A DNA stretch of 61,046 nt, taken from Gracilaria domingensis. Its lineage: Eukaryota > Rhodophyta > Florideophyceae > Gracilariales > Gracilariaceae. How positions within the stretch are numbered: position 1 is the first letter of the stretch; each line of letters begins with the position of its first letter. The DNA is taken from the NCBI GenBank assembly GCA_022539475.1, contig VCMS01000409.1, forward strand, positions 18,432 through 79,477, given 5' to 3'. The notes under the pieces were generated by a model. It was not told where the DNA came from. It saw nothing but the letters and a program-made list of their open reading frames with translations, and made no database searches. Position numbers and translations under genes: made by a program. This document shows, piece after piece, positions 1 through 61,046 of the stretch.

Positions 1-909
1 TTGCCAGATACACCTTGCAGAAATTCAGCCATTGTCATAGCCTCTCCTTTCTCGTGGAAACCAAATCCAAGACCTACCATAACATGGAGGTATGCCAGCT
101 TATACTCCGCAAGACGTTCAGCATAGTACAAAAATGACTCTCTGAAGTCATCAGATCCGATTCCGCTAAAGACACCATTCCAAGAGATACAAATACCAAC
201 CTGATGAGGCTCGTAGACTGTGAGTACAGCTCGCAAGACCTCATCAATAGCCCTGAAGCGATTTCAAAACTTCCACCATACTTGTCCGTCCTATGGTTGG
301 AGCAACTCTTCAAGAACTCATCCAGGAGATAACCGTTTGCATCATGAAACTCGACGCCATCAAATCCAGCATCTTTTGCGCATTGCGCAGCAGTACGGTA
401 TTCCTCGGGCAGAGCCTCAACCTCCAAAGTCAACGCACGAGGCGTTTCAATATCAACCTGGCCCGGGACATTAGTGAAAACCTGCTTACCGGAATGGCTG
501 CTTCGCTTGATCGCCGACGGGCTCCAGCCAGTTTCATATCCCCTTCGTACTCAGTAATACTTTCTCGAAAAGAAGAATGGCTAGCCCTGCCGGTATGCCA
601 CAGCTGACAGAATATTTTTCCGTCGCGCTCATGAACACGATCTGGGGCGATCTTCCACGCTTGAGCATGCTCAGCAGTAAAAATATCTGGAGCTTGGAAC
701 CAACCGCGAGCGACAACAGAGGTGTGGATTCCTTCAGTGATAATGAGACCCGCTGAGGCGCGCTGTGCGTAGTATTCGGCCATGAGCTAGTTGGCCATGA
801 GCTTTTCTGTGGCACGTCCACGCGTCATCGGGGCCATAACAACACGATTTGATAGCTTGAGTGAGTCGCTAAGCTCAATGGGGGATAAGAGTTTCGGATA
901 AGTAGCCAT
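1..909 (-). pseudogene. Old Yellow Enzyme (NADH:flavin oxidoreductase) pseudogene, truncated by window edge
   Basis: The reverse strand from the ATG at 909 encodes an OYE-family FMN barrel: an N-terminus with NRVVMAPMTRGR, then LMAEYYAQRASAGLIITEG, the active-site stretch QLWHTGRASH, and further on GFDGVEFHDANGYLLDEF and HRTDKYGGSFE. These are classic OYE / oxophytodienoate-reductase motifs, where the family reduces activated alkenes with NAD(P)H. The gene is broken. There is an in-frame TAG at 787-789 just before LMAEYY, a frameshift near 520-535 (after KLAGA), and a second near 225-245 (after YGGSFE). After that the frame RAIDEVLRAVL continues to position 1. All segments are collinear with the family, so this is one decayed gene rather than several. 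The C-terminus lies outside the window. Confidence 0.85.
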
Positions 910-1608
910 TTTGAAGCGTGAAATGCTCCAGCAAAGGCTTTGGTAACTAGATGATCAGTGGTCGACGAGAATGACGGGCAATGAAGTCAGAGCAAGTTGC
1001 GTGGGATGCGCTATCTTATACAAGATTGGGGCTCCAAAATTGACAGCCGCGAGCTCGCCAAGAAGGGTGCATCGGATGATCGTGTAGAAAAGATAGCGCC
1101 AATGGCGTTTTTCGCATTACCACGCACTGGGGTATGTCTGCCTCGGGCCAAAGACGGCGGATCAACAGCGACCAGCGGTTCCAATCTGCCAGATACGACT
1201 TATATAGGAGGTAACTTCTACAGAAATGGGCCACACTCTGCAGCCTCTGGTTGGCTGTGCAACGAAACCCGCAACATATAGATCTGCTGCCAAGCTGAAA
1301 GATTGCACTCGTGTACACAGTGTCTACAACTGTTGTACAACCTTCCCCCCACTGGATCGAGTTTCCAGTCTAATTCACGACTGTCCCAGCCAACCACGAT
1401 CTTGACATGTCATCAGCCCTTGGGTCGAGTTTTCGCGATAGATCGGACGCTCGCCAAGACTCACCACTGGCAGTCCCGGGCACGCGCACGTCGTCTCACG
1501 GCCTCTAGCTCCCTCCGGAATCTCCGCTGCCGCGTCGAGAACCGAGGAGCAAAAAGGAGTGAAGCGGCGCGGTGCAGCAGGGACGTCCCCAGATTTGTGG
1601 TTGGCCAA
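910..1608. other. Intergenic, no supported gene
   Basis: No recognisable coding signal is present. The 102 codons that extend the 1609 ORF upstream (1303-1608) are open but low in complexity and unlike the protein that follows, so they are treated as 5' leader. Confidence 0.5.
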
Positions 1609-2892
1609 ATGAGCGAGACCTCCGCCAGACAGCCCAATCGTTTGAGCATTATTCACGACCCAAAGACAAGAGCTCGGTTTCCGATAGCTTGGATACGGGT
1701 GGTTCAAGACGATGTTGTTGACGTGGAACTTTTGTCTGCCAAAGTTGGTCGTAAGAAAATGACATTCTCGACATTCTTGGACATGGTCTCTGTGTCTCGA
1801 GAACATGGAGAAACAATCTTGCGGTACGCATCCCTCCGCGTTGGCAGACAGTTTTCGTATTTTGATCTCGAGAGGCTTGGTCTGATCAATTGTTCAGAGG
1901 GCATCGAGGATGTCGTAGACTATCAAATAAAATCCATACTATACTCGGACAAGAGCACTGAGAAGCGAGAGTGCAACAGCTATTACGCATCAGGCGGATC
2001 GGGCTCGCGATATCGTGGCCTATGGAAGATCGACTTCCATACGATCCAAACACATCGAACAGATGTCACGTTCGGTGTTGGTCGTCGTCTTTCCCAGATC
2101 ATGGACAACATCCGAAGCGTCACCGAAGTAGAGTCAGTATTCAAGATATACGACGAAAATGGTAATGCTGAAGCAGTGACCACTGAAAGAGATGCAAAAG
2201 CAGAAGCCGCGTTTCTTGACGAGCTAGACAGTTATTGTGTGAAACATCCAAACACTGTAATTACCTTGGATAGTCCCGGCTGCAGAGCGCCATCGCGTTG
2301 GGCTGAACGTTACGTTCTGCCTCAATTGGGCAGAATCTTTTGCTTGAGCCGAGGAGGTTCCTGCCTACGGGCTTCCCTTGTAAATGCAGTAAATGCAATG
2401 TCAGGAATGGAGCACGCCAAAAGGTTGCTAAACATGGGACGCGTTTTCGGCGCGACTTTGAACGAGGTCAGTAACTGGTTGACATATATAACTGGTTCCT
2501 ACCGTCTCCAGAATGTACAAATTCCGATTGCCGATACCGTTGATGTGGCACTCTCGGCTCTGGGCCTCGGTGTATTTTTGGTTGAGCTGGAAGCAGAAGG
2601 CGAGAATCGCGAGACCGTGCGGCATTGCGTGGTGGTGAATGGTCACCGTCGTCACGTGATCGACCCTGAGCAAATGTACCCATTACGTATGAGGCGGGGT
2701 AGGTTCAAAACTTGCGTTGGAGATGGGTTTACGCTCATCCACTGCACTGTAAAGGAGCTCACAACTCAAGTGTGGGGTAAACGACGCCGTAACAGGCGAC
2801 CAACTAAAAGGCGCAAGACAATGAGATATGGAGAAACCACTTCTCGGCGCAGACAAACTAAGAAGTTTGTTGCTTGTTCCGACTCAGAGTAA
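1609..2892 (+). CDS. Papain-fold cysteine-peptidase-like protein, probably transposon-linked
   Basis: The reading frame is 427 residues from the ATG at 1609, chosen because the protein-like sequence (MSETSARQPNRLSIIHD) begins there; the frame stays open upstream to 1303. The C-terminal half shows a plausible papain-fold triad: Cys252 in GGSCLRASLVNAVNAM, His339 in VRHCVVVNGH and Asp352 in HVIDPE. The short His-Asp spacing and the hydrophobic strand after His are typical of C39-like, transglutaminase-like or similar peptidases. The tail (about residues 385-427) is very basic, suggesting nucleic-acid binding or nuclear location. It lies 2.4 kb upstream of a Tnp2-type transposase on the same strand. 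CACTA elements often carry a cysteine (Ulp1/C48) peptidase, so an element-borne role is possible. The motifs are seen; the function is inferred. No exact family is recognised. Confidence 0.6.
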   Translation: MSETSARQPNRLSIIHDPKTRARFPIAWIRVVQDDVVDVELLSAKVGRKKMTFSTFLDMVSVSREHGETILRYASLRVGRQFSYFDLERLGLINCSEGIEDVVDYQIKSILYSDKSTEKRECNSYYASGGSGSRYRGLWKIDFHTIQTHRTDVTFGVGRRLSQIMDNIRSVTEVESVFKIYDENGNAEAVTTERDAKAEAAFLDELDSYCVKHPNTVITLDSPGCRAPSRWAERYVLPQLGRIFCLSRGGSCLRASLVNAVNAMSGMEHAKRLLNMGRVFGATLNEVSNWLTYITGSYRLQNVQIPIADTVDVALSALGLGVFLVELEAEGENRETVRHCVVVNGHRRHVIDPEQMYPLRMRRGRFKTCVGDGFTLIHCTVKELTTQVWGKRRRNRRPTKRRKTMRYGETTSRRRQTKKFVACSDSE

Positions 2893-3532
2893 CCATAGAA
2901 CTAAGTATAAGATTGAAGTGTGATCACCTTTCACCCGTTTAGCTCTTTCAAATACTTCATTTGCAATGGTTCCGGAAAACATAACGTCGTTCAACTTTCT
3001 TTGCGTGGCGAGGTTGCGTTTGTTTGTTGCGCTGGTACGGCACCAGAATAGCACCACGGATGGTTCACAATCTCTCTCGAGGTGAGGCGGAAAGTCTCTC
3101 AGCCCCCATCAATACCATGGCTGGCGCTACTTCCTTGTAGCAATCACTGCTTCTTTGCTAGCTGCCACTCTGTGTGTCAGTTCTCGCTGCTGCTGGAGAG
3201 AAGCGGATTCTATTACAGATGTACGCCACCATTACCACTACATGAAATGACACAATAAACATAGGATAACAAATCCGAAACCCATTCCCCCACCTGCAGC
3301 TGCTATGTTTCCACGTCAAAACCTCATCGACTCTTTACCTACTCGTAGAGAAGTTCAATCACTGCAAGGAATGAAGGATACGAAGGAGAAAAAGAAGTAC
3401 ACTTTATGAAGTAGTATGATTTATAGAAGAAATTTGAAACATTGAAGAGGTAGGAAAACCCTGCGAAAACCCATTCTCAGATCCTCGATAGCAATTGGGC
3501 AGGGGCCTGTTCGTGGATCTTCATGTATCAAC
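2893..3532. other. Intergenic, nothing recognised
   Basis: Short frames only; no repeat or RNA gene was recognised. It separates two genes that converge from opposite strands. Confidence 0.5.
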
Positions 3533-4960
3533 TTATGCTTCATCAGATGACGACTCCGAAACAACCCGAACCGTTTTTGAAACAAACTTGTGTGGCTTCT
3601 TCGCTCTGCCACCGTTCTTCGTATGTTTTTTGGCAATACTCAGCTGATGACATTGGTCTGCATTACCACGGAAGCGCTTTAGCAATTGGTTTCCTTTGCC
3701 GATCCTATTCTTGCCTATTGATCGATTGCAAGCTCTCTTTGCAGTCTGATTATGAACCTTTAACTTTTTGCTCTGGCTCCTTGCTTTCCTAATCACTGTT
3801 GAACTTAACTTCGCCACCTGTGAATCCTGGTCACTGACCGGCAAACCACTTTCTGCATCCTGTATCACACTTTCATCCTCATCAGAATAGTTCTGTTCTA
3901 CACGTGAGGTGGTACGGGCAGAGGGGCTCTTGTCGGAAGTTTTATGGCCTGTTCTCGGAGACATTGGTTCACATTCGTCATCTGTAACAGAAAGAAACTC
4001 TTCCGCATCACGGCACTTTTCCTCATCCTCACGTCGCTTTGCATAGCATTTTTGAGACTTTTTCGTTACCTCTTGAGAGTCTCGAGGGAGCCGGCTCTTC
4101 CTAGAGACGTGTTCTGTTTGAAGCGCTTCCTGTGACAGCTTTCGTCTATTTCGTCTCACTACTTCACTTGATAATCGTCTTTTTCCGATACTACGGTGAT
4201 GTTCAAGAGATAAGCTTGAAGCAGCCAAACTCGATTCACTGGATTGATTAGAACCAGATGGCAACTTTTCGCCACTTGCCTCGCTTTCACATTGAGCCGC
4301 GGTATTCATGGCCGCTGCTGGGTCGCGCATCTGAACTGCAGTACCAGCAGCATCACAACAATCAGCGGAGACCTCTCCCTCACGCTCCGATGTGCTTGCG
4401 CGAAGAATTTTTGTCGCCTTCTTCAGCTTTCCAGCCCTCATTCTCTCAGCTTTGACCTTATTCTCATTCAGTTTTGATAGGTCTTCCGCTGATCTTTGGG
4501 GTATACTCCCGTTAGATGATGCTTTCTTTTCAGCCTTCCTCCTCTTACCAGCCATTCTTTCAGCCTTTCGGTTAACTAGCTTCGCCTTTATCGCTTCATG
4601 AGCGGCCCAAAGATGTTTAGTGGCTGCCACATGTTCAAATTTGCCAGCTATCCCCGTCATGATCCGCCTCAACTCGGTCTGAAATTCGTATCGTCTGTTT
4701 GAGAACTGGGATTCCATCTCCTGAAGAGTAAGTTTGCCATAGTATTGGTGAAACGGACTCGACGCTTCAAATTCTCCGCCAATGAACTTCATGAGCCGCC
4801 GGGAGTACGCCTTAGCGCTGCAAGGCAAAGGGGGAACTTTATCCGCTTCAACTGAGACGGAAGAGTTGTATTTGACGATGGCAAGCTCAAGATGTTCCCC
4901 AACGTACACTTTTCCATGCACAGAAAACACGTTGGGGTGGCAGAGAACATCCTTCTTCAT
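3533..4960 (-). CDS. Basic, Lys/Ser/Glu-rich protein of unknown function
   Basis: A 475-residue ORF is read from the second Met (MKKDVLCHPNVF, 4960); an upstream Met at 5005 would add 15 hydrophobic residues of doubtful reality. Residues 1 to about 115 look globular (VYVGEHLELAIVKYNSSV, SPFHQYYGKLTLQEMESQF). The rest is low in complexity, alternating Lys/Arg-rich and Ser/Glu/Asp-rich stretches (AERMAGKRRKAEKKASS, SRKSRLPRDSQEVTKK) and ending in VSESSSDEA. This composition fits a nuclear, chromatin- or DNA-associated protein. It lies head-to-head with the Tnp2 transposase across a 348-bp intergenic segment that could serve as a shared promoter. No family is recognised; an accessory gene of the same transposon is one possibility. 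Confidence 0.6.
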   Translation of the reverse strand: MKKDVLCHPNVFSVHGKVYVGEHLELAIVKYNSSVSVEADKVPPLPCSAKAYSRRLMKFIGGEFEASSPFHQYYGKLTLQEMESQFSNRRYEFQTELRRIMTGIAGKFEHVAATKHLWAAHEAIKAKLVNRKAERMAGKRRKAEKKASSNGSIPQRSAEDLSKLNENKVKAERMRAGKLKKATKILRASTSEREGEVSADCCDAAGTAVQMRDPAAAMNTAAQCESEASGEKLPSGSNQSSESSLAASSLSLEHHRSIGKRRLSSEVVRRNRRKLSQEALQTEHVSRKSRLPRDSQEVTKKSQKCYAKRREDEEKCRDAEEFLSVTDDECEPMSPRTGHKTSDKSPSARTTSRVEQNYSDEDESVIQDAESGLPVSDQDSQVAKLSSTVIRKARSQSKKLKVHNQTAKRACNRSIGKNRIGKGNQLLKRFRGNADQCHQLSIAKKHTKNGGRAKKPHKFVSKTVRVVSESSSDEA

Positions 4961-5308
4961 GATCGCCGAAGGAGAGCGGAGGAATAGAAGATAGAGACAC
5001 AGCAAGGGATCGACAACGCAATCTGACTGTGTGAATATGGGAAGGAAAGTCCACGGGAGAGAGAGGAGCGCTCGGTGAAGAGGTCTTAAAACATGACGAG
5101 GGAGCCACCAAACGAAAAGTATGGTTGAAATGCGCTGAAAGTTTACTTTTTTCGCTTCATCGTCCCCAGCAACAAATACTCCAAGCTCATGGACATTTGT
5201 TCACCTTCTGTTCTTTTAACTCACCATGCAGGAACAATTCAAGTTCTAACAAGACCGTAAGGATAGTGCACCTGGTCATAAAGCTCGAACAAAGTCCAGA
5301 TCAATCCA
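4961..5308. other. Divergent intergenic region between the basic-protein gene and the Tnp2 transposase
   Basis: The 348 bp between two divergently read ORFs must hold both promoters. No clear TATA box or repeat was identified. Confidence 0.4.
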
Positions 5309-8300
5309 ATGGGTGGATATCGATGTTCGACAGCAAGTAGATGCCCGTGCGTTCCTGGAAAGATAATCAGTCGTCTCACGGCATTTCGACATTATCGCGC
5401 TGCTCTGAAGATCGAAAGAAGTTTAAACCCACGGCTGCCAAAAGTAGTTCCGCCTCCAACACAATTGGACGAGGAACTTTCCAATCGCGACGAAGAAGGA
5501 ACTCCTTCGACATCTACGAATACAAGACATCCAACAATTCCAGTTCTTAACACTGAGTCTCATTCCAGTGATTCGAGGAAGGGCACCAGAGATGAGCCCG
5601 ACATATCAACTCAATCACTCTCTACGTTGGCTTCGAATGGATACGTTAGGTCCCGGCACTCGATGATACCAGAAAGTAATGGGTCTGGTAGGGCTCCGAG
5701 CCATATCTCTCCTGAGCTGGATTTTTCATCGAATGAGATCACATTTTCCTCTTCTGCAGCTAAATATGAAGACACAGGACAAGTAATATCTGAATCAGGG
5801 AGCATCTCGTACTTTGAGGAATCTCCGGAAGAGGAAGAACTTTTCTCCCCAGAGTGTGACCCAATTCTGTTGAGACTAAGTGATGAAGATAAAGGCGAGA
5901 TTGAAGACCTGGGAATCAGCGTCGATGACCACTTCCCCGATGACACTTCCAATGAATCAACTATGGGAGGAGCCTACTCGACTTTTCAACAGTTCATGAA
6001 GTCTCACAGTTTTCTCATATCCTTTGCCATTAAACATGGGCAGGTTACAACAGAGGTGATGAATGATTTGCTCCAGGATCGCGGAACATCCTACAAATCA
6101 TGGGTTGGTGTGCGAAAGGCACTGTTTCGCGAGTCTCAACTACCGTTCCAAATGTATCCGTATTGCTCCCAATCTCATATGTTGTTGCTCTCTGAAGATC
6201 TTACGACGCGCAAACTGTGCCATCATCGGAGATGTAAATCAATACCCGCACCGATTTCAATGATTGGTTACATTTCTGTAGAAGGACGTCTCAGAGCAAG
6301 ACTAGGGAGCCCATCCACCGGACCCCAATTGTATGAATACTATTGGAAGCAATTGAAGCAGTGCTTTGGTCCGAAGAGATGTGAGGTTTATGATGACTTT
6401 ACGTCAGGACGGATTTTCAAGAACATCGTGACGCGCCTTGGCGGTGTGAATGAAGTCAAGTACGACATCTTCTTAGCACTTTCTACAGATGGAGTCAACG
6501 CGTTCAAAAAGACAGAGTACAGCTACTGGCCAATAATTCTCATGCTTCTCAATACAGATCCGTCCGAAAGGTTTAAAGTCAGGAATGTGCTTCCCATATC
6601 TATTATTCCTGGCCCGAACGCTCCATCTGATCTCAATTCTTTCCTTATTCCCCTCTTGCATGAGCTCAAGAAACTTCGGTCGGGTATTGAAGTCAGAATT
6701 TGGGATGGCAAGACAAGAAAGATTCGAGTTCACCTCATCTATTTCATGGGTGACCTCGCTGCGCTGAAGAAACTTACAAATCTGAAGGGTTACAATGCCT
6801 TGGTTCCGTGCAGGTTTTGTCTAATCAAGGGACACTATCTCGCGATTAGGCGTCATGTCTACTATCCCCCATTTATCAAAGAGAAACAAGCGGGTAAAAC
6901 TATCAACAGGAAATTATGGGATCCAAATCACCTTCCTCTTCGTACTCCCACAGCGTTCATGCACTCCATGCAGCAACTTCGAGAATTCGCTTCTTCCCTT
7001 TCAGCCGCTGAGCTGGCAAAAAGGTGCCAGGACTTGGGAGTAGAAGGGACTGATACCTGTATTCTCGTGGATTCCATGGAGTTTCTCGAACCATTCCATG
7101 GTTTTCCGATCGATTTAATGCATCTATTATTTGAGAACATTGCTCCTGATATGATGGCTCTTTGGTGTGGCGACTCGATTAACTTTGAATACATATCTCC
7201 TCTGCAATCGAAAAATATCCAAGCGCAGGTTAGTGAAAGACTTCGGAACGCGGGGCGTTTGTTCAATGATAGAATAAGAAGACCACAAGACCTTTCTAAG
7301 CGCAACAGATGGAAAGCCACAGAGTGGAAAGCATTCGTAATGGATCTCAGCCTGATCGTCTTGGACGGTATTCTTCCTTCACATCTTCTCTCTGGATGGA
7401 GTTATTTTGTCAAACTCTGTCGGTTATTGTCAAAATGGACCCTGTTTGAATCCGACTTGTGCCGTATAGGACACTTATCCAAGCGTTTCTATTCACACTT
7501 CGTGACTACGTACTACAAAGGAGCTCCAGAGCGTGTCCATCTCTGCAAGTATGTGTACCATTTACTTCTACATCTGGAAGACTCCGTAAGATCCTGTGGT
7601 CCTTTGTCATATCTGTCGCAGTGGTCTGTCGAAAATTTCGTTGGTGCTCATAACCGGCAGTGCAATTCCACTTTCCGAGTGGCGGAGTCAGTACTGGAGA
7701 AGATCAAACTACTCGAGTCAGCCAAGATGTACTGTGTTCTGAACGATATTAATTTGAGCCTCCCAGACGATGACATGATCGGGCAAAGAAGCTCATTAGT
7801 TCGGTGTAGTTCGAAGCCATATTTTGAAGGATACACCTTTCGCCATCCAAGAATGGTTCGCACATACCACGAAATCTCGAGTAAGATCGGATGCGATTTT
7901 AAAGCGCTTCTTGAGTCGTACCTGCACCGCGAGTTCGGCCCTGGACATAGATCTCCATGTCAGGATCGGGACGACGTTATCACTTGGGGCAGATTGGTGG
8001 ACGAAAAGGCCGACGACGGATATCATACTATGTATGCTGGCTCGTTATTCAGGCGCGAGGAACCAAACACAAGAGCTTCCTGTTATGTTGTCGGCAAGTA
8101 CCAGGGCAGCGCTGAAACGGAGATAGATTTGTTTTACGGAAAAGTTCTGATCTTCTTTGAGATGGATATAGATGATGCAGTGAGTTTGCTTTGTCTTGCA
8201 CGCTGGGTCGTCTCAGGGCTCGAGAAGGGCGCTCAGAATCAACTCTTCAAGAAAGGTCTAGATACTGAAGATCGGGTGTTCACCACGTACTCCGTTGAGT

Positions 8301-8467
8301 CTGTTGACACAATTTCAAGGCAAATTTCTATCATTGAGCAGAGCGTCAAGAGCTACAAAGGGCCAAGGATGCAGAAGCGAACTTATTTCGTTGACGCCTT
8401 GGCAGACTTCAATTTCCGTTACGATACGGAAGATAGGTTTGAGTACAGACTTCAGGGGCTGTTGTAA
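5309..8467 (+). CDS. CACTA (En/Spm) Tnp2-type transposase
   Basis: A 1052-residue intact ORF. The ATG at 5309 is chosen because an in-frame TAA lies just upstream. The N-terminus has a Cys-rich, His-containing motif (YRCSTASRCPCVPGK ... RHYR) like the zinc ribbon/finger of Tnp2 proteins, followed by an acidic Ser-rich linker of about 200 residues. The catalytic region matches Tnp2/DDE signatures in order: LSTDGVNAF (Asp394), YFMGDLAALKKLTNLKGYN with CRFC (Asp482), and FPIDLMHLLFENIAPD (Asp602/Glu609). The conserved GD-AL-K-GYNA-VPCRFC block is especially diagnostic. The family excises and reinserts DNA flanked by CACTA-type inverted repeats in the nucleus. No stop or frameshift is present, so it may be recently active. 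Terminal repeats were not found by eye. Confidence 0.85.
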   Translation: MGGYRCSTASRCPCVPGKIISRLTAFRHYRAALKIERSLNPRLPKVVPPPTQLDEELSNRDEEGTPSTSTNTRHPTIPVLNTESHSSDSRKGTRDEPDISTQSLSTLASNGYVRSRHSMIPESNGSGRAPSHISPELDFSSNEITFSSSAAKYEDTGQVISESGSISYFEESPEEEELFSPECDPILLRLSDEDKGEIEDLGISVDDHFPDDTSNESTMGGAYSTFQQFMKSHSFLISFAIKHGQVTTEVMNDLLQDRGTSYKSWVGVRKALFRESQLPFQMYPYCSQSHMLLLSEDLTTRKLCHHRRCKSIPAPISMIGYISVEGRLRARLGSPSTGPQLYEYYWKQLKQCFGPKRCEVYDDFTSGRIFKNIVTRLGGVNEVKYDIFLALSTDGVNAFKKTEYSYWPIILMLLNTDPSERFKVRNVLPISIIPGPNAPSDLNSFLIPLLHELKKLRSGIEVRIWDGKTRKIRVHLIYFMGDLAALKKLTNLKGYNALVPCRFCLIKGHYLAIRRHVYYPPFIKEKQAGKTINRKLWDPNHLPLRTPTAFMHSMQQLREFASSLSAAELAKRCQDLGVEGTDTCILVDSMEFLEPFHGFPIDLMHLLFENIAPDMMALWCGDSINFEYISPLQSKNIQAQVSERLRNAGRLFNDRIRRPQDLSKRNRWKATEWKAFVMDLSLIVLDGILPSHLLSGWSYFVKLCRLLSKWTLFESDLCRIGHLSKRFYSHFVTTYYKGAPERVHLCKYVYHLLLHLEDSVRSCGPLSYLSQWSVENFVGAHNRQCNSTFRVAESVLEKIKLLESAKMYCVLNDINLSLPDDDMIGQRSSLVRCSSKPYFEGYTFRHPRMVRTYHEISSKIGCDFKALLESYLHREFGPGHRSPCQDRDDVITWGRLVDEKADDGYHTMYAGSLFRREEPNTRASCYVVGKYQGSAETEIDLFYGKVLIFFEMDIDDAVSLLCLARWVVSGLEKGAQNQLFKKGLDTEDRVFTTYSVESVDTISRQISIIEQSVKSYKGPRMQKRTYFVDALADFNFRYDTEDRFEYRLQGLL

Positions 8468-11188
8468 GGAGAAGTTTATCGTATGGATACACTTTTTGTT
8501 TCTCAAATTCTTTGTTTCCGGAACGCAATTACTGAAGAACTGCAAGCTTTATGCGTTCGTCTGCTTCTCCATCATGATCTGCGTCGCGAACACTCAATCT
8601 ACCAAATTGGATGATGCCAAAAACTCTCTAAGTCTTCTATCTCTGAGACAGTAAAACTTGCAGTAAATCAATTTCCTGTGTGTGGAAAAGACGCTATCAA
8701 AATGAACATTTTCTTCCGCAACTGAATGAGAACTCAAGACCTCACTTCCCCTATGCATGGATATCATCTGAGATGAACGAAAGAAGCTGCTGACAAATGG
8801 CAATCCTACATGACTCTCAAAGCTATCAAGCTATCAAAGATTAATTCCGAAAATCAAAAAGCCAAAACTTTTGGAGCAGTTTTCGTTTAGAGCTTGCCGC
8901 TCTCGCTTCTTATTCTCCACGTCGCTGTCACATCTCTGCGTTATCTGCTTCACCTTTGCTCGCCACACTCAACGGGGTAGGTCTTTGTCGCCACCCGCTT
9001 TCGCCAGCATCATGCGCAGCAATGCAGTTGTTTCCGTCTGGGACACTTCCTTCATCTGCCTTCTCACCATGTTCTCTGCTCGCGACAGTTGACGAATAGG
9101 TCTAGGTCGCCTCCGGCTTTCGCAGACATCATGCGTCGCGGTGCAGTCCCGGCGACCTTTTCGGTTATGTCGTCTTAACTTTTCAGCGGCGCTCCAGGAG
9201 ACACCAGGGGGTGCTTTGTGTCATAACGGATGCATTTGGCGCAAGTAATTGGCTATGTAGGGCTGCGACAACTTTTGGGGAAGTTTGGGACCCCGAAAGG
9301 CACTCTGGAGATCTGAGAACATATGCCCGCTGCAGTGCATTGTTCATACTAACCACTGAAACCTGTGATTTGGTTGTGAGATACGAGCGCAACTGTTTGG
9401 TTCTCATATAACGCCTATTTACCGCTTAGTTCTGCTGTACGGCTGTCTTCTCGATGCTTTGCAGATCGAATGGATATGCATCCTACTCTGCTTCACCTTA
9501 TCTAATCTCTCTGCAACAATGGTGTTGTTGCCATGAATACAATCTTACGAACATCTTGTGCAACATGAATTCGTCTTCGAACGGAGAGCGGAAGCTCTCA
9601 TTAGCCGAGGTTAGGACGCTGGTAGTTTGAGTCAGAACCTGTGATTAGGAGTACGCTTGGGCGTACGCTTGCACGGCATGGTTGAGAACAATCCGATAAT
9701 TCCGGGAACGCCTCTACTTTATTTCTTCGCATCTGTAATCATGATCTTTCACAGCACGGTTTGTGTTCCATTATAATACTTAAGTTGGAGGTCAAGCGCT
9801 AATTACTAAGACTCTCATATCTAACAAAGAAGTTACACGGTACAACCAAACTCTGCTATTCGTTCCTTCAGTTCCTTTTCTTTTCTTTGCACGGTTTCAA
9901 GTTTCTGAGCTGTTCGAGCGTTACAGGTTTCAAAGGTCGCTGTTGGTCCGAGAGATGTACACGGTGATAATATCATGCACGTCCTTCCAATCAAGGTGCA
10001 ACACGTGATGCGTACAGCGTTCTGACCCCTTTGTCCTGGACGTTCTTGCGGATACTTTGTTGTCGTAATCACTGACCAAGGCTGTCAGGGGGATACCATT
10101 CGGCCTCAACGGCATTGAAGGAAGCTAGCAGAGGGTCTCATCTGGTACGTTACATCAGAAGATAATCTGAAGTAGAAGAAAAGTGCGTTCTAACATCAAC
10201 ATCGAGTATGTACTGATACTACTAGTAGGAAAGGAGAAACTTTGCTCCACTTTAAGTGGGAGCTCTTAACTTGTACGCATATTCTTCAATTCAAACTTGC
10301 TCCCAGTGTATCAGCACATGAGCTCAAACTGTTCTACAATCTGTCGTTTCTACTTCGCGTGTCTTTGTACGAAGAGGATTGCATATGGGTAATCGTGATC
10401 ATCGCTTCTTCTCTGTTTCTTTGACTGCAGTCTATTTACGATCACATATAATAGCAAGCGGTCCTATTGCCCCTTTTCTAACTCATGTTCTTCATGACCT
10501 ACGATGGTTGCGTGTTACTTTCTGCGCTCGTTTCTCCCTCTCTGCTTGGATAGTATCGCATCTGTGATACTTTTGATAGAACCTAATTATCTTTTCAGGC
10601 AACTGTGTGACTGAAGTCGTTCTCACTTCTCGTACCACCTATGGCTTACGTGATTGGGCAGCCCCAGTTCGCGATCAGGGGTTTGTTGCGACTGCGATTT
10701 GTCAAGTGTACGGCTGACTTGAATGGCTGGGATGTTCAGCAGGGAGGGATCGTCTGTGTTCTGCAAAGTGGAATATAGTCTGTTCGCTTTGGAAACTAAG
10801 CTAGTTTTGGGGCTATTTGGGGCGCGCGAGGGGGTAGCAGAGGCTGGCACTCAAAAAATTAAGAAATTTTGGAATATTAAATTCCATTTCGCGCAGTTTA
10901 GTGCTTGGGTCCCCTAGTTTTTGTAGAGGTTCTACTTCGCCGCACCACCCCATTCACTCTTTTCCGCGACCCTCTCTCAAAACTGCACTCGTGCTAGTTT
11001 GCGTTTCCATTTTCTCCCATGTTGCAATGCCAATCGCAATTCATCCCACCTCAATCGTCCCATCACTTCTTCCCAGTCCACACCACCCCCGCTTTTTACC
11101 CATTTCTCGCCCATCACGCGTTCATTTTGTAGAAGTCAGGTGGACAACTCTCCCCCTTCTCGTATACCCGCCTCGCCCCAGAACGGCT
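8468..11188. other. Gene-poor spacer
   Basis: There is no convincing coding gene in 2.7 kb. A degenerate pair of about 60 bp is visible near 8975-9050 and 9090-9160, both built round a catcatgcg core. A Pro/Ser-rich frame on the minus strand (10623-10850) could be a terminal exon but has no supporting motif. The remainder shows only short, compositionally random frames. Confidence 0.45.
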
Positions 11189-12118
11189 TCAAATCCCTCC
11201 CATCCTTCTCTCCTCCTGTCCCCTCAGAATCCCCTTCGCAGTCCGCGCTACCTCCGCCGCACTCCTAAACCCAGTCACCACCGGAGCTCCCACTCCCTCC
11301 CGCGGCACCTCCTCCACCACCTTCTTCATCTCCTTACGCCTCTTCTTCAGACGGCTCTTCCCATCCCCAACCCCACCACCCTTTGTCTTCGGTGTCACAG
11401 GAGACCCCTTCTGCACCGCCACCCTTCCCACACTTCCCTTCTCCGTCTTTCCCTCCACACCTCCTTTCGCCGTCTCCTCTTCCACCAATCTTTGCCTCTT
11501 GCACAGCTCCTTCACCTCCTTCTCCAGCACGTCCAACCTCTCGTTCAGAACCCTATTCTGCTCCCGCAACTCTCCAACCTCCCTTCCCGCACACTCCACT
11601 ATCCCATACACATGATTTCTCATCTCCACTCCCAATACCGACAACGAATTCCGCAGGCTCGAAATCGCCTCAACCGAAACACCACTACCACCCCCACTCA
11701 GCACCACACCGCCCAATTCCGTTACAATCTCCACAATTCCATCGTCCAGTTGCTCCTTCATCACCAACCCCAACATCCCCACCCTCGCCTTCATCTCCCC
11801 CACAAACCGCATCTCCCTGTCACCCTCTCCGCCCCCACTCTCTATCTGGTCTCCAACCTCTAACTGACTCAGATGCACCGCACCCCTTCTCTCCATTGCG
11901 ACCCCCTCCACCTCCAATTCTACCCCCTTCTCCACCTCATCACCATCCCCTCTCCTCGCCTCACACTTCTTTCCTTCCTCAGCCACTTCCTTCTTCTGCG
12001 ACATCCGACCAGCCGCCGTAATCACGTCCTCTTCCCGCTTTGGTGACGGCGTCTGCGGTACCTCCTTCCCCTCCAACAGCACCCACAGCTCCTCATCCTT
12101 CACGTATCCGTTCGACAT
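11189..12118 (-). CDS. Coiled-coil protein of unknown function
   Basis: A 309-residue ORF starts at the Met of MSNGYVKDEELWVLL (12118); the 32 codons upstream look non-coding (a poly-Leu run). The N-terminal 80 residues are charged. A heptad-like segment at about residues 177-214 (EVGELREQNRVLNERLDVL and following) predicts a coiled coil. The C-terminal third is Lys/Arg-rich (KSRLKKRRKEMKK) and ends in a short helix-like stretch, FRSAAEVARTAKGILRG. A TATA-like CTTAAATA on the minus strand near 12300-12307 lies about 180 bp upstream. The opposite strand reads as a long Pro/Ser/His-rich frame, which is a composition artefact of this gene. No family is recognised. Confidence 0.55.
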   Translation of the reverse strand: MSNGYVKDEELWVLLEGKEVPQTPSPKREEDVITAAGRMSQKKEVAEEGKKCEARRGDGDEVEKGVELEVEGVAMERRGAVHLSQLEVGDQIESGGGEGDREMRFVGEMKARVGMLGLVMKEQLDDGIVEIVTELGGVVLSGGGSGVSVEAISSLRNSLSVLGVEMRNHVYGIVECAGREVGELREQNRVLNERLDVLEKEVKELCKRQRLVEEETAKGGVEGKTEKGSVGRVAVQKGSPVTPKTKGGGVGDGKSRLKKRRKEMKKVVEEVPREGVGAPVVTGFRSAAEVARTAKGILRGQEERRMGGI

Positions 12119-12359
12119 CTTCAGAAGAAGAAGTAGTAGTTGGATCGAAGTTTCCGCTGCGATACAGTGCAATCGAGCTAAACTGTGCTGTCCACCCCCA
12201 CTGTCCAACCACACGGGCTATATCCAGCACCATGATTGTCCCTGTTTCCCTCATCCCGTTTCCCGCCAAAACATTCACTGTACACCTCCGCACCTTCCAC
12301 TATTTAAGCGCCATCTCTCTGTCCCCTCTTCACATAGTCCCCACCCACCTCGCCTCGAC

Positions 12360-12700
12360 CGGCGATATTTTTCTCTTCCACCATAACCCCACTCGATGGT
12401 TATAGCAAAACAGGAAGATATTGCCAGTGGAGGCAAGCTAGGGACTAGTGATTGTACTTAGAGTTGCTCACCCTCTGTCTCGACTGGGGGCATGTTCTTC
12501 TTCCGTCACATCCTTTGTGGGTTGTGACAAAAAAAGAATATGTCACCACTCGACACCGGATGGGTAACAATGGTAGCACGTAGAGTAGTTCATCCTCCCT
12601 CTCAGCGTCCACTGGGGATATATTGATGTTCTCTCACATCCTTTCCCGGTTGTCATACAAGAGAAATACATCTCCAATGGAGACGGAGAATTTAGTTGTG
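12360..12700. repeat. Degenerate tandem repeat of about 115 bp, two to three copies
   Basis: Two clear copies share the order tca(c/t)cctc, ctcactggg-like, cacatcctt and gttgt(g/c)a (starting near 12470 and 12589). A more diverged third partial copy precedes them (from about 12375, around accccactcgatgg). It sits between a coiled-coil gene and the RPE fragment. The function is unknown. Confidence 0.45.
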
Positions 12701-12751
12701 ATAACACGTAAAGGTAACAATGTAATAAACAATAATTTTATGCTACTATCT

Positions 12752-13072
12752 CTAACCAACCTTTCGAAAACCAGCTATGACATGAGCTGGGTTACTCGAG
12801 CCAAAGATGGCAGATCCTGCAACTGAAATGTTTGCACCGGCCTTCACTACTGCTTTCACAGTACTCAGTCCAATACCTCCATCCACCTGTATCCCTATTC
12901 TTGGGTACAACTTCCTTGCATGTCGCACCTCATCAAGAACACCCTCCATAAACGCCTGTCCTCCAAACCCTGGCTCCACCGTCATCAACAATAACATGTC
13001 TACAACTCCTTCCTTCATAAGTGCTTCTACGACCTTTATAGACGTATTCGGGCGCAATCCAACTCCATCCTT
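12752..13072 (-). pseudogene. Ribulose-phosphate 3-epimerase, 3' fragment
   Basis: About 106 codons match the C-terminal part of ribulose-phosphate 3-epimerase, the Calvin/pentose-phosphate enzyme that interconverts ribulose-5-P and xylulose-5-P. KDGVGLRPNTSIKVVEAL, LLLMTVEPGFGGQ and QVDGGIGLSTV carry the phosphate-binding loop and the second catalytic Asp, and the frame ends naturally at TAG. The N-terminal half of the barrel, including the first metal-binding His pair and the first Asp, is absent. The sequence just upstream is ...ttaaaag then coding, which resembles a 3' splice site, but no 5' exon is found before the TATA box of the neighbouring gene. Either a distant exon exists or this is an orphan 3' fragment; the latter is favoured. 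Confidence 0.75.
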
Positions 13073-13097
13073 TTAATTATGGCAATCCGATTGAAGC

Positions 13098-13104
13098 TAT
13101 AAAA
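13098..13104 (+). promoter_or_regulatory. TATA box of the ketopantoate-reductase-like gene
   Basis: TATAAAA lies about 165 bp before the ATG at 13267, in a spacing and AT context consistent with a core promoter. It also limits how far an upstream exon of the RPE fragment could extend. Confidence 0.4.
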
Positions 13105-13266
13105 CCCGTTCACCTCATTTATGAAGCCAAAATGGCTCCTTTCATCCTGTATTCAAGCTCCCCGTAACTCGTACTTTACAACTACTTTACAACTCAGGTT
13201 CGAAATCAGTTTCATTCATTGCACACTTTCTACTCTTCCACCTACCTAAACAATCGAACACTTGCA

Positions 13267-14169
13267 ATGAACTCCCAGTCCGACATGCCTCCGACTCCGC
13301 CTCCGAGTCCCAGATACTCTGACGTCCCTCAGGCTTCATCTCCCGCCCGAAGGACTCGGGCCGTTATTGTTGGAAGGGGGCGTATAGGTACCATGCTGGC
13401 GAACGAAGAAGATACGGTCATTTCCGCACACGAATTCTGCAGCATGGCTGCTACCTCTCATCTTTCTGATGTACCGATACTAGTTTGTGGAAGAACGAAC
13501 ACCCTGGAGACCGTAATTCAGGCTTGCCCTTATTCGCTCAGAGAGAATCTCGTTTTCTTCCAGAATGGAGACATCATACCATTGGTTTCGAAGCTCGGTG
13601 TGGACAAATATTCAAAAGTTGTCCTATACGTTGGTGTCCCCTCAAGAAACGCAGCTCCGCAGGATGGTGTCACTCCTCAAAGTCCGGATGGTCTCACTGT
13701 CGCAACAGGAAAGTGGGCCTCCAACGTTGCAGACAGGAGTAGGTCTATGGGTCTCACTTGCGGGGTTGTCGACGAAGACACATTTCTCGTAAGCTATTAT
13801 GAGAAGCTCGTGTGGCTATCAGCGTTCAACATCGTCGGGGCCTCAAGAGGTTTCATTCCTATGGACGTAGTCGCTACGGAGTGCAGTACGGTTGTGCTCA
13901 CAATAATGAAAGAGCTGTTGAAGATAGTTTCGCTTAAGACAGGTACTACTTTCAACCTGGAAGAGACCGTTGGGCGACTTCTTGCATATGGGAAAACTCT
14001 CGTTGGCTTCCCTACTTCTTTCTCCGACTTTCAGTTTAGGAACGCGTACTTCTACGACTTTTCCCGCCAAGAAAGAAACATTGTAGGCGGTGACCCCGCT
14101 CCTTTTCATACAAACTACGTCAACGTTGTTAAGGAAAAGTTATCCCCCTCCCCATTCCCCCAGCTTTGA
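13267..14169 (+). CDS. Ketopantoate reductase-like (ApbA/PanE) NADP-dependent protein
   Basis: A 300-residue protein starts at the ATG at 13267 (MNSQSDMPPTPPPSPRYS). After a Pro-rich leader of about 30 residues comes a Rossmann strand-turn, AVIVGRGRIGTML, with a GxGxxG-type NADP loop. Then come LVFFQNG, the usual position of the substrate-side Asn, and YEKLVWLSAFNIVGA, which matches the Lys-x-x-x-Asn motif that opens the C-terminal helical domain. PanE reduces 2-dehydropantoate to pantoate in coenzyme A synthesis, but many eukaryotic ApbA-like proteins have other or unknown substrates. The C-terminal domain is diverged, so the substrate is left open. The ORF is intact, reads away from the RPE fragment and ends at TGA. 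Confidence 0.65.
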   Translation: MNSQSDMPPTPPPSPRYSDVPQASSPARRTRAVIVGRGRIGTMLANEEDTVISAHEFCSMAATSHLSDVPILVCGRTNTLETVIQACPYSLRENLVFFQNGDIIPLVSKLGVDKYSKVVLYVGVPSRNAAPQDGVTPQSPDGLTVATGKWASNVADRSRSMGLTCGVVDEDTFLVSYYEKLVWLSAFNIVGASRGFIPMDVVATECSTVVLTIMKELLKIVSLKTGTTFNLEETVGRLLAYGKTLVGFPTSFSDFQFRNAYFYDFSRQERNIVGGDPAPFHTNYVNVVKEKLSPSPFPQL

Positions 14170-14795
14170 GGTTAGAACACATGACTTTTCGGTGTTGTAA
14201 ACCTTTTAGAGATAGTTAAACATAAAAGTTACTTTATCGAAATGACCTGTTCCTATTACATTACTTATATTGTTCGTCCTTCTGTGGTTCAAATATGCCC
14301 CTTTAAATCCTACATCCCTTATCACTAATACTTCGCTAAGATTTTGCTAGATAGAAAATGGTCATTCCATATCATTAAAGTGCACGATACTAGTAACGAA
14401 ACAAGTACAAAAATTGTGATATTTCTGAAGAACTAAGCGTTTGCATTACTTGGGGCACCCGTATAAAGTAAGGTAAACCTTTTATGGGTTTCAACCCGTA
14501 ATGGAGGTTGTTTTACTCTTTTGATTTCTAAGCTCATGTTAAAGATATTTACAGTTTTCTTTACCCACTTGAACCCGTACATATAATTCATGACTAAATC
14601 ATCATTTCTTTACTTCAAATCGATGCAAAAACTTCTCCTCCTAGTAACGTTTTAAAACAGTACTACAATACCCGTATATGGTCGTTCTCAGACTCTTTTT
14701 ATACTACGAAACACCTTGTGAACATCAATCACATCCTTCTCATTCGTATACCCACACCCATTTGCAAAACGAACCCTTTCGAAAGCTTTCAAAAC
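14170..14795. other. Intergenic, AT-rich
   Basis: AT-rich spacer without a supported ORF. A TATA-like tttttata at 14696-14703 lies about 95 bp before the next ATG and may be its core promoter. Confidence 0.4.
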
Positions 14796-15689
14796 ATGTA
14801 TAACTCGGAAGTTAGAGCCCAAGAAGTAACTCCTCAGCAGCTGGCTAACGAAATATTCGAAAATGGCTACGCCGTGATTAGTGATGTTGACGGTACTCTG
14901 AAAAGAGCTGGGGAGAACATTCCTGCCGAAACAGTCAAATGCATGAAGTACATCAACGCACGCGTTGGTTTCGGAATTGCTACTGGGCGAGATATAGAGG
15001 ATGCCGAGAGTTTCATGGAGCACCTGGGTGGCTACACTTTTGGCATCTCTGGAAACCAAGGCGCACGGGTGAGATTATCCAATGGTACCGAAATTGATCA
15101 GGACCTTGACAGGGAAGGTTACGAAAGATGTGCAGCCGAACTTGAGAGACTTGCACTCTCCTTAAATGAATCGCACGGACTTCACGAAGAGCGTCAACAA
15201 GCAGTGGTGAGCACTAGAAAAGACAGTGGACTCCCTAACTTCACGTACAATGGACTGTCGAAGTGGAAAACAGAAGTTAACTCCGGTATTTCAAAAGTGT
15301 TGACATCCTTTCCGAACCTGGTTGCGTACCCTCAAGATGAAAACTGTGACATAGGGGACATTCGTTTCACGAAAAATAGTGGGGCGCTAGCCTTGGTTGA
15401 AAACGACCCCCAGTTTGACACACATTTAATCGTTGCTTTCGGGAATGCTTCCAATGATGGCCCTCTATATGAAATGGCAACCCTGGCAGTTCATGTGAAG
15501 GGAGAAGACCATCCAGCAGCGGTAACATATCTTGTTGATGGCGTGGAGGACGTGCATGAGACCATCAGAAGGGTGGCAGAACTGTACGGGTACAGAAAAT
15601 GCAAGTGTCAAGGTTTAGAAATGCTCTTGGAATTTGTTTCAAGTGCTACGATGCCTTTAATACTTAGCTATGATATGAGATCTCAGTAA
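14796..15689 (+). CDS. HAD-superfamily (subclass IIB-like) phosphatase
   Basis: A 297-residue protein starts at the ATG at 14796 (MYNSEVRAQEVTPQQL). HAD motif I is YAVISDVDGTL with both Asp residues present (nucleophile and acid/base). Motif II lies in GFGIATGRD, and motif IV is VAFGNASNDGPL, close to the family GDxxND. The inserted cap between motifs II and IV fits Cof / sugar-phosphate phosphatase-type HAD hydrolases, which dephosphorylate sugar phosphates or similar small molecules in the cytosol. The substrate cannot be named. The gene converges with a paralogue at 15720-16559; the ORFs are 30 bp apart, so the transcripts probably overlap. Confidence 0.75.
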   Translation: MYNSEVRAQEVTPQQLANEIFENGYAVISDVDGTLKRAGENIPAETVKCMKYINARVGFGIATGRDIEDAESFMEHLGGYTFGISGNQGARVRLSNGTEIDQDLDREGYERCAAELERLALSLNESHGLHEERQQAVVSTRKDSGLPNFTYNGLSKWKTEVNSGISKVLTSFPNLVAYPQDENCDIGDIRFTKNSGALALVENDPQFDTHLIVAFGNASNDGPLYEMATLAVHVKGEDHPAAVTYLVDGVEDVHETIRRVAELYGYRKCKCQGLEMLLEFVSSATMPLILSYDMRSQ

Positions 15690-15719
15690 TAAAAGTGTCG
15701 TGTATATCTCAATACCCTT

Positions 15720-16559
15720 TTATGAATCTTGGTGGTTTTTATCGTGCTGCTTTTCCTCGTAGCCGTACAACAGAGCCACCAACATAATTGTCGAATGTAC
15801 ATCCTCCACGCTTTCGAACAGGTTGTGTACTCCACGCGGGATACAATCTTCTTTGACGTGAACGCCGTACACGCCTACCTCATGCAAAGGCCCGTCGCTC
15901 AAAGCACTTCCGAACGTCACGACGTCATCCGTATCAATAAATCTCGGTTCATTATCCACAAGATTTTCTCCTCCGCTTCCTTTTGTGTATCGCTTGTCCA
16001 CAATTTCGCAACTTTTATCGCCGGGATAGATAACAAACGCATCCATCTTCTGCAACAGGTCCCCAATAGCAGAATCCACTTCTTCTTTCCACTGCCACAG
16101 TTTGTTGTACACGAAATTGGGAAGGCCACTATCACTTCTGGTCTCCACGAACCCCTTGTCATCATCATTCACAATACCATGCCTCCTATTCAAATCCCTT
16201 GCCAGGAACAGTAGTCCGTCAACAGTGTGGTCAAGGGTGTGATCATTGAATGCACCCTTAATTTCCCTCTCGTCAGAGAAACGCAGGAAAGCTCCATGAT
16301 TCGCCGAGACACCAAACTTATAGTCTCCGAGTCCTTCCATTTTCCCCTCCACGTCGCCCACATCACCCCCTGTGACAAGTCCGAAACCAACACGTTCGTC
16401 AATGAACTTCATACACTTCACAACTTCTTCTGGAATTGACTCTCCTTCTCTTCTCAACGTTCCATCAACGGAACTTAATATACCGTAACCATTGGCATAT
16501 ATGAACTTAGACAAGGTATTTGGTGAAATTTCCGCCAAGTCTCTCTGTTCCTCTGCCAT
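15720..16559 (-). CDS. HAD-like paralogue lacking the nucleophilic Asp (putative pseudophosphatase)
   Basis: A 279-residue protein is read from MAEEQRDLAEISPNTL (16559); two more upstream start options add 7-29 residues. It aligns end to end with the neighbouring phosphatase: shared VKCMK(F/Y)I, RVGFG, SGLPNF and a common C-terminus with VEDVHxTI. Motif I reads YGILSSVDGTL where the paralogue has YAVISDVDGTL, so the nucleophile is Ser. TGRD has become TGGD and GNASND has become GSALSD. Three catalytic motifs are altered while the frame is intact, which suggests a non-catalytic, perhaps regulatory protein kept under selection, or a recent pseudogene with no stop yet. It arose by inverted duplication. 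Confidence 0.75.
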   Translation of the reverse strand: MAEEQRDLAEISPNTLSKFIYANGYGILSSVDGTLRREGESIPEEVVKCMKFIDERVGFGLVTGGDVGDVEGKMEGLGDYKFGVSANHGAFLRFSDEREIKGAFNDHTLDHTVDGLLFLARDLNRRHGIVNDDDKGFVETRSDSGLPNFVYNKLWQWKEEVDSAIGDLLQKMDAFVIYPGDKSCEIVDKRYTKGSGGENLVDNEPRFIDTDDVVTFGSALSDGPLHEVGVYGVHVKEDCIPRGVHNLFESVEDVHSTIMLVALLYGYEEKQHDKNHQDS

Positions 16560-16892
16560 TTTTCCTGATACAGTCACCATACTGCCACAAGTACCGCATA
16601 GACAGGAACTGTATAGACTTCTCAGTTCAACTTCTCTTAAAAGCAACCTTAAGTGCAGTTTCAGAATGTTAGGACGCTACATGTTCAATTGCGAATTGAC
16701 TGGTGCCACCAATGATGTTAACGATACCGAGCATTTGGCATGTTGCAATTAGACGCAACTGGACCAAAGACGTTTGACATTTGTTCAATTACCAGCCTGC
16801 CGCACCTTTTCTATGTTCATATGTATAGCCTTGTAATAGTATACTACTCTTAATACTCGCAAGACACACATAATTTACTAATCATCTCATTC
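16560..16892. other. Intergenic, nothing recognised
   Basis: It contains the start region of the minus-strand HAD-like gene and the 3' end side of the dioxygenase-like gene. No repeat or RNA gene is visible. Confidence 0.4.
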
Positions 16893-18566
16893 TCATCCAC
16901 TTCGAGGCGCTCGCAGCCTCATTATTGGCAAATCGTCATCACTACTACTCTCGAGCACTTCGGTTCTACCGGCGTCCGCTTCCACACCAATCTCCACGAC
17001 CACTTGGTCTTCGTCCATGTCAACCGCCCCACCCTCCTTATCGGACAACAGTTCATCCTCCGCCTCCTCCTCCTCGTCACCATTGACAAACGTGGGTCGG
17101 AAATCCCGCACCCGATGAACAGCATCAGGTAGTGCGTAGCCCTCTGGTACCATGTACATGTGGTATCTAACCAGCAAATCCATAGACTCGGGCCTATCCA
17201 CCTTGTCCTTCCCACTTGCTCCAGCATGTGTCACATCACCACGGCCCACGAATACAGAGTACGGTGGGATGATTATCTTCTTCGCTGGATACACCTCCGA
17301 CATCACTCGCAACTGTTGGTTGTTCATCCCCACCAGTTGATGGCTTCCAGCGCTCACCCAGAGAGGAAAGCCCTCTTTCCCAGAGGCCATTACAAAGTAT
17401 CCGGGGTTGCCAGTATTCATTGTTTCCTTCGTAACCAGACCACTGAAGTCGGTGTGCAGCGTCTGGCGCTTGCACTTTCTCGTCGTCCCCAGAAATCGAC
17501 CACCAGTTTTCGGAGTGTACATCTTCACAGCTTCCCTTTCATTGTCCCATAGTCCCAAAGCCGCAGCAATTGTACCCATTCGAACATCAAGTAAAGCACG
17601 CGACCTTACAACCCACCTGAGCTCCTCATTATCCTCCGGCTTCTCCACCGTACCCCAACGTGTCGACATCACTCTCCCCTCAAATGGTCCATCGCTACCG
17701 TCCTTCCATCCTTCATCATCGTTGATTATTTGAACAAACGACTTCTGTTCCTCTCCTTTCCGTATATCCGGCATCGCTCCATACTCATTCTCGAAGAAGT
17801 CCACCAACTTCCCCGACACATCTCCGAACTCCCGAACTTCTTCCAACTCCTCCCATTTAGGGACACCATTATCCGTCGCAAAGCCATCAAGCACGCAATA
17901 TCCATTCTGCCTTAGCTCAGCTTGCATTCGGGCGAAGAACATTTGCCCAAATTCGTCATGCTCCTTCGCAGCAACCCACAGCACCTCTTCATCATCCATA
18001 CCTGTCGGTCGAGTACGAGGATACTGCATACCAAATGTCTCCGCCCGTAGGCGATGTTCAGCCCTTGCAGCGTGCCAAAAGACAAGATGGTGTACATCTC
18101 TGAGATTCGAGACACTTAGCAGCTCCGACCTATGTCCCTTCGGCAAGTGAATGACTCTGAGCCAGGGGTCCTTGTGCTCAATTACGTTCTTCCCTTGCCA
18201 TTCCTGCGGTCTCAGCCTGGCATACCCGCACCATGATGGGTTCAGTGGGCCATCATATGGGTCACCTCGAACAAGTCCGTGCTCCTCAGATTCCGGAAGA
18301 GCTGTAGGTAACTCGTCATCAAATGACCCCCCACCTGTCTCTTGCTGATCGTCTGGCGCAGCATCTTTCTCGACGGTGACAACCCGTGGAACTGTCACAG
18401 AAAGAAGCTCTTCGTCATCCACAAATGCAGAACTGCCTGCGTTCTCTGCATTCGCTCCCTCTCCCAATGCCACGAACTGAACCTTCATCGACCTTCCTCT
18501 CAGCACATGTTCATTTAGTTGAGACATCAGGTCATCCGGTGTCATGCTGTTCAGAGTAGATCTCAT
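16893..18566 (-). CDS. 2-oxoglutarate/Fe(II) dioxygenase-like protein
   Basis: A 557-residue ORF from the ATG at 18566. The C-terminal half carries a candidate facial triad on a double-stranded beta helix: His371 and Asp373 in TLHTDFSG, His447 in GDVTHAGASG, and Arg467 in LLVRYHMYM at the position that would bind the 2OG carboxylate. The order HxD...H...R fits 2OG oxygenases. The preceding IIIPPYSVFVGRGD strand is typical of protist 2OG-like proteins. The N-terminal half is acidic and unassigned. Above the ATG the frame is open for about 36 codons (IEVLDSSEEEQRAPPRKKRR) and a GTGAGT sits upstream, so a first coding exon may be missing. The next gene on this strand encodes a ParB-like protein. 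A DNA- or chromatin-directed substrate is inference from context only. Confidence 0.6.
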   Translation of the reverse strand: MRSTLNSMTPDDLMSQLNEHVLRGRSMKVQFVALGEGANAENAGSSAFVDDEELLSVTVPRVVTVEKDAAPDDQQETGGGSFDDELPTALPESEEHGLVRGDPYDGPLNPSWCGYARLRPQEWQGKNVIEHKDPWLRVIHLPKGHRSELLSVSNLRDVHHLVFWHAARAEHRLRAETFGMQYPRTRPTGMDDEEVLWVAAKEHDEFGQMFFARMQAELRQNGYCVLDGFATDNGVPKWEELEEVREFGDVSGKLVDFFENEYGAMPDIRKGEEQKSFVQIINDDEGWKDGSDGPFEGRVMSTRWGTVEKPEDNEELRWVVRSRALLDVRMGTIAAALGLWDNEREAVKMYTPKTGGRFLGTTRKCKRQTLHTDFSGLVTKETMNTGNPGYFVMASGKEGFPLWVSAGSHQLVGMNNQQLRVMSEVYPAKKIIIPPYSVFVGRGDVTHAGASGKDKVDRPESMDLLVRYHMYMVPEGYALPDAVHRVRDFRPTFVNGDEEEEAEDELLSDKEGGAVDMDEDQVVVEIGVEADAGRTEVLESSSDDDLPIMRLRAPRSG

Positions 18567-18783
18567 CTGTTGTGTGAAAGTCTTTCTCCGTTTCTTCCTC
18601 GGCGGAGCCCGCTGTTCTTCTTCAGAGCTATCCAGAACTTCTATGGCACCTCGATTTCGGCCGTGTCAATTTCCCTATAACTCACCTGCGCCCGTTCTCG
18701 TGCACTTCTTCGCGGCTCCCCTTCTTCACTGGCAGATGTTGCAGCAGCAGCAGCGGGAGTCCTCCTCTTCGTCACGGACTGCT

Positions 18784-20808
18784 TCACTGGTGCGGGGGCG
18801 GAATTACCTTGAGCATCGTCCGCAATCGATTCTGAACGGAAGTCGTGGCAGTTCTAATTGAGTTCGTCCTGCTCCGAACACGCGGCAATGTGTTGAAGTT
18901 CACAACTTGTCCCAAAAGGAACTGATACACAGCTGCGTTGTTGTCTGGGTCTTCAACGTCATCTTCATTCGATGGAGCAGAAAGACTGACTTCGCGTTTC
19001 AGGAACACTTCCATGGACTCTTCCTCGTTCAGTTCATTCCTCACTGCTCTAGCCGCGCGGAACAGAGACACTGCTCTATCATAAAAGAAACCTCGAACCT
19101 CCTCAAAGCTTTTCCATTGCTTTGTCTTCGTCGACTTGCCCTTCAATAGAAACATCTGAAGACAATCAAGAATGAAGGAAAACTCCTCGGCATCCAAAAC
19201 ATATAGCGGAGTATGGGACAGATGTGTGAGACCTATGTCACTCACAGTCTCACATATATCCTCGAAATGGGCCAGCATTCCCTCACGAGACATGAGTTGC
19301 AGGGCGACATTGGCATATCTCAGGTACTGACGCTCTTGCACAGTCCCAATCAGTTGGCTCTCCTTCAACACTTCTGTCACTTCTGCAGGATCCACGTCTG
19401 CCGGCGTCACCCCCTCAACATCTTCAATTAGAATGGCGACCACACTAACTATAGAGTGTATCTTGTCTGCAAACATCATCCTTCGCATGGTACTCGTCGA
19501 CTCATTGAGGTACGAAGCAACACATAACAATTCCTTCATCCCAATGGGCCTCCCATCTCTTCGTATCAGCAGATTGCAACGCCAAAACTTGGCTAATCGC
19601 TTCCACTTCGGTGCACCAGTCGCTGCCAAATATTGTATAGCTTTCAGACGATGCAAACCATCTACAATGAAGCACTTCTTCGTTAGGCGTCCCTTGTCAG
19701 TATCCCTCTCTCCCGTAGTAGCATCTTGTAAGGCCACCACTGGAGAACCCATCGACTGCAATATCCCCCGCTCCTCCATACTCTTCACAAGGGCTTCAAC
19801 GTGGCGTTTACTTACTCCACGGAGTAAATTGGGCGGAGTGTCCACCAGAGTGATGTCAACAGTAACAACAACCATCCGGTACTGATTGAGGTTCACCTTT
19901 GGTACCTTCTGACGAATTCGTCTGTACGTCTTGCTCCGAGTAGGTGTCCCTTGTGTTCCAGACCGCTCGCCAGAAACACTTGAACGTGCCATTCTTGCGG
20001 ACAGAAGCACAACGTCATCGTCCTGCTGCTCCGCAGTTTCTGGTGCAGTTTGGGGTACAGATGGACCAGCTCCTTGCGCGGATTGCGCATCCGCGTCTGG
20101 AAGGGGACCTTTCATGATCTCATCTTCCTCCTCTTGCACAGCCGTCCCCTGCTGAACCGTCTGTTTCGACGCAGAAGTTCCCCTTGTGTCGACGGTCTGA
20201 TTCATCGCAGGAGAAGCCCTTTTCGACGCAGTGGGCTTCGTAGCGGAGGTAGACTTTGTTTGACCTGTCCGCTTCGTAGCTGGGGATGCTCTCGTCTCCA
20301 TAGACCGCTTCGTAATAGACGACGGACCTGCCCGCGGAGGTGCTACTGATGCGCTACCTCTCGGTGTTGATGAACTTCGAATTGGCTCCGTGCGGCTTGT
20401 CGGCGTCATCACCTCACTCATAGCGCTCACCGTTCCTCGCTTCGACGCCGGAATGCTGGCTGCCACCGGTTCCATCATTTTCTCATCCCAAGGAGCGGCC
20501 GTCCGGAGATCCTGGATATATTGTGGAAGATCCAGGCCCTCCGCCCGGTAAGGGTAGAACGTCTGACCGCTTCGACTGATGAGAATATTATGAACCACCA
20601 CAAGACCTGGGTCCAATTGCTTCCCGTGCAACTCGCGGCGTAGAACACTTCCAATTCCATGCAACAACGCTTCCCCGACTATCACCTTTCCTTCATCCTC
20701 AATATCCATCTGCAGAGAAACCCGCATTCCACCTTGCAATAATCGAGTGCTCCGCCGAGTGCGAGGAGTCACGCTTTGCGTACGCTTTCGAACACGAGTT
20801 GGCTTCAT
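18784..20808 (-). CDS. ParB/sulfiredoxin-fold domain protein
   Basis: A 674-residue ORF with an Arg-rich start (MKPTRVRKRTQSVTPRTRR). Residues of about 120-220 are a Ser/Thr/Lys linker with degenerate repeats (SATKPTASKRASPAM, MNQTVDTRGTSASK). The domain at about residues 315-400 has LLRGVSKRHVEALVKSMEE, then SPVVALQD, and the signature FIVDGLHRLKAIQYLA (His386), which is the ParB-type GxHR motif. Bacterial ParB uses this fold for CTP and DNA-partition functions. In phages and mobile DNA the domain is often encoded with DNA methyltransferases. The C-terminal part is helical and unassigned. It lies 217 bp upstream of the dioxygenase-like gene on the same strand, and its promoter side faces the foldback repeat. 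Confidence 0.7.
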   Translation of the reverse strand: MKPTRVRKRTQSVTPRTRRSTRLLQGGMRVSLQMDIEDEGKVIVGEALLHGIGSVLRRELHGKQLDPGLVVVHNILISRSGQTFYPYRAEGLDLPQYIQDLRTAAPWDEKMMEPVAASIPASKRGTVSAMSEVMTPTSRTEPIRSSSTPRGSASVAPPRAGPSSITKRSMETRASPATKRTGQTKSTSATKPTASKRASPAMNQTVDTRGTSASKQTVQQGTAVQEEEDEIMKGPLPDADAQSAQGAGPSVPQTAPETAEQQDDDVVLLSARMARSSVSGERSGTQGTPTRSKTYRRIRQKVPKVNLNQYRMVVVTVDITLVDTPPNLLRGVSKRHVEALVKSMEERGILQSMGSPVVALQDATTGERDTDKGRLTKKCFIVDGLHRLKAIQYLAATGAPKWKRLAKFWRCNLLIRRDGRPIGMKELLCVASYLNESTSTMRRMMFADKIHSIVSVVAILIEDVEGVTPADVDPAEVTEVLKESQLIGTVQERQYLRYANVALQLMSREGMLAHFEDICETVSDIGLTHLSHTPLYVLDAEEFSFILDCLQMFLLKGKSTKTKQWKSFEEVRGFFYDRAVSLFRAARAVRNELNEEESMEVFLKREVSLSAPSNEDDVEDPDNNAAVYQFLLGQVVNFNTLPRVRSRTNSIRTATTSVQNRLRTMLKVIPPPHQ

Positions 20809-21163
20809 GTTGAACAGCTATTGCAGTGAAAGGTGTATATCAACAATACGCTCGCTCTGGACGATACAACAACGGAGGCGAGCCTTTAAAAGGCGACTTA
20901 CGCTGGGCACCCCCGCTTTCGGCAGCTCCTCCCAGCGCACTGCCAGTCTCGTCCGTGTCCTGTCCGTGGCCGCTCGCACGCTGATTGTACGCTTTAGAGT
21001 CGTGGAGTTCGCGCAATGATGACTCACGCGAGCAATGGTCGCGTTCTCTAATCATGCTCTTCAAATGCTTTGCATAGTAGTCAAGAGTACACTCATTCAC
21101 TTCCATGTACAGCCTACTCCCGCCAATACACGTGGACAGCGGCGCCAACGTACCGGCGGCCGG
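20809..21163. other. Upstream region of the ParB-like gene
   Basis: It holds the presumed ParB promoter. A minus-strand frame starting near 21109 (MEVNECTLDYYAKHLK) is open for about 90 codons but has no family match and changes to low complexity; it is not annotated as a gene. Confidence 0.35.
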
Positions 21164-21224
21164 GTGTAGCGAAATCACTGCGCGGCGGCGTGTTTTGGGA
21201 GGTCCCGGGAAGGCACCGGAATGT

Positions 21225-21317
21225 TGCGATTTTATGCCCGCGGGCGGGGGGGGTCGGTCGTGTTAGGGTAGGTACCCTAACACGACCGACCCCCCCGCCC
21301 GCGGGCATAAAATCGCA
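21225..21317. repeat. Palindrome 1, arms of about 43 bp
   Basis: The arms run from tgcgattttatgcccgcggg inward to ttaggg and back through ccctaa. The loop reads taggta on the plus strand. The G and C runs differ by one base (8 versus 7). Each arm is a potential G-quadruplex former. Confidence 0.9.
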
Positions 21318-21340
21318 CATTTTTCAAAAAATCGCCCAAA

Positions 21341-21418
21341 ACGTGCCCGCGGGCGGGGGGGGTCGGTCGTTTAGGGTAGGTACCCTAACACGACCGACCC
21401 CCCCGCCCGCGGGCACGT
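21341..21418. repeat. Palindrome 2, arms of about 36 bp
   Basis: The core is the same as palindrome 1, with acgtgcccgcggg ends. One arm has lost a base (cgtttaggg against cgtgttaggg). The loop is taggta, the same orientation as palindrome 1. Confidence 0.9.
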
Positions 21419-21701
21419 TCTGGCCACATTCTGGCACCCTCCGGAGACCTCCCAGAACACTCCTCCCGGCACTTCCTGTACCCACTGCGTCACCTTAGTG
21501 CACCATCCCGTCATCTTCACCCTCCAGACACTCCCTAATTTCCGGGATGGTGCACTGAGGTGACCATCCCGTCTTCTCTACCCTCCAGACACTCCCTAAT
21601 TTCCGGGATGGTTCACTGAGGTGACGCAGTGGGTACAAGAAGTGCCGGGAGGAGTGTTTTGGGAGGTCTCCGGAGGGTGCCAAAAAATCGTCGAAAACGT
21701 T

Positions 21702-21770
21702 CCCGCGGGCGGGGGGGTCCGGTCGTGTTAGGGTACCTACCCTAACACGACCGGACCCCCCGCCCGCGGG
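21702..21770. repeat. Palindrome 3, arms of about 32 bp, loop inverted
   Basis: Same family as palindromes 1 and 2 but with tccgg in place of tcgg and with the loop reading tacctac. This is the reverse complement of the other two loops, as if the palindrome centre had flipped. Confidence 0.9.
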
Positions 21771-22003
21771 CACGTTCTGGTCACATTCCGGCGCCTTCCG
21801 GAGACCTCCCAAAACACTCCTCCCGGCACTTCCGGCAGTGATTTCGCTGCACACGCCATACACATATATCAAACTAGAGAAAACTAGCGCTTCACACCCA
21901 CTTGATCCGCGACTTTTAGCACAATACGGGACCGTTGCAATAGCTCCGAATACTCGCGCGACGTGGCCGACACGCGACGCGCTATCGCTACCTCCGACAC
22001 GCG

Positions 22004-22592
22004 NNNNNNNNNNNNNNNNNNNNNNNNNNNNNNNNNNNNNNNNNNNNNNNNNNNNNNNNNNNNNNNNNNNNNNNNNNNNNNNNNNNNNNNNNNNNNNNNN
22101 NNNNNNNNNNNNNNNNNNNNNNNNNNNNNNNNNNNNNNNNNNNNNNNNNNNNNNNNNNNNNNNNNNNNNNNNNNNNNNNNNNNNNNNNNNNNNNNNNNNN
22201 NNNNNNNNNNNNNNNNNNNNNNNNNNNNNNNNNNNNNNNNNNNNNNNNNNNNNNNNNNNNNNNNNNNNNNNNNNNNNNNNNNNNNNNNNNNNNNNNNNNN
22301 NNNNNNNNNNNNNNNNNNNNNNNNNNNNNNNNNNNNNNNNNNNNNNNNNNNNNNNNNNNNNNNNNNNNNNNNNNNNNNNNNNNNNNNNNNNNNNNNNNNN
22401 NNNNNNNNNNNNNNNNNNNNNNNNNNNNNNNNNNNNNNNNNNNNNNNNNNNNNNNNNNNNNNNNNNNNNNNNNNNNNNNNNNNNNNNNNNNNNNNNNNNN
22501 NNNNNNNNNNNNNNNNNNNNNNNNNNNNNNNNNNNNNNNNNNNNNNNNNNNNNNNNNNNNNNNNNNNNNNNNNNNNNNNNNNNNNNNNNNNN
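22004..22592. other. Assembly gap (589 N)
   Basis: A run of unknown bases follows directly on the foldback element. Reading frames that appear to cross it are artefacts. The 5' part of the plus-strand gene block may lie inside. Confidence 1.
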
Positions 22593-22680
22593 AGCAGTTC
22601 TGAAGAAGACAGTGTTCATCCCACAAACAGCTGTGAATCGATTTGAGGTCGTTATATACTTATCATACGTCGGTCACATA

Positions 22681-23148
22681 ATGGGAGAGAACGACAGCAT
22701 CCGAAGGATGAAGAAGAAACAACCGAAAAAGAAACGAAAAGTGAACCATGCACCATCTGTGTACATACCCACTTTTATGTCGTTCTTCAAAGACAACTGC
22801 GATCGACTGGGATTCGCTATCAGTGAGGTCGTATGGGCATGGAGTTGTTTTGCGGCTCATCTTGGAGACATGAACGTTCAGCACATGGTGAAACCATACA
22901 TTTACATGAATATGCAGACGTTGAAGTATACAGCGCTAGAGACACGGGAGTCTGGTTATGCCACGCCGACGAGCCAGAGTACTCGATTCAACACACAGGA
23001 TGTGCCACAGAGCAGTACTAGTGGATCGGTGGAGACCTTGAGTGATGAATGCGATACAAACCTCCGAATACTGGCTAAGGAGTTTTTGACAGACCTCGAA
23101 ACCATATGCACCCACGATAGCCTCTGTAGCTTACGGCTGATCAGATGA
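22681..23148 (+). CDS. HMG-box-like protein with a classical nuclear localisation signal (5' end uncertain)
   Basis: A 155-residue frame is read from the ATG at 22681; the frame is also open back into the gap, so the true start may be upstream. Residues 10-21 are strongly basic and include PKKKRKV, identical to the classic monopartite nuclear localisation signal. The following segment (about residues 23-88) has an HMG-box pattern: aromatic/hydrophobic FMSFFKDN, a central Trp-rich helix (EVVWAWSCF), then KPYIYMN and a Tyr. This is divergent, so the HMG call is tentative. The tail is Ser/Thr-rich. It ends at a TGA overlapping the ATG of a further open frame (23145-23402), which leads towards the methyltransferase-SET frame, so it could be the N-terminal domain of that same protein. 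Confidence 0.5.
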   Translation: MGENDSIRRMKKKQPKKKRKVNHAPSVYIPTFMSFFKDNCDRLGFAISEVVWAWSCFAAHLGDMNVQHMVKPYIYMNMQTLKYTALETRESGYATPTSQSTRFNTQDVPQSSTSGSVETLSDECDTNLRILAKEFLTDLETICTHDSLCSLRLIR

Positions 23149-23398
23149 GGAAGTGGATAGAGTTTTCGGAGATACGGATGGATACCGTATCTGGTTCTGA
23201 CTCCGGTGAGTTGCCTGCTCGATTTCAGAAGTTTTCGGAGTTGCTATGGAAACCGATACAGGATATGCGTCATGCGGCAGGGTTCCATGTCGGCATTCAC
23301 GCAAAACCTGATATTGAACTGACGAAAACCCCTAAAACTTCCGGTAATGCCGAACCTTCTTCGACCAAGTCTGCCCCACCCCACCTCGTCGAGAGTAT

Positions 23399-25275
23399 AT
23401 GAACCTCGTGAGCTCCGATAGCGACGAGTTCGAGAAGCCGGTGAATCTTGCGGAGCATGAATCTCGGGTTGCCGGTTAGGACATCCAAAAGACTGGTATT
23501 GAGCCGTCCATGAAGGGGATATCCAGTCTCCTTCGAATGAATATGGACAAGGTGTGGAAGGGGATGAGAAAGTCACACTTTGTAGCGTACAACTGTGACA
23601 TGAAGGACCTGAGGCACACACACGAAACGTTTGTGAATCAGAGTGAGATTTTATGGGGTGAGGCACAGCTTGTCCTAACAGACCCTCCCTTTAACACTCG
23701 AAGGAAGAGGAACAAACGGAATAGTGGTCACGATGTCTTCAGTGAGGACGACATGATCCGTACGGCTGACTTAATAAGTTCCGCGCTTCGGTCAGGTGGG
23801 CACTTCATTATATCCTGTGCCATAGCACAGTTTCATGTTTGGCACAGGATACTTTCGGTAACGGGAGTACGAAAGATGAAGCTGGAAACGAAGGTAAACC
23901 AGAACTCATGCCTTCGTTTAAAGTGGATGGGAATCCACTGGTGTTCATCCGGGATCGAAGTAATGTTGGAGGGAATTTGGATACAGCCCGTAACAGAGTA
24001 CGCCGTTCATGGGGTGAAGCGTGGATTGCGACCATCGGAGGAAGCCAGTCTTACTCCATTTGAGGAGAACAATTTCATTCCTTCCACTTTCCCGGCTAAC
24101 AGGAATGTAATTGACCGGGTGCCCAAACCGAGGGCGGGGGAGTGGTTGACATGGAAGGTACATGAGCCAGGTAGTTCAGTACCAAGTGGGCAGTACATAA
24201 GACCGGAGCAGAAGTCCAGGGAGTTGATGATACAGTTGATATGTCGCTTCACCAAACCGGGTGATCTTGTCATGGACATGTTCGCGGGAACTTTTTCTAC
24301 GGGTATGGCATGCCTATCGCTGACAAAGCAGAAGAAGTTCTTGGGGTGCGAGAAGAGTAGGCCATGTTTCAGCCATGCGAAGCACCATCTAACGACTCTT
24401 ATGGCCGAAGTTATTCGCGGGGGGAAGAATGACATCCTGGTTGAACAGGAGGTGGTGGATGCTGCTTCAACGACTTATGAACGGGTTCTACATCGGGACC
24501 GAGGTCGGCTTGAATGGGACGCTCCATTTGGATACCCCCAGTACCAAGTGATGGCTGCACATATTACTCAGTTTCTAGGAAGATACTGGAAGGACTGGGA
24601 CTTTGTCGACAAGTGTGGACAGCATACTGTAGATCTTTTGGAGGAGAAGTACCGAGGAGCTCTGAATCTAAGGGATAGGCATATGCTGTTGACTTTTGAA
24701 GCCAATCGCTATCGCTTACATGTAGCATCTTCTAAGATTCGACATCCCCGTGCTGGTATGGGGGTGTTCACGAACATAAGATATTGGCTGGGGAAACTAT
24801 CTGTCATTTTTATGGAACTTTGGTATACACGGATCTGACGAACCGGAAGGAAAGACACTTAACGTATGGAAGTGGCTGTCTCGGAGCAACTCCAGTGCGG
24901 TACAAGTTGTTTTCTATGATCGTCACTGTGACTGGTACGGAGTTTCTGCACCTGAGGAACAGACCAGGACAGGCTCAGGATAGAAAGGAGAGCGAAGTGT
25001 ACATTGTCCCGGCGCCTTTTTGTATCGGGGGCTACATTAACGACGCCGGATATCATGCCGGGGATCCCGATTTATCGGCGCCCCGGTCAAACAGGATTCG
25101 AAGTGCCAATGTGCAGATGGTGGAAGCGAAGTCCGTGATACAGTTTAAGTCCGACCTTTCTAACTATGCTCTACTTCGTTGTAGAGCAGTAAGAGATATT
25201 TAGAGGGGCGAAGAGTTGTATCTCAACTACGGAGAGCAGTACGCCTGGGACTGGGCTCTGACATTGGAGCAATAG
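23399..25275 (+). pseudogene. Prokaryote-type DNA N6A/N4C methyltransferase fused to a SET domain (damaged)
   Basis: The frame starts near MNLVSSDSDEFEKP. It meets a TAG at 23477-23479, then runs open from 23480 through the longest Met-started part at 23510 to 24838. Methyltransferase motif IV is LVLTDPPFN (Asp at residue 58 counted from 23510). AdoMet motif I follows as DLVMDMFAGTFSTG (about residue 258), with FLGCEKS after it. The IV-before-I order is the beta class of N6-adenine/N4-cytosine DNA methyltransferases (Pfam N6_N4_Mtase), typical of bacteria and phages. Without a break the frame passes into SSKIRHPRAGMGVFTNIRY, a SET-domain start. A -1 base change near 24782 shifts to AGETICHFYGTLVYTDL, then GGYINDAG, RSANVQMV, a TAG at 25201-25203, and RGEELYLNYGEQYAWD, the SET C-terminal GEEL-NYG motif. 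SET enzymes methylate lysines, usually on histones. Confidence 0.75.
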
Positions 25276-25533
25276 ATGAGTTCAGTACCGAATAGAAAAT
25301 AAATATGCTTGTGAATGTTGCAGCTGCCTGGAATACGCGTTGTTGTACATGTACACTGGAGCTCTTCATCTGTAACGGCTATATTTGCGACCCATTGGGC
25401 ACCTCAAATTCCTAAAAAGCAGGAACTGCGGAGTCTCCCGGAATATCTGAACCATGCACCCCCCCCATTCCCCCCCCCCCACCCCCTCCCCCCCTCAACA
25501 ATTTCGTTTCATTACCACGTTTATCTCCACAAC

Positions 25534-27609
25534 ATGGATATAACGCCGAGAAAGCCAAATAGTACGCAGCGGAACAAGAGTGGACAGAAGAAGAGAAGAG
25601 CATCGGATGATACGAATCAGGCTACAAGCACCGCACTTCCTAAACGGAAGTCGTCCTCGACGAAGGAGAGAGTCAGTGGGCGTCCTTCTACAGTACCCTC
25701 TCGCCCATCTCGCAGCGGAGCGTCTTCCGGGATTGCGTCAAGAGTTCATGGATCAGCGAACGATGTCGTGCCGTCAACTGCCAATAATGCAAATCTTGCA
25801 TCTGTCTCTGCTCCTCAAGAACATGAGGTAACTCGGCCCAACGGGTCAGGACAGGAGGGCATGACAACTGGAACTGAAGAAATTCGTATGACACCAAAAC
25901 CTTCATGTCCCCGGCCGATATCGAAGACCGGAGCTACTGGGGCGCGGGTTACGCCGCCCAGTGGATCTGGACAACAAGGGACAATGACGAGAAGTCGTGA
26001 GACCCCTAGTATATTAAGATCGTCACGTCCATCCCTCTCTTCTAGAACTGGGGCCGCTATGAATCGTATCATGCCTCGCAATGGGTCCGGACAAGGGAGA
26101 AAGACAATAAGAAATCGAGAGACAACTGATAGACGAGTTAATCCTCGACCTTCCCCTCTTTCCAGAACGGGGGCCGTTGCAGCTCGTACGAGGCCCAATT
26201 CATCTGATATACGATGCCATGGAGGAGGACAGACACGGGATCTGGAGCTCGGAGCCGTGCCAAGGGTGGACACAGAACGCCTGCAGCCTCTCGTGTCCAA
26301 GGGTATGGCACATGAGGATAGTTCCGATACCGAAATAACACCGAATCCTGCGGCATTACCGGGGCCTGTCGCCGAAGAGGCTAGGGAAATACCGGAAGAT
26401 ATCCATACTGGTGTGAATTCAACCTCTATGAACAGACGTGATCTTTTAAATGAACTGAATTGCTTGAAAGAAAAGGTTAAGACGCTACAAGAGGACTTGA
26501 TGGTTCGGGGAATTCTAGTGAAGGTCGCCCAAGAGCAGAGTACGGCTTTGAAAAAGAGGCTTGAAGAGAAGGATCTAGTCATTGAAGGGCTAAGAGGGGC
26601 ACTGAAACAGGAGGGAGATAGGAGTACACGTGCTGGTGAACCTGGGCAGACAGGTCGAAAGAAGCATAAAATTGAGGTGTGCAACAAGTTTCGAGGGGTT
26701 GCTCGAGCAGTGTATCACAACATGCTGACGTGGGCAAGGAGAGAAACAAGTGAGCTATGGCTCGAAGGTGAGTCTCTCACCCGAAATTGGGGTAACCGTG
26801 CCGAGAAGGTGGAAGACGCAACTGAGAGTGGGGAAGGGCTTATTGAGCCGGAGGAAGGTGGTTCATACATGGTTCCTAAAAACCCCGTGGAGCTCTTGGG
26901 CAGTTTTGGCATGTTCACACCGTCGGTAGAGGGCGGGCCAGATGCTTTGCTAAAGAAAATGTTCGAAAGCGAGTTGAAGGAGTTGAGCTGGGAAAGTATT
27001 AGAAAAGCATTTCTTACCGACAGGTGTATACTGGAACTTTGTGCAGATATGTGCCTTAGGCAGAGAATGCGGCAGACCATGAGTGACGTCGTGGGTGTTC
27101 GGAAGAGAAATACGAGGGATAAACTATTTCTGCTCCTGGGGTACGATCTGATTTGGAGAAGAACAGAGCTGGTAGAAGAGAATGCTGACGAACTCACAAT
27201 GCAGTTGAAGGAAGCGCAGGAGAACATACTGCGTCTTGACGAAAATGGTGTACCAAACACTTCATGGTGGAGAAAAGCCCCATTTGTTCGTCTAAAGTAC
27301 TCCAATGCGGACAATGTCGAGGATATGCCGACGGAAGATCAAGACTTGTCCTTCCGAAACCGTGTCGGGGTACAAGTACTGAAGGAGTTTATTGGGTATG
27401 ATGTGGAAGACAAGGATACGGGCACCTTTTTAGAAGGCACAATACTGTTGCTCGCACGTTTGGACGCTTGGGTGTTGACGGTTGTGAGCCTTCTAAGTAC
27501 GGATGTGTCAAGGGGTGGCCAGAGACAGAAACTGTTTACAAAGAAGTTTGCCGAACTGCTACCTCTGTGTTTAAAGAATGTTCTGGGGGATGTTAGGAAC
27601 GTGTCTTGA
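25534..27609 (+). CDS. Large coiled-coil protein with internal repeats, unknown function
   Basis: 691 residues from the ATG at 25534; the upstream frame back to 25315 crosses C-tracts and looks non-coding. The N-terminal 100 residues are basic and Ser-rich (GQKKRRASDDT). Residues of about 100-222 hold three imperfect repeats of about 40 residues built on GSGQ...RET...SRTGA. Residues of about 299-359 form a heptad-rich coiled coil (LLNELNCLKEKVKTLQEDL, then LKKRLEEKDLVIEGLRGAL). The C-terminal 320 residues look globular and helical (AVYHNMLTWARRETSELWL, TFLEGTILLLARLDAWVL) but match no family I know. It follows the methyltransferase-SET gene on the same strand by about 260 bp, so it may belong to the same block. 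The stop TGA overlaps the next frame by four bases. Confidence 0.6.
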   Translation: MDITPRKPNSTQRNKSGQKKRRASDDTNQATSTALPKRKSSSTKERVSGRPSTVPSRPSRSGASSGIASRVHGSANDVVPSTANNANLASVSAPQEHEVTRPNGSGQEGMTTGTEEIRMTPKPSCPRPISKTGATGARVTPPSGSGQQGTMTRSRETPSILRSSRPSLSSRTGAAMNRIMPRNGSGQGRKTIRNRETTDRRVNPRPSPLSRTGAVAARTRPNSSDIRCHGGGQTRDLELGAVPRVDTERLQPLVSKGMAHEDSSDTEITPNPAALPGPVAEEAREIPEDIHTGVNSTSMNRRDLLNELNCLKEKVKTLQEDLMVRGILVKVAQEQSTALKKRLEEKDLVIEGLRGALKQEGDRSTRAGEPGQTGRKKHKIEVCNKFRGVARAVYHNMLTWARRETSELWLEGESLTRNWGNRAEKVEDATESGEGLIEPEEGGSYMVPKNPVELLGSFGMFTPSVEGGPDALLKKMFESELKELSWESIRKAFLTDRCILELCADMCLRQRMRQTMSDVVGVRKRNTRDKLFLLLGYDLIWRRTELVEENADELTMQLKEAQENILRLDENGVPNTSWWRKAPFVRLKYSNADNVEDMPTEDQDLSFRNRVGVQVLKEFIGYDVEDKDTGTFLEGTILLLARLDAWVLTVVSLLSTDVSRGGQRQKLFTKKFAELLPLCLKNVLGDVRNVS

Positions 27610-27929
27610 GGACCAATTCCAGCGAGTTTCATAATTTTGGAACGACAACGAAAGATTGGACTAAGGTTCTTGGTAATGACATGAGAGAGGCTACATTTGG
27701 ATATCAAATGCCGTCGAACGGAAGACTTTACCTCACTGTGAAAGAACAATTTTTTATTGACAGTGTGAGCCGAAGATTGGGGTCTATTAGCGATTGCTTC
27801 GTTGGTGAATGCGAGGAAGGGGATATGGAGTTCAAGAAAATGGACATGAACGATTTCGTAAGTAGCACAGGATCACAAGAAAAGGCACGACAAGGTGAAC
27901 ATGTAGAGGATGGAGCCCTTAATGTTTAA
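27606..27929 (+). CDS. Small downstream ORF, possibly a shifted 3' end of the preceding gene
   Basis: 107 codons overlap the previous stop (tcTTGAgg) in the -1 frame. The first ATG in it is near 27680 (MREATFGYQMPSNGRLYLT). It looks protein-like (EQFFIDSVSRRLGSI, then an acidic tail) but has no recognised domain. The overlap suggests that a frameshift, sequencing indel or short intron joins it to the coiled-coil protein. A separate gene is less likely. Confidence 0.35.
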   Translation: MRTNSSEFHNFGTTTKDWTKVLGNDMREATFGYQMPSNGRLYLTVKEQFFIDSVSRRLGSISDCFVGECEEGDMEFKKMDMNDFVSSTGSQEKARQGEHVEDGALNV

Positions 27930-28012
27930 GGCTGTACAAGATCAACGTGCTCAATTGGTCCTTCATCTGAATCATGATAGAATCGATTGATGTAGAATCG
28001 GTGGTGAAACCA

Positions 28013-31000
28013 TTAAAGTGGAGGACAAAAAGGTGGGGCAGGGTAGTTTGATCGAACAACATGGACAGTTCCCTGTAGTGCAGAAGCCGGAACCATCCCG
28101 TACCAAGGAGTTAACTCTACGATAGTCTCCGCTTTGGAATGACGAGGGAACGGAAGAGTGTTGTTCTTTTCATCGTTTGTAGCCCACCGTAAAGATATGA
28201 ATTTCAATATGTGGTCCATGTTTGTTGCGGGGGGTAAAACCTCGAAATACCGGACGAATGCCACCTCTGGTGCGGTAAGTGCAGAATCAAGGAGAGATAT
28301 TCGAGTCAGAGCGACTACCTGGGCAACCCAAGTCTCTGAATCTTCTCCGCTTACCAATACAGTGGAAAGCCTTGGCTTTCTACTGGGACCAAATGCTGGA
28401 GAAGCAAAAACACGTTGGATGATGGGGTATTTGGGTCGTCCCAGCTTAAGTGCCTTAGAAGACGAATCGAAGTGTTCAAGAGTCGGAACGAAACCGCCTT
28501 TCACGAGGGCCGAATTCACCAGAGTTATCCTCGTCTTTTCTGGGAAGTATGTAATATAGTGCTCATCCAGTGTTTCTTTCACGAGACTGAGGAAAGGAGG
28601 AAGGGCCCGTTCACCAATTTGGTCAAGAATTGACCTTGTATCCGTACTTGAGAACATCTCTCTAACAGCAGTCCATGCTTTTGAACTGGACATACTTGAA
28701 ACACAATGTTGAAGAGCTCGTAAAGTGAAAGAACGCCCTCTCATTGCAAACCGAGGAAGCTGTGTGGAAGTTCCTGGTAAACCTGGATTACGCTGGTAAG
28801 GAGTATTGCCATTCCATTGCTTTCTAACATGTCCGTGCTCAATGGAGCGAATAGTCTCCTCCACAGCCGTTGCTGTTCTTCTGGACGTCTTTTTGTAGTG
28901 TCTTTTAAATAGCAGGTGTGCATGTTCGTATATGCCTGCGTCGTAATACTTGATACTTCCCAGACGGCGAATATCGTCCACGAGATGATCGAGAAGATGA
29001 AACTTCAGAGTTCCCAGTCTGGAGGGATGAAAATCCGCCAGAGTCTTTGTTGCGGAACGCTTGAAGGCTTCAATCTCCGAACTAAGACACAGGAGAGAGC
29101 TTTCAGTCCAATACGGGTCACGATTGTATCTGAATAAGGTCGAAAGCAAGTCCGAGTATTGAGAGAAAACGGTTGTGATTGGGGCAACGTCCTGTTCTCC
29201 ACAGCAAAGGTCAAAGAATGCTCCTATGAAGGGGAAGACCATGTCAAGTGCTTTGTAGTTTTTGGCCTCCAGCATTCCACGGAGACCGTCTTTCGTGAAG
29301 ATACCATTCAAAGATTTGCCTTTGTCCTGCGTGGAGAAATCGATATGTAAACCTTTGGCAGGAGAATCGCGTTCTATGGCAGCTAGAATTGCGTTTGCAT
29401 GGTTGAAGAGTTGGGTGCGTATCGTTCGAAATGAACGCGATGCAGATGTTCCTATTGTGGTGCACAGGGTGTCTGACTGCAGTCTCTCGATTGTGGCCGT
29501 TTTTATCAACTTTGAGATGCCGAGATGCAAGTTCTGTAATGGTTCGAATGAGAACAGACTGTATGGAGACAATCCCGGGATCATTCCAAGGCTTACGGAA
29601 GTTTCGAGGAACGAAGGAATGAGAGATATGGAATTTGAACGCATCAGAGTATCCGCTTGAGATCTCCTCTCCCTCGCACGACGTGGACGTCTTTCCGCCT
29701 CGTCTTTTTGTGCATGTTGCAAGATAGCTGTGTATGTCTTTCGGATGCTTTTCGTGTGCTTTTGAGAACGTCCGTTGAATGAGGTGGGAATAGAACTGCA
29801 TAAAGATGAGCGAGGGGCTTTGCATCTATGACACAGGCTTTCCGTTTTGGTCCCATGAAGAATGGACAGAATATTCTTAGCCTCAGGAATATCCGCACAA
29901 TAACTCGGAAGCAGAGGATGGCACACTCGACTTAGTTTGTCTTCGCCGATGAACTGAACACCTTTCTGCGTGAGATTTAGAATGGGCTCCAGGACTTGAC
30001 GAAGAGATTTTTGAAGGATTTGCATCTTGGACTCGCGTAGAGACTTGCTAGAAACGAATTGCATTGCGCCTGCTTCAGATGCGGAAACCTCGATCAGTGT
30101 GGTAGGGAAGTATGCCACTACTGTGAGGTCATCACGGATGCACTTACGGCGTAGCTCGTCGGAGAAGTTGAGAAATATGAGGTGAAGAGCCCACAGAGTT
30201 GAATTGATGTCCGGATGGTATCCTCCAGATAACTCATATTAGAATTACGAAACCTGAAGATGTCCATTTGATATCCTTTAGATGTCCATATGACATACGT
30301 AAATGATGCTCAGATGATGCATGAAGTATATCCAAATGATATCCGCCTGATACGCATATGATGTACGAGGAGATGTCCATTGGATTTCGTGATGTTCAAA
30401 TGATGCACCATGGATTTCCGGACATCCATTGGACATATCTTCGTGCATCATATGAATATCTTTGGAATAGTTTTTGTACTTCCGTAGTACATGCAGAGCG
30501 CATCCATTAGGCGCATCCAACGAGGTACCACGGCATATCATTCGGATATCCTGGATGCGCAGAAGATATCCAACTGATATCCTATAGATGTCCCAATTTT
30601 TCATCCGATGGACATCCATTGCGCATCACTTTATCTCACTGGGGAGGATAGGCGGTAACCGATGTTTGCTTTAGAGTTGTTGAAGACTTATCGGTGTATA
30701 ACTGCAGAAGACCTACGAAAGATTCACTGTAACTTATTTCTTGAGAGTAGCACACTATTCTACTATCCAAAGAGCCCATGACCATTTTCTTAAGTTTTGA
30801 GGTGGCGTCTCTTGCGAGAGAGCCGGACATGGGGTGAGATATTTTCGTGGAGTGGATCTGAGGTATAGGGTGGAAGAATGTGTTTTCGTTGTTAGCCAAC
30901 TGGAGCTGTTTCACAAGTGTCTGAACGGGGTCTCTCTTGTAGAGGGTGGCGCTGAACTTACATCCTTCTGGCGAGACAGTTCTGCGATTGAAACCGTCCT

Positions 31001-31562
31001 TTGAGGCGTATCGTTCGAAAATGGCGTTCTTCAGTTCTGTACAGCGCTTGGAACTTGTTATGGTCTCGTTGAATCGCTTTTGCGAGAATCGCGGGTCCCG
31101 AAGTAGCCCAATTAGCTCGTCCGCCTCACGATGACCAAGGTTGGAAGCTACTGAAGCCAGAAAAACCGTGAGATAATCCATATGCAAATCACCGAAAGCC
31201 TCCTCAGAAGGCACTGAGCGAGAACTGCTTCCGTGTTCTCGCTCTAATGACGCGGGACCCGGGGAAGGAGAAACACAATGCGAAGTGTCCAGAATTGGAG
31301 GGGCGCACGGAGTGGGGTCGACGATGTCCTCGGACACCGGAGGCTCGGGAAGGCGACAAGAGGCAGTGACCGTTTCGGAAGGCGCGGGCGCGGGCGCGGA
31401 AAGCTTGAGACGCTTGATTCTCCGAATGGGCCGCCTATTGTCGTCTTCCAGCGCCACTTTCAGACGAAACGGGCAATGGTTGACATGCTGTTGAAGAGAT
31501 AAGACTCCTCGGCGAGTAACGAAGGGGCACCCACGCTTCTTATGTGTACAGTAGTAGACCAT
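28013..31562 (-). pseudogene. Plavaka-type transposase, split by a repeat insertion
   Basis: The N-terminal part (31562-30636) starts at MVYYCTHKKRGCPF with a Cys/His zinc-finger-like motif (CTHKKRGCPF...HVNHC). It continues through FSATLYKRDPVQTLVKQL and ends at LLQLYTDKSSTTLKQTSVTAYPP, which carries the first Asp of the Plavaka DDE core. The protein resumes at about 30225 with YHPDINSTLWALHLIFLNF and runs to 28013, including LLPSYCADIPEAKNIL, SLCHRCKAP and GSIKYYDAGIYEHAHLLFK, all in the Plavaka order. About 400 bp of repeats separates the halves. GTGAGA at the left junction resembles a splice donor, but the acceptors I tested do not restore the frame, so an insertion is favoured. The family is known from fungal and other eukaryotic cut-and-paste elements. 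Confidence 0.75.
30240..30630. repeat. Short-motif repeat block interrupting the transposase
   Basis: About 390 bp is built from variants of atgtccatatgatatcc and its inverse ggatat(c)caaatggacat, interspersed with gatgatgc-type units. Copies occur in both orientations, so much of the block can fold on itself. Terminal parts such as gatgtccat near 30259 and atggacatc near 30611 are inverted. It is likely a MITE-like or minisatellite insertion. Confidence 0.6.
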
Positions 31563-31899
31563 GGGAAGAAGAAATGAACGAGAAACGACGACAAAGACTG
31601 CAAGGGAAGGGCGTCCGAAGGGAGAAGGAGGTCGAGCGACAGTCAATATCTACGTCATGCTCAGAACGGAGAATATATTTTGAGTTTAAATCACGTGCTT
31701 TCGTTCAAAAAGGAACGTAGGTACACGTCGACCTCAACACAAGGGTGTACTTCTCGTATTATCTACCACTAGTTATAAACCGGTGGTTTCGCAACGTTGT
31801 ACGCTGTACACCTGTCCAATCTCGCACAGAAAAATAAATCTCTTCCCTCCGCCGCCGCTGCCGCGCCTCCGGCGTCCGACCTACCGTTACCGTCGTGAC
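31563..31899. other. Upstream region of the Plavaka-type transposase
   Basis: No gene is supported. It probably contains the promoter and right end of the transposon. No clear terminal repeat was recognised. Confidence 0.35.
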
Positions 31900-31964
31900 C
31901 CGTGCCATCCACCTCCTCGCGTTCTACTTCGACCGAGTAGAACGCGAGGATGTGGATGGCACGG
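31900..31964. repeat. Perfect-type hairpin, 29-bp arms, 7-nt loop
   Basis: ccgtgccatccacctcctcg... (31900-31928) pairs with its inverse at 31936-31964 with a single mismatch, leaving tcgaccg as the loop. It lies in non-coding DNA between the Plavaka element and the tandem-repeat array. It could be a fold-back transposon remnant or the precursor of a small RNA. Confidence 0.8.
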
Positions 31965-32241
31965 ATCACAAACGGCGCTTCGTCGTACCTTTCTCCGACC
32001 TCGCACTTGCTACGAAGTACAGGGCGGGGAAGAGAATGAGGTACGCTTCATGTCCGCCTAATGGACGCCTCCATAAAGCGGACATCATCCGTATCTCACG
32101 GATGTATTCCGTGCAGTCTTTTCGTACGTGCTTCCATATCCTTCTACGTATCTTTGTCCTACAATAACCAATCCTCACCACGTCTCTTCGCGCTCTGCGA
32201 CATGTAAACGGCAGGAAATAAGCTATGGGTTACTTTTGCGA

Positions 32242-33118
32242 GTAACTAGGTCCCTCGAATTTTCTAGCGGGACGTTTCTGTTTTCCTTTATCAATGGTAC
32301 GTTCCATCGTATTTCAAATGTATCCAACGGAGCATTGACGAACTTATGGATATTTTCTGCTTACGTATACAGGTAAATGACTTTTGATGCGGACGTTGCT
32401 CACGAGTTGCAGGTGCAGGATGTTAGGGGAAACTGCGGTATGTTTGCTGCATGGGCATTCTTGGTGTCGTTGCTTGTGAGTTCTCGCTTCGAGACCATTC
32501 GCGTTTTACGATGATGGTGGGCTGGTACTCTAACCGATCCCTTTCCTTCTTCTTCTTCCTTTTGCGAGTTACTAGGTCCCTCGAATTTTCTAGCGCAACG
32601 TTTCTGTTTTGCTTTATCAATTGTACGTCCCATCGCATTTCAAATATATCCAACGGATCATTGACTAACTTATGGATACTTTCTGCTTGCGTATACAGGT
32701 AAACGACCAATTTCATTTCGTCTCTCAAGATCGATGTCTGACTGTTCGGGATAGGCGGTTCTGGTGCTTGGTTGGGACATAGGCTGCTCTCGTTAATCTC
32801 ATCTTGCGGTATGTTTGCTGCATGGGCATTCTTGGTGTCGTTACTTGTGAGTTCTCGCTTCGACACCTTTCGCGCTTTACGATGATGGTGGGCTGGTAAT
32901 CTAACCGATCCCTTTCCTGCTTCTTCTTCCTTTTGCGAGTTGCTAGGTCCCTCGAATTTTCCAGCGCGACGTTTCTGTTTTGTTTTATCAATGGTACGTT
33001 CCATCGCATTTCAAATATATCCAACGGATCATTGACTAACTTATGGATACTTTCTGCTTGCGTATACAGGTAAATGACTTTTGATGCGGACGTAGCTCAC
33101 GAGTTGCAGGTGCAGGTT
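32242..33118. repeat. Tandem array with period of about 321-371 bp, three copies
   Basis: Three copies of actaggtccctcgaatttt ... cgtatacaggtaaa begin near 32246, 32569 and 32941. Copies 2 and 3 are each preceded by a further shared segment, tgcggtatgtttgctgcatg ... cctttccttcttcttc (from about 32435 and 32806). Copies 1 and 3 end with the same tgacttttgatgcggacgt...gttgcaggtgcagg. Minus-strand frames across the copies alternate (RTIDKTKQKR..., LDIFEMRW...), so a fossil coding exon was probably amplified. Copies differ at a few percent of positions. Confidence 0.75.
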
Positions 33119-33124
33119 TCTCAA

Positions 33125-33284
33125 GTAGGGAACCATGCATCTGGGCATGGTTCCCTACATGAGGAACGGAGAGGATGAGGCGCTTCGCCCCTCATCCTCT
33201 CGGAGTGCGTATGTGTTCCACCGATACCGCACTTTGGTGCGGGTGCCCTCTGCGGCATCTGCCGCAGATTGCGCCTACACCCGC
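33125..33284. repeat. Three consecutive stem-loops
   Basis: Stem 1: gtagggaaccatgc / gcatggttccctac (33125-33158). Stem 2: gagaggatgagg / cctcatcctctc (33169-33201). Stem 3: an outer gcgggtg/cacccgc pair (33239-33284) enclosing an inner tctgcggca/tgccgcaga pair (33249-33268). All arms are perfect. The block immediately follows the tandem array and precedes the copia relic. Confidence 0.8.
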
Positions 33285-33709
33285 TTCATCATGGGGAAAT
33301 AGTACATGTAATATAGCGAAGTAGTGGTTAGCAAAAGCGGTCGATAGAAGAATAGATACGAATAAAACGGTATGATTTCATAATGGACATCATCTGTACT
33401 AGCAATAGTATTCCATGCGTTGCAGGGTATCATTCCGCAGAAGGTATCGTGTAATGTGCACCTTAATGGAAACTGAAGCTAGACTTCGCGAAATACCGTT
33501 CAGGTAGCCCTCGACTAAAGAACTAGCACGAGTGGAAAACCGACCAGTATTTACTGCACAGCGATTCTGGACGACCCAAGCAATTATCTTCAAATTTTGA
33601 AATAATTGATCTCGATATTTTTTCAAAAAATTTACTGGACGACCCTTGCCACTTTCTGGACGATCCTCGCCAAAAACTAGCATCTGCAAGAGACAGACGA
33701 TCGTGTTTC
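33285..33709. other. Left flank of the copia relic
   Basis: No gene is supported. A 5' LTR would be expected here, but no matching direct repeat was seen beyond 38623. Confidence 0.35.
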
Positions 33710-35170
33710 GTGTTTCGCAGCTGCCGTCGTCGGAAAAATGAGGACTTGGTTGCCTTCGTTGATCGCTTTCGAGGCTTAGCTTCTCAGAATCTCTTGCATG
33801 CTGGCTCGGAATCTTCCAGTCATATCGGAGAAGTGTTGACAATCACGTTGATCAATAATGCAAACTTGCCTGATAAAAATCTTCACAATGCCGTGTTGCA
33901 GCTTTTGTCGCAAGCACAGTCTCGAACCCACCATGGTCAGACTGCAATCGATGGAAATATTGTTCATTATACTGTCATTGAGAAGATAAGGAACATCTCC
34001 GATTCGCTTGTGCAGAATTTCGAACCGATGGAAATCCCGGAAACGCTTGGAACGATGCATTCACACTTTCAAGACTATCGTCGAAAGTTCAAGGACGCGT
34101 CTGATGCTCTGGCCTTACAACTCCTCCGCATTCCTGAACGCAAAAGGGACAGCAAACTGGAGAACATCAAGGCTATTGCCAAGTTGGCAAGCCGGCAGCT
34201 CTTCGTGTTGTCCTTCATCTTGATGACGCCATTTTCGTCTTATATTCTTTATCTTCGCCGACGAAGCAGGCCTCAGACGAACTATCCCGCAAGAAAATCG
34301 AGGCCATGGTGCAGCAACGTTCCCTATGGACATCGAAAATGGCCGAAATATGGCCGAAACTCATTTTTCTTGGTAGCCACATTTCGGTCACATTTGGGCC
34401 ATACTTCGGCCATCTCCTTGAAAATGAAAATTGTTTATTTTGACGAAATACATGTTCTCACCAATTTGCGAGCTACATGCTCACATGACGGTCATGTTTC
34501 GGTCATGTTTCGGCCATTTTTGATGTTCAGAGAGGTTTGCAGAAAGATCTTCTCTCTTTTGGTGTGCATTCTTCTGAACCTCAGCAGCCATACGCCTGCT
34601 CGAGGTAACAAGAAGAAGACCAAGAAGAAGAGAGCCGGAGGTGAGTCCTCGACCCGTGGTGGTGACCCGTCTAGCCTTCCTGCAAAGCGCCAGAACGCTG
34701 AGAAGCGGCTCTGTTTTGACTGCGTGCCCAAACAACACTATCGTAACTCTAAAGAGTGCAAGCACAAGGACGATGACACGTACTTACAGAAAATGGTTCG
34801 CCTAGAGAAAGAGTCGTTGCAGAAGAACTCTCAATCTGATGGATTTTTTTCGCCGAGGCTCCACATCTTCGAACGCCAATCGAGCTTGATATGTAGTCTT
34901 AGAGCCCCTAAACGGGAAGGTAGAGCCGAGGACTCGAACCAGATCCCTGAAATCTGCTGCCGAGATAGCGTTGGTGGTGTTCATGCTGCCGCCCGCATTG
35001 ATTCTTCGCTCGGTATCCCATTTAATCTTCGTACCCTCGACCGGGAGCCATTTTACCATGGTTACGGTGTGTATTGCGATGACTTCCGTTTGGCATTTGC
35101 GATCTGGGAACTCTCTCTATCGGATATCGATGGCTGTCACGTGTTCTCTTCCGATCTATATAGTGGATGA
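33710..35170 (+). pseudogene. copia gag remnant with zinc knuckle
   Basis: An open frame of 486 codons. The gag-like start (KNEDLVAFVDRFRGLASQ) and helical capsid-like region are followed, after a MITE, by a basic stretch (GNKKKTKKKRAGG) and a CCHC-like knuckle, CFDCVPKQHYRNSKEC, whose spacing is irregular. The part after about 34800 is poorly conserved. There is no start codon consistent with a functional polyprotein. Capsid proteins of this class package element RNA in cytoplasmic particles. Confidence 0.55.
34331..34526. mobile_element. MITE-like insertion in copia gag
   Basis: About 195 bp with terminal inverted repeats of about 30 bp. The left end is acatcgaaaatggccgaaat followed by atggccgaaac. 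The inverse of the right end reads acatcaaaaatggccgaaac followed by atgaccgaaac. The interior is AT-rich and non-coding. The motif gg(c/t)cgaaa is repeated within each end. It splits gag between capsid-like and zinc-knuckle parts. Confidence 0.7.
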
Positions 35171-35305
35171 GGATGGTTTGCTCCTCGTTGGTATCTCTTT
35201 TTGACATTAATCAAAACTTGCCTGGAAAAAATCGGCTGATGTTAGTCCCCAAGAGAGCTCTATCTAATTCTGAGCTTCGTCATCCGACGTACAACTAGCG
35301 TCTTC

Positions 35306-36333
35306 GTGGCGATCCGAAGTACACCATCCGAACAAGGCTGCTGGTTGTACCTAGTACGAAAGAAGCAATTTCATCGTACTTCGCTGCTTACAGAGACCTC
35401 GCGTCCCGATCGACTGCACGGAAGCTCAAGAATAAGTATTTGGGCCACAAGTTGTGCCGTCGGTTTGCTGCTAAGTTGCCCTGCTTCACGCACATTTCAA
35501 TTGATGGCATGAAAGAAATTTGTCGCCGTGCTGAAGTCCTCACACTGCTACTTCAAAAAGCACTTCAAGCCGTGGTGGATAAATGTACCACTTGCCGGTT
35601 CACTCGGCCTCCATCGTCTTCGAGGAAGGTGTCATTTTAGCGGCTCCTAGTTCCGTTCAACAGACATGTGCAGATCGACTTCTTTTATTTCTCTGAGAGG
35701 GAGACCATTCCGATCTTGCATATGGTCGAAATTTCTTCGGGGTTCTCTATCATCGCTATGCTGGAGACGAGGGAACTCAGTGAAGTCAAAATTACTTTCG
35801 AGCAGCAGTGGGTCATTATGCACGGCCCCCCGAGATCACTATCAGGGAACCCGGAGTTTGACAAGGGCACATTCAAGAATTTTTTTGGTGCCCACTCCAT
35901 TACGTTTGAGCCCAGTCCTGCACGGAGGCATAATGAGATTGGCGTGGTGAAGTCGAAGAAGGAAATTGTGAGGCATATTACCCCCAGGGTTTTGAGAGAT
36001 GCGATCTATTTTTCAGAAATGCGCAGCACACAGTTCACCTACGCGGAGATCCTCTCCCGCGGGACATTCTTTAGCAATTGCATGTATGGATGTCGCAAGA
36101 TGAGCGGTTTCGAACTTGTTCGGGGTTACACTCCGAGTCTGATGGGCTTGCCGCAATTGCATACGACTGTGCAGCTTCTCGACGCCTACCAAGAGCAGGT
36201 GGGCAGGAGAGCAATACAAACATTTGACAAGACCAGGATCCCTCATGTCCTCCTTCAATCTTACTTTCCAAAAGAAACCCCGGTGTATTACTTCAAGCTC
36301 GGACCCAAGTTTGTTGTCTGGAAGGTGGGATAG
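35306..36333 (+). pseudogene. copia integrase remnant
   Basis: The frames contain a zinc-binding-like end (KCTTCRFTRPPSS) followed, after a stop, by an integrase core. HVQIDFFYFSERETIPILHM holds the first Asp. The second motif reads GPPRSLSGNPEFDKG, with Asn where Asp is usual. The Glu region is RRHNEIGVVKSKKE. The core is collinear with retroviral-type integrases but split into two frames (stop near 35640) and altered at a catalytic position, so it is inactive. Confidence 0.6.
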
Positions 36334-36939
36334 GTACGCGAAGCCCAAGAACATTCGCTCCTTTTGTCCTCAAATGAGCAACACCATGGTCCAAGCATTC
36401 GCGCGGCGTACGAGGATGTGATACTCGACCCCAAGTCAGCCCTCCTAGTCGAGGTGGATCAAATGGGCTACACCTCACCACTCTCGCACATTATCGTCGA
36501 AGTAGTGGAAGTGCCGGAAGTGCCGAACCGATGTGCGGTCCAGCCGCTTACCGTTTCAAGAGCAGAAGTGAGCGAGGGACCACGAAAGCGACAACAGCTG
36601 CGCAAGGACACCATGGACTTTTTAATTAACGATGAACCCACTCTGTGGTCTCACCACTCCAACGTATGCTCCTTGATTGCTGGATAGAAACCGCAGGTCT
36701 CCTAGCAAAACCAATTGTCATTGAATCATCATGCGGCGGTAAAATGACATTGATGCCTTTCAATAGAATGTAAGGGCACTTTCGAGGAGTTTAGTTCTCT
36801 CAGATAATCACACTCATGGAAATGTCAGTGAAACAAAAACTTACTTATTTTTCAATGACGTTGGTCATATTACCTTACTACACCGGTCATCTTGTCTACA
36901 AGTCTGCTGAAAACCTTTTCAGTTTTCCCTTAACGAGTT

Positions 36940-38623
36940 TTGCCTGGGGTCATTGAGCTCCCTGAGAGAGACATAGGTTGTCCGTACGATCCTCCTAGAA
37001 CAGAGAAAGACATCAGACCCACCAAAAGCACCAACATACATCCTCCTGCACAGTTGAAGTCTGCCAAGCAGGAAATAATTTCCAATGCTATGAAGGTAGT
37101 GGGCAAGGACCATGTTTTCGAGTCGCGAACGAAATTCCTCCCACTATGGGTCGTTTACAGAGCCATTTTCAAGAAGAAGGAGGTGTACCACGGTCGCTAC
37201 AACGAAGTTGATCGCTCCGCTTTACCGAAATATGGGAGTTTCCTGACGTCCCGCCACTTCTTCCACATTAGGGATGATGGCAAGCGCGGTTCCCTCCATC
37301 TCAAATGTCATTTGGTACCATATGGAAACAGTGTTAAGGAAAAGAATGTTATCCGCAAGGATTCTTCTTCCGCCCAGTTCTCCATAATTCGGAGGGTTCT
37401 CTCTCTTGCGGCCAGGCTTGGTTTACCATTGGCCACACTGGACATATCTCCAAGGTGGACACTTGAACAGGGATATTTTCATGGTTCACCCGAAGGGGTG
37501 GGCGAAAACACGCCATGCTTGGAAGCTACGAGCCCCAACGTGTGGCCTCGTGGAGTCGGGACCTCTGGGGCAACCTGCTGATGAGAAGATGCTCTATGAC
37601 GAAAAGTTTCAGACCGTTCCGGGTTTGCCGCAGCTGTTCGTTTTAAGAAATGATGATGGCTCCATCAAGATTGCTATGGCCAAAGTCATCGACTACATGC
37701 TCCTCGCTGGCTCACTACCCGAACTGCAGAGGTTCCATGAGGCCATTACGAAACGGTTCACCATTGGGAAGTTTGATACTTATCAGAACATCATTTTCAA
37801 CCGTCTTCGGATAAAGCGTGAGAGTGATGGCTCCATTTCGGTGAATATGAATGACTTGATGGCTAGTACTTGGAACCTAGACATCGCACGAGAGAGCGGC
37901 AAGAACTGTAATTACCCATGCACGGGTGAAGAGCGAACTCGATTTCTTGGCCTTACAGGATCCCTAAATTTCTTAGGCCACGGTATACTTCTTCAAGCCT
38001 CTTTCGCCGCTAGTTACTTGCCGCGACGCACAGGAAGACTAATTTTCTCTGATATGATTCTCGCGAACCAAGTTTTGGGCGAATTCCAGACCCTCAAGCC
38101 CAAACTGTTCTATCGCTGCCCACCGTCGCTCGCAATTTCCTCGCGATATCTCGCATTCTCAGACGCGAGTCAAGGTAAGGGCTCCTATGACCAAACGGGC
38201 TTCTTTTCCGGGCTCTTCATGCCTGATGGGGGGCGGGGGCCGGGCGGAGAGGCCATTTCTCATGTCCTCGATTGGACGAGCAGCAAGCAGTCAAGGGTTT
38301 CCTTCAGTTCTATTGGTGCTGAGATCCTACCTACCGCACATTCTGCAGAGAGAGGTTCTTCGATGTCTTCGGCAATTTTCTACATGTACAAACCACCAGA
38401 GTATCTTATGTTAACCATCGGCTCTGAAGGCCTTTATTCCACGATCATCATTTTGCTCGACGGCAAAGATTATCATTTTAGGCCCACGGTGGCCAGGCTG
38501 CGTGACTCCTCCAAATCCGGTGTGATCTCCGTGCTGCAGTGGATACGCGGACTACAAAACCTCGCGGATGCGTTGACGAAAAGGAACGTTGCCATGTTCC
38601 GCAAGCTCAATGAACTGATGTGA
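36940..38623 (+). pseudogene. copia reverse transcriptase - RNase H remnant
   Basis: The RT begins in one frame (KCHLVPYGNSVKEKNVIRKD, AQFSIIRRVLSLAARLGLPL, ATLDI) and shifts near 37445 to a second frame (YLQGGHLNRDIFMVHPKGW...). There the active-site block reads KVIDYMLLAGSL instead of the usual VDD, so catalysis is lost. The RNase H part is well preserved: FSDASQGKGSYDQTGFFSG, DWTSSKQSRVSFSSIGAEI and the C-terminal NLADALTKRN, a hallmark of copia elements. The two frames overlap for about 175 bp. Confidence 0.75.
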
Positions 38624-39504
38624 ACGGGATTACTGATGGACAGAGTGTTGCAGAACGCGAAGCGAGTTTCCTACGAAAACGAACCATCAGATGTCCTGAA
38701 GTGACAATGCTTTGCCCCCTGGCTGTACGCAGTTCGTAAACACCGTTGCACACGCCCGTGATCACCTCGGCTATTTGCCAAGAACTCCAGATTCCTAAGC
38801 GCCATGACTCTCACTGCGTCCTCTACTCCGCCGACACAGGCACACAACGTCTCGTACGAGCATTGGAGTGGACGTGGCTCTACTGCGTCTAGAATCTGCT
38901 TCTTTTCAGCATCCACACAAAGTACACGATTCAGGTTTGTAGCTCGGATTCGCACGATGTACATGCGTGTAGGTTGTGTTACTACTCATTACAGCATGTG
39001 CACATCATGGTGCAAACCTTTACCCTTGTTGAGTTTTAGATGCGCAGCCGAATTCTGCAGCCAGGTTCCTATGTCAGCAAAGTTCATTAGCGAAGGAATG
39101 TGGGCCCCTAGTAATGTACAAGTGATATATCGTGGTCCTAAAAGACGTTCTGACGCATTGATGATCGAGGCTTGCATACAAAAGTTCTGCGTTTCCGATA
39201 TCATCATGTGGTCATCATTCAACCGATGCTTCATAGTCAGTTCAAAGTGCAGTCTATAGCCTGGAATAGACACTCGGACTGGCCGACGGGGATGGGCCAG
39301 GCAAAAGTGGTCTAGGGCGTCAACCGCAAAGTGCGTTCGTTGCGGCATTAATGACACACGGCCACCAGAGCGCTGAACCCTACACTCCATCGCTCCATTC
39401 CATATACCCTGGTTAATCAAGGCCGTGTTGAAACCCGGTCCATACAGGCTGCTAAAGCTGAACGTGCTCCAGTCACAATGGGGCTCGATATGGCTGCGGG
39501 GAAG
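38624..39504. other. Region with a decayed minus-strand frame
   Basis: A minus-strand frame of 143 codons (38989-39420; RLHFELTMKHRLNDDHMMIS) looks protein-like and could continue the ORF at 39505-40164 after a shift, but no domain is recognised. Otherwise nothing. Confidence 0.3.
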
Positions 39505-40164
39505 TTAGCTCGGTCCGCGGTACCGACTCTCCCTGAAAGGACGCGGTATCTGACAGCCCTGCTCGATGAACTGTATTTCATTGATCGACCACAGCTCCCC
39601 ATCCTGTTCATCGTAGAGACCGTATCGTTGCGCAATTTCATGATTCAGGCGCACCCCCAGCCTTATAAAACACCAACTATAAAGGGCTTCCTGGAGCACA
39701 GATCTGCATTCACGAGCGGGAAACACACATTCCGCCGTTGGAACGTGTTCAATGCGATACATATTATCGTCGTTGCGTGCGATAAGTGTGATTCCGAGAA
39801 TATGTTTGAAGTTCCAAATCGCTTCCGAAGTCTCCCCGCAACGCTCGTTTTCCTGATCGCTCTCCGGATAATCGGTAACGAGAAAAAATGGTGACCGGCA
39901 CTTCCTTCTTGGGTACTGTCTCGAACGTCCAATGGCCGGCGTTTCCGATGGTTGCTGTACTTCACGGCTCTGGTTTAGGCCTGTAGAGCTCTGGACAGCG
40001 CGCAAAGTGTGGTTGGATTTCGTGCTATGACAAGGTCCAACTTTTGCAAGGTTCTCAGTGTTATCAACCCGGCAAGATATATTTGCGATTTTCTCAACAA
40101 CGGTGTCGAACATGGGCTGTGCAAAGGTGTCCACATTTAAAAGTTGCGTCGGATTAGTGCTCAT
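39505..40164 (-). CDS. Hypothetical protein, possibly truncated
   Basis: A 219-residue ORF begins MSTNPTQLLNVDTFAQPM. Its middle is Arg/Ser-rich (RSRQYPRRKCRSPF). Residues of about 125-200 look globular (NFKHILGITLIARNDDNMY, LQEALYSWCFIRLGVRLNH). The end (RESRYRGPS) comes just before a region where the opposite frame stays protein-like, which suggests loss of the C-terminus by a frameshift near 39500. No domain family is recognised. It lies between transposon remnants and may be an accessory gene of one of them. Confidence 0.35.
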   Translation of the reverse strand: MSTNPTQLLNVDTFAQPMFDTVVEKIANISCRVDNTENLAKVGPCHSTKSNHTLRAVQSSTGLNQSREVQQPSETPAIGRSRQYPRRKCRSPFFLVTDYPESDQENERCGETSEAIWNFKHILGITLIARNDDNMYRIEHVPTAECVFPARECRSVLQEALYSWCFIRLGVRLNHEIAQRYGLYDEQDGELWSINEIQFIEQGCQIPRPFRESRYRGPS

Positions 40165-41019
40165 TGCCCTTTTTCACAACAGTACGGTAATGCGTTATTG
40201 ACTATCGAGTTCAGGCATCGATTGTGATGCTGCCTGCTTGTGGTCAGTGTTGTGCGCAACTCTTGCCGTCTGACTCGTAGCCTGTGCTTTTCAAGTTCTG
40301 AAAGAGCCCCAGCAGAAAAATCGGTTGCGTTTTGGGTGAGATAGACATTGGCTGTGCCCCTGCTTGCCCTAAAAGCCTAAGTGTGTACACAATAAGGTAA
40401 ATAAAGTACGAAGTTGGATGTGGTGCAAGAAATGGAGGACTTTGGAGGGAAGACTGTTTTACTACAGCGTTGTTGACGATTATTAAATACTGAAGCTTCG
40501 ATGGGGAGACATTTGGAGAACAGCGGGTGTTCGAAATATGTACAGGCTCTGTAATCCTTAACGCTTCTTACGACGATATTTTCTTTGCTTGTCACGGATA
40601 CCCTTAGTGGCGCCACTTTTAGAGAAATCAATATCGCCTTTTTTTTCTTTGTGTAGTATCGGAAATATTCTTTTACTTTTTGGACTAATGTTTGACTGTG
40701 GATAGGTCTGTGTGATTTAAATCCCTGCTTGCTGGTCTGCTAACCCGGTCCGTGTCGAGCCGTTCGAACCTTAAATAGACAAGGTAGCAAATATTTGAAA
40801 GAGCGGTTCATTACAACCGTCATACAGTTGGATGTCGAGCACGATGGGGATTGATCCCAGGCTCGGGGAGTTCGGAGCTCAGCTGCCACGCCATAGAAGA
40901 GCTTCTCATAAATTTACGGCCACACAAACAACCAATAACTAGAGCAAACCACACCATCTCTACCACCTCAGAATCGACGACACCCTAAAGTAACAACAGA
41001 CATATGCGTTCTACACCAA
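40165..41019. other. Intergenic
   Basis: No coding gene is seen. On the minus strand around 40835-40900 the sequence gggatcaatcccc followed by a short stem-like tail resembles a tRNA T-arm / B box, perhaps a worn tRNA-derived SINE. The anticodon arm could not be folded convincingly. Confidence 0.3.
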
Positions 41020-42615
41020 TTAGAACTTCAGAAACTGGACAACGCCACCGCTCTCGCCAACCCAGGCCTCAATCGAAACCTGGCTAGCTCTTGCAAAACT
41101 CGCACGAGCTTTGCGAAACTCACTCCGCAGGCGTCTTGTGGCCATAAGACGGCAGCGTTTAGCCTCCCGAGCAGGACCAAGCTTGATTAGCCTTCGAATA
41201 TCTGCCGCTGTCTCTTTATATGCAGCTTTATCGTTACCACTGTCCTTCAAACCGCCACCTCTTTTCCCGCTCTGTTTGTCTTCTTTTCGCATTTGAAGCG
41301 CTTCTAAAACATTCTCGGAAGTGATATGGGAACCAGCGGTTGTATGGATTGGAATGTGACCGCTGTTGTCCACGCAAGAATCTCTAAGCAAAGTACGTCC
41401 GTGCTTCGAAAACCTATCCAACAACTGTGCAACACTAACCGCATCAACTCTGGTTCCTAATCTGCGCTCCATATAGAGCCTAAGTGGCTCGAAGTTTGTA
41501 CCCATCACTTCTGGACCGCATATGCTGCTTCTCTGGAAACCAGAGCCGCTATTTGGTGCATTGTGAGAACGATCATATGCGTCATGGATACATTGTCTAA
41601 CATCAAAGGCATTCAGTCTGGTCTTCAGCCTGGCAGCTTTATGCAGCTCCTGCTGCAAAAGTGACTTATACAAATTGACAACACTCACATCCAGTGGCGG
41701 CGTGACGTGAGAGGTATGCGCAGGCAGAGCCAGAACAATTTCATTGTTATCTCCGAATAGCTTCAGCGTTCGATACTGGATATGCGCACCATATCCATCT
41801 AAGATCATGAGCAGACGCTGTCTACTTGCGCGAAGTGATTTTGTCTCGTCCAAGAAACATTTTGCCCATTCAAACACAATCTGTGAGTCTGCACCTGGAG
41901 GATTACGTTGCAAAAGATAGCATTCTGGTAGCACAGAATGCAAGGTTTGCGTAACGTTTCGAACTCTTATGAAGTGCGCAAGTTTCCCTGGAAAGATGAC
42001 CACCGGTTTGTAGGCTCGTCCATCAGCCGAGACGATGGGGATGATAGTGACACGATCAAGTGTGCCTTTGGTAGTTAATGCCTTCTGCACAAGAGTCATG
42101 CCCTTTGTGCCGATTCCTTTACGCAAGCTTCGGCCTTTCATTTTCTCGAATGATACCCCAGACTGGAATGTTTTAAAGATATGCTCCGGATTTTTAATAT
42201 TATAGCACTTCATTACCGCGTCTACCCTGGCAATGTGTTTGGCCAGATTCTCTAGAGTGACTGCCTGCACTGACTTGTCGTCTATCATCTGAACATGTTG
42301 TATGTGAAGACATTTGCGCCGCAGAAAGTATGTCACCCATCGATTAGACGGCCAGTTTTCATATGAGTTTATTTGTTTCTTACGTTCTGAGGACAAAAAA
42401 GAAATATATTCTTGCACAAGGTCGCGTAGACCATTTCGGGAAAGCGGGGTATTGTTTTCAGTGTAGTTTACTACTGCCTCTGCAATAGTGTGTTCTTTAA
42501 TAGTACTCAGCTCCGTAGGTCTTCCCCGGCGATTGAACTCAAACTTAATATCTTCTGGACATTGCAGTTGGGCTTTAGTTACTTCTGTAGATTGCCATGC
42601 GCGCCGTATGGTCAT
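41020..42615 (-). CDS. pogo/Tigger-like DDE_1 transposase with a missing first catalytic Asp
   Basis: An intact 531-residue ORF. The N-terminal third has helix-turn-helix character (TIAEAVVNYTENNTPLSRNG; WPSNRWVTYFLRRKCL), the usual CENP-B/HTH-type DNA-binding region. The DDE_1 core has ILDGYGAH (Asp273) and HTSHVTPPLDVSVVNLYK (Asp309), with 35 residues between them. The first motif, normally N-x-DE-T-G-F after PEHIF, reads PEHIFKTFQSGVSF, so Asp-Glu is Phe150-Gln151. The rest is well kept with no stop, which is odd for a dead gene and hints at selection for DNA binding. The C-terminal tail is basic (EAKRCRLMATRRLRSEFRK). Terminal inverted repeats were not identified with certainty. Confidence 0.75.
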   Translation of the reverse strand: MTIRRAWQSTEVTKAQLQCPEDIKFEFNRRGRPTELSTIKEHTIAEAVVNYTENNTPLSRNGLRDLVQEYISFLSSERKKQINSYENWPSNRWVTYFLRRKCLHIQHVQMIDDKSVQAVTLENLAKHIARVDAVMKCYNIKNPEHIFKTFQSGVSFEKMKGRSLRKGIGTKGMTLVQKALTTKGTLDRVTIIPIVSADGRAYKPVVIFPGKLAHFIRVRNVTQTLHSVLPECYLLQRNPPGADSQIVFEWAKCFLDETKSLRASRQRLLMILDGYGAHIQYRTLKLFGDNNEIVLALPAHTSHVTPPLDVSVVNLYKSLLQQELHKAARLKTRLNAFDVRQCIHDAYDRSHNAPNSGSGFQRSSICGPEVMGTNFEPLRLYMERRLGTRVDAVSVAQLLDRFSKHGRTLLRDSCVDNSGHIPIHTTAGSHITSENVLEALQMRKEDKQSGKRGGGLKDSGNDKAAYKETAADIRRLIKLGPAREAKRCRLMATRRLRSEFRKARASFARASQVSIEAWVGESGGVVQFLKF

Positions 42616-43614
42616 TACCAGGAGGTCATATCGCTGAGAGAGAACGTTCTAGGACGTTGTTAAAGAAAGCAGTTGAAAAACGGCTTCTCGAAAAGACTCG
42701 AAAGTAAACGCCATTGGGGGCATTGCTGGCGGTAACCATGGCACAGTCGTGCTGGTAGGAGGTTATAAGCGTTGAAGTTTGTATTGGTGCGTCGTAGAAA
42801 GCGCGCGCTTTTTTAAACTGTTCTCTTGAGAGATCGAAATCGCTCTACATCTCTCTTAAGAGAGATGTAAAGCCGGAAAGAGTGTGGTTTTTTTGGAAGG
42901 GGAGCAGAACTGGCAGATTTTGTGGTGTTGTGGCGTTGTCAATTTATTTTCTTTTTGTCAATTTAAGGATCGGACAGTTACTTTAGTTCTTTTGAGTGCT
43001 TTGCATTCTTTGCATTCGGTTAATGCTGTCGCTGCTCTCCGTCGTTTTAGAGATGTTAACGACAAGCGCTTGATGTGTGATACGTTGCACGTTTAAGACT
43101 TGTGACTCAATTAAGTGCTACCTTAAGATGCCGTACGTTTCGGAACATGTTGGTGTGTTTACCGGACCCTACAGTGCTCGCGGCGCAGAGGTGGCGAAAC
43201 TGGTGGTTGACACCGAAAACAGGAGTAATGGGCACTTTTACAATAAATGAGGTGCTGTTTGGCCGCTGTAGAGGTTTGCTAAAACAGACAGAGAGGACAA
43301 TCTCTTTCCCAATTACTTGTAGACCGCGAACGACAGCGAAGCGTTTACTGGTCTGGGCCGTTGCTTGAGACGCGCGTAACACGTTTCTCTGCCTCAGATT
43401 CGTTTTGCTACGCGATCGTTGAGTGTTTTCTTTTTAGGGCCGTTCTTAACAAGTGTTGACGTTGCGTTGTGTTGATGCATACTTTAAGATCCTTAAAGAA
43501 TCATGTAGAGTAAATTAATGTATGTCGTGTCCACATGACACACGTTTCTTCTTTGATAGGCCACTCAATTTTCGCTACAATGCTCTTGATCCATCCGTAC
43601 TATGCGTCCCGCCG
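42616..43614. other. Intergenic, upstream of the DDE_1 gene
   Basis: Non-coding by inspection. A small palindrome, atctctcttaagagagat, at about 42850-42867 is the only structure noted and could lie at the element end. Confidence 0.35.
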
Positions 43615-43870
43615 GCGGCTGCCAACGACTGCTCCGTGATCCGCGTACCGCCAGAGCCCGTGTATCGCCGGAGCCCTTCGGCAGCCAACGACTGCTCCGT
43701 GCTCCGCGTACTGCCGAAGTCCCTTGCACCTCCGTTTCCGACCTACCGCCAACGACTGCTCCATGATCTGCGTATCGCCAACGACTGCCCCGTGATCTGC
43801 GCACCGCCAACACACTTTGTATCTTTGCTCCCAGCCTAGCGCCAACGACTGCTGCGTGATCTGCGTACTT
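43615..43870. repeat. Minisatellite, motif of about 33 bp
   Basis: Five or so copies of gccaacgactgctccgtgat followed by ctgcgtaccgcc, starting near 43619, 43686, 43747, 43778 and 43831, with irregular spacers. Both strands read open because the unit is a multiple of three in places, but the sequence is low in complexity. Confidence 0.75.
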
Positions 43871-44188
43871 CCAAAGCGCCTCGTACTTACGTCGCAGAGC
43901 CCAGAAAGCGATCAAGACGAATGATTCTTTCGTAGTCGGTACACTGCCGAAAACACTTCAACCTCTAGCATCTCCGTTCTCGATCGAAGACCTCAATCTC
44001 AACACAGCATCTTCCAACAACTACAGTTCTCATGAGCACGAAGAACACAGAATGAGTTCCATACAATCAAGTTCTTCTCCGTATTTCTCATAGATTGTCT
44101 CTGTACTTCTACAAAGCTTTTTTGCTTTCGGTCTACATGTAACAGCTCTTGTTACGGATAATAACACTGCAATCTCAACAATTTCAAC

Positions 44189-45436
44189 ATGGTATCAATC
44201 CAAACGGCTCCTAATCTGATCTTTATGCAAGCCGCTGTGACACTGAATTTAGTGCAGACCTCTGTGTCAATATTGAAGACACAAGTGATCCAGAAGCCCG
44301 TAGCAGTTAGACGTCCTTCGTTAGTGCGGCGCACTAGATCATTCGAAGATTTGGAGCCTACTCTTAATGCGCAGTCTTTCAAGAAGGCATTTCGCATGAA
44401 CAAAGAGGTATTTCATAAGCTACATTCAAAGGTCTCACATTTACTGACAAAGAATAAGGAAATGGGCAGAAGATCACGCAGGCCAGCTTTTTCGTCGAGG
44501 ACAAGGCTTGCAATAGCCTTACGGATGCTTGCAGGCTCTAGTTATATCGACATTATGATTGGATTTGGTGTAGGTGCATCAACACCGTACGCCGTCTTTC
44601 ATGAAACGTGCAATGCGTTAATGACGGAACTGACACTTCCTGGTATCCCAAGTAGCATGGAGGATTTCGAGCGTCTTTCGAAAGGCTTTAGACATTCACG
44701 AAGGAACGGAATCCCATTTGTAGGCTGCATAGGAACCATCGATGGCAAAGCGGTAAAGATAAGGAAGCCATCATGCCGAGCTTTTTATTGTCGAAAAGGG
44801 TATTACTCCCTTCCAGTTCAAGCTGTTGTGGACCCATCCTACCGGTTTTTGGATGTTTCAATAAGATGTGTGGGATCCACACACGACGCACTCACCCATT
44901 CAGTTTCCAAGCTTGGTAGATACCTCGAAAAGAATGGACTCCGTGTAGAATTTTGGATTGCCGGTGACGAGGCGTACCTTTGCACCGAAAGCCTCATAAC
45001 ACCAATTCCTCATTCTCAGGTTTCGTTTTGGTGGGAGGATGGCTTCAATTTTTTTCATTCGTCTTTACGCGTTGACGTCGAGCAAGCATTTGGTATGCTT
45101 GTCGCGCGATGGAGAATTCTAAACTTTTTACATTTTGATGTCCCAGTTTGTTGCCGGACTGTTTCTTTGTGCATGAAACTGCACAATTTTTGTATAGATA
45201 ATCGTGGGAATAGTGTGAAGGACATATCAAACGACGAGGAATGCCAAGCAAGTGACGGTGCAAGATCGTGGTACAAAACGTGGAAAAATCAGCGCTGGGC
45301 TGACGTGGTTTCTGGATCAAACGAAGGGGACGAGAAATGCCGTTCGTTAAAGAGGGAGGCATTGGTGAAGATCATCAAAGAAAAATGTTTGAGAAGACCT
45401 TCCGTTCGGGAAGCTCCGGTATATTGCTTTGAGTGA
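44189..45436 (+). CDS. PIF/Harbinger transposase (DDE_Tnp_4)
   Basis: An intact 415-residue ORF. An N-terminal region of about 90 residues precedes a helix-turn-helix-like segment (RTRLAIALRMLAGSSYIDIM, then FGVGASTPYAVF). The catalytic triad is complete: Asp185 in GTIDGKAVKI, Asp260 in WIAGDEAYL and Glu298 in RVDVEQAFGMLVARWRIL. This matches the DDE_Tnp_4 superfamily used by PIF/Harbinger elements, which insert at short TA-rich sites with an accessory Myb-like protein. It ends at TGA. The unknown minus-strand gene at 48517-49710 is a conceivable partner but is 3 kb away. Confidence 0.85.
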   Translation: MVSIQTAPNLIFMQAAVTLNLVQTSVSILKTQVIQKPVAVRRPSLVRRTRSFEDLEPTLNAQSFKKAFRMNKEVFHKLHSKVSHLLTKNKEMGRRSRRPAFSSRTRLAIALRMLAGSSYIDIMIGFGVGASTPYAVFHETCNALMTELTLPGIPSSMEDFERLSKGFRHSRRNGIPFVGCIGTIDGKAVKIRKPSCRAFYCRKGYYSLPVQAVVDPSYRFLDVSIRCVGSTHDALTHSVSKLGRYLEKNGLRVEFWIAGDEAYLCTESLITPIPHSQVSFWWEDGFNFFHSSLRVDVEQAFGMLVARWRILNFLHFDVPVCCRTVSLCMKLHNFCIDNRGNSVKDISNDEECQASDGARSWYKTWKNQRWADVVSGSNEGDEKCRSLKREALVKIIKEKCLRRPSVREAPVYCFE

Positions 45437-45918
45437 GCATGGCAGTTGGGAGGCATATCTGTAGCGGTCGTACTGGTCTAGGGGGAAAGCGGTTGATTAG
45501 AAAAAGGTATTCTCAGTGTCTGAACGTTTTTTTGTCCCAGAGACTTTCTGGCTCACAGCGAAATTACGGGCTCACGCTTGCCTTTGGCACCAGCGAAGGA
45601 TAAAGAGCTTTTTCTACCGGAATCAAGCTTAGATCTGAACCATCTGCGGAAGACTCCATTTACAAGGTCTTGAAGCAATTCCATCCAGTTTTGGATGCAT
45701 CTGACTCAATACCTCTTAAATGGAGACTTGCTGTTCCTGTAGAGTTCAGTGGCCATGTCCATCATGAACTCTTTCGTAGCACCATACCATGCGACGAAAG
45801 AGTTCACGGACATGGCCACAGAGCGGTGCAAGAACGACTCAGAGGTGGAGACGAGGTCACTTAGACTGCCAGGGTTGGAGGTAAGTGAGGGCTTTTATGG
45901 GGAACAACTGGAGTATGG
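45437..45918. other. Intergenic, contains a hairpin
   Basis: No gene is supported apart from the inverted repeat annotated separately. Confidence 0.4.
45749..45819. repeat. Hairpin, arms of about 26-29 bp
   Basis: gtggccatgtcc followed by atgaactctttcgt (45749-45777) is inverted at 45794-45819, with a 3-nt bulge and one mismatch and a 16-nt loop. Like the hairpin at 31900 it is non-coding and has no flanking gene. Confidence 0.7.
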
Positions 45919-46540
45919 ATGATAATGGTCGAGAATGAATTGTGTAGTACTTGGAGCTCCGGAGGTGGTACCATTCGTGTAGATGAGGCGGCTCGCGATA
46001 CGAGCCGTGAAGGGAATGGTACTGTGAGCGGCATTACGATTTCGAATTCTAGCGCGGAGATTGTCGTAGCGGGTGAAGATGGATCTATCGATATCGTTGA
46101 CATCGATTCGCGCACACCAATCGAGGCCTTTGAAGTGGTTCATACGCTTTCACTAGATCAATTAACAACCGATGGAAAAAAGCTGATTTTTGGAGGACAT
46201 GATGGGTACGGGGGGGATCTGAGATATCAATAACCACAAGTGAATTAAGGAATGGCATGAACATACAAGACCTGTTGCGGGCATTGCATTGAGTGAAGAT
46301 GGTAAGGAACTGGCATCCGCAAGTTCTGATGGCTCAATACGAGTGTAGGATATACAGAACCCCGATTTGAAATGTACTATTCTGACAGAAAGTAAGCCAT
46401 CCATGTGGAGCGTATTTTTCGGCGGGGAGTCTGGACGAGACATAATTCCAGTTGACAACAACTGGTTGATGACCCTTTGGCAGGATGATACGGAGATTCG
46501 CTCGGTTACCCAAACGGAAGCTGTTTGGCATTTGAGTTGA
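45919..46540 (+). pseudogene. WD40-repeat protein pseudogene
   Basis: Collinear WD40 blades are visible: SGITISNSSAEIVVAGEDGS with IDIVDI, then LTTDGKKLIFGGHDG, then HTRPVAGIALSEDGKELASA with SSDGSIRV. The frame changes in a G7 run near 46210. It then meets TGA at 46241-46243 and TAG at 46346-46348, where the blade Trp of V-W-D is expected (TGG to TAG). It ends at TGA 46538-46540. Only about three blades remain, so this is a fragment of a scaffold-type propeller protein. Confidence 0.65.
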
Positions 46541-47649
46541 GAAGTGGTGTTTCGAGAGTTTGGAATGGAAGTCAGTTGTTCTGAAGATGATCACGTTTGA
46601 TGCTTTGGCAATAAGGTGTATCTTGTGTGTAACGATGGAGCCACCAAGCGAGGTTTAGGATCACTTGAAGGAAGCATGCCGCGGAGACATTGGGAGTACT
46701 CTGCATGCAAGAGCACATTTTGCGTGGCGACTTCTGCTGGCTTAGTAGGCTATCTGATACTTCATTCTTCATAGCCAAAAGGCGACTGTCATCGTAATCA
46801 TCAAGAGTTTATAATGGTCCAGTTTCCATTTGTGCTTGCAGCGTGTAAACTTTGAACTGCCACAGAGACAATTTCTCCATGAACAATCAAGAAATACTGT
46901 TGCAATTCTCTTCGAAGCTTACCTTGTTCCTACAAAAGTTATCAAGGTTTGTCAAACGCGGCATTAAGGATTCAGGCACCCGAGGCTGAACGAAAGTTTC
47001 ATCAACAGCAAATAGAGCTAAACAAGAATCACACCGCAACCGCTTTATCGAAAGTCCTTCAAAAAACGGTCTCTAACAAGATTAGGCCTACCACAAGCGA
47101 GCTACGATACGTCAGATATGTTTGTGGCACGAAAAGCAGAGGTTCTATTAGCCCAGCTTTCTACGGGACACGTTCCGACAAATACAACCAATTGCATCGT
47201 ACATGAACGGGGAGAACTGAGAGGTGTAGTTGCAGTGCAAACGTCAAAACGGACCCAGAACCCGTAATATTGGGATGTGTTCTGACAAGCGCCTCTCGCC
47301 GAGAAATACTTCCTCCGTTTACTGCACGAGAGAATCTTAGTCTTCAATATTTGATTAGACAACAGCCACATAGGTTGCTGACCTTCTTAAAGAGAGAGAA
47401 ATTTCTGTAACTAATGTTCCACTTCTACCTAGGAATTAGAGGTCGATGTCCGAAATAAAGAAGAGAAGAACAAGATAAGAGTCACCCTGAGAGAAGAACT
47501 GCTTCGAAGAAGAGTTGCGGTGAAACAAAACCCCGACCGTGCTAATGCACAAGTGTGACATCTGCAACCAAACCAGAGAAGCGAAAAGCGAAGCGCGCAG
47601 CTCAGACCGCGACCAAGAAAGTGCTGAAGATTTTGAATCGTGCAGGTTC

Positions 47650-47960
47650 GCGTGGGCTGTTTTCCTGCCGCCGAGTTGCTCTGTGCCAGCGTTATCGTAG
47701 ATTCCGGACTCGCAGCGGAGTCGCTCTGTGGTAAACGTTCTCGAGGCTTTTGACTCGCGGCAGAGTCGCTCTGTGCCGAGCCTTCTTATGGCCTCTGCAC
47801 CGGCAGTCGCTCTGTGCCAAGCTTTCCGGTGGCTTCTGAACTCGCAGTCTCTCTGTGCCAGACGTTCTCGTGGTCTCTTGACTGGCAGTCACTCAGTGCC
47901 AAACGTTCTCATGGCTGCTTGACTCGCGGCAGAGTCGCTCTGTGCCAAACGTTTTCAAAG
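47650..47960. repeat. Minisatellite, unit of about 47-50 bp
   Basis: Six or seven degenerate copies of gactcgcggcagagtcgctc tgtgccaaacgttctc. Each unit contains an internal inverted gactcgc/gcggagtc-type pair, so single units can form small hairpins. The best copies are around 47745 and 47920. Confidence 0.75.
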
Positions 47961-48277
47961 ATGATCTGGATACACTCTAAGTCGGGAATTCGCCTGCCGG
48001 GAAGTTTTGGTCTTCATCGTATGGTGTGACCCACATCGCGTTCTTGCCGAACCAGCCACGCTTTGACAGCGCGCTATCATCCGTAGTGAAAAGAGGTGGA
48101 TGGAAGACTCGGCTGCTGCAGTCTTGGGCTTCACAAGTATTATGGTCTTGTCTTCCGAACGTCTCCGACCCAGATTGAGTTATTTGAAGGCACACACAGT
48201 GAGGTGGAACACATGCTCTGATCTCGTAGCTGCCTTATCTGAGATCTGAGTGAAAAGAAGCTCCGTACGCAGAAAAA

Positions 48278-48297
48278 GAGAGAGAGAGAGAGAGAGA
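48278..48297. repeat. GA microsatellite
   Basis: A run of about ten AG dinucleotides. Confidence 0.9.
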
Positions 48298-48516
48298 TTT
48301 GTTGCGCTGAAGAGCGATGAAGATATACATCACATGCAAAGCAAAGAGAGAATCCCTGAAGGAATTGACCACAAGAAGATCATCCAGCGAATTTAGTAAC
48401 TACACAACGTGATCGTTCCCTCCACCATCTGGTGCTCTGCGAAACAGGAGTCACCACGACCACAATAAAATCTAGACACAAGCAAAACAAAACAAAGAGG
48501 TGATACGACTGGTCAG

Positions 48517-49710
48517 TCACGTTTCATCCTCAGGTTGATGATTCTTACCGTTATCAACTCCTTCAATAAACCTCTTGTACGTTTGCTTTTTTCGCTGTAA
48601 AAGGTTTTCAACCATTCTTGCCACCTCTTCGTCCACTCCATCTTTAGCCCGCTTAACTTTATCAACGCAGTCCAAGACCTCGTCGAAAAGTAGGCATTCT
48701 TCTTGAGATCTCGTGCGTTTTCGGTCGGTTATAACGCTTTGAGCCCTCTGCAGCTCAACCTGGGCCTCCATTATGTTATTGCATCTATCAATGCGCTTGT
48801 AAATATCGTCAAAAATCTGCTGCAGCTCGCTACTTTTTCGTTTCTGAGATGTCGATTTTGCACCACGCACAATATCCGTACCGGGATCTTTGCCATCATC
48901 ATCTGCGTGAGTTTCTCCGACCTTGATCAACTTTGTTGAAATCTGTAGAATCTCCATGACGGGGTGTTCTGTGAACACCTTGCAAACGACAAAGAACAGC
49001 AGAATGCGCTTAGACTTAGCGTTCAACTGAAAGCTACCGTCATACTCTAGAAAATCGTAGATTCGGGCTGGGTCGTTTTGTCCTGAGGCTGACCATCGGT
49101 CAAACACTTTGGTGAACGCAGCCTTGTTGCTAAAGAAAGTGGTCTTCAGTTGCTCTCCAGGTCTATGCTTTATTGGACGACTGTTAGAATCAATCTCATC
49201 GACAAAGCCCTTGAAACTCTCTTTAGAATCACCGGCTTTGTTATTGAAGCGCTTCTCGACAATAGTCCAGTACGAATCTCTTGTAACGCGATTATCCAGT
49301 TTTATGCTATCCATCTGATCACCCATCGCTTTCTGTATCGCAAAACGACATTGCGGATCATCTCGCAATAGCACCAGTAATCTAGCGAATTCATTTACAT
49401 TAAACGAATATGCCGGCTCTGCTTTGCCGTGAAGCCTCTGCTCAGTTCTGCTCTGTCTTTGAATTGATCTCGAAACCAACGAAATAACCTGCCCTCCTTC
49501 ATCTTGAAACACTTGGTTCACAATCGTCATCAAGTCCGGTAGAATTTCCAACGTACACAATGAAGAAATTGGTTTCTTTTCCCAATCTTCGTATCCTGTT
49601 AGCGCTTGGTGGTTCGAAATCAGAGCAGTTAAAGAGGTACCTTTTGTGTTCATCACAAAGACGTGAACTAAAATGCGAGCGATAAGTTCATCCTTTGTTC
49701 TATCACGTAC
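48517..49710 (-). pseudogene. Unknown gene truncated by a gypsy LTR
   Basis: About 397 codons remain, from TVRDRTKDELIARILVHVF to a natural TGA. The frame runs on for 64 further codons into the LTR, which is not original sequence, so the true N-terminus was lost or displaced when the retroelement inserted. Visible parts: a helical region around SYWTIVEKRFNNKAGDSKES that resembles a Myb/trihelix-type DNA-binding fold but is not convincing; a bipartite basic segment (TSQKRKSSELQQI); and a C-terminal helical stretch (IYKRIDRCNNIMEAQVELQ, VARMVENLLQRKKQTYKRF). A role as a transposon accessory protein is possible. No family is firmly recognised. Confidence 0.5.
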
Positions 49711-50202
49711 TGTAGTGCAACGCGATTGCGGGACTCCTTCGCTGATGCGATTCATAACATGCACGGCGATGCCGGGAGGTGGTGGCACACAGTATGAGTA
49801 ACTGGTGAGATCAGCCCATTCTTGGGTATACTTAATATTAGAATTAGTGTTACGAGGTGCACGGCCTAGCCGGTGAGTCACACACGTGTGGGAAGTTTGC
49901 ACCCATTAGTTGGGGTATTTTAGATGTTTATTTTAGATATTTTCGCTACACCGCTTGACAGTGGGTTGGCACTCTACACTACTTAGTAGGTTGAGCTGCA
50001 CCCATTGCCGGGGAAGTAAACGGACTAACCGAGTGTTCGCCTCTAACTTACCACCCTCGCTGTGTGATAGCCTCCTTGCGGAGAGTCGCCACCGTGTGTC
50101 GGGTACGTTATCCGCCTGGCGGCATCATTAACACCACTACCGCTTTCACGTGTTTACTTTGTGTGTGTTTTATTTACTTCTGTCTCTGTTATACAGGTAG
50201 CA
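49711..50202 (+). repeat. 5' LTR of the gypsy element (right boundary estimated)
   Basis: It begins TGTAGTGCAACGCG, identical to the start of the 3' copy at 60899. The right end is estimated from a CA followed five bases later by TGGTGTACCGG, a possible primer-binding site. The real end cannot be fixed because the 3' LTR is incomplete. Confidence 0.6.
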
Positions 50203-50965
50203 CTACTTGGTGTACCGGTGCATACCGTTCGTGGCTCGACACACTCGCATGGCCTATTACCGCTCTCGCGTGTCATCGCCACACTCGTGGGTACCGCGTG
50301 CTACGCACGTGACGCTACTGCCGACTTGTGTCGTGTGTTCTCTACCGCTGGACGCGTCTTCTTCACCGCTTCGCTCCCTACATTACTTGGGAAGGGTCGA
50401 CCCCGGTCTTACACCCGGCATTGTCGTGTCGTACCTGTGGGAGCGCTCTAGTGCTGTGCTCACCTCTTGAGAGAGGGTCTGAACCGCCTTTGCGTGTTTT
50501 TCCCCATCGCTGGGTTTTGCACAACAATTGGTCTCCCGACTTAGAAGTCGCGTTGATCCAGCAAGTTTGTTTTCTGATCAATTACCGGCTTGCCGGTTCG
50601 TTTCTGGTCGTGGAGATACACTACACAGTTTTTACTGGAAGGCTTAGCCGACAGACGTCCTGTTGGTACTGTTTTCCTCATTTTGGGTTGTTGTTTGGAC
50701 ACGGTTCACTACCGGTGGCACTACCTATTTCCGTAGTGTGTGATTCCCGTCGGTACGGTTGTTGTCACCCCGTTTGGGCTGTCTACTGTTCCCAGCAATC
50801 TGGTCGAATCAGCCCAATTCCGTATACGGCTGTTCCCGTTGGTACGGTTGGTTCGTCCGATTTGTCGGTTATCGTCACTCGTGTGAGGACGCTACACTCA
50901 TTCGAGGTTAATTTGTTGTTTTGCTTTCCTGTTCCCAGTTTTCTGGTTGTATCTCGTCGTGGAAG

Positions 50966-53050
50966 ATGGTGTCGGGCAAGCGCTCGAGCTCTACGAAGTC
51001 TCGCTACGTTGGCTCTGGCTTGCCACCGCGTCTGCGGTCTGTTCCTGAACCCCTACAGGGTGATGGAAAGAAACCCGGAAACCGGAAACAGCCTGTCAAG
51101 TCGTCTGACGCCCCAGTGGCTGGGCCCTCATCTGCTCCTTTGGAGGGCCTTATACCCGCTGTTGCGGCGAAGGATGCGCTCGTAAACGAGTTGGAGACTC
51201 AAGTTCGTGTGCTTGAGGCTCAGACTGCTGTCATGAGGAGTTCTCATGAAGCACTCGTTTCCGAGGTCGACACACTTCGTTTGAAGGTTGACGCAGCCCT
51301 CAACGGAGGTGTATCAGATGATCTACGTATTTTACGGAAAAATGTTAATGCGCTCTTGGAGGTTCTTCAAGGATATCCCAGTTTCACCGAGGAGGTTGAT
51401 ACGAAGTTCATTCGGATCCTTGGCGGTCTTGAGACGTTAGAGGCCACCATCCGTGAGGATGACGGCCCTGCTGCCCCTTCTGCGGGAGTGTCTCGTGGTA
51501 CACGTGACCGGAAGTCCGGGAAGAGTCGCTCTAAGAAGAGGAATGTTGACGAGTATGACTCGGATTTGTCACAGTCTTCTGGTATTTCAAACCGCTCGGC
51601 GCGTTCCTTATCATCGAGCTCGTCAAGTGACGGTGAACCTCGCCCTTGTTCTACGCGTTCGCGGAGTTCTACGTCCACCTATAGTGTTGTTGGTACCCGG
51701 AAACGGTGGCGAAAGCATTCAGGTTTGAGGGAACTAGAGCCGACGAATCCCTTGTTCAAAAGGTTGTTATCTTACCGGTATTACTGTTTGGAAGATTCAA
51801 GTCTGAATCGGAGGCCCCGTGGCACGGGTAAGGTGAAGGACTGCATCAAACGCATGTCCTTATCCTTTCGCAACCAGTTGTTCACTGGGGAGGATCCCAT
51901 TCTAATGTTTGACTTTCTTTCACGCTTTGTAGCGGAAGCTGACATCCTCGGCATGAGTGAGGGGCAAGCTTATGTTGCCTTACCGTATTTTCTACGTGGA
52001 CTCGCTGAAGATCAGTATAACTCTGTAAGAGGTTCATCTCGCGCCTCTGAAGGAGGGGTCACCTGCTGGCCCGAAGCAGTGCAGTATTTGTTGCGCTCGT
52101 ATGCGACAAATACCTCTATCGAGGAAGCAATCACCGCGTTTCGGGAGACGAAACAACGCCCGAAGGAGTCGGAAACCGAGTACTCGGTACGCCTGAATAA
52201 GGCATTCCACCGTTGTGGAAATGTTTACTCGTCAAACGAGCGCTGTACGCTGTTTATCAACGGATTGAATCCGGCTATTCGTACTCTGGTTGCCCAGCGA
52301 CGGGAAGACCGGAAGAAGACTACCTACCTGGAGTTAGTGCAGTACGCGAAGGCGAAGGGAGACGCCTTGCGCGCGCGCACCGGATACCGGCTCTCAACCA
52401 AAGCTTTGCACCTCGAAGGAGGGTCGTCATCAGCTTCACTGCTACCGCAGGACTTTTCTGGCCACGATGTGGATAACTTACATCTCGCACAGGTAGACCT
52501 GGATTCTATCCTGACTACGGAGTTGCCTTACACATCGGAAGCCTCTTCGAAGACGGAAGATGCACTGCTTTACGCAGACCGTCCACGCGTTCGCGGTCCT
52601 CAAGTACCCTATTCAGGGAGTCGTTACCAGCGACCTGGTTGGGTAGACCCGCGAACGGTGAAGTTCCAAGACCCACGGAGCTCCGGAAGACCACCCCTGA
52701 TCTGTTTCACGTGTTACAACCACGGTCATGCAGCTCCGAACTGTAACCTCTCGATGAGGGAAATGCCCACGGTTGTGGCGAATTTTGAAGCGCTGACCCC
52801 CGCCGAACAGGCGTCAGTGCCGGTAACCGCATATCTGGATGCCAAGGCTGAGTACCCCCGTAAGGTTTCTGCTGCAGAATTGGTTGCGTTACTGCACTCT
52901 GGTTCGACCCAGGTCAATGTTTCACTGGCTCAAGCCGAGGAGGCAACCGCTGCTGCGGGTAGTTCTGTCGCTGTTCCACAGGAATCTGTGAAGATGTCTG
53001 CTGCGCAGGACGCCGTTCCCATTAGAACGGATGGAACTCAGTTAAACTGA
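50966..53050 (+). CDS. gypsy Gag polyprotein
   Basis: 694 residues from the ATG at 50966 (MVSGKRSSSTKSRYVGS). N-terminal basic tail, then a coiled coil (ELETQVRVLEAQTAVM), an Arg/Ser-rich acidic linker, and a capsid region with FDFLSRFVAEADILGMSEGQ, LPYFLRGLAEDQY and ETEYSVRLNKAFHRCG, which resembles Ty3/gypsy retrotransposon gag. One CCHC zinc knuckle, CFTCYNHGHAAPNC, lies near 52705-52746. Gag assembles the virus-like particle and the knuckle binds genomic RNA. The ORF ends at TGA 53048-53050, immediately after a slippery heptamer, and is otherwise intact. Confidence 0.85.
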   Translation: MVSGKRSSSTKSRYVGSGLPPRLRSVPEPLQGDGKKPGNRKQPVKSSDAPVAGPSSAPLEGLIPAVAAKDALVNELETQVRVLEAQTAVMRSSHEALVSEVDTLRLKVDAALNGGVSDDLRILRKNVNALLEVLQGYPSFTEEVDTKFIRILGGLETLEATIREDDGPAAPSAGVSRGTRDRKSGKSRSKKRNVDEYDSDLSQSSGISNRSARSLSSSSSSDGEPRPCSTRSRSSTSTYSVVGTRKRWRKHSGLRELEPTNPLFKRLLSYRYYCLEDSSLNRRPRGTGKVKDCIKRMSLSFRNQLFTGEDPILMFDFLSRFVAEADILGMSEGQAYVALPYFLRGLAEDQYNSVRGSSRASEGGVTCWPEAVQYLLRSYATNTSIEEAITAFRETKQRPKESETEYSVRLNKAFHRCGNVYSSNERCTLFINGLNPAIRTLVAQRREDRKKTTYLELVQYAKAKGDALRARTGYRLSTKALHLEGGSSSASLLPQDFSGHDVDNLHLAQVDLDSILTTELPYTSEASSKTEDALLYADRPRVRGPQVPYSGSRYQRPGWVDPRTVKFQDPRSSGRPPLICFTCYNHGHAAPNCNLSMREMPTVVANFEALTPAEQASVPVTAYLDAKAEYPRKVSAAELVALLHSGSTQVNVSLAQAEEATAAAGSSVAVPQESVKMSAAQDAVPIRTDGTQLN
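53041..53047 (+). promoter_or_regulatory. Programmed -1 ribosomal frameshift slippery site
   Basis: In the gag frame the last codons read CAG TTA AAC TGA, so G TTA AAC is in the X XXY YYZ-like register. GUUAAAC is a known functional slippery heptamer in arterivirus frameshifting. Slipping back one base gives GTT AAA CTG, and this frame is exactly the pol frame, open from here to the protease. A downstream structure was not folded. Confidence 0.7.
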
Positions 53051-56000
53051 GTGCGGGAGTCTCCAATGGAGAGGCGCCCGAGTCGAGGTTTACGGCGCCC
53101 GAGGCGTCACCGCCTCGCTCCCAGGTCAAAATCCTTCCGAAGAAACAGACCGTCTTAGACGTGGACTCTACCACCATCGGTGTGTTACGTCGCCCATGGA
53201 TACGGTTCAGGAACAACCGGATCCCGGATCGAGTCATGGTGCTGGCCAAGCGAAACTACAAGATGTTTGCTGACCTTGGCCTATCCACCCAGTATATGGT
53301 GCGTCATCTCTCTGTCTTGGATACAGGTGCTGGCCCCAACTTCATTGTTGAGTCGTTACTACCGCCGGAAGTCCGTTGTCGAATCCGCTATGGACCCGCC
53401 ATGGACGTGGCAGATGCTAACAATAACCCGTTACAAACGGCTGGAATGGTTTCACTGATTGTCAGGATTGGTAACTGCATCGAGCAGGTAGAATTCATCG
53501 TCTGCAAGACACTCGCTGCCCCTGTCATTCTAAGGTGTGACTTCTGCGACAGATATGTCGAACCCATACGACCGCGTGCGCGTGAAGTGGAAATGGGAGA
53601 TGGTTCGGTTGTACCGATTGTTCGTCGCTCATTACGCCGAGCGTCAGCTAAGCTGGTACCACTACCCGCTCCTCTACAGGATTCCTCACCTCTGAAGGAG
53701 TCGCCGAAGCTCCGCGTAGCGCGTGCAATTTTTATTCCGCCAGAATCCCAGGTTTGGGTTGATGTTACTGCTGCAACGCGTGGTTTACGGGTTGTTCAAC
53801 CATTGAACTCGTTATACGAGAAGTATCAGGTCGCGTTGGCGAACGGGGTTGTTCAAATCAACAGCGAACACCCCTTTCGGGTTCTGTTAGCCAACTTTGG
53901 CAAGAAACCCCAGTATCTGGTGAAGAACCAAGTAATTGGAACTGTACTACCGCACCCGACGGCGCTTATCCCTACAAAGGTGGCTGCCGCCGAGATGCTC
54001 TGGATTGCTGAAGAACGCACTGGTTTGCTTCCACCTAAGGAGGGGGAGGGAGAATCGTCTCGCTCGTCCGCGTCGGACCCGTCTCAGACGGTTGAACACA
54101 CGAATGACTCGGAAGTTAGCACCGTTCCTACGAGTTATGGCAAGACTGACCCTATCAAGGAGTTAGAAGAATTGAATCTCGGTCATGTACCGGTTTTACA
54201 CCGTGAGAAGTTGCGCAACATGTTGCGAGAGTTTACACCAATGTGGGATGGTTCCTTCGGAGAGGTTTCAACTACGGAACACCGGATTGACCTCCTGCCG
54301 GAGACCAAGCCGATTGCTCAGCACCCTTACAGGGCAGGCCCGAAAGCACGGGAAGAGGAAGAGTTCTAGATCAACAAAATGCTCCGCGCTGGCGTGATAG
54401 AACCGGCTCAATCGCCGTGGGCATCTCCAGTTGTACTGGCTCCGAAATCCGATGGGTTCTGGCGCTTTTGTATCGACTATCGTCGCTTGAACGATGTCAC
54501 AGTCAAAGACGTGTACCCTATACCTCGTATGGACGAGTATATCGACTCGCTTGGCGATGCTACTGTGTTTTCCACTTTGGATGCAAACTGGGGATACTGG
54601 CAAGTACCAGTTAGACCGAAAGACCGTGACAAGACCGCGTTTACCTCTCATTCAGGGTTTTACCGCTTTAAGCGTATGCCGTTCGGATCAACGAACGCCC
54701 TCGCTACGTTTCAGCGTGCTCTGGACATTTTGTTAGCTCGCTTCAAATGGCGGAGTTGCTTGGTATACCTCGATGACATCATCGTGTTTTCCAACAGTTT
54801 GGACGATCACCTCGAACATGTTCGGGAGATAATGACCGCTTTGCGGGATGCTGGAATTACTCTCAAATTGAGGAAGTGTGAGTTTTTCACTGACTCACTG
54901 AAGTATCTGGGCCATGTCATACGTCCAGGACGGTTACTGATCGAGGAAGCTCGCGCGAAGTCCCTCAAAGAGGCAAAGCACCCCACTACACAGACAGAGC
55001 TACGCTCCTTTCTGGGGCTATGCAACGTTTATAGACGATTCATTTCTCGCTTCGCGAAGATCGCGGGACCGCTCAACGAACTTCTGAAGAAGGGACAACC
55101 GCCCAAATTGGAACCACTTACCCCCACGCAATTGGAGGCTTTCAACTCTCTTAAACAGGCTGTTACTACGGCACCCGTGTTAGCGTTGCCGAAGAACGAG
55201 TTGCCGTACACCGTGGATACGGATTCGAGCGATTACCAGATTGGCTGTGCTCTTTTTCAGACTACACCCGAAGGGGAACGCAAACCAATTGGATATTGGT
55301 CTCGTACACTCAACGTGCACGAGCGCAATTACTCGGTATCCGAGAAGGAGTGTCTCGCCATGGTATGGGCTTTGCAGACTCTACGACCATATCTTATGGG
55401 TGTGCACTTTACCGTCAATACGGATCATTCCGCATTGCGTTGGTTAATGTCAGTCACGGAGCCTTCCGGACGCTTAATGCGTTGGCGTCTTCGGCTTGCC
55501 GAGTTTGACTACGAGGTCACCCTTAAGAAGGGTTGTTTGAACGCGCAAGAGGATGCTCTTTCACGTTTAGGAACGGAAGGTGAAGCTTTACCCGTCGATG
55601 ACGAGGATGTAGATATCCCCTGTTTCCTCATGGAGGAGGGTGACGAAGACTACGACATCGTGTCAGACGACATCTGTGATGATTTGCTCGTCGCAGACGG
55701 TGAAGACCCCGAATCCAGTACATTCGTCCCCATTACTCCAGAAGAGCTGGTGCGGGAACAGCAATCTGACCCGTTCTGTACGAGGATACGCGCCCAAATT
55801 AATGGTGGTGCTAACATCCCGTTCGGGGTCAACACACAAGTTTACCTCGTCAGAGTGGTTCTTTCTACCCCACAGACTGTGGTCCCTCACTCCTTACAAA
55901 CAAGGGTATTGCATCTCTCGCATCACTCGCGGATGGCTTCCCATCCGGGTGCTAAGCGGTTATACATGACACTGCGTCGGGATTTCTACTGGCCCGCGTT

Positions 56001-58578
56001 AGCGTTGGACTGCTACACCACCGTGAAGGCGTGCACACATTGTGCTCGCGAGCGAGTTAAACAGCGTCGCCATGCGAAGAAACTAACACTTTTCCCCGCA
56101 AGGGCGCCGTTGGAGTTTATTGCCATCGATATACTCGGTGAGTTCTTGCGTACTTCCCGAGGAAATCGGTTCTTACTCGTTATTACGGATAGATTCAGTA
56201 AGCTAGTCCGGACAGTTCCGTTGAAGTCGATTACAGCACGTAGTGTTGCGGAGGCATTCGTTCGACATTGGGTTTACTACAGTCCCCCGGTCAATCTCCT
56301 TTCGGATAATGGTCCGCAGTTTACTGCGCGTTTCTTCCAGGATGTCTGTCGGATACTCGACGTGAAGAATCTCTTCACGACGACGTATCATCCCCAATGC
56401 AATGGGCAAGTCGAACGGTTTAACCGGACAATGCTCTCCGCGTTGCGGGCTTATACTGTTGAACACCCGAAAACATGGGATCTCTACACGGATACCGTGA
56501 CGTACGCGTATAATACGCAAGTTCACAGAGTAACTGGTTTATCGCCCTTTGAGCTCGTGCTCTCACGGACACCACCGCCAGTTGCGGTCGAACCATCAGC
56601 AAAGCTGGATACGTCACCGTCAATACGGTATCACTACTTGAAATGGAAGCAGTGATTATCCGCAATGGTACCTGTCGCCAGGTCTTCAATGGCGAAAGCA
56701 CAACACGCTTACAAGCGGAGCTTTGATGCCCGGGTACGGAGACCACTACCGCCACTGAAAGTGGGAAACCTCGCCTTTGTCAGGAAGGAGTACTACAAAC
56801 CTGAAAAGGAGCGGCGCCACAAGCTTTCACCCATCGCTGATGGTCCATACCGCGTTATTAGCGTGAACACGGACACAGTCGTACTGGAAGCTGGCGACGC
56901 TCATAAGCGTTTCTCCCGCGATCGCGTTGTGCAGGGCCCAACCGTGCACACGGAAGTAGTTTCGGATTCACAGCAGGAAGCTGGACAGACACAGAACCGA
57001 GAATTCTCGTCGCAGAACACTACACCTACTGTGGGGCTTCGCAACCCTGCAAGGGGTCTCGCAGAGGTACCGATTATATCGTCCCAAGCCGAGATATCGG
57101 AACATACACCGCTGGTGAAATCGCGTTTCACAGCGTCTATTACAGCGTCAACAGACGTGATGACTGCTCCCCGTAACGCTCCACCTAAGGAGGGTGAGGA
57201 GGATTCACGCGTCGTCGCGGAGAGTGAGTCACCGGTGTCGTTACCGTCGCAGCACCGTGATTCACGGGAAGATAATGAAGAGGAGGCGGAGTCGCCTCAG
57301 GACACCGTCGAAGACGTAGTTGCTACGGACAACACTGTCAGTGGGAAGGATCACCCGCTATCGCGTGTTGAGGCCGCGAAGGACGCGCTGCAGTCTGCCG
57401 CTGTCGTGCAGAACTCCGCGGAGGATGCACAACCTTCTACGAAGGATCGAGACCTTTCGGAAGGATACCGCACGCAACGAACGGACTCGAGGCTGTCCCA
57501 GGATACTGGTATCGCTCACCCGCTTGGGGAATTGTCGCCAGAACACGTGTCCATCGTCTCGTCGACGCAGGACGCGGAGCATGCTCTCGTTCACGACGTC
57601 ACCTCGGCAAGGCCGGAAGTTGATCAAGAACACTCGACTTCTCGGCAGAGTGAGGCTACAGCGAAGCTGCATACTGTATCACGGAGTATTCCGGACGCGC
57701 AGTCGCCGCAAACCGTCGCTGACGACCGCCACATACCGCCCTCGCGGGCGCGCACTAAGGAAGTCACGGCAGATCCCGGTACCTTAGACACTGCAGAGCA
57801 GGAAGAAGAGGAGACGCTCGCTGAAGCGAAGATCACACACCCCGGTTCGGGTAATGGTAGTGTACCGTTGCACCCAGCCGTGGGAAAGTTGCAAGTCGCA
57901 CGTCATGACGTTTCGCTAAGTCATGACGGCGCACCGCTCGTTGGAGATAAGGATTACAGCCCTGATTTAAGGAAAACGCACACTGCAGCTGCAGGAGCGC
58001 TTGCGCACCACAAATCTTGGGGCGCGCAGCGCGCGCCACACAATGGGCCAATCACAGCTCGTGGCAGTGCCACCACCGCGAACCGTCGCGTGTCGTCACG
58101 TGAACCGGCACGTGCCGTGGTGAACAATCGGCCTCCGCGTCCGCCTTCACCGTCAGGGCGGGAACTACCGCGTGAACTAGCCGTTCGCGGACCCGCCGAA
58201 GCGGCGAAGCCGCTTGAAGAAGCCCGGAAACGGGAAACGAACACTCAGCAGAGGGCAATTCTACCGCCGAAGGCGTCAGGAGAAACTCACAGCACCGCTG
58301 GTGACGAAGTGACGGCACCGCCGCAGCGCGCTGACCACCCTTCGCAGGAAGAGCTCAACCGGGGCGTATACTCGAAAGAGTTCGTCGTAGACCACATCGT
58401 GGGACACAGTTGGAACCCGAAGGGGTATGTTCAGTACCAGGTACGCTGGTATGGCTATCCGCCGTCGCGGGATTCGGACGGACCCGTGGAGCACTTACCC
58501 CGATCGAAGATCGTGCAGTACCATCGTCGAACTAACACGGCGTTGCCGGCTAACCTACATCAAGCGATGGTCGGATAA
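53041..58578 (+). pseudogene. gypsy Pol: protease, RT, RNase H, integrase, chromodomain (two in-frame stops)
   Basis: One reading frame from the slip site to TAA/TGA-free 58578, broken only by TAG at 54367-54369 (EEEF*INKMLRAG) and TGA at 56653-56655 (KWKQ*LSA). Protease: LSVLDTGAGPNFI near 53320. RT: AGVIEPAQSPWASPVVL, and the YLDDIIVFS active site near 54765. RNase H: TVDTDSSDYQIGCALF. Integrase: a zinc domain (HLSHHS ... CTHCAR), then AIDILGEF, LLSDNGPQF and CNGQVERFNR, giving a DDE triad. A low-complexity acidic/Ser stretch of about 470 residues follows, then a chromodomain (58376-58530: VVDHIVGHSWN, VQYQVRWYGYPPSRD). Both stops can be C-to-T changes (CAG or CGA), so the copy is recently disabled or suppressed. 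Confidence 0.9.
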
Positions 58579-59052
58579 CACACGTCGTTGGAGACGGAGG
58601 CTTATCGCGTACCGCGCACGGACGGTCCTACGAACGACAAAACTCAATCGAGGAACACTGCGACAATCTCCAGAGGAGTACTGTACCGCTACTCGCGTGG
58701 TGAGGAGACACTCTATGGAGAGGAAAGCTGAAGTTCGAACAGTTATGCCCTCAGGAAGAGGAGACGATAGATACACTCGAAAGAGGAAGAAGACTCTATG
58801 AAGAGAAAATGAAGCTCAGAAGAGAAAGAAGAACTCTATGAAGAGGAAATGGAAACTCGTAAGAAGAAGATTACCTCGAAAGGGAGAACGTATGAAGTAT
58901 GTACCTTGAGAAAGGGAAGAAGCCTTGAATTCAAGACAAGTCACAGTTTTACTGGTTATCGTAACTATGTTGCGGCTCGCTACTCGAGCCCACAACTGCC
59001 TAGCTAATGGGTATTACCGAGGGGGGACTCCATGGAGGAGAAGTTGCACGAG
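58579..59052. other. Purine-rich spacer between pol and the antisense ORF
   Basis: Around 58720-58920 the plus strand is a run of gaagagaaa/gaagaag-type purine repeats with aactctatgaagag repeated. It may be a second polypurine primer site or only low complexity. No ORF is supported. Confidence 0.5.
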
Positions 59053-60659
59053 TTACTCGGAACCAGGCTGATTGTTCGCGTTCGCGAGCTGCGCAAGGAG
59101 AGCATCGCGCATTTGCGAAACGTCCGCCGACGCCGCGTCGGAAGCACCAGCCTCGCTGAGGAACTGAGCAATCACGGCAGCCCGTACTTCATCAGAGATA
59201 CCCGCGTTCGCGGCTTCGTTCGGCGCAGCCGACGCCGCCATCGCAGAATGGGCAGCACTCTCCCCTGGAGTCGAGACAACCACTGGTGTCGGTACAGAAA
59301 CCGCTTGAGACGCAGAAGGAACATTCACCGGGCTCGACAAGGCCGCGTTAGCACCCGCTTGGGGACCTGGCACTGCTGAAGCAAGTATTGTCCCATCCAC
59401 CGGAGCTGCCGCAAAGTCGTCGTCGCTGTACTCGTCACCGTCATCGGGAGCGTCGTCAACCATGATGTTATGGTCCCCAACAGGGTGGAAGAACTCATCA
59501 GTTATGATGAAGCCCGTAGGGTGCCCCGGAGGGATGACTCGCCGCAAGCGCGGGGGAATGAACCACAGTCGATACTGGTCATATACCTCGTTGAGGAGAT
59601 ACACCGCTGTTCGCGCCGCCCACTCCGTGAGGACAACGCTCCACCATCCCGTAAACGGGTTTGTCACGAGCCTACTACCCACATACGTGAGACAGGGGGG
59701 GAGTTCCACGTAACAGCCACGGCAGACCTCCACGGACGCCCACACAAAGGGGAGAGGAACATATCTCCCACGCATGTGGCGCGGACGAATCCGGTTTGAC
59801 TCCGTGTTTTGATACGAGATAAGGTAACCCCATCGGGAGCGGGCACGTCGTTCGGGACGGATCATTGTTTGAAGGTAGTTGGACCGCTGCACGCGTGGGA
59901 GATATCGAAATTCTGGACGCAGAAACGGACGGGTCCAGCACAGGAGATCCTGGTGAACGGGGACGTTCTGGTAACGCTCCACCACACCGGCGAGCCGGGC
60001 CAGATTCTCTCCATATTGGATTTCGCCGAGTGTTCGGAAGAAGGCCACGTCGAAACGGAAGTTCGCCGGAATCGGGCGCTCTGAGTACGTGCGAAACATT
60101 CGCATGTGCGCTACGCGAACCATGGCCGCCCGGGCGGAGTTGTGCGACTGACCACGATGGTGGACGAGCGCGTTGGTAGGCACGGTAATCCGGTAATGCC
60201 AGTCGAACCTCACCGTCATCCAGACTTGCACGCCTCCTGGGAGGTGACCACTGCCATCGGCATAGGCCTCGACGAGGGAACGATTAGTCACACCTTGCGG
60301 ATGAAACCACGGAGCCCGTAAAAACGGTGTGAGATTGCTGCGAGGGTCGACGTTGTCGAGTTCGTGATACGACGTCCACGCGCCCGCATGCGAGTTGACT
60401 ATCGGTTGGACCGGGACAGCAGGAGCGATCCAGTTCCACTGCGGTACAGATGCCGGGGGGGAAGTTGACCACCCGTTTGGGGAAGAGGCGCCGTGTGAAA
60501 TCTCGGATTGACCGGTTGCGGGAACGGAACTCCAGCGGAAGACGGCTGTGAGAGAGGCACTCCAGAGGAGGAAGGGTGTGAAGGCCCAGCGAAACCGCCA
60601 ACGTGTTGGTTCTGAGACCCGCCAGGCGGTTGGTTGCTACCCTGATTCGGGTTCGGCAT
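59053..60659 (-). CDS. Antisense ORF inside the gypsy element, unknown function
   Basis: Read opposite to gag-pol, between pol and the 3' LTR. The N-terminal part starts at MPNPNQGSNQPPGGSQNQHV (60659) and is Gly/Pro/Ser-rich. A one-base shift in a G7 run (60455-60461) links it to SVPQWNWIAPAVPVQPIV, and that frame runs without a stop to TAA at 59053. Joined length is about 535 residues. The middle looks globular and Arg/aromatic-rich (VWMTVRFDWHYRITVP, RRARSRWGYLISYQN, FTGWWSVVLTEWAARTAVY). The C-terminus is acidic then Ala/Ser-rich. The codon pattern and lack of stops over 400 codons argue against chance. No domain family is recognised. Some plant gypsy elements carry antisense ORFs in this position, with proposed regulatory roles. 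Confidence 0.6.
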
Positions 60660-60885
60660 CGCAGGAAGCGCGCGAGGAAGAGAATAAAAGCGCTGGAAGC
60701 GAGAGAGAAGGGAGAGCGCGCCGAGGTATCGGAGGAGACACAACCGCAGTACGCGTGGAGAGGGGTTGACCGGAGTCGCCGTTAGAAGAGACCGGGGAGG
60801 CCGGATTGGAGACCGTCATGCCAACATGCTTAAATACACTCCAGAGGAGGAAAGCGAAACCGCTCGCCGGGTCGTCTCGCACCCT

Positions 60886-60898
60886 AAGAAGGGGGAAA
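60886..60898 (+). promoter_or_regulatory. Polypurine tract for plus-strand priming
   Basis: AAGAAGGGGGAAA lies directly against the TG of the 3' LTR, the position required for second-strand DNA synthesis in LTR elements. Confidence 0.8.
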
Positions 60899-61046
60899 TG
60901 TAGTGCAACGCGATTGCGACACTCCCTCGCTGATGCGATTCATAACATGCACGGCGATGCCGGGAGGTGGTGGCACACAGTATGAGTAACTGGTGAGATC
61001 AGCCCATTCTTGGGTATACTTAATATAGAATTAGTGTTACGAGTGC
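60899..61046 (+). repeat. 3' LTR, first 148 bp (truncated by window end)
   Basis: It starts TGTAGTGCAACGCG and matches 49711-49860 with three substitutions (within 60918-60930) and two one-base deletions near the end. The rest lies outside the window. Confidence 0.95.

Follow-up and report, generated by a model that had tools for sequence, protein, structure and literature searches.

A DNA transposon that we file as Plavaka-type, abundant in the genome of the red alga Gracilaria domingensis, carries a gene in which a beta-class DNA amino-methyltransferase and a SET domain share one open reading frame. We propose, at a probability of roughly 0.6, that the encoded protein is a dual writer, setting amino-methyl groups on DNA and methyl groups on lysine, with which the element would mark its own DNA and chromatin. 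The gene had been described in an earlier note on the window (the whole stretch of 61,046 nucleotides analysed here), which treated it without mobile context. It proved to be one copy of a high-copy transposon, and the larger finding is this home of the fusion, an abundant mobile element.

An intact fusion of methyltransferase and SET domains

One frame of the window holds TDPPFN (23678-23695), RPEQK (24200-24214), DMFAGTFSTG (24275-24304) and AGMGVFTNI (24752-24778), and another holds HFYGTLVYTD (24805-24834), GGYIND (25027-25044) and GEELYLNYG (25207-25233). The motifs that the earlier note had named sit at the positions it gave, and the two frames agree with the shift it had claimed after AGMGVFTNI. 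The open reading frame at 23510-24838 matches the Pfam profile N6_N4_Mtase (E 1.1e-13; 52.2 bits against a cut-off of 26.7), and the three window fragments across the SET stretch gave no Pfam match when each was searched alone. The profile check suggested for both domains was thus positive for the methyltransferase in the window itself and for SET in the intact copy L009.

Mapped from the intact 1055-amino-acid frame of this copy (L009:1954-5118, contig C171), the window gene runs from 22098 to 25275 on the forward strand, with an approximate start inside a run of Ns. The fusion gene therefore lies at the site that had been noted, and it is longer than had been stated, its 5' part falling in the N run at 22004-22592. 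This run comprises 589 Ns, and the matching anchors that flank it are separated by 603 bases in the window, against 580 in L009. The N6_N4_Mtase domain occupies 23666..24367 (forward strand) with frame-shifting deletions inside, and the SET domain occupies 24755..25233 (forward strand), with the frame shifted near 24771 and a stop at 25201; the limits of both were mapped from L009. Over 2680 aligned positions the two copies are 96.6% identical. The window gene is a decayed copy: it differs from L009 by two stop codons in register and by six deletions whose lengths are not divisible by three, one of which borders the N run and a further two of which jointly restore the frame. The single frame shift reported earlier is present, and the damage goes well beyond it.

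Searching the 77.9 Mb G. domingensis assembly, we found the uninterrupted 1055-amino-acid frame at nine places on nine contigs (C171, C164, C597, C419, C47, C465, C237, C257 and C328). Eight of these places are also among the SET matches listed and the ninth, on C328, is among the methyltransferase matches listed; six of the nine frames were translated and contain zero internal stops. In L009, a single frame matches N6_N4_Mtase at residues 516-753 (E 7.9e-15, over the Pfam cut-off) and SET at residues 883-1042 (E 1.5e-7; 32.2 bits against a cut-off of 22.4). The fusion in one open frame is real. The central claim of the earlier note, that one chain combines a beta-class amino-methyltransferase with a SET domain, is accordingly borne out by the intact copies, and also by the divergent families represented by L036 and L012 and by the protein P0001, described below. 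Both profiles were matched, and no intact homologues encoding the two domains as separate genes turned up. Genome-wide, there are at least 150 SET matches (150 of 311 candidates scored), all over the cut-off and including some long SET genes of ordinary appearance among those listed, at least 150 N6_N4_Mtase matches (150 of 328 candidates scored) and at least 123 Plavaka matches (123 of 672 candidates scored).

A transposon around the fusion gene

The fusion gene lies within a 22,949-bp element copy (10751..33699), whose ends were taken from copy comparison: positions 10751 and 33699 are constant across nine loci and the window, and copies elsewhere begin or stop matching there. Probes of 400 bp from the ends each found at least 40 places in the genome at 98-100% identity. 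The element is bounded by terminal inverted repeats, CGTCTGTGTTCTGCAAAGTGGA on the left (10751..10772, forward strand) and CGTCTGTCTCTTGCAGATGCTA on the right (33678..33699, reverse strand), and by a 2-bp target-site duplication, AT, at 10749..10750 and 33700..33701. A pattern covering the terminal motifs of both ends has 980 matches in the genome, and its reversed control has 0. Among 21 end pairs (20 facing pairs from among the motif matches listed, plus the window), 15 show a 2-bp target duplication, where about 1.3 would be expected by chance; these pairs are no independent test of the termini, because the search pattern itself starts CGTCTGT. The six pairs lacking a duplication include both other pairs of about 22.9 kb. 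Paired ends span 9.2 to 22.9 kb, and internal deletions are therefore probable in many copies.

The transposase is encoded on the reverse strand at 28013..31646 in two open reading frames (28013-30118 and 30636-31646), split apart by additional DNA, at about 30190-30643, which is absent from the copies used for comparison. The first matches the Pfam Plavaka profile (E 4.7e-10; 39.6 bits against a cut-off of 26.3), as does the transposase frame of another copy, L013 (E 3e-18; 66.6 bits against the same 26.3). The second gave no Plavaka match alone and was assigned to the transposase through copy comparison; a search of solved structures with the transposase returned no useful match. Plavaka transposases carry two motifs, C(2)C and H(3-4)H, between the second D and the last E; a possible C(2)C, CHRC, is visible in the translated transposase. 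The termini from copy comparison, CGTCTGT..ACAGACG, are neither those of PlavakaA (TGT..ACA) nor those of PlavakaB (CATCA..TGATG), and by its transposase domain, its inverted repeats and a duplication within the 2-3 bp of Plavaka (CMC/CMCT) transposons we file the element as Plavaka-type, outside both described subgroups. A further element gene at 25315..27609 on the forward strand would encode 764 amino acids (832 from stop to stop in L009) and has no Pfam match.

The methyltransferase and transposase genes recur together. At least 33 of the 150 methyltransferase matches listed have a Plavaka match 0-12 kb downstream, and at least six of the 150 have one within 12 kb upstream. Among those 33 pairs, 32 are convergent (one Plavaka match serves two of them), with at least 14 pairs at 5.32-5.36 kb and at least seven at 5.52-5.54 kb. 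The remaining 117 listed methyltransferase matches have no downstream Plavaka partner among the matches listed, and the pairing is undercounted because both counts are lower bounds. We rejected the reading of the fusion as a host gene, because it is enclosed by the ends common to the element copies and has the transposase gene as its partner.

Neighbouring genes and the algal host

Opposite to the fusion gene lies a broken divergent gene (17608..20808, reverse strand) with a ParB-like stretch, VDGLHRLKAIQ, at 19633-19665. In the C171 copy it reads 1087 amino acids, the last 16 or so codons lying beyond the shared stretch, so that its C-terminus is uncertain. The ParB-like similarity is weak, with a best E of 0.0008 from phmmer in a set of five sequences and a probability of 3.6% from hhalign, and the gene has no Pfam match; its motif and this similarity suggest, tentatively, a ParB assignment. 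The ParB-like DGLHR gene was also considered at L009 and L019.

Two opposed open reading frames for HAD-like hydrolases, at 14718..15689 on the forward strand (PF08282, E 3.3e-13) and 15720..16646 on the reverse strand (PF08282, E 5.6e-5), are possible captured cargo. The stretch that holds them, 14718-16646, is common to the C257 and C296 copies. The window also contains retroelement frames with reverse transcriptase, RNase H and integrase at 54379-58578, where a chromodomain scored just below threshold (24.5 against 25.1 bits), and transposase genes of the Transposase_21 (tnp2), DDE_1 and DDE_Tnp_4 types at 5309-8467, 41020-42615 and 44189-45436. The DDE_Tnp_4 frame at 44189-45436, which we take to be Harbinger-like, is outside the Plavaka-type element.

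The C5-methyltransferase profile PF00145 had no match in the algal genome, where exons or missing assembly could hide one, and matched in 10 of 14 control genomes. PF05869 likewise had no match in the alga and matched in one of the 14 controls; the search with PF05063, which matched none of the control genomes, is uninterpretable for this genome. The mitochondrial COX1 of the host needs TGA to be read as Trp, a point in which oomycetes differ; an oomycete host, considered at first, was rejected on this ground.

Related proteins and descent

A comparison of the L009 protein with 5.77 billion proteins gave 6847 candidates, of which two were relatives at E 0.001. P0001 (ENA, 1015 amino acids) is 40% identical over 96% and has both domains over the cut-off (SET, 26.7 bits against 22.4). 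P0002 (1186 amino acids) is 28% identical over 58%, with the methyltransferase over the cut-off and SET at 18.1 bits, below 22.4. A profile search with 7999 candidates scored listed P0001, the fragment P0004 and P0005-P0009; it missed P0002 despite the presence of P0002 in the query alignment, so absences there prove little. P0004 is the G. domingensis protein FGB62_6g416, which maps to C6 as two overlapping pieces (95% and 87% identity), each containing one stop, and whose best places by E-value are C29 and C292. P0005-P0007 (881-918 amino acids) have the methyltransferase and no SET match at E 0.1.

A second family in the algal genome is represented by L036 (C12), with both domains in one frame (SET, 30.0 bits against 22.4) and 5.5 kb from another Plavaka; in L037, a second copy of this family, the frame is lost inside SET. 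By these profile matches, the fusion occurs beside two Plavaka families. In a third family, L012 (C382) also has both domains in one frame (SET, 30.4 bits against 22.4), and none of the 123 Plavaka matches listed in the genome lies on C382. The L012 locus (C382:7000-16900) and two more places on C382 carry methyltransferase-SET frames of 1169-1170 amino acids.

Outside eukaryotes, matches were confined to one side of the protein. All 12 loci in viral contigs and all 52 in prokaryote genomes match only within query residues 447-750, the methyltransferase side, and a SET-only scan of viral sequences confirmed none of 22 pattern matches. There is therefore no support for the fusion as a whole having come from a virus or a bacterium; for the methyltransferase alone, bacterial or phage ancestry is probable. 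Four of five viral methyltransferase frames scanned also match ParB_N, three of them over its cut-off. A DGxHR stretch lies near the N-terminus of P0002 and P0005-P0008, and in P0002 and P0005-P0007 the motif is seen to precede the methyltransferase. The viral and prokaryote matches on the methyltransferase side, the ParB_N fusions in viral contigs and the DGxHR stretch in relatives tentatively suggest descent from a bacterial or phage ParB-methyltransferase that acquired SET later, in eukaryotes, and whose ParB part is a separate gene in the alga.

Constraint and catalytic motifs

The methyltransferase motifs, which go by the names IV, X, I and II, follow one another in that order, the order of the beta class. 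By profile, the solved structures closest to it are those of the adenine methyltransferases DpnA and CcrM, and 6mA is therefore the favoured product over 4mC. L012 has EPPY where DPPY is expected. All six aligned SET sequences keep the GxGVF and GT motifs, two Asn, a Glu and the final Tyr. SET domains usually carry the NH of an NHxC motif; five of the six have ND in its place, with NH in L012 only. Weak matches of the SET domain in the PDB are to EZH2, SETD8 and MLL-type enzymes.

Constraint was assessed in six intact 1055-amino-acid copies, and the p-values are rough because these copies are related and not independent. The whole frame has 64 synonymous and 107 non-synonymous changes (non-synonymous to synonymous ratio 0.51, p 2.1e-5). 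By region, the ratio is 0.62 for the N-terminal region (p 0.04), 0.41 for the methyltransferase (p 0.0005), 0.57 for the linker (p 0.2) and 0.46 for SET (p 0.10; seven synonymous and 10 non-synonymous changes), which is not significant alone. Between L009 and L018, the ratio is 0.30 for the methyltransferase (p 0.00015) and 0.61 for SET (p 0.21). By this measure, the reading frame as a whole is under constraint. Between families A and B (B being that of L036 and L037), synonymous sites are near-saturated (pS 0.71 in the methyltransferase and 0.75 in SET) with amino acid identities of 45% and 44%, respectively; the fused frame has therefore been kept over long times.

A putative dual writer and its alternatives

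The intact gene encodes a single protein, in which some 460 residues of N-terminal region are followed by the beta-class amino-methyltransferase and, after a conserved linker, by SET at the C-terminus. This protein would be brought to element DNA, possibly together with the divergently encoded ParB-like protein; there the methyltransferase would write 6mA (or 4mC), and the SET domain would methylate a lysine on histones close by or on some other chromatin protein. Histone methylation by SET and a coupling of DNA and histone marks are both putative. The marks would set the element's own chromatin state, and by analogy the most likely direction of effect is anti-silencing, keeping the element expressed and mobile against host silencing. 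A fuller version, in which the single-chain dual writer gives a selfish element its own two-layer epigenetic code in a host with no detectable C5-methyltransferase, is put forward tentatively, at somewhat less than even odds.

The same protein could act in the opposite direction, silencing or limiting the element's own copies as a form of self-restraint or copy-number control, like rotifer 4mC. In bdelloids, 4mC at transposons is written by a bacterial N6_N4_Mtase that carries a chromodomain, and a silencing partnership with SETDB1 enzymes has been suggested (PMC8885841). The alga, with no C5-methyltransferase match, resembles the rotifers described there. Yet the algal gene is inside the element and spreads with it, the element family is very abundant, and fungal transposon-borne TET/JBP genes are read as aiding escape from silencing (PMC12730594); we consider self-restraint unlikely.

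Dam methylation times and licenses transposition of Tn10/IS10, and some SET enzymes have non-histone substrates. By comparison, the algal methyltransferase might mark the element ends to time or license transposition, with SET methylating the transposase or another element protein. The convergent arrangement of methyltransferase and transposase genes at a near-fixed distance would suit such a role, as would the ParB-like stretch that precedes the methyltransferase in P0002 and P0005-P0007 and the fusion of ParB_N to methyltransferases in three viral-contig frames over the cut-off; the SET fold, however, points to chromatin first, and we hold licensing to be improbable. We give similarly low odds to a SET half that has ceased to be an enzyme and acts as a scaffold binding SAM or peptide, leaving the DNA methyltransferase to work alone. 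The replacement of NH by ND in five of six aligned sequences, the sub-threshold SET of P0002 and the lack of significant SET-only constraint, both among young copies and between L009 and L018, are consistent with a scaffold, but the final Tyr, GxG, Glu and Asn are invariant in all six across near-saturating divergence, and L012 keeps NH. That the fusion is an assembly artefact or a read-through of two adjacent genes, as a window copy broken between and within both domains might suggest, has next to no probability and is already refuted at the DNA level by nine contigs that each carry the uninterrupted frame, by the identical architecture of P0001, which comes from another source, and by conserved positions in the linker.

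Comparison with known systems

Transposons that carry chromatin or DNA-modifying enzymes have precedents. Retrotransposons with C5-methyltransferases are known. Plavaka and other elements with accessory TET/JBP genes have been published (Kojima 2025, PMC12730594), and the fungal Plavaka elements described there share with the algal element a Plavaka transposase, terminal inverted repeats, 2-bp duplications and an accessory epigenetic enzyme. They differ in the enzyme, a dioxygenase there and a DNA amino-methyltransferase fused to SET here, and in setting, a fungus there and a red alga here with termini CGTCTGT..ACAGACG. HarbingerS and MuDR transposons of Phytophthora encode SET (Kojima and Jurka 2014, cited in PMC12730594) and so are likewise DNA transposons with a SET domain, but they belong to other transposase superfamilies, and the citing sentence names a SET gene and no DNA methyltransferase (PMC12730594). 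No Harbinger transposase was found beside the SET domain of the algal element, whose transposase is Plavaka.

Very large Plavaka-associated repeats are also described in Amoebidium, and their genes had database matches in red algae, among others (PMC11244446). Size and the Plavaka association are common to these repeats and the algal element, whereas many of the Amoebidium genes are described as tyrosine recombinases (PMC11244446); the main text of that paper contains none of the terms 'SET domain', 'N6_N4', 'adenine' and 'histone methyl' (PMC11244446).

The earlier note had named the bdelloid N4CMT as the nearest analogue, an apt comparison in that both proteins fuse a bacterial-type permuted N6_N4_Mtase to a eukaryotic chromatin domain (PMC8885841). 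The analogy stops at the domain itself, which is a chromodomain (a reader) in bdelloids and SET (a writer) in the alga, and at ownership, N4CMT being a captured host gene and the algal fusion a transposon gene (PMC8885841). The L009 frame gave no Chromo match at E 0.1. Viral ParB-methyltransferase proteins (L044-L046) are alike in joining N6_N4_Mtase with a ParB partner; they have no SET match, whereas the ParB-like part in the alga is a separate divergent gene.

Iyer and colleagues reportedly surveyed eukaryotic adenine methyltransferases and could mention related proteins. Our search of titles and the starts of abstracts, with most subscription literature outside its scope, returned no fusion of an amino-methyltransferase to SET. 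Transposon-borne SET and TET genes are already known, and the algal protein, as a dual writer on DNA and protein, has no precedent among the literature searched.

The usual link between DNA marks and histone marks is made by reader domains, which form a bridge from one writer to another. If the proposed reading is true, the two writers would sit in a single chain, as directly linked as they could be, and the chain would belong to a transposon and not to its host. An active protein would add a strong example to the mobile elements known to carry chromatin enzymes and would make the disputed role of eukaryotic amino-methylation testable in a simple case. It would also provide a genetic source of 6mA or 4mC in a red seaweed with no detected C5-methyltransferase.
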